Assembly: GCF_003585925.1 (NCBI RefSeq)
Contig: NZ_NRJH01000059.1
Location: 1-35,822, forward strand
Length of the DNA stretch: 35,822 nucleotides
From: Psittacicella melopsittaci
Lineage (GTDB): Bacteria > Pseudomonadota > Gammaproteobacteria > Enterobacterales > Psittacicellaceae
Direction: 5' to 3'
Both the position numbers and the translations under genes were made by a program. This document shows, one piece after another, positions 1 to 35,822 of the stretch (positions are counted from its first letter, which is position 1; each line of letters opens with the position of its first letter). The notes below the pieces were generated by a model that was not told the DNA's origin, did not search any database, and saw nothing but the letters and a program-made list of their open reading frames with translations.

Positions 1-68
1 CTTGGGTTCAATTAATTTAATTTAAATAAATAACAGCCCGTTTAATGTAATTAACTGCAGTTTATGCT

Positions 69-1535
69 TTAAACCGTAAACTCAACTTGTTCGCCAAGAA
101 TAAATTCTTGGTTACGAGCCAGCATAGGTTGAATTACATTAGTTAAGTAGTCATCTACTTGTTGTGGAGCAAAGCCAATATAGTTGCTTGGATTGAGTAG
201 ATCTTTAATTTCACTTGCCGAAATAGGTAAGCGACCATCAGCAATAATTGCCTCAATTAAGCGATTTTCTTGTCCTTCTTGTTTTACCAGACGAGCTTGT
301 TCCATTGATAGCTCACGAATTACTTCATGCACTTCTTGGCGATCCATGCCTTTTTTTACGCAATCCATAATAATGTCTTCGGTAGCCATAAATGGCAGTT
401 CACGCATTACATTACGCGTAATCATTTTTTCATAAACAACAATGCCTTCGGCAATGTTTTGTAGTACAAGTAAAATAGCGTCTACCGCTAAAAATGCTTG
501 TGGGTAAGAGAGGCGTTTATTTGCCGAATCATCTAAAGTACGCTCAAACCATTGCGTAGCATGCACTAGATGACCGTTCATTTCTAGGCTCAGAACAAAT
601 TTTGCTAAGGCTGAAATACGTTCACAACGCATAGGGTTACGCTTGTAAGCCATAGCTGAAGAGCCAATTTGTTTTTTACCAAATGGTTCTTCGAGTTCTT
701 TTAAATGTTGCAGTAAACGGAAGTCATTAGTAAACTTGTGTGCCGAACTCGCAAACCCAGCTAGTACTTGTAACACAAAAGTATCTTGTTTACGGTCGTA
801 AGTTTGCCCTGAAACTTCTTGACGACGTTTAAAGCCAGCTTTTTCTGTAACCATTTGGTCGAGAGCTACAACTTTACTATAGTCATTACCAAATAGTTCT
901 TTAAACGAAGCTGCTGTACCTGTAGTACCTTTTACACCACGGAACTCTAAATGCTCGAGGCAGTGTTCAATTTGTTCTAAATCGAACATAAAAGATTTTA
1001 ACCACAGAGTCGCACGTTTACCTACAGTAGTAAGTTGAGCTGCTTGGAAGTGAGTATAGCCTAAAGTAGGTAAGTCTTTATGCTCTTGAGCAAATTTTGC
1101 TAAAGTAGCAATTAAAGTTACCAGACGTTGTTTAACCAGCAGTAAGCCTTCGCGCATTTGAATTAAATCGGTATTATCACCCACATAAGCCGAAGTAACG
1201 CCAAGGTGAATAATTTTTCTTGCTTCTGGAGCTACGTCGCCATAAGCATGCACATGTGCCATTACATCATGTTTTAATTCAATTTCATACTGGTGAGCTT
1301 TAGCAAAATCTATATTATAGATATTGTCTCTAAGTTGTTGAATTTGTTCTTCGCTAATAAAATCCAGACCTAATTCTTTTTCAGATTCGGCAAGGATTAC
1401 CCAAAGTTTACGCCAAGTTGAGAACTTAAAGTTCGGAGAAAAAATGTGTTTCATTTTTTCACTAGCATAGCGTGAGCAAAGCGGATAATCGTAAAAATTT
1501 GTCGCACTTTGCGGATCAAAACTTGAATATGTCAT
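69..1535 (-). CDS. purB: Adenylosuccinate lyase, eukaryote-like subclass
   Basis: This enzyme cleaves adenylosuccinate to AMP and fumarate, and SAICAR to AICAR, in purine synthesis in the cytoplasm. The family signature is GSSAMAYKRNPMR, where most relatives have MPYK instead of MAYK. Other conserved blocks are HDVMAHVHAYG, IHLGVTSAYVGDNTDL, RGVKGTTGTAASF, QWFERTLDDSANKR and ELPFMATEDIIMD. From memory these match human ADSL and Bacteroidetes-type enzymes much better than E. coli PurB. The start is set at the ATG at 1533-1535, giving 488 residues and beginning MTYSSFDPQ. A longer reading to 1574 would run into the terminator hairpin that follows purA, so it was rejected. No good ribosome binding site is visible. 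The gene lies 63 bases downstream of purA on the same strand, so both steps of AMP formation from IMP are adjacent. Identity is very sure; the start is less so. Confidence 0.95.
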   Translation of the reverse strand: MTYSSFDPQSATNFYDYPLCSRYASEKMKHIFSPNFKFSTWRKLWVILAESEKELGLDFISEEQIQQLRDNIYNIDFAKAHQYEIELKHDVMAHVHAYGDVAPEARKIIHLGVTSAYVGDNTDLIQMREGLLLVKQRLVTLIATLAKFAQEHKDLPTLGYTHFQAAQLTTVGKRATLWLKSFMFDLEQIEHCLEHLEFRGVKGTTGTAASFKELFGNDYSKVVALDQMVTEKAGFKRRQEVSGQTYDRKQDTFVLQVLAGFASSAHKFTNDFRLLQHLKELEEPFGKKQIGSSAMAYKRNPMRCERISALAKFVLSLEMNGHLVHATQWFERTLDDSANKRLSYPQAFLAVDAILLVLQNIAEGIVVYEKMITRNVMRELPFMATEDIIMDCVKKGMDRQEVHEVIRELSMEQARLVKQEGQENRLIEAIIADGRLPISASEIKDLLNPSNYIGFAPQQVDDYLTNVIQPMLARNQEFILGEQVEFTV

Positions 1536-1551
1536 AGGCAAAAATATTTTA

Positions 1552-1587
1552 CTTAAAAAGGGCCCTAAAACCACACAGTTTTAGGGC
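1552..1587 (-). terminator. Rho-independent terminator between purA and purB
   Basis: A perfect 10-bp stem (1562-1571 with 1578-1587, loop 1572-1577) is followed on the minus strand by CCCTTTTT. It lies just after the purA stop and 27 bases before the purB start. It should end most purA transcripts, leaving purB to read-through or to a promoter not seen here. Confidence 0.8.
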
Positions 1588-1598
1588 TTGAGGGTAAA

Positions 1599-2932
<1,334 letters not shown>

Positions 2933-3040
2933 AACTATTCATTTTATTACACTTTGCCTTTTCTTGCTAATTTTTTTCTCTTGTGCAAACTCAACAAAAA
3001 AGAGTAAAATATAACCACCTATTTACAGTTTAGTTTTTTT

Positions 3041-4528
3041 ATGCTCCAAGAAGAAAAAGACTCAAGTTATGGGCAAGAAAATTTGCCCGTCGATGATAAT
3101 TTAGATCATCAAAAAATTATAACCAAGCTCGAAGAGCAACAGCAAGCTACTGCCCATCCAGATTCGGCAACAGCTATTACCATTCTCGGGCAAGGCTTAT
3201 ACGAGCGTGAAGGGGTAATACCTAACCTTCCTGGGGCTACAAGTACGGTAACTCCACCTGGAATAACTTTTAGTTTTAAAGCCATTAAAATCCCTTATCT
3301 ACGTTTTTGGATGATAGGGATCCTCGGCATGTTCATGTGGTTTACCTCTTTATCAACGGACATGTATCTTTCGGCATTTCCGCAAATGCAAGCCGAGTTT
3401 CATGCTGATATAGAGTATACTCTTACTGCGTTTTTAATTGGCTTTGCTTGTGGGCAACTTATTTGGGGACCTATTGCCGATCGCATTGGGCGTAAAATTC
3501 CTCTTTTAATAGGTATGGCTCTTTACACTATAGGTTCTTACGGTTGTTCCCTTTCGACTTCGCTCGAGGAGATGATCCTTTGGCGTTTAGTGCAAGCTTT
3601 TGGGGCTTGTACAGGTCCTATGTTAGCTCGGGCAATAGTACGTGATGTATACAATAAAACTGATGCAGCCAAGGTAATGTCCTTACTTATCTTTTTAATG
3701 GCGGCAGCTCCTTTATTAGGTCCATTAATTGGGGCTTGGGTATTAAAATTTTATTCTTGGCGAGTAATTTTTTATATTCAAACTTTTTTCAGTTTATTTA
3801 TTACCCTGTGTGTAATTATTTTTCCAGAGACACGTCCAGTTGAGTATGTGCACAATGCTCGCTTTTCTCAGGTAATAAAAAACTATGGCTTTTTATTACG
3901 CAACTGGGACTTTATGCGTTTTTGCCTCAGTATTTTCTTTTACTACATAGGTATTTACGCTTTTGTTACAGGTTCGTCTTGGTTATACATTAGTTATTTT
4001 GGTTTACCTAGCGAAGACTATGGTTTAATATTTGCGATAAATAATATTGGGGTAATAGTTTTTTCTCTCCTTAACCGTAAATTTGTGGCTAAGTATCCTG
4101 TTAGTCGCATTCTTACTCTAGCAACTATTGTGGTACTATTAGCCTCAACTTGGTATATGTTCAACGCTTATTTTGGTTGGTTGGGCATCTGGGGAGTGAT
4201 TTTACCTTGTATTATTTTCTTTGCTATGAACGGACTCATTCCTGCTACAGGCACAGCCTTAGCTCTAGATCCTGTTCCTCAAGTTGCTGGTTCGGCAGCT
4301 GCTATGCTCGGCTTTTTACAGTATAGTTCGGGGATAGTTACTTCTTGGCTTTATGTCCAAGTTGCTCCAAATGGTACAGCTGGTCCAATAGTAATGGCAA
4401 CCTTTATGTTTGTGGGTTCGATTTTTAGTTTTCTTTTTGCTACAGGCTTTAATAGCTCAGCACGTGCTTTACGTGTTACGCGGATTCGATATAAAAAGAG
4501 TCATCGTAAGGCAAGAAAACCAGAATAG
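3041..4528 (+). CDS. Bcr/CflA-family drug efflux MFS transporter
   Basis: This is an inner-membrane, proton-driven exporter of the major facilitator superfamily with about 12 hydrophobic segments. The motif STDMYLSAFPQMQ in helix 1 and GPIADRIGRKIPLLIG after helix 2 are typical of the Bcr/CflA multidrug branch. LARAIVRDVY and the helix 5 stretch AAPLLGPLIGAWV fit the same group. At 495 residues it is about 100 longer than E. coli Bcr. The excess is a soluble N-terminal stretch of about 85-90 residues rich in Gln, Glu and Asp, before the first helix at LRFWMIGILG. The start at 3041 is the only early ATG in frame, but no ribosome binding site is visible. If a later start is used, the next Met (residue 91) would fall inside helix 1. 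The substrate cannot be told from sequence. It has its own terminator and appears monocistronic. Confidence 0.85.
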   Translation: MLQEEKDSSYGQENLPVDDNLDHQKIITKLEEQQQATAHPDSATAITILGQGLYEREGVIPNLPGATSTVTPPGITFSFKAIKIPYLRFWMIGILGMFMWFTSLSTDMYLSAFPQMQAEFHADIEYTLTAFLIGFACGQLIWGPIADRIGRKIPLLIGMALYTIGSYGCSLSTSLEEMILWRLVQAFGACTGPMLARAIVRDVYNKTDAAKVMSLLIFLMAAAPLLGPLIGAWVLKFYSWRVIFYIQTFFSLFITLCVIIFPETRPVEYVHNARFSQVIKNYGFLLRNWDFMRFCLSIFFYYIGIYAFVTGSSWLYISYFGLPSEDYGLIFAINNIGVIVFSLLNRKFVAKYPVSRILTLATIVVLLASTWYMFNAYFGWLGIWGVILPCIIFFAMNGLIPATGTALALDPVPQVAGSAAAMLGFLQYSSGIVTSWLYVQVAPNGTAGPIVMATFMFVGSIFSFLFATGFNSSARALRVTRIRYKKSHRKARKPE

Positions 4529-4548
4529 AACTATCACAAAAACGAATA

Positions 4549-4586
4549 AGTCCTCTGAACAAAATGTTCAGAGGACTATTTTTTTT
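4549..4586 (+). terminator. Rho-independent terminator after the MFS gene
   Basis: A perfect 12-bp stem (4549-4560 with 4566-4577, loop AAAAT) is followed by eight T residues at 4579-4586. It separates the convergent MFS gene and hsdS. The minus-strand tail is weaker, so it serves mainly the plus strand. Confidence 0.85.
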
Positions 4587-4588
4587 AG

Positions 4589-5866
4589 TTAAATAAACAT
4601 ACGCTGTACCATAGCTTGCTTAAACTCTTGCATATACTTAATTTGTTTATCTAATCTAATGTTTATATCTTTAAATAGCTGTAGTAAATTTACAATTTTC
4701 TTTTGTTCTTCTAAATCTTCAGGTAGTTGAACCGAACTCAGATTTAGATTAGATTTAGTAATGGAGTAAACCTTTATTCCTTGAAAATACGGGTGGATAC
4801 CATTTCTAAAGGAAGGAGAGTTTAAAACAAAGCCTAAAAACCCAGGATAAGTTTCTACTAACGGTCTTCCTGCATAAGTATGTTGGCCCGCAACTATGTT
4901 AACTCCATTTGTATTTTCTATCTCAATACATTTAGCTACAGAGAAGTCTTCTGCTGTATCAGCAAACACTACATCTCTATCTTGAAGAAGAGTCTTTTCA
5001 TATTTAGTAGGATCTGCATTTACAATGTAAGGAATATCTCTTTGCTGTGCATCAAGGGTAAAATTATACTTCAATAAAATATCACCATAGTGAATGTTTT
5101 TAACAGCTGTTTGCTCTTCTGTTAAATTATCTCTAGATAAAGAATTAGTACTAATTTTTAGATTAAATAGTGAAGAAAAAGTATAGGTGTTCCAAGGTTT
5201 ACTAAACTCTTTAAATCTCAAGTCAGGTATATTTGATCCTACAGGGAATAGATTTCTTACTAAGAATTTTTGAAGTTTTTGGAGACTCTCATGCTTAAGT
5301 TTTAATTGAGCAATAGAATAGTCGATATCTTTAAAGAAGTTACCTATTTTTTGTTGTTCTTCTAATGAAGGTAGATTAACTTTAATAAAGTTTAAACCAG
5401 AAACACTTATATGTCTAACGGTTGTACCTGTAATGTAAGGGTAAAAAGATTCTTTTTTTGCATTTAGTTGATAAGATAAGAAAGGTGCGTCGTAATCTTC
5501 TTTAACCGCCCCTATGATAACTCCACCTGAAGCTCTTACATTTTCTGCAACAATAGCACTAGCTGTTGCTAAGCCTAAAGGAGTTACATCAGAATCAGGA
5601 AACAGTAAAGAATTCTTAGGTATTACAGTTCCTTCATCATATTCTGTAAAAGTTTGGATTTGCTTTTCGGAAATAAAACCTTTATGGATATTAAAAAGAT
5701 CTCCATAGTGAATCGCTAAGTTACCTTTACCTTCAGTATTGAATTTATCTTTCTTTAAATCAGAACCTTTACTCCATTTACACAATTGCTTTAAAGTTTT
5801 TGTTTCCCAAGAATCGTTATATTCTGGAAATCTTAATTGCGGTACATGTAATTTTTTATCATTCAT
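4589..5866 (-). CDS. hsdS: Type I restriction-modification specificity subunit (solitary)
   Basis: HsdS recognises the DNA target of a type I restriction-modification complex, together with HsdM (methylase) and HsdR (nuclease). The 425 residues show the usual duplicated plan. It begins VPQLRFPEYNDSWE, then target recognition domain 1, then the spacer LPSLEEQQKIGNFFKDID with a helical stretch. A second start-like block follows (IPDLRFKEFSKPWN), then domain 2, ending LPEDLEEQKKIVNLLQLF plus a final helix. No hsdM or hsdR is adjacent; the flanks are an MFS gene and recD. The gene lacks the CTC-GA leucine codon context that is common in its neighbours, which suggests transfer. It may supply an alternative specificity to a system elsewhere or be a remnant. 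No inverted repeats pointing to a shuffling locus were seen. Confidence 0.9.
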   Translation of the reverse strand: MNDKKLHVPQLRFPEYNDSWETKTLKQLCKWSKGSDLKKDKFNTEGKGNLAIHYGDLFNIHKGFISEKQIQTFTEYDEGTVIPKNSLLFPDSDVTPLGLATASAIVAENVRASGGVIIGAVKEDYDAPFLSYQLNAKKESFYPYITGTTVRHISVSGLNFIKVNLPSLEEQQKIGNFFKDIDYSIAQLKLKHESLQKLQKFLVRNLFPVGSNIPDLRFKEFSKPWNTYTFSSLFNLKISTNSLSRDNLTEEQTAVKNIHYGDILLKYNFTLDAQQRDIPYIVNADPTKYEKTLLQDRDVVFADTAEDFSVAKCIEIENTNGVNIVAGQHTYAGRPLVETYPGFLGFVLNSPSFRNGIHPYFQGIKVYSITKSNLNLSSVQLPEDLEEQKKIVNLLQLFKDINIRLDKQIKYMQEFKQAMVQRMFI

Positions 5867-6194
5867 ATTCGTTTCTCACTATATTCTTAATTAATAATAC
5901 ATTCAAACTCTCAATAAGTTGAGACTTTTTTATAGTTAACCGATTAATGCTTTATTAAAAAAACAATTAAGCAAAAATCTTATACTCTATATTATACCCT
6001 AAAAATCTGTTCATGGTAATAAAGCTTGCTTTATTTAACTAAAAATTTTTCTTTGTGCTTGTTTTATCGGTTTCTCGTAGGTCAAGTTACTTTGCCTTTT
6101 GCCTCATTCAGCAAGCCTGATCTAGGTTAAATGCTTCTTTTTCTGTTAATTTCCATTATAATATGATACATAAATGTATTTTAGCTAAAAATTT
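5867..6194. other. Intergenic region between divergent hsdS and recD
   Basis: This AT-rich stretch has no gene I can support. It holds two small hairpins: 5909-5924 (TCTCAA/TTGAGA) followed by a T-run, and 6018-6035 (AATAAAG/CTTTATT). It also holds the putative recD promoter. The first hairpin looks like a terminator on the plus strand, but no plus-strand gene precedes it. Confidence 0.5.
6157..6179 (+). promoter_or_regulatory. Putative recD -10 box with inverted repeat
   Basis: TATAAT at 6157-6162 is followed by the inverted repeat ATACAT-AA-ATGTAT (6166-6179) close to the expected transcription start. The -35 region is weak. The recD ATG at 6195 has no clear ribosome binding site. Confidence 0.35.
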
Positions 6195-9161
6195 ATGGAT
6201 CAGATTTTTTATACCCTCCAACAAGAAAATAAACCTTTAACCCAAGTGTTATATCTTGAAGCTCGTAGGGCTTACTTACAACGCCAACTCGAGCCTATGT
6301 ACTTTAATGCCCTATTGACTGTTATTGACCTCGGGGGTAAGTATTTTAGTGAAGAGAAAAATCTGAGTGATCAAGAAACTTTCTTTTTGGCTTTTCTTTT
6401 TGCCTTATTAAAAAACCAGCATATTAATGCTAATACGGCAATTTCGACAGATTTTTTATTCCAAGTAGTTGAGTTATGGCAAAAATATCATCATCTTGCC
6501 CAACTCCTTGGTTGTTTTGTGCAAAAGTATACTTTTGAGCGAGGCGGAGAACTAGCACGTTCTTTTAAAAAAGTTCGTCTTGGCACTAAGGTCTCTTACG
6601 CTTGTCAAACTAATGCCTTTGCTGTAGATGTAGAAGAGTTACAATTTCTTGTGGCTAACTACTTAGAGCAAATTTATCTGCAAACGCAAGATAAAAATAA
6701 GATTTTTGCTCTGCTACAAGAACCAGTTGCCGACAATATTCTTGCCCAAAGATACCAAGGGCAACCTGAAGTTTTAGCTTTTGCGTATAAGCTAGCTAAT
6801 TACGTTTGGCTTCGCATTTTTGCTAACTATGCTACTTTAGTTAGTCAGAACCAAGACCTAGCCCCAGTATTAGCTGATGCAAAAATCTGGTATATCCCAG
6901 AGCCCGAAGAATTATATGCTCAGGTAATTACCTCGCTCGATGAAGAGTTAGGGCTGTTATTCCCTACCAGCGGACAAGATACTTTTGTGGGCTTTTTCTT
7001 GCAAAATCTTAGCTTACACATGGCGTTAATTCCTTACGCAGGACGTTTATGGCAAGAGCATGATTTTTGGCAACAACTTCCCCATCAAGCCCAGTATTGT
7101 CATGTTTTTGCTAGTAATGAGCGCTTAAAACAAGGACAGGGCTTAAATTACTTTGTTTTCCAAGAGGGCGAACCTAGTTTAATTAGCTTGGCTCAGCCTT
7201 ATGTTAAAGAAAGTAAAATTCTCGACTTTTTTATTCGTCGTTTTTATATGGGACGCGAAGAAAAAGAAAGCTGCAGTATTTTACATAAACTCGCTCAAAA
7301 AGCTAATTTGAGTTATGCGCAAGCGCAAGAAGAGCTCTTAGCTGCCATGGCTGAGTTCTTTTTACCTGAACAACGCGAGGGCTATGAACTGACTAACCAA
7401 GACTCAAGTAGTCTAGTGGCTGCAACTCAGCCTTTGAGTGTGTTAATCGGTGGTCCTGGAACAGGTAAAACTACCACGGCACGGAAGATGGCTTTTTATG
7501 CTCTGGGCTTGCGTTTATTATCCCAAAGCGAACCAGATTTTAGTCAGCTGCAAATGCTTTTACTTGCCCCTACAGGTAAGGCTGCTGCCCACCTTGGCGA
7601 AAGTATTAACCACAGCTTTGCTAAATTGCAAAGCCAAGAGGCAAAGATCGCCCATTTACTCACGCGTTTACAGGAAATATTTCCTGGCACTAATGCCATT
7701 TTTTGGCAAAAATGGCTCGAGGCCATTTTTCAAACGGGTAAAAATGCCGCAAATGCTACGTTACACCGAGCTTTAGGGATAAGTCCGCAAACTCCAGCAG
7801 GCAAAGAAAGCTATTTAAGAGCAGATCTAGTAATTTGTGATGAAGTGGGGATGATAAATCTCCATCTCTTTACCAGTTTACTTGAGGCTATAGCTCCGAC
7901 AACAAAACTTATTTTACTCGGAGATAAAAACCAGCTTCCTGCTATCGGAGAGGGCAATGTTTTAGAGACTATTTCTCATCAGCTCGCTCTCTGGCAAGGT
8001 AATGCTTCAGGTTTACGTGCTTACTCCCAGCAAGTGCAAGGAGCTCTTGCCTATGCTAAAACCTATGGGCAAGCTCTCGAGCAAAAGCAAGTGAGCCAAC
8101 CCCAAATTAGCGATTTAATTCACGAGCTCAATCGTTCTTTTCGTTATAAGGCGACGAGTTTAATTGCAGCCTATGCTGAGTTTATTAATCGTCAGTCTCA
8201 AGGCGAGCATCTGCTTTTTATTCAAGAGCAATTAAAACAAAGACGTGAGCAAGCGGATGTGGTATTTTATGCTTACGAACAAATGTTTGCCCGTTGGGGA
8301 GATATTTTTGCTCAGTATAAACCGCTAATTAAACTCGGGGGAGCAAAAAGCGATAACTTCTTTGCTTTACTCAGCAAGTATCCACGTCTCGAACGTATGT
8401 ATTTAGAGCAGGCTCTTGCCCCAAGTGACTTGTTTGCTCTGCAAGGCTTAAATATAACTCCTGATTTTCGGGAAAAAATGGCAAGCTATAGTGGTGATGC
8501 ACGGGTAATGCAAGCGGGTGAATATGCTACTTTTGTGCAAAATATGATTTTACGCAAGGCTTTACAAGCATTTTCTCCGTTGCTCGAACTAGGCGAGCAA
8601 GAAGTAACGCCTGAAGTTTTAGGGCAAGCCTTTGCGATTATAAAAAACAATCGTTTTCTTTCTCCAGTTAGAGAGGGAGAACTGGGGGTGGATACGCTCA
8701 ATAATCTGATGCACAGTAACGATTATTTTGCTAGTAACACCTTTTTCCCTATTGTAATTAGTAAAAATCAACTTGATTTAAACATTGCCAATGGGGATCT
8801 AGGCTTGGTAGTAAAACAAAGCAATGGCGTTGACTATGTTTACTTTGATCAAAAAGAAGAACAAGAGTATAAACGCGTACCTTTGGCCTTTGTGCAACAG
8901 TACGAAAAAGGCTTTTTTACCACCATTCACAAATCTCAGGGGGATGAGTTTGACCATACGTGCATAGTTCTTCCTCTTAAATTAACTGATTTCTCAATTT
9001 CCCGTAATATCCTATATACAGCTATTACTCGTGCAAAAGAGAAGTTAGAAATTTTTGCGCCTAGCGCTTATTATTACGAAAATAATTTTGTGCAAAACCA
9101 GCGCACAAGTTCTCTTCTTTACGCATGGAACCAATACTTAACAGAGGATAGCAGTGTCTAA
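6195..9161 (+). CDS. recD: RecBCD exonuclease V alpha subunit RecD
   Basis: RecD is the 5'-3' helicase subunit of RecBCD, which processes double-strand breaks. Superfamily 1 motifs occur in order. Walker A is GGPGTGKTT near residue 418, and Walker B is DLVICDEVGM near 545. ILLGDKNQLPAIGEG follows as motif III. FFTTIHKSQGDEFDH near 908 and NILYTAITRAKEKL are motifs V-VI. At 988 residues it is much longer than E. coli RecD (608). The surplus lies mainly in the long N-terminal region (about 410 residues before Walker A) and in insertions between motifs III and V, around residues 620-830. recB and recC are not in the window. The last eight bases overlap the next gene, so the two are probably co-transcribed. 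Function is sure; the role of the extra segments is unknown. Confidence 0.93.
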   Translation: MDQIFYTLQQENKPLTQVLYLEARRAYLQRQLEPMYFNALLTVIDLGGKYFSEEKNLSDQETFFLAFLFALLKNQHINANTAISTDFLFQVVELWQKYHHLAQLLGCFVQKYTFERGGELARSFKKVRLGTKVSYACQTNAFAVDVEELQFLVANYLEQIYLQTQDKNKIFALLQEPVADNILAQRYQGQPEVLAFAYKLANYVWLRIFANYATLVSQNQDLAPVLADAKIWYIPEPEELYAQVITSLDEELGLLFPTSGQDTFVGFFLQNLSLHMALIPYAGRLWQEHDFWQQLPHQAQYCHVFASNERLKQGQGLNYFVFQEGEPSLISLAQPYVKESKILDFFIRRFYMGREEKESCSILHKLAQKANLSYAQAQEELLAAMAEFFLPEQREGYELTNQDSSSLVAATQPLSVLIGGPGTGKTTTARKMAFYALGLRLLSQSEPDFSQLQMLLLAPTGKAAAHLGESINHSFAKLQSQEAKIAHLLTRLQEIFPGTNAIFWQKWLEAIFQTGKNAANATLHRALGISPQTPAGKESYLRADLVICDEVGMINLHLFTSLLEAIAPTTKLILLGDKNQLPAIGEGNVLETISHQLALWQGNASGLRAYSQQVQGALAYAKTYGQALEQKQVSQPQISDLIHELNRSFRYKATSLIAAYAEFINRQSQGEHLLFIQEQLKQRREQADVVFYAYEQMFARWGDIFAQYKPLIKLGGAKSDNFFALLSKYPRLERMYLEQALAPSDLFALQGLNITPDFREKMASYSGDARVMQAGEYATFVQNMILRKALQAFSPLLELGEQEVTPEVLGQAFAIIKNNRFLSPVREGELGVDTLNNLMHSNDYFASNTFFPIVISKNQLDLNIANGDLGLVVKQSNGVDYVYFDQKEEQEYKRVPLAFVQQYEKGFFTTIHKSQGDEFDHTCIVLPLKLTDFSISRNILYTAITRAKEKLEIFAPSAYYYENNFVQNQRTSSLLYAWNQYLTEDSSV

Positions 9162-11466
9162 AGCTAAATTCAATTCCAAGAAAATAAATCCGGTATTTGC
9201 CGAGCTAATTACCGAGTCCCAACTTGAGGATCTTAAATTAGCCTATGAAGAATCTGCCGATGCTGCTTACGAGCAAGTGCACGAACATCGTCGTTCTTAT
9301 GAACCACTTGATATAGAGAATCAGGTGTATATTATAAAAACTCTTAATGCGACGCCTTTACCTACGCTTGATGAGCTCTATAGTAATCTAAAATCAGAGG
9401 ATGAATACAACCGTAAACCTAAAGTTGGGGTTATTTTTGGTAAATTTTATCCCCTGCATCAAGGGCATTTATACATGATAGATCGAGCTCGCATTGAGTG
9501 TGATCTGCTTTATATTTTTGTTTGCTCAGATGAAAAACGTGATGAAAAACTTTTCTGGGATTCATCAATCCCCGTGCAACCAACGCGCGAAGTGCGAACT
9601 TCTTGGGTAAAACGAGCAACTTCTGCCTATGATAATGTTTTTGTTTTTAATCTGCGCGAAGATAATATTCCTTCTTATCCCAATGGTTGGTTTGAGTGGG
9701 CAAAAGTAGTAGATTTTTATTTAGGTCAACTTAAGTATCGCCCTGAGTATGTCTATACCTCTGAACCTCAAGATGCAGAAAACTATAAATACCATTTAAA
9801 TCTCGAGGCAATTCTTGTTGACCCATCACGCGATTATGTTCCTATTTCAGGAACCGAATGTCGTCGTAATGTTTTTACTAACTTTAACTATTTACCTGAA
9901 GTGGTAAAAGCAGATGTAGTGCTCAATATCAATCTAGATATAGATGATTTACTTACCTATTACGGCATCGACAAGAATAAAATAACTCCTGAGCTCGAAA
10001 ACATTGGCATGCGCTTACAGCACATGTGTCGTAACTATGGCTTTAACTTTTGTACGCCAATTCTCGATGACTTTAAGCAACAAAAAGTTAAATACTCTTT
10101 TGCTAATAATGGACCAGTAACTGTTACTTGGGGTAATCCAGCCACTTGGCATGATACAGCCCAAGGGCAACTTGTTCATCAGCTGGTAAAAAATACTGAA
10201 ACAGACAATCTTGCAGGGCATTCGGAGCAAGAAAAAGCGCAAGCTTTATTGCAAACTATTGCGGATCAACATCCTGAGCTGGCAACTAATATAGAGATTA
10301 GCCAAGAAGTTTTTGCTTGGTTCAATCATGCTATAGGTTTAGATGAGCGTTTACTAACTGCCAATGCCTTTAACCACTATACGGTTCGTGTTTTTAGTTT
10401 ACAAGATCGCAGTATTTATCAACCCGTTGACCAAGCGACGCGAGAAAAGAACTATCTTTATGCTCAAGAGCACAATTTGCCGTTTGATGAGGAATTAGGC
10501 GTTTACTTCCCGCAAGTAACAAGTTGGAGCTTAATTCGTCAAATAGTGCAAGCCCAAAATAATGAATATTATGTTGCTTGTGCTCTGCATAATAAGTTCC
10601 GTTACGTCGAGCATCTCGCACCTCTGTATCTGGGCGTAACCAACTATGCTAATCTCTGGCACCAAGAGTTAAACTATTTACCTACGGGCTTAAACTATAA
10701 ACTGTCGCCTGGTTTAAGTTATAAAGTAGGAATAGCTAAACTCGAGGATTTAGAGTTTGCTATAGTAACGGTAATTCGGACTTTAATATCACGCTTACAA
10801 GAGAGCTTACCGCATCCTTATGAGCCAATGATTTTAACCCGTCCATCTGAACAACGCATGCGTCGTCTTTACTATTGCATTAAAAAGCTCGAAAAACTTA
10901 CCGAAAACGCTACCAAGTTACAAGAGCTAGAAAACCTTGCCGAGCAAACCGAGGCAACTGCCAAAGCTGCCAACAAACTAAATGATGACTTAGACTTGAC
11001 CGCTGCTACGGCTGAGCAACAGCATTATCAAGAAGAGCAGGCTGCTAAAGCTGATGCCGAGGAAAAAGAGCGTTTTGCTAAATATGCCAATATTAAAGGT
11101 AAGTATAAATATGAACGCCAAGTACAAGCGCAAGTTGATGACCTTGAAAGTGAAATTCAAGCCTATATTAAAGAGCGCGAGCTAACAGGTATTCACTTTT
11201 TATACCGCCGACAAAACCCAACTGACCCAGTAGAAAGTAAAACCTATATTTTTAATCGCAACCAAGAAGATGATGTAATTCGTTCTAAAGAGGCAATTCG
11301 TTATCTTTCTCAGGTTTACATTAACTGGGTTGATCTTTATAGCTTTAAACTTCCTGGTTTTGGTTATATTACTCCAGAACCAAATAGTTTACCGCCTCTG
11401 GGACAAAGGGTTAAAACTAAACAGCGTGAACCGCGTCTGACCGATAAATGGGTAAAAGAGGATTAG
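9154..11466 (+). CDS. NadR-like NMN adenylyltransferase with unrecognised C-terminal half
   Basis: Residues about 88-265 form a nicotinamide-nucleotide adenylyltransferase domain of the NadR type. It has VGVIFGKFYPLHQGHLYMI (nucleotide-binding GxFxPxHxGH), YPNGWFEWAK, YTSEPQDAENY, VDPSRDYVPISG and the ISGTECRR motif at about 231-238. NadR of Haemophilus continues into a ribosylnicotinamide kinase domain that opens with a GGESSGKS P-loop. Here no P-loop occurs anywhere after residue 265. Instead about 500 residues follow that I do not recognise, including a Glu/Ala/Gln-rich probable coiled coil at about 575-680. The start is GTG at 9154-9156 with AGAGGA six bases upstream, overlapping the recD stop. 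Length is 770 residues against about 420 for known NadR. It probably makes NAD from NMN; salvage from ribosylnicotinamide would need another kinase. Confidence 0.8.
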   Translation: MSKAKFNSKKINPVFAELITESQLEDLKLAYEESADAAYEQVHEHRRSYEPLDIENQVYIIKTLNATPLPTLDELYSNLKSEDEYNRKPKVGVIFGKFYPLHQGHLYMIDRARIECDLLYIFVCSDEKRDEKLFWDSSIPVQPTREVRTSWVKRATSAYDNVFVFNLREDNIPSYPNGWFEWAKVVDFYLGQLKYRPEYVYTSEPQDAENYKYHLNLEAILVDPSRDYVPISGTECRRNVFTNFNYLPEVVKADVVLNINLDIDDLLTYYGIDKNKITPELENIGMRLQHMCRNYGFNFCTPILDDFKQQKVKYSFANNGPVTVTWGNPATWHDTAQGQLVHQLVKNTETDNLAGHSEQEKAQALLQTIADQHPELATNIEISQEVFAWFNHAIGLDERLLTANAFNHYTVRVFSLQDRSIYQPVDQATREKNYLYAQEHNLPFDEELGVYFPQVTSWSLIRQIVQAQNNEYYVACALHNKFRYVEHLAPLYLGVTNYANLWHQELNYLPTGLNYKLSPGLSYKVGIAKLEDLEFAIVTVIRTLISRLQESLPHPYEPMILTRPSEQRMRRLYYCIKKLEKLTENATKLQELENLAEQTEATAKAANKLNDDLDLTAATAEQQHYQEEQAAKADAEEKERFAKYANIKGKYKYERQVQAQVDDLESEIQAYIKERELTGIHFLYRRQNPTDPVESKTYIFNRNQEDDVIRSKEAIRYLSQVYINWVDLYSFKLPGFGYITPEPNSLPPLGQRVKTKQREPRLTDKWVKED

Positions 11467-11543
11467 TACCCTTAAAACATCTGGGGTTATTATTCCCGAA
11501 ACTCCTTGAAATATCGCAGGAAATAAAAATAGTTTGCAAATAG

Positions 11544-11572
11544 TTAAGCAATTTAATCCTTTTTAGTATAAT
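11544..11572 (+). promoter_or_regulatory. Putative promoter of the tyrA leader
   Basis: TTAAGC (11544-11549) and TATAAT (11567-11572) are spaced by 17 bases. The -10 box is perfect and the -35 box weak. A transcript would start near 11580 and meet the terminator at 11661-11692 before reaching tyrA. No better tyrA promoter is visible after that terminator. Confidence 0.45.
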
Positions 11573-11660
11573 ATATAGGTATATTCTTAATTTTTGCATT
11601 CATATATTTTAAGTTTTAGTCTAGATTTCTTCTAGGTTTTAATTTAAAGTTCTCAAGCTT

Positions 11661-11692
11661 AAGAGCTACGGTAATTCCGTAGCTCTTTTTTT
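11661..11692 (+). terminator. Rho-independent terminator between nadR-like gene and tyrA
   Basis: An 11-bp stem (11661-11671 with 11677-11687, loop TAATT) runs into seven T residues. It lies 195 bases after the nadR-like stop and 50 bases before tyrA. It can end nadR transcripts or act as a tyrA leader attenuator. Confidence 0.8.
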
Positions 11693-11742
11693 GTCATTAA
11701 ATGGTAAAATAAAGAGAAAAATTTATGGTTAACTAAAAAATT

Positions 11743-12726
11743 ATGAGCAATCAATTATTAAATGAAGAAGAACTGCAGCTCGTTGGCTTTTTAAAAAGCA
11801 AAATTGCGAGTATGCAAGAAGAAGTGCAAAGAATTATTGAGCTAGCTCAAGTACGTAAGTTGCAATCTTTTACCGCTTTAAAAGATAAAGTTGTTTGTGT
11901 AATTGGGGGAAATGGGGGCTTAGGCTCAATTTTTATGCAAATTTTTTCGGCAACCGAAACCACAAAATTCACCTTTTCTCTAGATTTACACAATCAAGAG
12001 CAGGCACCAGAATTATTACCTCAAGCCGATTTAGTGATCTTTTCGGTACCTATTCACCAAACTCCGGAGTTAATTGCCCATTATAGTCAGTGGATTAAAC
12101 CGCAAGCGGGCATTTGTGATTTAACTTCAATTAAAACTCCTGCCTTAGAAGCAATGCTCGAGCATCATTCTGGACCAGTTTTAGGCATGCACCCTATGTT
12201 TGGGATCGCCACGCCAAGTTTGGAAAATCAACTAATCGTTACTTGTCCTGGACGCCAGCATGGGTTTTTTGCTCCTTATTTAGAATTATTTCAAATCCTG
12301 GGAGCAAGAATTGTGGAAACTAGTGCAAGCAAACATGACCAGATAATGACGCATATGCAGGCAGTACGTCACTTTAATACCTATTTACAAGGGGCATTTA
12401 CTGCGAGCGAAGGTTATACTCTCGAAGAGTTAATCCAACTATCTTCACCAATTTACGGCTTAGAGTTAATTATGATTGGGCGTCTTTTTGCCCAAAATCC
12501 AGATCTTTATGCCGATATTATTTATGATAATCCGCAAAGTAAACATGCCCTTTTACGTTATCTAGGTAAAGTCCAAGAGGCAGTAGCAACTTTAGAGGCT
12601 GGAGATAAAGAAAAATTCATTGCTGACTTTGAGAAAACGGCAAACTTCTTTGGGGAAAATGCCCAAGAGTTTTTACAGCAATCAGCCCTAATTTTAGAGC
12701 AAGCGATTGAGCTGAAAAAATTATGA
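11743..12726 (+). CDS. tyrA: Prephenate dehydrogenase TyrA with reduced chorismate mutase domain
   Basis: The enzyme oxidises prephenate with NAD to 4-hydroxyphenylpyruvate in tyrosine synthesis. The Rossmann loop VCVIGGNGGLGS lies at about 51-62. VIFSVPIHQTPE, CDLTSIKTPALEAM, GPVLGMHPMFG (catalytic His at about 150), KHDQIMTHMQAVRHF and LSSPIYGLELIMIGRLFAQ all match the E. coli T-protein. E. coli TyrA (373 residues) begins with a chorismate mutase domain of about 90 residues; here only about 48 residues precede the Rossmann fold. The remnant seems too short for a working AroQ fold and lacks the usual first helix. A separate mutase is therefore expected elsewhere. The gene is 327 residues long, overlaps yheS by ATGA, and has no clear ribosome binding site. 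A three-codon frame (ATG GTT AAC TAA, 11725-11736) sits just before the start. Confidence 0.92.
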   Translation: MSNQLLNEEELQLVGFLKSKIASMQEEVQRIIELAQVRKLQSFTALKDKVVCVIGGNGGLGSIFMQIFSATETTKFTFSLDLHNQEQAPELLPQADLVIFSVPIHQTPELIAHYSQWIKPQAGICDLTSIKTPALEAMLEHHSGPVLGMHPMFGIATPSLENQLIVTCPGRQHGFFAPYLELFQILGARIVETSASKHDQIMTHMQAVRHFNTYLQGAFTASEGYTLEELIQLSSPIYGLELIMIGRLFAQNPDLYADIIYDNPQSKHALLRYLGKVQEAVATLEAGDKEKFIADFEKTANFFGENAQEFLQQSALILEQAIELKKL

Positions 12727-14705
12727 TAAAAGCAGACAATATGAATATTTGGGTGGGCAAGCGCGAACTCTTGCACTCGCTCAACTTTACTATTAACCCT
12801 GGCACCAAAGTGGCTCTGTGTGGAGCAAATGGCACAGGAAAAACCACCCTTATGAATACTTTTAAGCTCGATGCCCAAGAGCGTAAAATGCAATTTGGCA
12901 ATAGCTTAGAAATAGCTCCTGTGCGCATAGCTTGGGTAGAGCAAGAAGTACCTAATACCGAGCAACAGGCTCTTGAATATGTGATTGAGGGGGATTTTGC
13001 TTATAAGCACTGGCAAGAGCAACTTAACCAAGCTCTAGCGAATAATGATCATGAGCTTATTGCCCAAGCTAATGCCAAACTCGATGAAATAGATGCCTGG
13101 ACTATACGTTCACGAGCGGCTGTAATTCTTGATGGTTTAGGCTTTAGTCAAGAGCAACAACAGCAGGCCGTTAACCAATTATCTGGGGGATGGCGAATTC
13201 GCTTAAACCTTGCTCGTGCTTTATTAGTTGCCAGTGATCTGCTCTTGCTTGATGAACCGACTAACCACTTGGATATAGATGCCGTTTATTGGCTCGAAGA
13301 CTATTTAAGTAAACGCTATCAAGGCACTATAGTTTTTATTTCCCATGACCAAGAGTTTATGGATAATTTGGCTGATCATGTTCTTTATATTGAACAGCAA
13401 ACTATAACTGCCTATACGGGTAACTACTCGGAGTTTATTAAACAAAGAGCCTTAAACCGAGAAATTCAACAAAAACAATATCTCAACCAACAAAAGCACA
13501 TTAAAAAAGTGCAAGAGTTTATTGAGCGTTTTAGATATAAAGCCCGCAAGGCAAGTCAAGCTCAATCGCGCATTCGTTATTTGGAAAAACTGGAAATTAT
13601 TGATCCAGTTGTAACGCAAAACCCTTTTGAGTTTAACTTTTTAGCGAGTAAGCGTTTACCTACAGTAATTGCGACAATTCGTAAGGCAAATATAGGTTAT
13701 ATTTCTGGGCAACCGGTATTAAAAGAAGTAAACTTTAGTATTACTCCTGGTACGCGCATAGGTTTACTGGGCTTAAATGGGGCTGGTAAGTCGACGCTAA
13801 TTAAAGCCTTTGCAGGTGAGCTTACTCCGCTTGATGGCGTAGGCACCATTCAAATTAATGAATTAGTGCAAATGGGTTATTTTAACCAGTATGTGGTAGA
13901 TAAACTCGATACTAATGCGAGCCCTATGGAATTACTCACGCGCCTAGATCCGCAGATTTTACCGCAAGATGCCCGCAATTTTCTTGGTGGCTTTAACTTT
14001 AGTGGGGATAAGGTATTTGAGAAAATTGAAAAATTCTCTGGGGGAGAAAAGTCACGTCTAGCCTTAGCTTTAATAGTTTATCAACGCCCAAATCTTTTAC
14101 TTCTCGATGAGCCTACTAACCACTTGGATCTTGATATGCGTCAAGCTCTAGCGACGGCCTTACAAGAGTTTGAAGGGTCGTTAATTGTAGTATCGCACGA
14201 CCGTTTTCTCCTTTCGGCAGTGGTGGAAGATTTTTATCTAGTACACGACCACAAGGTTGAAGAATTTGCAGGCGATCTCAACGACTACTATAAATGGGTG
14301 TTAAACTACAAAGCCCAAAAGCAACAGCAAGCTCCAGAAGTTAGTAAGGCATCTCCTAAGCTCGAGGCGGGCGATCCTAATCTAACCCCACTCGAACGCG
14401 TGCTTAAAGATACGCGATTAGCCCGCGAGTTAAAACGTTTAACTCTTAGTAAGAGCCAAGAACAAAACCGTCTTCTACAGCAAAGCGACAAATTAAAAGC
14501 TCGCTTACAACAAATTGAGCAAGAGTTTTTAGATCCTGAAGTAATGGCAAGTGCTGAAAAAGTAACTGCCCTAGCTCAAGAAAATAAACAACTGCAAGAG
14601 CAGGTCGAACAACTCGAAGAGCAATGGATGGAATTAGAAATGGAAATTGAAGAGATTACCCAAGAGTTTGTGGCAAAGCAGGAGTTAGCATGGCAAAAAA
14701 ATTAA
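12723..14705 (+). CDS. yheS: ABC-F ATPase, YheS type
   Basis: ABC-F proteins are soluble tandem ATPases that act on ribosomes rather than as transporters. The first cassette has GANGTGKT (about 34-41), signature QLSGGWRIRLNLARALL and LLLLDEPTNHLDIDAVYWLE. The linker carries the Arg/Lys-rich stretch RFRYKARKASQAQSRIRYLE. The second cassette has GLLGLNGAGKST, FSGGEKSRLALALIV and LLLLDEPTNHLDLDMRQAL. The C-terminal 120 residues form a Glu/Gln/Leu-rich coiled coil. Length (660) and order match E. coli YheS (637), including PNLLLLDEPTNH and VVSHDRFLLS. The start ATG overlaps the tyrA stop as ATGA, so translation is coupled. Its 3' end overlaps the next gene by 16 bases. Confidence 0.93.
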   Translation: MIKADNMNIWVGKRELLHSLNFTINPGTKVALCGANGTGKTTLMNTFKLDAQERKMQFGNSLEIAPVRIAWVEQEVPNTEQQALEYVIEGDFAYKHWQEQLNQALANNDHELIAQANAKLDEIDAWTIRSRAAVILDGLGFSQEQQQQAVNQLSGGWRIRLNLARALLVASDLLLLDEPTNHLDIDAVYWLEDYLSKRYQGTIVFISHDQEFMDNLADHVLYIEQQTITAYTGNYSEFIKQRALNREIQQKQYLNQQKHIKKVQEFIERFRYKARKASQAQSRIRYLEKLEIIDPVVTQNPFEFNFLASKRLPTVIATIRKANIGYISGQPVLKEVNFSITPGTRIGLLGLNGAGKSTLIKAFAGELTPLDGVGTIQINELVQMGYFNQYVVDKLDTNASPMELLTRLDPQILPQDARNFLGGFNFSGDKVFEKIEKFSGGEKSRLALALIVYQRPNLLLLDEPTNHLDLDMRQALATALQEFEGSLIVVSHDRFLLSAVVEDFYLVHDHKVEEFAGDLNDYYKWVLNYKAQKQQQAPEVSKASPKLEAGDPNLTPLERVLKDTRLARELKRLTLSKSQEQNRLLQQSDKLKARLQQIEQEFLDPEVMASAEKVTALAQENKQLQEQVEQLEEQWMELEMEIEEITQEFVAKQELAWQKN

Positions 14706-15676
14706 TCAGTTTAGCCCTGTTGCTGGGGTTAAGTTGCTCGAGTCAAGCTGTTACTTTAGTTACACAAAATAAGGTAATTGCCCAAATCGGGACAGATTTT
14801 TTATCGAGTCCTGAGTATATTCAAGCTATGCAAGGTGACAAAACGCGTTACCTTAAAGCCAACTTTGATCTAACGCGCGAAGTAGCAAGATTCTACCTCA
14901 AAGATCCAAGCCTCAAAGGTAACTTTCCTGCTAGTCCTTTTATGGACAACTTGTATAACTATGGCTTTTACTTTATGCAAAACCGCATTCGTGAGGCAAG
15001 TGTTGAGCAAAACCTGAGTAGCAATATTCCTATGGCGCTCGAGGCTACTAACTTAATTATCTATTTAAGTTATGTGGCTAAAGAAAATGCCTTAGCAGGA
15101 GCAAATCCTGATGGGCAAGTAGTGGTGGTAAGAGCTTATCGTAATTTCCAAAACTTTAACTTGCCAACTTTTATGGCACAGTACATAGCTTTTTGTAATA
15201 CTCCGCAAGCCCGCATAGATCGAGAAAAGCTTCCTCAAGTTTATAAGCAAGTAGCTCGTAAGGAGTTAACAGCCGAACAAGCCCAAGAGCTAGATAAATA
15301 TGCCCAAAACTTTAACGTTTTTATGCAAACGTCTTGTGATCAATTTGTCCAGTTTGCAACTGTATTTACTACTCCAGGTGCCGTTGAGTTTAATCAAGCT
15401 TTAAGTGCGTTTGTTTATACAGATAAAAGCCTTGCTACCCAAGTGCAAGATTACCAAAAAATTATGTATGGGCAACCTGACGCTCTGTATAAGGGAGTAG
15501 ACTTTAATAACGCCAACGCGCAAACCTTTAGTCAAGCTTATCTGAGCAATGGAGTTAATACCCCTGCAAGTTTAGAGACTCATAAGCAAGCTTACATTAA
15601 TTTTATTGCTAATCTCAAGGATAATCCTTTAGTGAAATTAGCTTTTTCTGCTGATATTAAAGTAGGGAATAACTAA
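14690..15676 (+). CDS. Secreted hypothetical protein
   Basis: I do not recognise this 328-residue protein. It starts MAKKLISLALLLGLSCSSQA, a clear Sec signal peptide with a likely cleavage after SQA at residue 20. The Cys at 16 is not in a good lipobox (GLSC). The mature part is mostly polar and looks helical, with scattered Asn, Gln and Tyr, two Cys near the middle (IAFCNTP and MQTSCDQF) and no known motif. A periplasmic location is likely. The ATG overlaps the end of yheS by 16 bases, so it is the last gene of the tyrA-yheS operon. It ends about 130 bases before a strong terminator. The reading frame, signal peptide and operon position make it a real gene; its function is unknown. Confidence 0.8.
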   Translation: MAKKLISLALLLGLSCSSQAVTLVTQNKVIAQIGTDFLSSPEYIQAMQGDKTRYLKANFDLTREVARFYLKDPSLKGNFPASPFMDNLYNYGFYFMQNRIREASVEQNLSSNIPMALEATNLIIYLSYVAKENALAGANPDGQVVVVRAYRNFQNFNLPTFMAQYIAFCNTPQARIDREKLPQVYKQVARKELTAEQAQELDKYAQNFNVFMQTSCDQFVQFATVFTTPGAVEFNQALSAFVYTDKSLATQVQDYQKIMYGQPDALYKGVDFNNANAQTFSQAYLSNGVNTPASLETHKQAYINFIANLKDNPLVKLAFSADIKVGNN

Positions 15677-15720
15677 TTTAAATAATTAACCATTTTATGA
15701 GTTGGTTTGTTGCTCTTAAG

Positions 15721-15739
15721 TGCCAAGCCTAGCTTGGCA
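15721..15739. repeat. Intergenic inverted repeat
   Basis: TGCCAAGC and GCTTGGCA are separated by three bases (CTA). There is no T-run after it, so it is not a standard terminator. It lies in the 3' region of the operon and may stabilise the transcript end. Confidence 0.5.
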
Positions 15740-15800
15740 GAGGCAACAGCAAGCTCCAAACTAGTAAAAAGCCTAGCATAAAAAGCAAAAAGTAAGCACA

Positions 15801-15840
15801 AAAAAAGTCCTGCAAAGTCTTCTTTGCAGGACAATTTTTT
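15801..15840. terminator. Bidirectional terminator between the tyrA operon and the TetR gene
   Basis: A perfect 11-bp stem (15807-15817 with 15822-15832, loop TCTT) is flanked by six A residues on the left and a run of seven T residues on the right. It can end both converging transcripts. Confidence 0.88.
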
Positions 15841-15848
15841 TACGCATT

Positions 15849-16505
15849 TTATTTGTTAGTTAAGCAAGAAATATCCTGTCCAGGAATTTTTTCTAATCTT
15901 GCTCGCGTTGCTTCAACTGTTTCGCTAGTTAAAGCTAACCATGCTGAATGGAAGTGCATGTCCGTGTATCTAGCAATAAGCTCTGGATCTTGCACATCAT
16001 TAACAATACAAAAATGAATTACATTGTTACCTATATTAGCAAAAATATTGAGAGCTAAATCTAGAGGTGCGTCTTTTAAAGGACCAAGAGAACGAATCTT
16101 ATCTAAAAAGCTTACGAGTTCATCAAATGATTTTTTGATTTGATCAATAAGTTCACGAGGAATTTGTTTCGAAAGAATAAAACGACTAATAAGAATATTA
16201 CGCTCAGGGAATTTAATTCCATAGTCTACGTAAGCTTCGAAACGAGCTTTAAAGTTTTCGATAACACAATCTTCGTTTTTAACTTTTGGGGAACAAATGC
16301 GATCGTGTAGGTCATCTTTTAAAAAGAGATATACACTTTCCATTAATTCTTGTTTGTTTTTAAAGTATGTAAAAATTGTCCCTTCTGAAACTTTAGCTTC
16401 ACGGGCAATTTTACTCGTAGGGGCATTAAAGCCATCATTATAAAATAGATGAATTGCCGAAAGGAGAATGGCTTTTCTTTTTTCAGCGCATAAAGGTCTT
16501 GCCAT
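15849..16505 (-). CDS. TetR/AcrR-family transcriptional regulator
   Basis: This is a dimeric DNA-binding repressor, usually controlling efflux or envelope genes in response to a small ligand. The N-terminal helix-turn-helix is typical: KRKAILLSAIHLFYNDGFNA, then TSKIAREAKVSEGTIFTYFKNKQEL at about residues 30-55. The C-terminal ligand domain (about 60-218) is variable and gives no ligand clue. Length 218 fits the family. No target gene is divergent from it; the gene upstream (azlD) runs on the same strand and ends in its own terminator, leaving about 470 bases of AT-rich DNA between them. An 18-bp perfect palindrome in that gap is a candidate operator, so self-regulation is plausible. Confidence 0.88.
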   Translation of the reverse strand: MARPLCAEKRKAILLSAIHLFYNDGFNAPTSKIAREAKVSEGTIFTYFKNKQELMESVYLFLKDDLHDRICSPKVKNEDCVIENFKARFEAYVDYGIKFPERNILISRFILSKQIPRELIDQIKKSFDELVSFLDKIRSLGPLKDAPLDLALNIFANIGNNVIHFCIVNDVQDPELIARYTDMHFHSAWLALTSETVEATRARLEKIPGQDISCLTNK

Positions 16506-16606
16506 AATTTATCCCGAGGTGAAGTAGAAGTTATCTACTATATGTTTTAATAATTAAATTGAGGCATAACTAAATTTTCTTGAGTGTTTACTTAGTTATT
16601 AGCTAT

Positions 16607-16634
16607 ATTATACGAGATTTTGCAAATTTGTGCA
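16607..16634 (-). promoter_or_regulatory. Putative promoter of the TetR gene
   Basis: On the minus strand TATAAT (16607-16612) lies 16 bases from TGCACA (16629-16634), a partial -35 match. The predicted start is about 90-100 bases upstream of the TetR ATG. A TTACTTA half site lies just downstream of the -10. Confidence 0.4.
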
Positions 16635-16696
16635 TTACTTTTTTACATTAAGTAAAGTTTTTAAAAATTAACCAATTGAAAAATAAGAATAATATT

Positions 16697-16714
16697 AGTA
16701 AGTAATTACTTACT
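16697..16714. promoter_or_regulatory. Perfect 18-bp palindrome, candidate TetR operator
   Basis: AGTAAGTAATTACTTACT reads the same on both strands. It lies about 190 bases upstream of the TetR start and 80 bases upstream of the putative promoter. Size and symmetry suit a TetR dimer, but no binding evidence exists. Confidence 0.4.
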
Positions 16715-16971
16715 TATTTATTCTCAGGGTTAATAATCCTAGTTTTTATATGCCTAATTACAAAGATTAATTATAAACATAAAAGATGAATAATAAACAA
16801 ATTTTTTAATATTATTTGTTTTTTCTCTAAGATTATAACTTGAATACTTAGGTAAGAGAGAAGATTAACTTAAGTAAGGTATTTTTTGTAGCTTGGAATA
16901 TTTTAGTTTTTAGTTGGATTTTTTTAAGGTTATCTAGAAAAAAGTTTTAATAATCAGAGCAAACAAAAAAG

Positions 16972-16998
16972 AAAAAATCCCCACTGCAGGGGATTTTT
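16972..16998 (-). terminator. Terminator downstream of azlD
   Basis: A 10-bp stem (16973-16982 with 16989-16998, loop ACTGCA) whose left arm supplies a T-run on the minus strand. It lies 23 bases after the azlD stop and is symmetrical enough to work in both directions. Confidence 0.8.
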
Positions 16999-17021
16999 CT
17001 TGTAACTAAAGCGAGTTTATT

Positions 17022-17762
17022 TTATTTTTCTTCTTTAGTTGAGCTAGGTTGAGCTGATTCTGGAGTTGCTGTTTCTGCTTGAGGCACGCTGGTTGCTGTT
17101 TCAGCTTGATTTGCCTGTGTTGCAGTTTCTTGCTGATTAGCTTGCTTTACAGTTTCTGTTTGATTTGCCTGCGTTGCAGCTTCTTGCTCTTCTTTAGCTG
17201 CCTGAAGGGCATTTAACTTATTAGCAGCTTCGGCAGTACGAGCTACTTTTTGGCTATCAACTACACTTTCGGTAATAGTTAAAGTATCAATACTTGCTCG
17301 TGCTTCTTCAGCTTGTTCTGCTTGGTTTTTTGCTGTAGCTTTACGGCGACGTAAAGTTTTTAGCGAGATTAAGTTAGTAAATTTATCTCGCGTTGGTAGG
17401 ATACAAGCAACCATTACTAGAGCTAACCACGGAATATTTACACAGGCTATACCTATGATTACTGCTAAGAGCGTACTTTTAAAACGCACATATACAGCTA
17501 ATACCGTTAACAGTGCCAGAGCTTCATAACCAATTAACTCCCAGTTAGCTTGTGCCCCGTGGGTAATATCGGGAATAGTTAAACTGTTTAAAGTTAAAAT
17601 GGTCATAATGCACAGACCAAGAAGGCGGTTTAAGGCAGTTAACCACTTAGTTTGCATGTACTTTCTTGGTACAAGTAAAGGTAAGAACTTAGCTGAGGCA
17701 GTAGCTAAACTAAGCACTACAAGGACAATAAAGTAATAACCATGAGAAAATTCAGGTAACAT
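17022..17762 (-). CDS. azlD: AzlD-family transport subunit with long repetitive C-terminal tail
   Basis: AzlD is the small membrane partner of AzlC in branched-chain amino acid export (BrnE of BrnFE, YgaH of YgaZH). The first 125 residues hold about four hydrophobic segments and the family-like stretch ATASAKFLPLLVPRKYM. The remaining 120 residues are unusual. They begin with the basic LKTLRRRKATAKNQ, then a Glu/Ala-rich stretch. The end is a Gln/Ala/Thr/Glu tail with repeats such as TQANQTETV, KQANQQETA and TQANQAETA, ending SSTKEEK. E. coli YgaH has only about 111 residues. The tail is probably cytoplasmic and disordered. The gene starts two bases after the azlC stop, so the two are co-translated. 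AzlD calls rest on few residues, so the partnership with azlC is the main support. Confidence 0.78.
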   Translation of the reverse strand: MLPEFSHGYYFIVLVVLSLATASAKFLPLLVPRKYMQTKWLTALNRLLGLCIMTILTLNSLTIPDITHGAQANWELIGYEALALLTVLAVYVRFKSTLLAVIIGIACVNIPWLALVMVACILPTRDKFTNLISLKTLRRRKATAKNQAEQAEEARASIDTLTITESVVDSQKVARTAEAANKLNALQAAKEEQEAATQANQTETVKQANQQETATQANQAETATSVPQAETATPESAQPSSTKEEK

Positions 17763-17764
17763 CT

Positions 17765-18535
17765 TTAAATATCCTCCTTAGACCAGTTGGTAAAGAAGTA
17801 ACGTCCTAAAATGCAAATTGCACAAAAGAGAATAGCTGCCAGAATTAACCAATTGTAAGCAAAAAGTTTTGCGACAATAAAAGCTATTACGGCAATTGCT
17901 AAACCAAAGTAAGAACGGCTTTTCTTGAATTGTTCGTAAGCTAAGATAACAAAAAGAGCTGCTAAAGCAAAGTCTAAGTGCGGAATTAGATCACCAATTA
18001 CTTGTCCTAGCACAATACCAATTACGGTTGCTATAGTCCAGTAAGCATGCAGTAAGAGATTAAAGCGTAAGAGGTTAGCCTCTCTGGCTTTTTCTGGTTC
18101 CAGGATCATAATCGCAAAGGACTGATCACAAATACTTACCGACTCAAACCAACGGCGGAAAATGTTTTTACTTAAAGTTGGAATTAAAGCAATAATGTAA
18201 AAAGAAAAGCGTAAGCTCACCACAAAGGATGTAATGAACATTGAGCTTAAACTTGCCGAGCTAGCTAACAGAGGAATAGTTAAAAACTGTACTGACCCCG
18301 AATAGGTAATAATACTCGAAAGAATAATAAACCAAATTGGCATGCCCACACTTACGGCTAATACCCCATAGGCTCCCCCTACCGCAAGAAAGGCAATAAG
18401 AATTGGAATAGATTTATTAAATAATACTGGCCATGGGTAGACATGGTCACTTGTTTTTATAATTTGCTCAAGGTTTTCTCGACTTTTATCAAGCAGAGTT
18501 TCTACTCCTGAGTCATTTTTTTCTTCATTTTTCAT
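17765..18535 (-). CDS. azlC: AzlC-family branched-chain amino acid permease
   Basis: AzlC is the large membrane subunit of a two-part exporter for valine, isoleucine, leucine or methionine. The hallmark is the first helix region AVGGAYGVLAVSVG and TYSGSVQFLTIPLL, a variant of the family's YAGSAQF motif. It is followed by RFSFYIIALIPTL and SICDQSFAIM. The ATG at 18533-18535 gives 256 residues, close to E. coli YgaZ (245). An in-frame extension to a TTG at 18592 would read through the leader hairpin (18564-18583) and add a Leu/Phe-rich stretch, so I prefer the shorter start, though neither has a good ribosome binding site. azlD follows after two bases. A promoter at 18623-18651 serves the pair. 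Confidence 0.87.
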   Translation of the reverse strand: MKNEEKNDSGVETLLDKSRENLEQIIKTSDHVYPWPVLFNKSIPILIAFLAVGGAYGVLAVSVGMPIWFIILSSIITYSGSVQFLTIPLLASSASLSSMFITSFVVSLRFSFYIIALIPTLSKNIFRRWFESVSICDQSFAIMILEPEKAREANLLRFNLLLHAYWTIATVIGIVLGQVIGDLIPHLDFALAALFVILAYEQFKKSRSYFGLAIAVIAFIVAKLFAYNWLILAAILFCAICILGRYFFTNWSKEDI

Positions 18536-18550
18536 ATTAAACAAGCCGTA

Positions 18551-18583
18551 AGATAAAAAAAGACTATTAGCAAAAGCTAATAG
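18551..18583 (-). terminator. Terminator-like hairpin in the azlC leader
   Basis: An 8-bp stem (18564-18571 with 18576-18583, loop of four) is followed on the minus strand by TCTTTTTTT. It lies between the azlC promoter and its ATG, so it may attenuate azlCD rather than end rpsO, which has its own terminator further upstream. Confidence 0.6.
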
Positions 18584-18622
18584 CAAAGACAAATTGAAAA
18601 TTAACTATTTAATTATCAATTG

Positions 18623-18651
18623 ATTATAAATGAACTAATTGTAAAAGTAAA
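18623..18651 (-). promoter_or_regulatory. Putative azlCD promoter
   Basis: On the minus strand TTTACT (18646-18651) and TATAAT (18623-18628) are 17 bases apart. It lies between the rpsO terminator and the azlC leader hairpin, giving a leader of about 80 bases. Confidence 0.55.
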
Positions 18652-18653
18652 TG

Positions 18654-18693
18654 AAGAGCTAAAAAAAGACTTTCAGAACGAGCTGAAAGTCTT
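18654..18693 (-). terminator. rpsO terminator
   Basis: An 11-bp stem (18666-18676 with 18683-18693, loop of six) with a seven-T tail on the minus strand, starting about 50 bases after the rpsO stop. Confidence 0.85.
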
Positions 18694-18741
18694 AGTGAAT
18701 ATATATTTATTGAATTAAAGTAGGAACTCTGTCCTAAAAAA

Positions 18742-19011
18742 TTAGCGACGTAAGCCTAAAGTACTTACGATGTTTACGTATTTTTGTACGTCAGTACGTT
18801 TTAAGTAGTCTAATAATTTACGACGTTTAGAAACCATACGTAATAAGCCACGACGACCGTGGTGATCTTTAGTATGAACACGGAAGTGGTCTTGTAAGTG
18901 GTTGATTTGTGCAGTTAATAATGCAATTTGCACTTCTGAAGAACCAGTATCCTTTTCTGTACGACCAAATTTAGCTAAAATTTCAGCTTTTTGTTCTGAA
19001 CTTAGAGACAT
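18742..19011 (-). CDS. rpsO: Ribosomal protein S15
   Basis: S15 is a primary 16S rRNA binding protein of the 30S platform. The 89 residues match the family end to end: [50 protein letters not shown] and the C-terminal LGLRR. Length equals E. coli S15. AAGGA lies upstream of the ATG with roughly ten bases between them. In E. coli rpsO is followed by pnp, but here the next gene is azlC behind a strong terminator. A promoter about 210 bases upstream gives a long leader, as expected for a gene that represses its own translation by S15 binding, though I could not identify the pseudoknot by eye. Confidence 0.98.
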
Positions 19012-19223
19012 GATAATTTTTCCTTAATTAAAAAAATTTATTAAAACTCACCTGATACCGATCTCTAACTCAGTATAGGCGCAATTACTAAAGAGTATGG
19101 TTGGTTTGACCTACTTTAATAATTAATCCTGTATTGCAAGAGATTTATTTTTATTTATCCGAGTGTTCTAAACTTTAGAGCATTTTAAAACAAATAAATA
19201 AGAAAAATCAAAATGCATTTTAT

Positions 19224-19252
19224 ATTATAGCAGAAAACAATCGAGAAAACAA
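19224..19252 (-). promoter_or_regulatory. Putative rpsO promoter
   Basis: On the minus strand the extended -10 TGCTATAAT (TATAAT at 19224-19229) follows TTGTTT (19247-19252) with a 17-base spacer. The transcript leader would be about 205 bases (19012-19217). Confidence 0.5.
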
Positions 19253-19283
19253 AAAAATATCCGCCTCCTTTTCCTTCTTTTCT

Positions 19284-19313
19284 TTGGCAGAACTTGCTGG
19301 GATTTGTTATAAT
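19284..19313 (+). promoter_or_regulatory. Strong extended -10 promoter
   Basis: TTGGCA (19284-19289) and TATAAT (19308-19313) are 18 bases apart, with TGT directly before the -10 (extended -10). It is the best sigma-70 promoter in the window and points away from the rpsO promoter. Confidence 0.65.
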
Positions 19314-19319
19314 ATATCT

Positions 19320-19450
19320 CGAAATTTTCTCCCGCATAAATTGCGGGAAAAATAATTGTTTTAAACTTATCTGTAACCTAGTCTTTAGATGAGCTATAAA
19401 ACACTAAACTTAATAACACCAAAAAAAGTCGCCTTAGGGCGGCTTTTTTA
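19320..19450 (+). ncRNA. Candidate small RNA or attenuated leader
   Basis: A transcript from the strong promoter would run about 130 bases to a terminator (stem 19426-19433 with 19438-19445, T-run to 19450). Near its 5' end a hairpin forms from TCCCGCA and TGCGGGA. No coding frame with a ribosome binding site is apparent. It does not look like 4.5S, 6S or tmRNA. It could instead be the 5' part of a long leader for the autotransporter gene 360 bases further on. Confidence 0.45.
19426..19450 (+). terminator. Rho-independent terminator of the candidate small RNA
   Basis: An 8-bp stem with one G-T pair (19426-19433 with 19438-19445) has loop TTAG, a run of A residues before it and a run of T residues after it, so it may work in both directions. 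Confidence 0.75.
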
Positions 19451-19810
19451 TTTGTTTAAAAAAGGTAATGTTGAAGCTTGTCGTGAGTTTTTCCTAGGGT
19501 AATAATTAAGTTTATATAAAACAATTCTTTTTAATGTCGGCTTTATTTAGGCAAAAATCAAGCAAGCATGAAATGTTTTTTCTTAGTTTGAATTACAGTT
19601 TCTTGTGTTATTTAGGTAAAAATTAGTAAATAGTACTTTCAAGTGCTATATTTAAAGCTTTGTTTTATGGGAAAATATAGTAAAATAAGAGATGAAACAG
19701 AAATAAATAGGAATGGGTTATTTACCCATTTATTCCCTGGCATCTAAGTGCTTTAGCTAATCTAACAATAATTGGCGTTGTTATTTTGGGTTGGCGAGCC
19801 CAAATCTTTA
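19451..19810 (+). other. Autotransporter upstream region with two inverted repeats
   Basis: No gene is visible. A possible -10 (TAAAAT, 19681-19686) lies before an inverted repeat AATGGGT/ACCCATT (19712-19718 with 19724-19730). A second hairpin TTGGGTT/AGCCCAA (19786-19792 with 19797-19803, loop GGCG) ends seven bases before the chosen ATG, over the place where a ribosome binding site should be. Confidence 0.45.
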
Positions 19811-22800
19811 ATGAATATGAAAAGACACAAACTAAATAATTTAAACTCATCTCTTGTTGCCGTACTTTCAGCAACTCTCTTAGCTTCCTGTGGCGGCGGT
19901 GGAGGCGGCGGTTCTTCTTACACCTCAACAACTACAGCAAGTGGTTCAACAGCATTAAGTACTGTAAGTGTTACGCAATTAACCGCAGCTACAACTGGGG
20001 TAGCTACAGCAGATACGACCACTGCAACTACTAACCTTTCATTTAATAATGCAAGCGAAACTGTTACTAGCAGTGCAAATCTTTCTTATACCCAAACTCA
20101 AACTGCCAATAATCAGACTTTTACTAACAGTCACACGGCTGTAAGTCAAACCTATTTTACAGGTTGGCCAAACTCAACATCTAATGCAGGAGTAGCGGCT
20201 AGCTATAATAACCTCTTTGCTATGGGATTAATTCCTGTAGTATCAGGGCAATCAACAATTAACTTTTACATTCCAGTAACAGGTGCTTCAACCGAAACTT
20301 TTAATGCCAGTGCCACTTTTTCTACTGACGCAAGTAATTTCCGTGGTGCAGGCGTGAATGTGGGGATTATTGACGGTAGCTTAAATACTTCGCACACGGG
20401 CTTAAATGCTTCGAACTTTACGGTAGTTAATATTGCAAATCAATATACAGGTAATCCTGAAGCTGATGTCGCTCGAGGCGTTAGTTTAGACCATGGGACA
20501 AGAGTGTCTCTAATTCTTGCTGGACAACGTAATTCTACCTATAACGGTTTAGTTCCAGATGCAAGTGTTTACTATAATGTGCTTACGCAGTATACGTCTA
20601 ACCATCGTTTAGGTGACATTTATACAACAATGTATACCTACCGTCCTGCGGTAATTAATAACTCTTACTCTATTTCTTATACTGAAGAAAGCGAAACTAG
20701 TGAAGATCAGTTTGGGCAAGTACATGCTACGGCCTATGCTTCGGCACTAGCTGGTTTAAAAACTGTTACCGCCAATGCAGATACACCATTATTTGTTTTC
20801 TCTTCAGCTAACGCAGACTTTTATTCATGGCTCCAAACTCAAGTAGAGAGTGATGCCAACGCTTCTAGTTCAACTGACTGGAGTAGTGTATATTATGGTC
20901 CGCAACTAGATACTAATTCTTCGTTATATCAATTTATTAACGCAGATGAGAATATTGCTAATGCTCTTCTTGTGGTAACTGGTTATTCCTTAAATGTTGA
21001 CGGAAACTACGCTAATCTGCTCAATGCGACAAAAAATGCGGTTGTAGATACAGGTTTATCTACCACAGGCACAGGTTCGGCAGCCTTTTCGGCAGATCTT
21101 TTTGTTCCTGGAGTTTCAGGCAGTAGCAGTGATTTAAACAATGTCAGCGTAGCTTACCAATGTGGGGTAACTAAGTGGAACTGTTTAGCAGGTGCTTACC
21201 TTTGGGAAATAGCTAACTATTCAAGTGCTGGTAGTTTTGGTTTTGCTGGAACTTCAGCGTCTGCTCCACAAGTAACTGCAATCGCAGCAATGGTGAAAGA
21301 GCAGTTTGATTGGATGACTGCTAAACAACTAAAAACTACTCTTTTAACTACTGCTTATGACATAGGTGAAGCAGGCGTAGACTCTGTATTTGGTTGGGGG
21401 GTAGTAGATGCTTCAGTAGCTTTAAATGGTCCAGGGGCTTTTGTTTTTGGTGACTTTGAAGCAAATATTTCCAATACTAATAAACGTTACTGGTTTAACA
21501 ATAACATTACTGGTGCTTACGGTTTAGTAGTAAATGGTACTTCAAACCTTGATCAACTGGTATTAACGGGTGCTAACAATACCTACTCAGGTGATACAGT
21601 TGTAAATGGTGGGGCTTTAGTAATTCAAGACCAAAGCTCAGCTGGTTTTACTACCGCTAATGTAAGCAGTCGTGCGGCTTTAGTAAACAGTCATGTGTAT
21701 ATTAACTCAGACGGTAACTTCTACGCTTACAATGCTAATCTATCTAACGTAACTAACAATGGTTACACCCAATTTTACAATGTAAGCTTAACAGGTAACC
21801 TCGTTAACAAATATAACGCTACTTTAGCTACAAGTTTAACTAACCCAATTAACATTGCAGGTAATGCGAGCCTTAATGGTACTCTCTATATTCAAAATGT
21901 TGATAGTTATGTAACTACAGGTTCTACCAATAATGTTTCGGTATTAACCGCAAAAAACATTACAGGTAACTTTGAGAATATAGTTTCTGACTATGCAAAT
22001 TCGGCGTTAGTAAGCTATAGTCTCTTACAAAACTCTACTGCTGTTTTAGTAAGCGTAAATGCATCTAATGCTTCAACCTATGTTAACTCAGTTAGCTTAT
22101 CAGGAGTTGAGGCACAAGCTTATGCAGCAGGGGCAAGCCAAGTAGACAAACTTTTTGCGGCTGCTAATAGTCAAGCGACAACTGGTGTAGTGGCAGTTAC
22201 AGGGGCAACTGAAGTAAATACTTCTGAGTCTGTAGTAACTGAAAGCACTAATTTAGTTTTCACTTCTAGCTACTATAGTGATTTAGCAAATATTAGTGAA
22301 GAAGATTTAGATGCAGTAAGCTTAACTAGTGTTGGTACAGGTAGTACTACTTCGGCAGTAGTTTTAACTGCAGATGACACTTCAAGTGCTACTGATTCGA
22401 GTAGTACGGTAACTACGGCAAGTACAAGTGATACTGCAACAAGTAGCAGTGATACGAGCGCAAGTACAACTGACACAACAACTACAAGCGATACTACCGC
22501 AAGTACAGCTGACACTACAACAAGCACAAGAGACTCTGCAACAAGCACTAGCGATAGTGAAGTAGTGGCTGCAGCGGCAAGCTTACAATCTCTCACTGCT
22601 AGTGAGTTAAATGAAGTTCTTCTCCGTGCTTCAGGTACTATTTATAGCAACCTTCTGCAAGCTACTACGCAACAAGCACGTAGTCATCTTTTAACTTTTG
22701 CGGATCAGGCTTTAGGACGTTTTGCGACTCTAGATAATCAGTGGCATGCCTATGTTGACTTTGGTTACCGTTGGCAAGATTGGAAATCTAATGCAACAAG

Positions 22801-23572
22801 CTTAAAAGGTCATCTTGACTCTAACGCTTACACTATAGGGGCTTATACTCAAACTCTAACAGGCTACAACCTCGGGATAGCTGCCTATAGTCTCAATGGT
22901 AACTGGGACGAAGGTACAGCCGCTTCTGACTATACTGCAGGTGCTGCTAAAGTTAAATCCTTTGGTTTTAGTGCAAGTGTAGGTAAAGCTTTTGCTAATA
23001 GTTACTATGGGGCAACTCTTTATAGTAACTTTCACAACTTTGATGTAACCCGTAGCGTTTTAGACGCTTCTGACCAAAAAGTTGAGTTCAATGCTCAAAC
23101 CTTTGGTTTAGATTTAAGTGCAGGTTGGTTAGTTTTAGGTTCACAAACTTCTGGAGTTATTCTTTCTACAGGGGTAACTGCTGAGGCGACACACCAAAAC
23201 GCCTTCACGGAAACGGCAACTAACTCTGCTTCGCAAACTCTATCTTTAGATGCCAAAGCACGTTGGACAAGCCAACTTTACGCTCATGCTGGCATTAAAG
23301 CCTTTGCGCAGTTTAGAACCTTTGGTTATGCTTCTCAAGTTGATGCAAGCTTAAAATTCAGTGGTAAGGTTGCAGGACAAGACTTTAAACTCCGCTTAAC
23401 TGACGGTACGACCACAGGACAAGTATTTAACAATGACTTCCTTGCTCGTTTAAATCTTGGTTATAGTGTAAACTTAACCAATTCACTCCGCATACGTTTA
23501 GCTGGTAGTGTAGAAAAATCTTCTGCTTGGACAGAAAAAGCAGTTAATTTAGGACTTGATTTCAAATTCTAA
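19811..23572 (+). CDS. NalP-like subtilisin lipoprotein autotransporter
   Basis: This 1253-residue protein is a type Va autotransporter carrying a serine protease. The signal ends in a lipobox, LLASC, with Cys at residue 27, followed by seven Gly; a second ATG two codons later (19817) is equally possible. The S8 triad is visible: Asp188 in VGIIDGSLN, His228 in LDHGTRVS and Ser482 in GTSASAPQV. Next comes an autotransporter-associated strand motif (LTGANNTYSGDTVVNGGAL) and a beta-helix-like stretch. A Ser/Thr/Asp linker (about 850-920) follows, and then a C-terminal beta-barrel of about 270 residues ending LGLDFKF with the terminal Phe expected for outer-membrane insertion. Neisseria NalP has the same combination of lipid anchor, subtilase and barrel and cleaves other surface proteins. 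The gene precedes a giant adhesin gene and has its own terminator. Confidence 0.9.
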   Translation: MNMKRHKLNNLNSSLVAVLSATLLASCGGGGGGGSSYTSTTTASGSTALSTVSVTQLTAATTGVATADTTTATTNLSFNNASETVTSSANLSYTQTQTANNQTFTNSHTAVSQTYFTGWPNSTSNAGVAASYNNLFAMGLIPVVSGQSTINFYIPVTGASTETFNASATFSTDASNFRGAGVNVGIIDGSLNTSHTGLNASNFTVVNIANQYTGNPEADVARGVSLDHGTRVSLILAGQRNSTYNGLVPDASVYYNVLTQYTSNHRLGDIYTTMYTYRPAVINNSYSISYTEESETSEDQFGQVHATAYASALAGLKTVTANADTPLFVFSSANADFYSWLQTQVESDANASSSTDWSSVYYGPQLDTNSSLYQFINADENIANALLVVTGYSLNVDGNYANLLNATKNAVVDTGLSTTGTGSAAFSADLFVPGVSGSSSDLNNVSVAYQCGVTKWNCLAGAYLWEIANYSSAGSFGFAGTSASAPQVTAIAAMVKEQFDWMTAKQLKTTLLTTAYDIGEAGVDSVFGWGVVDASVALNGPGAFVFGDFEANISNTNKRYWFNNNITGAYGLVVNGTSNLDQLVLTGANNTYSGDTVVNGGALVIQDQSSAGFTTANVSSRAALVNSHVYINSDGNFYAYNANLSNVTNNGYTQFYNVSLTGNLVNKYNATLATSLTNPINIAGNASLNGTLYIQNVDSYVTTGSTNNVSVLTAKNITGNFENIVSDYANSALVSYSLLQNSTAVLVSVNASNASTYVNSVSLSGVEAQAYAAGASQVDKLFAAANSQATTGVVAVTGATEVNTSESVVTESTNLVFTSSYYSDLANISEEDLDAVSLTSVGTGSTTSAVVLTADDTSSATDSSSTVTTASTSDTATSSSDTSASTTDTTTTSDTTASTADTTTSTRDSATSTSDSEVVAAAASLQSLTASELNEVLLRASGTIYSNLLQATTQQARSHLLTFADQALGRFATLDNQWHAYVDFGYRWQDWKSNATSLKGHLDSNAYTIGAYTQTLTGYNLGIAAYSLNGNWDEGTAASDYTAGAAKVKSFGFSASVGKAFANSYYGATLYSNFHNFDVTRSVLDASDQKVEFNAQTFGLDLSAGWLVLGSQTSGVILSTGVTAEATHQNAFTETATNSASQTLSLDAKARWTSQLYAHAGIKAFAQFRTFGYASQVDASLKFSGKVAGQDFKLRLTDGTTTGQVFNNDFLARLNLGYSVNLTNSLRIRLAGSVEKSSAWTEKAVNLGLDFKF
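22370..22570 (+). repeat. Ser/Thr-rich low-complexity repeat in the autotransporter linker
   Basis: Imperfect in-frame short repeats encode runs such as TSDTATSSSDTSAS and TTTSDTTASTADTTTS. They lie between the passenger and the beta-barrel. Copy number could vary by slippage without changing the frame. Confidence 0.7.
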
Positions 23573-23580
23573 TAGCAAAG

Positions 23581-23610
23581 CCTCGACACCTAGTGTCGAG
23601 GTCTTTTTTT
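23581..23610 (+). terminator. Terminator after the autotransporter gene
   Basis: A perfect 9-bp GC-rich stem (23581-23589 with 23593-23601, loop CTA) is followed by TCTTTTTTT. It lies eight bases after the stop. Confidence 0.9.
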
Positions 23611-24239
23611 GGCTTGGGAAAATTAAGCTTTTTTCTTATTTTTATTAGAGGATATTCCCCTAAAAAAAGTAGAATAATTGATAAATTTTCTCTATGATTT
23701 GAGATAGATTAGCGATTATTTAAATTTAACTATCTTATGATTATCAGGGTAATTTATTTTAGCTATAGCTAATATAGAAACAACCTTAAAAAAATGAATC
23801 CTATTTTTTATTGCTAACTTTTTATATAATTACAGGTTAAATGAAAAAATAGGCAAAACCTTCAAGTTTTTTCATTAAAAACAAAATAGGTTTCTACTAC
23901 TTTTTCTTCTCCTTATGCTTTGGCAAAAGCACAAGATTTGGCACTATTGGTATTATATAAAAAAGTTAGTTCTCTCCTTGCTGGCAGAGAGCTCTCTTTG
24001 GCAGGTATTAAAGTTATTGGCATAACATTTTAACTCTTATTTTTCTTATATTTATTATCTTTACTAAATTTAAATAGAGGCTCCTCACCTCTATGTTTAC
24101 ATTAGTTCTAGTAAAGGTAAATTATGTCAACATCCCCTATCTTTTCTCCTTCCTTTTTTATAAATCCCTTTAGTTTGCTTTCTGAGATAAGTTTAGTAGG
24201 ATCTTTCTACTATTTTTTTAGGACAGATAAGAAAAAATA
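23611..24239 (+). other. Long AT-rich region upstream of the adhesin gene
   Basis: About 630 bases without a coding frame I can support; in particular there is no TpsB exporter gene. It contains a 12-bp palindrome AGAGAGCTCTCT (23986-23997) amid several TTGGCA copies, and a terminator-like hairpin just before the adhesin start. No clear promoter was assigned. Confidence 0.5.
24194..24219 (+). terminator. Terminator-like hairpin just upstream of the adhesin start
   Basis: TAGTAG (24194-24199) pairs with CTACTA (24207-24212), followed by seven T residues, ending 20 bases before the ATG. The stem is short, so strength is doubtful. It could modulate read-through into the adhesin gene. Confidence 0.4.
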
Positions 24240-27200
24240 ATGAATAAGATTTTTAAACTAAAATTTAACCGTAAAACTCTGTCTTTGGATGCAGTGTCGG
24301 AAATTGCTACAAATAGTATGGCAGGTTCAGAGCACAGTAAAGCAGGCCAAGAACAAGAGCAAAAATTTACTTATAGTAAAGTAAGTAAATTACTAGGAAG
24401 CTTGTTGCTTCCGGTTACTTTAGCTGGAGTAGGGACAGCATACGCAAGTTCTTTATCGGAAGCTACGGTAATCAACGGTAAAGCGGCCGTAGTTACTAAT
24501 GGATTAGTAACTACCATTACTAATAGTAATGGCGCCATTATTGAATGGCAAAAATTTAACATAGGCACTAATGAGCTAGTTAGATTTATTCAAGAAAGCT
24601 CTAATTCTGCAGTACTTAACCGAGTGCTGGGCGGAAGCGTGTCGCAAATTCTTGGTACCCTAGAATCAAACGGTAAAGTATTTATCGTTAACCCAGCAGG
24701 GATTGTTTTTGGGGAAAACTCAGTTGTAAACGTACAGTCTTTAGTTGCCTCAACTCTTGATATTAGCAACGAAGATTTTATTAAAGGCAACTACGTATTT
24801 AACCAAGAAAAAGATCAGGCTATTGCAAGCGTTATCAACCAGGGTTTAATTAAAGTAAACGATGACGGTACTCTAGCTTTAGTGGGTGGTAAAGTAGTAA
24901 ACACTGGTGTCCTGGAAGCAAAAAATGGTACAGTTTACTTACTTGCAGGTCAGTCAATTACCATTCAAGATTTAGATAATCCATTAATTTCTTACAAAGT
25001 TACTGCAGACAATAAAGCAGTGAACCTTGGAGAAATTGTATCTAAACGTGCTTACCTATTAGCAAATAAAGTAGCAAATGGTTACACTTCAGCAGAACAA
25101 TTTGCTGATGTAATTTCAGCATCTGATTCAGCACGTAAAGCAACAATTAGCGCTAATGGTGAAGTTTTACTTTACGGTGCTTCTGAGTCAGATTTAGTAC
25201 AACAAACTAATTACAATGATGCTCAATTAGCAGCAAACATCTCTTGTCGCTCTGGTTTAGTGGTAGTTAATGGTACCGTGAACGCTTCTAATCTTACTGG
25301 CACTGCTGGTGAGGTTAAAGTACTTGGCGATGTTGTTGTTTTAGAAAATAATACCCTTATTAACGCCTCTGGACAACAGGGTGGAAAAGTGTATCTTGGG
25401 GGTGACTTAAAAGGTACAGGTGACTTAAAACTGGCGAATAAAACAACAGTTTTTAGTGGTGCTGTAGTTAATGTTTCTGGGACTTCAGGTGATGCAGGGC
25501 AAACTATTGCATGGGGTAACACCGGTAACTATGATGGTACTTTCTTAGCAACCTCAGTAAATGGTAACGGTGGTTTTGTTGAGACTTCAGGTAAGACTCT
25601 TAATCTAGGTGACAATGTTTCTGCCGATACTAGATCTGTATATGGTAATCTTGGTACTTGGTTACTCGACCCAACTTCGGTATTAGTTATTAACTCTACT
25701 CCGAACTGGTCAATGATTAATGCGAGAACTAGAGCAGGTTATTCTAACGCTGATATAGTACCTATGACGAGCAATGTTTATCGTGATTCTGACGGTAATG
25801 CCGCTCACCCATATAGTACCTATTCAATAGTTACGGATGCAATGATAAATAATTACCTATCAAAATCTTCGGTAACTATTATTGCTACTACCCAGCTTCA
25901 ATTCTACTACGCGAATGTTACTTCGACTAATACTAGCTCTAACCTTTATCTGCAAGCGAGAGTTAATATTCTTTGGTATTCGACGATTAATATTGCAGCA
26001 GACGTAAGCTTTAATAACACTGCCGTAGCTACTTCTTCGCTTGGGATGACTAACTCAAGTATTATTGCTCGTTCGGTTACATGGCAAAACCAAACCGGTG
26101 GCAAGCTTGAGATTTTTAACTCTTCGATAAATGTAACTAATAGTATTAACTTTAATACTTCTTCATTTATTACCTTAGAAAATAGTACATTTAATGCAGG
26201 GCAAAATATTTACCTCAGTGCTCAAGGAACTATTGGTAATTTAACTTCACTTAACTCGAGCTTAAGTGCTGGTGAAACCTTATCTTTACACGGTAAGGAC
26301 TTTGTTAACTTAACTTGCGCGACTGCAAATAGCAACAGATATTCTGGTAAAACCATTAGTATTACCAGTGATGCATGTATTTCTATAGACGGAGCAACCT
26401 TAAACTCTTCTGGTAATACAAGTATTGTTGCTAATAACACTAGCGGGGTAATTAGTATTACTAATACTAATAGTACCCGTGCTGGCAATCTTAGCGTTAG
26501 TGGTTCTCAGGTTAACCTAAATAATTACAGCGTAAATAATGTAAGTGGTATTGCTTGCATTACGGTAACAACTAACCGTAATACTACAGTTACCGATCTT
26601 AAATTTAACAATGTTACTAATGCTAATTTAGGTATTACAGGTGGTTCTTTAATCCTTGAAAATGCGAGCTTAAATGGTAATTCTACTTCTTGTGGTACTT
26701 TAGTCTTAAGAAATCTCGCTACAGGAACTGATGCCTCTAACTTTACTTTAAATAATTCAACAGTAAGTAACTTTAGTGTAGGTACAAATCGCACAGGTAC
26801 AGGCACCTATAACTTAAATCTCAACAACACTACTTTTAGTAATGCTGTAGATGTTAACTTCTCGGTAAACAGTGCAAGTAGTATAAATGCAACTAACTTT
26901 AACGTTACTGCTTCTGGTAACTACAGCGATGCTTTTGTAGAGAAAAACTACCAAGGGGTAAATGTTAGTGCAGCAAATATTACCCTAAATACAAGTAAGA
27001 GCAGTAAGCAAAACTTTAATAATGTTACATTTAAAGCAAGCAATAACTTTACTGCCTGTGCAACTTGTTCAACTCTAGCTACAGATGTTACCAACTTTAC
27101 CAATGTAAATATTAGTGCAGGTGATCAAGCTACTCTTAACTGGACTAATACGCCAATTAACCTGACTAATGTAAGCATTAAAGCATCTAATAATGCTACA

Positions 27201-30200
27201 GCTAATGTTACAGTACCTGCTGCTTCAACAGACAATGCTGAAAGTGCAACTGTAATCAATGGCTTTAACTTAACTTCAGATAATAAACACGCTTACTTTA
27301 CTCTCGAAGGTACAAGTGAAACAGGTCCAGCAACTAACTTAACTTTAAATCAAGTTAACCTTAAAGCAGGACAAGTAGCTCATATAGCTGCGACACGTTC
27401 TTCTTCTGGAGCTGATGTTACAATTATTCTCAACAATTCGAGTGTTACAGCTGGAGGCAATGCGAATATTTACAATAACCTCAATGGGGCACTTATTGTA
27501 AACGCAAGTAAAGTTAATGCAGAACGTATTGTTACTCGTACCCAAAATGGACAAAACATTACGCTAAATAGCTCGAATTTTGTTTCGACTTTAGCAGCAG
27601 GGCAAGATGGTGAAATACCAGCAGTGCTCTTTGCTACTGACGGTACATTAAATGTAGTTAACTCTAGTGTAGTAGCTAATGCCAATATTAAGTTAGGTGG
27701 AGATGGTGCATTCAAAGCTGTAAACGTAGTTAACGGCTCGAACATAGCTTCTACAGGTGCCAATGTTACCTTAACAACCGTTTGTGCAACTGAGGCAGGA
27801 ACTACTAGTATTAATTTAACCAACTCAACCTTATTTGCGGCAAATCATGTAACTCTTTATCAAAACACCGAAGAGTTAAATGTTTCAGGGTCGAACCTAA
27901 CAGCAACGCAAGGTAATGTAGTTGTTGAAGCTCATACAGGTAATATTGCTTTAAATGCGACAAATATTTCTGCTGGACAAGCATTAACTATAAGCTCTGG
28001 AGCTGCCACTGGTGGTTTACTAAATGTAAGTAATAGTAATATTGCTTCAGGTTCAGGTGATGTGAATCTGCAAATTGGTAATACTAGCACGATTAATTTC
28101 ACTGACTCTAATGTAGCTGCAGGAGCTAAACTAAATGTTTCTTCTGCTTACGTTAATGTAGATAAAGCGAATCTAACTGCCAAGACAGACCTAAACTTAG
28201 GTAATGCTTCTACGGTTAATACCAGCATAGTAGCAAGTAATCTTACAGCTACTTCAGGTAATGTAAGCGTTGGGGTACAAGACAATCTAAGTATAGCTAG
28301 TACTAACTTTACTTCTGGCTTAGACTTAAACTTAACTTCAGCTCAAGGTAATGTAACTATTTCTGGCAATAAGCTTAGCTTTACTGTAGGCCGTGATATT
28401 AATATTACCGCAAGCAATGTTGTGCTAGAAAATGCAACTCTTCATGCACAAGGTAATGCAACTATTAATAGTTCGCAAAATGCAACTCTAGAGAACTCTA
28501 GTTTCACGGCAACGCAAAACACGACAGTTAAAGCAAAAACTCTAGCTAATATTAGTAACACTACTTTATCTGGAGCAAGTGTAATTGCACGTGCTGCAAC
28601 AATTAATGTAACTAAAGGAGCTATCTCAGCGACTACAACAGAGATCTCTTTAGGTGATGCAGAGACAAGTAATGTAAATCTTAACTCAACGAGTTTAACT
28701 ACTACAGGTACGAATACAGATATTAATGTACGTGGTAATGCTAATGTTAATTTAACTAACACTAGCGTACATTCTTCGCGTGATCTAAACTTATCTTCGC
28801 CTCAAGGTAATGTGGCTGTAAGTAATGGTTCATTACAAGCTGATCGTTCAATTAACATTACTGCTCCTAACCTAAGTTTAGCTGACAATGCTACAGTAGC
28901 TGCTCCGAATCTAAGCTTCACTACAACCAACTTTAATGTAACTGACGGAGCTACTTTAACTGCAAAAAACAATGCGAGCATTAGTGCAACAGAAATTAAT
29001 GCGACTAACTTAAAAGTTACTGCAGACAATGCAAGCTTAAGTGCAACTAATGTTACTTTAGCAGGCGGTTCTGTAAGTGCTACAAGTGGTGTAAGTGTAA
29101 CGGCAAGTAACAATTTAAGCTCAAGCTCTTCTTTAGTTTCAGAAAATGGTGACACTAAAGTAGCTGGTAACAATGTAACTCTGACTGGTGGTGAGCTAAA
29201 AGGTGCAAATGTTAACGTTGTTGCGGAAAATAATACGAGCATTACTGGCGTAAACCTAACTTCAACTGCAACTCAAGATGGTCAAGTAGTTGTTAAAGGT
29301 AAGTCAACGAGCATTAACAACAGCAATATTACAGCTACGGGTAGCAATAGCTCAGTAGACGTAATTGCGACCTCAGGTAATGTAACTGTAGTTAACGCAA
29401 ATACTACGCAAGCTTCACACCTCAATGTTACAGGGGCAAGTGTAAGCTTAACTAATTCTACCTTAAAAGGTGATGATACAGGTAGAGCGGTAATCAACGC
29501 TACTAGCGGTGATGTTACTTTAAATGCAACCAATGTTACTAACTATGCTCCAACTACAATTAGTGCAGCAAAAGGTAACATCACTTTAGAAAACAACTCT
29601 AAAGTAGAATCTAACTCAGATCTAACTTTAAGTTCTGGTGATAAAGTTACAGTTGCAAACTCTACAGTTACTTCAACAGCTAAAACTGGTAATGTAAGTA
29701 TCTCAAGTCCAAATGCTACAACTTTAACTAATGCTACAGTTTCTGCAAATGGTAATGTAAGTGTAGATACAACAAATGGTAATACTACCGTAACTGGTAC
29801 TAAGATCAATGCTACAAATGTATCTGTAACTGCATCAAATAATGTAAGTGTTACTGGTTCTAACCTAACTGCAACAGCTAGCAAAGACGGTCAAGTTGTT
29901 GTTAAAGGTAAAGAAACTAGCCTAGATAACACCAACATTTCTGCAACTTCAGGTACAAATGCCTCAGTAAGCTTAATCGCGGAAAATGGTAATGTAAGTG
30001 TTGCTAACTCAAGTACAACAGGTGCATCTAACTTAAATGTTACTGGTACTAACGTAACTTTAACTAACTCAACCTTCAAAGGTGACGACAATGGCACTGC
30101 TGTAATTAACGCTACTAATGGTGATGCAACTCTAAACGGTACAAGTGTAACTAACTATGCACCAACAACTATTAGTGCAGCAAATGGTAGCATCACTTTA

Positions 30201-33200
30201 GAAAACAACTCTAAAGTTGAATCTAAATCAGATCTAACTTTAAGTTCAGGTGATAAAGTTACAGTTGCTAACTCAACAGTTGCTTCAACAGCGAAAACTG
30301 GTAATGTAAGTATCTCAAGTCCAAATGCAACAACTTTAACTAATGCTACAGTTTCTGCAAATGGTAATGTAAGTGTTGATACAACAAATGGAAACACCAC
30401 CGTAACAGGTACTAAGATCAATGCTACAAATGTATCTGTAACTGCTGCAAATAATGTAAGTGTTACAGGTTCTAACCTGACAGTAACAGCAGGCAAAGAC
30501 GGTCAAGTTGTTGTTAAAGGTAAAGAAACAAGCTTAGATAACACTAACATTTCTGCAACAGAAAATACAAATGCAAGTGTTAGTCTCATTGCAACAGAGG
30601 GTAATGTAAGCGTTGCTAACTCAAGTACAACTGGTGCATCTAACTTAAATGTAACTGGTTCTAACGTAACCTTAACTAACTCAACCTTCAAAGGTGATGA
30701 CAAGGGTACTGCTGTAATTAACGCTACTAGCGGTGACGTTACTTTAAATGCAACAAATGTTACGAATTACGCACCAACGACAATTAGTGCAACAAATGGT
30801 AACATCACTTTAGAAAACAACTCTAAAGTTGAATCTAAATCAGATCTAACTTTAAGTTCTGGTGATAAAGTTACTGTTGCAAACTCTACAGTTACTTCAA
30901 CAGCTAAAACTGGTAATGTAAGTATCTCAAGTCCAAATGCTACAACTTTAACTAATGCTACAGTTAAAGCAAATGGCAGTGTATCAGTTAACACAACAAA
31001 CGGTAACACCACGGTTACAGGTTCGAACTTAACTTCGAATAACAGTAATGTATCTGTATCTGGTGGAAACGTTTCTGTAACTGGTACTAAAGTTAATGCA
31101 ACAAATGTGTCTGTTACTGCAGACAATAATGTAAGTGTTGCAGGTTCTAACCTAACTGCAACAGCTAGCAAAGATGGTCAAGTTGTTGTTAAAGGTAAAG
31201 AAACTAGCCTAGATAACACTAACATTTCTGCAACTGCAGGCACAAATGCAACTGTTAGCCTCATTGCAACGGAAGGTAATGTAAGTGTTGCTAACTCAAG
31301 TACAACAGGTGCTTCTAACTTAAATGTAACAGGTACTAACGTAACTTTAACTAGCTCAACCTTCAAAGGTGATGACCAAGGTACTGCTGTAATCAACGCT
31401 ACTAGCGGTGATGCAACTCTAAATGGTACAAGTGTAACTAACTATGCACCAACTACAATTAGTGCTGCAAATGGTAACATCACTTTAGAAAACAACTCTA
31501 AAGTAGAATCTAACTCAGATCTAACTTTAAGTTCTGGTGATAAAGTTACAGTTGCAAACTCTACAGTTACTTCAACAGCTAAAACTGGTAATGTAAGTAT
31601 CTCAAGTCCAAATGCTACAACTTTAACTAATGCTACAGTTTCTGCAAATGGTAATGTAAGTGTAGATACAACAAATGGTAATACTAGCGTAACGGGTTCT
31701 AAGATCAATGCTACAAATGTATCTGTAACTGCATCAAATAATGTAAGTGTTACAGGTTCGAACCTGACAGTAACAGCTGGCAAAGATGGTCAAGTTGTTG
31801 TTAAAGGTAAAGAAACAAGCTTAGATAACACCAACATTTCTGCAACTTCAGGCACAAATGCCTCAGTAAGCTTAATCGCTGAAAATGGTAATGTAAGTGT
31901 TGCTAACTCAAGTACAACAGGTGCATCTAACTTAAATGTAACTGGTACTAACGTAACCTTAACGAATTCAACCTTCAAAGGTGATGACAAGGGTACTGAT
32001 GTAATTAACGCTACAGACGGTGACGCAACCTTAAACGGTACAAGTGTAACTAACTATGCACCAACTACAATTAGTGCTGCTAAAGGTAATATCACTTTAG
32101 AAAACAACTCTAAAGTTGAATCTAACTCAGATCTGACTTTAAGTTCTGGTGATAAAGTTACAGTTGCAAACTCAACAGTTGCTTCAACATCTGCAACTGG
32201 TAATGTAAGTATCTCAAGTCCAAATGCTACAACTTTAACTAATGCTACAGTTCAAGCAAATGGCAGTGTATCAGTTAACACAACAAACGGTAACACCACT
32301 GTTACAGATTCGAATTTAACTTCGAACAACAGCAATGTATCTGTATCTGGTGGAAATGTTTCTGTAACTGGTACTAAAGTTAATGCAAGCAATATTTCTG
32401 TTACTGCTGACAATGATGTAAGTGTTGCTGGTTCTAACCTAACTACAACTGCAGACAAAGATGGTCAAGTTGTTGTTAAAGGTAAAGAAACAAGCTTAGA
32501 TAACACCAACATTTCTGCTAAAGAAGGCACAAATGCAACTGTTAGCCTCATTGCAACAGAGGGCAATGTAAGCGTTGCTAACTCAAGTACAACTGGTGCA
32601 TCTAACTTAAATGTAACTGGTACTAATGTAACCTTAACTAACTCAACCTTCAAAGGTGATGACAAGGGTACTGCAGTAATTAATGCTACAGATGGTGATG
32701 CAACTCTAAACGGTACAAGTGTAACTAACTACGCACCAACTACAATTAGTGCTGCAAATGGTAACATTACTTTAGAGAACAACTCTAAAGTTGAATCTAA
32801 CTCAGATTTAACTTTAAGTTCAGGTGATAAAGTTACAGTTGCTAACTCTACAGTTGCTTCAACAGCGACAACAGGTAATGTAAGTATCTCAAGTCCAAAT
32901 GCAACGACTTTAACTAATGCTACAGTTTCTGCAAATGGCAGTGTATCAGTTAACACAACAAACGGTAACACCACAGTTACAGATTCGAACTTAACTTCGA
33001 ACAACAGCAATGTATCTGTGTCAGGTGATAATGTTTCTGTAACTGGTACTAAAGTAAATGCAAGCAATATTTCTGTTACTGCTGACAATGATTTAAGTGT
33101 TGCTGGTTCTAACCTAACTACAACTGCAGACAAAGATGGTCAAGTTGTTGTTAAAGGTAAAGAAACAAGCTTAGATAACACCAACATTTCTGCTAAAGAA

Positions 33201-35822
33201 GGTACAAACGCAACTGTTAGCCTCATTGCAACAGAGGGTAATGTAAGCGTTGCTAATTCAAGTACAACTGGTGCATCTAACTTAAATGTTACAGGTACTA
33301 ACGTAACCTTAACTAACTCAACCTTCAAAGGTGACGACAATGGCACTGCTGTAATTAACGCTACTAATGGTGATGCAACTCTAAACGGTACAAGTGTAAC
33401 TAACTATGCACCAACAACTATTAGTGCTGCAAAAGGTAACATCACTTTAGAAAACAACTCTAAAGTAGAATCTAACTCAGATCTAACTTTAAGTTCTGGT
33501 GATAAAGTTACAGTTGCAAACTCAACTGTTGCTTCTACATCGCCAACTGGTAATGTAAGCATTTCAAGTCCAAATGCAACAACTTTAACTAACGCTACAG
33601 TTGAAGCAAATGGTTCAGTAAGTGTAGATACTACAAACGGTAATACTACGGTTACAGATTCTAACTTAACTTCGAACAACAGTAATGTATCTGTATCAGG
33701 TGATAATGTTTCTGTTACTGGTACTAAAGTAAATGCAAACAATATATCTGTTACAGCAGAAAACAGTACAAATGTTGATGGTTCGAACTTTACTGCAACA
33801 GCAGGTGAAAAAGCTCAAGTAGTAGTTAAAGGTAAAGATACTACTGTTAATAACACTAACTTAACAGCTACTCCAGAAACTAATGCAACTGTAAGCATAA
33901 TTGCAAATGGAGGCAATGTAAGTGTTGCTAACTCAAGCACAACAGGTGCTTCTAACTTAAATGTTACGGGTAGTAATGTAACCTTAACTAACTCATCATT
34001 TACAGGTGACAACACAGGTACTGCAGTAATCAATGCTACTGAAGGTGATACAACCTTAGATGGTACAAGCGTAACTAACTATTCGCCAACATACATTAAT
34101 GCTGACAAGGGCAACATTAGTATTGTTAATGGCTCAAATGTTACAACTGACTCTGACCTAGTACTTAACTCAGGTAACCGTGTAACTATTGAAGACTCAG
34201 TAGTTAACTCAACTGGTAAAGCAAGTGATAGTGACGGTAACTTAACTATTTCAAGTCCAAATGGTACAACCATTATTAACTCAACTACAGTTGGTAATGG
34301 TACAGTGAGCATTAATACAACTAACGGTACAACTACGATTAACAACTCTACGGTAACCTCAAATACAAGCAATGTAACTATTGCTGGTGACCAAGGTGTT
34401 AATATTGGTAATGGTACTAATGTAACCTCAGCTGATGGCTCTAACATAAGCATTGCTTCAGCAAATGGTTCAATTAGTGTAACTGGCTCAAATGTAACCG
34501 CAGTTAACGCTACAGTTAACATTACGGCTGCAGAAAACACTACTATTGAGAATTCGAACATTACAGGTAGCAAAGGTGTTACTATTAATGCAACTAATGG
34601 TACAGCTACAGTTAATGCTACAAATGTAAGTGTTGACAATGGTTCGGCTACTATTACAGGTAACCAAGGTGTTTACATTGGTAATGGTACAAATGTTACA
34701 GCTGCTAACAACGTAACTGTTACTACACCAAACGGTTCAATTTCAGTTATCGGTTCTAACGTAACAGCGAACAATGGTACAGTTAACATTACGGCTAAAG
34801 AGAATACAACTATCGAAAATAGTAATATCTCTGGTAAACATGGTGTAACCATTGATGCTGAAAACGGTACAACTAACGTTAACGCTACAAACGTTACAGC
34901 TACTGATGAAAATGCTTCAATTAGCATTACTGGTAACCAAGGTGCAAACCTAGGTAACGGTACTAACGTTACATCTCCACAAAACGTTACTATTGATTCA
35001 GCAAATGGTTCTGTTTCTGTTATCGGTTCTAACGTAACGGCGAACAATGGTACAGTTAACATCACTGCTAAAGAAAATACTACAATTGAAAATAGTAATA
35101 TCTCTGGTAAACAAGGTGTAACCATTGACGCTGAAAACGGTACAACTAACGTTAATGCTACAAACGTTACTGCTACTGATGAAAACGCTTCAATCAGTAT
35201 TACAGGTAACCAAGGTGCTAACTTAGGTAACGGTACTAACGTTACATCTCCACAAAACGTTACTATTGACTCTGCAAATGGTTCTGTTTCTGTTATCGGT
35301 TCTAACGTAACGGCGAACAATGGTACAGTTAACATTACTGCTAAAGAAAATACTACAATTGAAAATAGTAATATCTCAGGCAAACAAGGTGTAACCATTG
35401 ATGCAGAAAACGGTACAACTAACGTTAACGCTACAAACGTTACAGCTACTGATGAAAACTCTTCAATCAGTATTACAGGTAACCAAGGTGCTAACCTAGG
35501 TAACGGTACTAACGTTACATCTCCAACTAACGTTACTATTGACTCAGCAAATGGTTCTGTAACTGTTCTTGGCTCAAATGTAACTGCAGCTAATGGTACA
35601 GTTAACATCACTGCTAAAGAGAACACAACTATCGAAAATAGTAATATCTCTGGTAAACAAGGTGTTAACATTTACGCTGAAAACGGTACAACTAACGTTA
35701 ACGCAACTAACGTAACAGCAACTGATGCTAATGCTTCGATTAACATTACAGGTAACCAAGGAGCAAACCTATGTAACTGTACTATCGTTACATCTACACA
35801 AAACGGTAATCTATTCTCTTTA
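24240..35822 (+). CDS. HMW1-like giant two-partner-secretion adhesin (3' end missing)
   Basis: One frame of 3861 codons stays open from the ATG at 24240 to the last base, so the protein is truncated by the window edge. Residues 1-25 (MNKIFKLKFNRKTLSLDAVSEIA...) are an extended signal peptide region, with hydrophobic core LLGSLLLPVTLAGVG and likely cleavage after AYA at 69. The TPS domain follows: FNIGTNELVRFIQ, SAVLNRVLGG, then FIVNPAGIVFGENSVVNV with NPAGI at 151-155, and VASTLDISNEDF. GGKVYLGGDLKG, GGFVETSGKTL and LGTWLLDPTSVL track Haemophilus HMW1/HMW2 closely. From about residue 480 the passenger is an Asn/Thr/Ser/Val-rich beta-helix, then two tandem repeat families. HMW1 has about 1536 residues. 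The product is presumably exported through an outer-membrane TpsB and binds host cells. The exporter is not upstream, so it may follow downstream as in hmwABC. Confidence 0.93.
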   Translation, partial: MNKIFKLKFNRKTLSLDAVSEIATNSMAGSEHSKAGQEQEQKFTYSKVSKLLGSLLLPVTLAGVGTAYASSLSEATVINGKAAVVTNGLVTTITNSNGAIIEWQKFNIGTNELVRFIQESSNSAVLNRVLGGSVSQILGTLESNGKVFIVNPAGIVFGENSVVNVQSLVASTLDISNEDFIKGNYVFNQEKDQAIASVINQGLIKVNDDGTLALVGGKVVNTGVLEAKNGTVYLLAGQSITIQDLDNPLISYKVTADNKAVNLGEIVSKRAYLLANKVANGYTSAEQFADVISASDSARKATISANGEVLLYGASESDLVQQTNYNDAQLAANISCRSGLVVVNGTVNASNLTGTAGEVKVLGDVVVLENNTLINASGQQGGKVYLGGDLKGTGDLKLANKTTVFSGAVVNVSGTSGDAGQTIAWGNTGNYDGTFLATSVNGNGGFVETSGKTLNLGDNVSADTRSVYGNLGTWLLDPTSVLVINSTPNWSMINARTRAGYSNADIVPMTSNVYRDSDGNAAHPYSTYSIVTDAMINNYLSKSSVTIIATTQLQFYYANVTSTNTSSNLYLQARVNILWYSTINIAADVSFNNTAVATSSLGMTNSSIIARSVTWQNQTGGKLEIFNSSINVTNSINFNTSSFITLENSTFNAGQNIYLSAQGTIGNLTSLNSSLSAGETLSLHGKDFVNLTCATANSNRYSGKTISITSDACISIDGATLNSSGNTSIVANNTSGVISITNTNSTRAGNLSVSGSQVNLNNYSVNNVSGIACITVTTNRNTTVTDLKFNNVTNANLGITGGSLILENASLNGNSTSCGTLVLRNLATGTDASNFTLNNSTVSNFSVGTNRTGTGTYNLNLNNTTFSNAVDVNFSVNSASSINATNFNVTASGNYSDAFVEKNYQGVNVSAANITLNTSKSSKQNFNNVTFKASNNFTACATCSTLATDVTNFTNVNISAGDQATLNWTNTPINLTNVSIKASNNATANVTVPAASTDNAESATVINGFNLTSDNKHAYFTLEGTSETGPATNLTLNQVNLKAGQVAHIAATRSSSGADVTIILNNSSVTAGGNANIYNNLNGALIVNASKVNAERIVTRTQNGQNITLNSSNFVSTLAAGQDGEIPAVLFATDGTLNVVNSSVVANANIKLGGDGAFKAVNVVNGSNIASTGANVTLTTVCATEAGTTSINLTNSTLFAANHVTLYQNTEELNVSGSNLTATQGNVVVEAHTGNIALNATNISAGQALTISSGAATGGLLNVSNSNIASGSGDVNLQIGNTSTINFTDSNVAAGAKLNVSSAYVNVDKANLTAKTDLNLGNASTVNTSIVASNLTATSGNVSVGVQDNLSIASTNFTSGLDLNLTSAQGNVTISGNKLSFTVGRDINITASNVVLENATLHAQGNATINSSQNATLENSSFTATQNTTVKAKTLANISNTTLSGASVIARAATINVTKGAISATTTEISLGDAETSNVNLNSTSLTTTGTNTDINVRGNANVNLTNTSVHSSRDLNLSSPQGNVAVSNGSLQADRSINITAPNLSLADNATVAAPNLSFTTTNFNVTDGATLTAKNNASISATEINATNLKVTADNASLSATNVTLAGGSVSATSGVSVTASNNLSSSSSLVSENGDTKVAGNNVTLTGGELKGANVNVVAENNTSITGVNLTSTATQDGQVVVKGKSTSINNSNITATGSNSSVDVIATSGNVTVVNANTTQASHLNVTGASVSLTNSTLKGDDTGRAVINATSGDVTLNATNVTNYAPTTISAAKGNITLENNSKVESNSDLTLSSGDKVTVANSTVTSTAKTGNVSISSPNATTLTNATVSANGNVSVDTTNGNTTVTGTKINATNVSVTASNNVSVTGSNLTATASKDGQVVVKGKETSLDNTNISATSGTNASVSLIAENGNVSVANSSTTGASNLNVTGTNVTLTNSTFKGDDNGTAVINATNGDATLNGTSVTNYAPTTISAANGSITLENNSKVESKSDLTLSSGDKVTVANSTVASTAKTGNVSISSPNATTLTNATVSANGNVSVDTTNGNTTVTGTKINATNVSVTAANNVSVTGSNLTVTAGKDGQVVVKGKETSLDNTNISATENTNASVSLIATEGNVSVANSSTTGASNLNVTGSNVTLTNSTFKGDDKGTAVINATSGDVTLNATNVTNYAPTTISATNGNITLENNSKVESKSDLTLSSGDKVTVANSTVTSTAKTGNVSISSPNATTLTNATVKANGSVSVNTTNGNTTVTGSNLTSNNSNVSVSGGNVSVTGTKVNATNVSVTADNNVSVAGSNLTATASKDGQVVVKGKETSLDNTNISATAGTNATVSLIATEGNVSVANSSTTGASNLNVTGTNVTLTSSTFKGDDQGTAVINATSGDATLNGTSVTNYAPTTISAANGNITLENNSKVESNSDLTLSSGDKVTVANSTVTSTAKTGNVSISSPNATTLTNATVSANGNVSVDTTNGNTSVTGSKINATNVSVTASNNVSVTGSNLTVTAGKDGQVVVKGKETSLDNTNISATSGTNASVSLIAENGNVSVANSSTTGASNLNVTGTNVTLTNSTFKGDDKGTDVINATDGDATLNGTSVTNYAPTTISAAKGNITLENNSKVESNSDLTLSSGDKVTVANSTVASTSATGNVSISSPNATTLTNATVQANGSVSVNTTNGNTTVTDSNLTSNNSNVSVSGGNVSVTGTKVNASNISVTADNDVSVAGSNLTTTADKDGQVVVKGKETSLDNTNISAKEGTNATVSLIATEGNVSVANSSTTGASNLNVTGTNVTLTNSTFKGDDKGTAVINATDGDATLNGTSVTNYAPTTISAANGNITLENNSKVESNSDLTLSSGDKVTVANSTVASTATTGNVSISSPNATTLTNATVSANGSVSVNTTNGNTTVTDSNLTSNNSNVSVSGDNVSVTGTKVNASNISVTADNDLSVAGSNLTTTADKDGQVVVKGKETSLDNTNISAKEGTNATVSLIATEGNVSVANSSTTGASNLNVTGTNVTLTNSTFKGDDNGTAVINATNGDATLNGTSVTNYAPTTISAAKGNITLENNSKVESNSDLTLSSGDKVTVANSTVASTSPTGNVSISSPNATTLTNATVEANGSVSVDTTNGNTTVTDSNLTSNNSNVSVSGDNVSVTGTKVNANNISVTAENSTNVDGSNFTATAGEKAQVVVKGKDTTVNNTNLTATPETNATVSIIANGGNVSVANSSTTGASNLNVTGSNVTLTNSSFTGDNTGTAVINATEGDTTLDGTSVTNYSPTYINADKGNISIVNGSNVTTDSDLVLNSGNRVTIEDSVVNSTGKASDSDGNLTISSPNGTTIINSTTVGNGTVSINTTNGTTTINNSTVTSNTSNVTIAGDQGVNIGNGTNVTSADGSNISIASANGSISVTGSNVTAVNATVNITAAENTTIENSNITGSKGVTINATNGTATVNATNVSVDNGSATITGNQGVYIGNGTNVTAANNVTVTTPNGSISVIGSNVTANNGTVNITAKENTTIENSNISGKHGVTIDAENGTTNVNATNVTATDENASISITGNQGANLGNGTNVTSPQNVTIDSANGSVSVIGSNVTANNGTVNITAKENTTIENSNISGKQGVTIDAENGTTNVNATNVTATDENASISITGNQGANLGNGTNVTSPQNVTIDSANGSVSVIGSNVTANNGTVNITAKENTTIENSNISGKQGVTIDAENGTTNVNATNVTATDENSSISITGNQGANLGNGTNVTSPTNVTIDSANGSVTVLGSNVTAANGTVNITAKENTTIENSNISGKQGVNIYAENGTTNVNATNVTATDANASINITGNQGANLCNCTIVTSTQNGNLFSL
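29280..34385 (+). repeat. Tandem repeat family A in the adhesin (203-225 residues per unit)
   Basis: Units begin at the GQVVVKGK block at 29280, 29889, 30501, 31176, 31788, 32463 and 33138, with a diverged eighth copy at 33813. Unit lengths are 609, 612, 675, 612, 675, 675 and 675 bases. The 675-base form carries an extra 21 residues (SNLTSNNSNVSVSG...). All lengths are multiples of three, so the frame is kept. Landmarks are NTNISA, FKGDD, TNYAPTTISA, LENNSKVES and SPNATTLTNATV. Confidence 0.95.
34386..35822 (+). repeat. Tandem repeat family B in the adhesin (91 residues per unit)
   Basis: Units of exactly 273 bases start at 34386, 34659, 34932, 35205, 35478 and 35751, the last cut by the window end. 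Each contains blocks such as GNQGANLGNGTNVTSP, GSNVTANNGTVNITAKEN, IENSNISGK and DAENGTTNVNATNVTA. The copies from 34932 onwards are nearly identical, while the first two are more diverged. Confidence 0.95.

What the first reader, a model, noticed from the sequence alone, without database searches (positions are those of the whole stretch)
9154..11466. NadR-like protein with its kinase domain replaced by about 500 novel residues
Seen: the NMN adenylyltransferase motifs (GKFYPLHQGH, ISGTECRR) are intact, but no P-loop occurs after residue 265, where NadR proteins start the ribosylnicotinamide kinase with GGESSGKS. The C-terminal part is about 500 residues with a coiled coil and no motif I recognise, and the whole is nearly twice the usual length. 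Inference: either a new domain joined to the adenylyltransferase or a diverged kinase that lost its ATP site, altering NAD salvage or its control.
Basis: partly seen in the sequence, partly recalled or inferred. Interest (0 to 1): 0.75.

Follow-up and report, generated by a model that had tools for sequence, protein, structure and literature searches.

The report
NadR lacking kinase, with orphan domain
In Psittacicella bacteria a predicted NAD-making enzyme lacks the kinase half that its relatives carry and instead has about 510 conserved residues with no relative found outside this small group; the kinase was likely lost because these bacteria appear to make NAD from nicotinamide and no longer use nicotinamide riboside.

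Summary
ORF 9154-11466 (770 aa) has an intact NadR-type NMN adenylyltransferase (NMNAT, residues ~89-256) and no P-loop. Residues 257-770 match no Pfam, PHROG or PDB entry at E<=0.001. Searches of about 5.8 billion proteins (candidate lists capped) found that stretch in five proteins only: the window's own, three named Psittacicella, one of unnamed source. It is conserved (177 of 330 positions in four blocks invariant) and shows no kinase similarity by profile comparison. Structure prediction failed (mean pLDDT 43 and 38), so the fold is unknown.

Genome context explains the kinase loss. In four draft Psittacicella genomes I found no PnuC, ribosylnicotinamide kinase, NadC, NadD or complete NadE. 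All four have a NadV/NAMPT-type gene, and this protein is the only NMNAT candidate seen. In a sister family (taken to be Pasteurellaceae) 81 of 81 genomes keep NadR with its kinase and 80 of 81 have a PnuC match (two in pieces), although 44 carry a NadV-like gene. The likely route is nicotinamide to NMN (NadV) to NAD (this protein). The C-terminal role is open; a regulatory domain is my best guess. New variant of a known kind.

The parts
9154..11466 (+). whole gene: NadR-like protein, 770 aa, GTG start, stop included
   Evidence: same architecture in 3 more Psittacicella genomes and P0006
9143..9148 (+). AGAGGA, ribosome-binding-site-like, 5 nt before GTG
   Evidence: read directly
9154..9417 (+). 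N-terminal residues 1-88; 25 of the first 60 positions invariant in 5 sequences; no helix-turn-helix match
9418..9921 (+). NMN adenylyltransferase domain, residues 89-256
   Evidence: 122 of 168 positions invariant
9457..9468 (+). HxGH motif (HQGH, residues 102-105)
9844..9864 (+). ISxTxxR motif (ISGTECR, residues 231-237)
9922..11463 (+). orphan C-terminal region, residues 257-770, where NadR proteins have the ribosylnicotinamide kinase
9922..10158 (+). conserved block 1, residues 257-335 (43 of 79 invariant; pN/pS 0.22-0.41)
10294..10416 (+). conserved block 2, residues 381-421 (25 of 41 invariant; pN/pS 0.09-0.30)
10519..10893 (+). conserved block 3, residues 456-580 (69 of 125 invariant; pN/pS 0.08-0.20)
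11134..11388 (+). conserved block 4, residues 661-745 (40 of 85 invariant; pN/pS 0.14-0.32)

Best explanation
The gene encodes a NadR-type NMN adenylyltransferase, predicted to be active, that lacks the ribosylnicotinamide kinase half and instead carries about 510 conserved residues with no relatives found outside Psittacicella and one unnamed source; it would likely catalyse the last step of a two-step salvage from nicotinamide to NMN (NadV) to NAD (this protein). Shown from sequence: intact NMNAT motifs, no P-loop, and a conserved C-terminal region; in four draft genomes no PnuC, NadD, NadC, complete NadE or ribosylnicotinamide kinase was found, while each has a NadV/NAMPT-type gene. Inferred: once NadV supplied NMN inside the cell, the nicotinamide riboside route (PnuC plus the kinase) became dispensable and both were lost, leaving this protein as the only NAD-forming adenylyltransferase and probably essential. 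Inferred and weakest (about 0.4): the C-terminal region is a folded domain that regulates the adenylyltransferase, for example by sensing NMN or NAD or docking NadV, replacing control that in other NadR proteins comes from the kinase or helix-turn-helix parts.
For: NMNAT half. No P-loop in 5 of 5; no kinase similarity by hhalign, NMNAT half as positive control. PnuC 0 of 4 Psittacicella against 80 of 81 in family f9, two of these in pieces. NadR with kinase 0 of 4 against 81 of 81. Separate kinase: TIGR01526, which finds stand-alone kinase halves in other genomes of the order, gives only this protein in each of the four; the best PF13521 hit of each genome is a dTMP kinase over cut-off (4 of 4). 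NadV-type gene in 4 of 4, all four NF006629 at 607-620 bits, cut-off 405; the G000 one matches PDB NAMPT chains. NadC 0 of 4. Other PF01467 proteins: HldE over cut-off in 4 of 4, CoaD in 3 of 3 small ones and RibF in the one opened. The best PF02540 hit of each genome is GuaA or MnmA, not NadE. Constraint: pN/pS 0.08-0.20 in residues 456-580 against 0.12-0.17 for NMNAT. Precedent: H. ducreyi has NadV and a nadR pseudogene (PMC4081464, passages).
Against: No activity, structure or partner is shown. In family f9, 44 genomes with a NadV-like PF04095 match (E<=2.1e-27) still keep NadR with its kinase, so NadV alone does not cause kinase loss. The Psittacicella genomes are drafts of 86-92% completeness (CoaD itself is missing in G000), so each single absence is weak. 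NadC is also below cut-off in the two comparison genomes, so that absence is not special. 7 of 11 PF02540 hits, 3 of 4 RibF-size proteins, one weak PF13521 hit (G000 C10) and one 290-aa P-loop protein of G003 (weakly dTMP-kinase-like, below cut-off) remain unidentified. NCBIfam names the NadV-like protein 'nicotinate phosphoribosyltransferase'; nicotinamide preference is inferred from the NAMPT match. pN/pS of the whole C-terminal part is 0.16-0.37, mostly higher than for NMNAT, and synonymous sites are near saturation. Nothing directly supports a regulatory role.
Confidence: 0.62

Rival explanations
1. The C-terminal region is a second enzyme of a new kind, fused to the adenylyltransferase and working on NMN, NAD or a related metabolite.
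For: Four blocks with 177 of 330 invariant positions, many of them His, Cys, Asn, Arg, Glu or Tyr; strong purifying selection in block 3.
Against: No catalytic motif or family is recognised; invariance among five related proteins cannot separate catalysis from binding or folding.
Confidence: 0.27
2. The C-terminal region is the old ribosylnicotinamide kinase, diverged beyond recognition and swollen by insertions, with its ATP site lost.
For: It sits where the kinase sits in NadR; the neighbouring RecD of this genus is also longer than its family model, so proteins here can expand.
Against: hhalign against kinase domains gives probability 0.1%; no relaxed P-loop in 4 of 5 members, and the single relaxed hit (P0005) is not conserved; ~510 residues against the ~165 kinase positions of TIGR01526; the models are mostly helical, though at low confidence.
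Confidence: 0.08
3. The C-terminal region is a spacer or assembly module without ligand, acting as an oligomerisation arm for NMNAT.
For: Helix-rich, partly variable stretch 566-676.
Against: Blocks outside that stretch are far more conserved than a spacer needs.
Confidence: 0.15

Closest known systems
NadR, bifunctional NMNAT / ribosylnicotinamide kinase (TIGR01526; H. influenzae 1lw7)
   Same: NMNAT half, with HxGH and ISxTxxR motifs; E 4e-39 to 1lw7
   Different: no kinase half, ~510 orphan residues instead, and an 88-residue N-terminus before NMNAT; far below the family's full-length cut-off
Enterobacterial NadR with helix-turn-helix (NF005988)
   Same: NMNAT half is the best NCBIfam match (E 5.6e-44)
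   Different: residues 1-88 give no helix-turn-helix match and no kinase half is present
NadV/NAMPT salvage of Pasteurellaceae such as H. ducreyi
   Same: NadV-type gene present and NadR altered (PMC4081464 passages)
   Different: in H. ducreyi that paper reports nadR as a pseudogene and pnuC intact; here the NMNAT half is kept, joined to new sequence, and no PnuC was found
Bifunctional NMNAT/ADP-ribose pyrophosphatase (2r5w)
   Same: NMNAT fused to another domain (fold hit; name from the PDB title)
   Different: no Nudix or other Pfam match at E<=0.001 in the C-terminal region here

Membership tests
NMN adenylyltransferase (PF01467 / NadR NMNAT domain) | nucleotidyltransferase domain above the family cut-off | tested here: met
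   PF01467 32.6 bits against cut-off 21
NMN adenylyltransferase (PF01467 / NadR NMNAT domain) | HxGH and ISxTxxR motifs | tested here: met
   present in 5 of 5 members
NMN adenylyltransferase (PF01467 / NadR NMNAT domain) | NMN + ATP to NAD activity | not testable with these tools
   needs an enzyme assay
NadR (NMNAT + ribosylnicotinamide kinase) | full-length model cut-off (TIGR01526 341.15 bits; NF005988 201 bits) | tested here: not met
   128.9 and 150.9 bits
NadR (NMNAT + ribosylnicotinamide kinase) | P-loop kinase domain after NMNAT | tested here: not met
   no P-loop in 5 of 5; hhalign to kinase 0.1%
NadR (NMNAT + ribosylnicotinamide kinase) | PnuC partner in the genome | tested here: not met
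   0 of 4 draft Psittacicella genomes
NadR, enterobacterial regulator type | N-terminal helix-turn-helix | tested here: not met
   no HTH family among the 4 Pfam hits up to E 1
Ribosylnicotinamide kinase fold for residues 257-770 | P-loop fold by structure | tested here: inconclusive
   models at pLDDT 43 and 38; no PDB match with E<=0.001 for the C-terminal model
NadV/NAMPT (companion gene, not in the window) | family model over cut-off and match to NAMPT structures | tested here: met
   NF006629 over cut-off in 4 of 4 genomes; PDB match for the G000 protein
NadV/NAMPT (companion gene, not in the window) | uses nicotinamide and not nicotinate | not testable with these tools
   needs an enzyme assay; NCBIfam's name says nicotinate

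The most novel reading that the evidence does not exclude
Residues 257-770 are the founding members of a new protein domain with its own ligand or reaction, fused to the only NAD-forming enzyme of a bacterial lineage: a previously unseen way to control or extend NAD synthesis that arose when the nicotinamide riboside route was discarded.
Probability: 0.4. Interest if true: 0.72.

Novelty: new variant of a known kind. Interest (0 to 1): 0.55.

Why it matters
NadR couples two salvage steps and keeps its kinase in every sister-family genome examined (81 of 81). A lineage that lacks the kinase half and the riboside transporter but keeps the adenylyltransferase half, joined to ~510 conserved residues of unknown fold, gives a natural test of what the kinase half contributes. 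It also bears on a gap noted for H. ducreyi, whose NMN adenylyltransferase a 2014 paper calls unidentified (PMC4081464, passages read): if active, the Psittacicella protein shows that a kinase-free NadR can do that step. A new domain tied to what looks like the only NAD-making enzyme of a lineage is worth solving.

Tried and rejected
Diverged kinase: tested by hhalign and motif search, rejected at sequence level; the hhalign profile used 4 of the 6 NadR loci loaded (L005, L006, L008, L009; the script did not extract L007 and L010).

Separate kinase elsewhere: of the PF13521 hits in Psittacicella (6 in four genomes) I scanned five. Four, one per genome, are dTMP kinase over cut-off; the fifth, a 290-aa protein of G003, is weakly dTMP-kinase-like (32.3 bits, cut-off 83.25); the sixth (G000 C10, 22 bits, below cut-off) I did not scan.

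NadD hidden among PF01467 proteins: the small ones in G001, G002, G003 are CoaD and the G000 RibF-size one is RibF, judged on the matched pieces; HldE over cut-off in 4 of 4; the other three RibF-size proteins were judged by length only. NadE: PF02540 gave 11 hits in the four genomes, over Pfam's cut-off of 21 bits but partial (about 30-35 bits); the best in each is GuaA (G000, G003) or MnmA (G001, G002); 7 were not opened. A full NadE gives 250 bits in G007.

Internal duplication, or kinship of the C-terminal region with NMNAT, RecD, NadV or the 328-aa neighbour: none. Phage or plasmid origin: no match. Recent foreign DNA: GC and GC3 of the C-terminal part (0.399, 0.327) resemble its neighbours. 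Weak hits of the C-terminal profile in 7 of 394 genomes, all outside the genus, at E 0.011-0.088, are short and scattered, 3 of 7 with stops inside; I take them as chance. XPC-binding (Pfam) hit 3 of 5 members, best E 0.0024; 14.7 bits against cut-off 26.4 for the window's own; not believed. PHROG hits other than nucleotidyltransferase families were no better than E 0.0086.

Structure: job 1 used all five full-length sequences (pLDDT 42.9). Job 2 was the C-terminal region alone without an alignment (pLDDT 38.2); giving it the five-row alignment would have been the better use, and the cap then prevented it. Fold search of model 1 returned NadR and other nucleotidyltransferases at the top, which says nothing of the C-terminal half; model 2 gave no match at E<=0.001.

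Intermediate states in family f9: the three genomes with no PnuC match (G215) or PnuC in pieces (G349, G401) all have a NadV-like match and NadR with kinase. This fits the order NadV gain, PnuC decay, kinase loss, but 3 of 44 against 0 of 37 is too few to be significant, and for G401 a contig break is possible.

Full report
What is there. ORF 9154-11466 (+) encodes 770 residues from a GTG start with AGAGGA five bases upstream. Residues ~89-256 are the NMN adenylyltransferase half of NadR: NF005988 E 5.6e-44 and TIGR01526 E 2.4e-37, in both cases without the kinase half of the profile, and H. influenzae NadR 1lw7 at E 4e-39. The motifs HxGH and ISxTxxR are found in 5 of 5 family members and none of the five has a P-loop.

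The organism. The closest relatives of the protein are from Psittacicella gerlachiana and P. hinzii. G001, G002 and G003 hold contigs of the same lengths as the named P. hinzii B96_3, P. gerlachiana and P. hinzii 111 contigs, so I take them to be these. By elimination the window may be P. melopsittaci (inference; the taxonomy lists three named species).

The C-terminal region. Three protein searches, one with the C-terminal region, one with the five-row alignment and one with the core of the most divergent member, each returned the same five proteins; the first two scored only the ~8,000 candidates sharing most words, the third 249. A scan of 84,980 species' contigs with two peptide patterns found only the three named Psittacicella loci. 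A profile search of 394 genomes of the order found the four Psittacicella genomes at E<=2.7e-257 and otherwise seven short hits at E 0.011-0.088. Viral contigs, phages and plasmids gave none. No PDB sequence matches the profile up to E 10 and no Pfam family at E<=0.001. Distant relatives below these sensitivities cannot be excluded. Four blocks are conserved, with 43 of 79, 25 of 41, 69 of 125 and 40 of 85 positions invariant. In three pairwise DNA comparisons (P0006 has no DNA here) synonymous sites are near saturation, and pN/pS is 0.08-0.20 in residues 456-580 against 0.12-0.17 for the NMNAT domain; other blocks are looser (0.09-0.41) and the whole C-terminal part is 0.16-0.37. The region is therefore under purifying selection, most strongly in its core, and not a decaying remnant. 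Between the blocks lie variable linkers, including residues 581-660 (20-78% identity).

Not a recognisable kinase. hhalign of four NadR kinase domains against the C-terminal profile gave probability 0.1%, while the NMNAT half of the same NadR proteins matched at 100%, E 3.3e-41. Structure prediction was poor with five sequences (mean pLDDT 42.9) and without alignment (38.2).

The pathway. In the four Psittacicella genomes (86-92% complete): PnuC PF04973 0 of 4; NadC PF01729 0 of 4, though the two comparison genomes also stay below its cut-off. NAD synthetase PF02540 gives 11 partial hits of about 30-35 bits against 250 bits in G007; the best in each genome is GuaA or MnmA and 7 were not opened. 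PF01467 gives HldE in 4 of 4, a RibF-size protein in 4 of 4 (one opened: RibF), CoaD in 3 of 4 and this protein; no NadD was seen. No separate ribosylnicotinamide kinase was seen: TIGR01526 matches only this protein in each genome, while the same search lists stand-alone kinase halves elsewhere in the order (for example G262, G291), and the best PF13521 hit of each genome is dTMP kinase. PF04095 gives one protein in each genome (open frames 480-503 aa), all four over the cut-off of NF006629. The one in G000 matches in the PDB a 'Pre-B cell enhancing factor related protein' at E 4.5e-135 (a NAMPT relative by recalled nomenclature) and then chains named nicotinamide phosphoribosyltransferase from E 1.4e-120. 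From established knowledge of NAD metabolism this leaves nicotinamide to NMN (NadV) to NAD (NMNAT) as the only visible route, with this protein as its last step.

The contrast. In 81 genomes of family f9, which I take to be Pasteurellaceae because its NadR proteins resemble H. influenzae NadR (inference), 81 of 81 have NadR over the cut-off and nearly the whole model, kinase included, and 80 of 81 have a PnuC match, two of them in pieces. 48 of 81 have a PF04095 match, 44 of them at E<=2.1e-27, which I call NadV-like from score and length without scanning each. So a NadV gene alone does not explain the loss; in Psittacicella neither PnuC nor the kinase was found. In f9 the three genomes with missing or split PnuC (G215, G349, G401) all have a NadV-like match and NadR with kinase, a plausible intermediate state, though 3 of 44 against 0 of 37 is too few to be significant.

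Neighbourhood. In the window the gene follows a recD-like gene, which it overlaps by 8 bases, and precedes a prephenate dehydrogenase and an ABC-F-type gene. ORFs of similar sizes stand in the same order in three relatives; of these neighbours I identified only the RecD of two relatives. Nothing in the neighbourhood points to NAD.

Literature. 'Psittacicella' occurs in 3 held papers and 'Psittacicellaceae' in 1, seen as search listings only; none of the titles concerns NAD. Searches on NadR architecture and kinase loss listed no such protein (10 listed of 11; 12 listed of 145; listings only), nor did those on NadV (11 of 11; 12 of 35). PMC4081464 (passages read) reports that H. ducreyi uses NadV, that its nadR and nadN are pseudogenes while pnuC is intact, and that its NMN adenylyltransferase is unidentified. 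PMC7221760 (passages read) describes the two domains and Walker motifs of NadR. Subscription journals, including probable species descriptions of Psittacicella, are not held, so prior notice of this protein cannot be ruled out; NCBI names two of the relatives 'adenylyltransferase/cytidyltransferase family protein' and one 'hypothetical protein'.

Verdict. A real, conserved, lineage-specific variant of NadR. The kinase loss is well explained by a nicotinamide-based route; the function of the ~510 new residues is the open and interesting part. I favour a regulatory domain, with a second enzyme as main rival.

Noticed in passing
window 6195-9161; L048 4034-7231; L049 3476-7204; L050 1966-6378: RecD of Psittacicella is longer than its 597-position model (988, 1065 and 1242 aa; all three best match TIGR01447 but below its cut-off); the ORF at the same place in L050 has 1470 aa and was not scanned.
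   Followed up: partly
window 24240-35822: An open frame of at least 3861 aa runs off the contig end; its last part holds a 273-bp tandem repeat (34653-35805, 4.2 copies), as in large repetitive surface proteins.
   Followed up: no
window 19772-23572: 1266-aa subtilase-family protein (PF00082, E 2.6e-21) upstream of the giant repetitive frame.
   Followed up: no
window 14690-15676: 328-aa protein without a Pfam match at E<=0.01 or NCBIfam match at E<=0.1, with an ORF of equal length at the same place in P. gerlachiana.
   Followed up: no
window 4589-5866: Type I restriction specificity subunit-like gene (PF01420); none of the other nine proteins scanned is a restriction or methylase family.
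   Followed up: no
G215, G349, G401 (family f9): PnuC absent or in pieces in three genomes that all have a NadV-like match and NadR with kinase: possible intermediate stages of losing the nicotinamide riboside route.
   Followed up: partly
L022 1483-2355: 290-aa P-loop protein in G003, weakly dTMP-kinase-like but below cut-off, of unknown role.
   Followed up: partly
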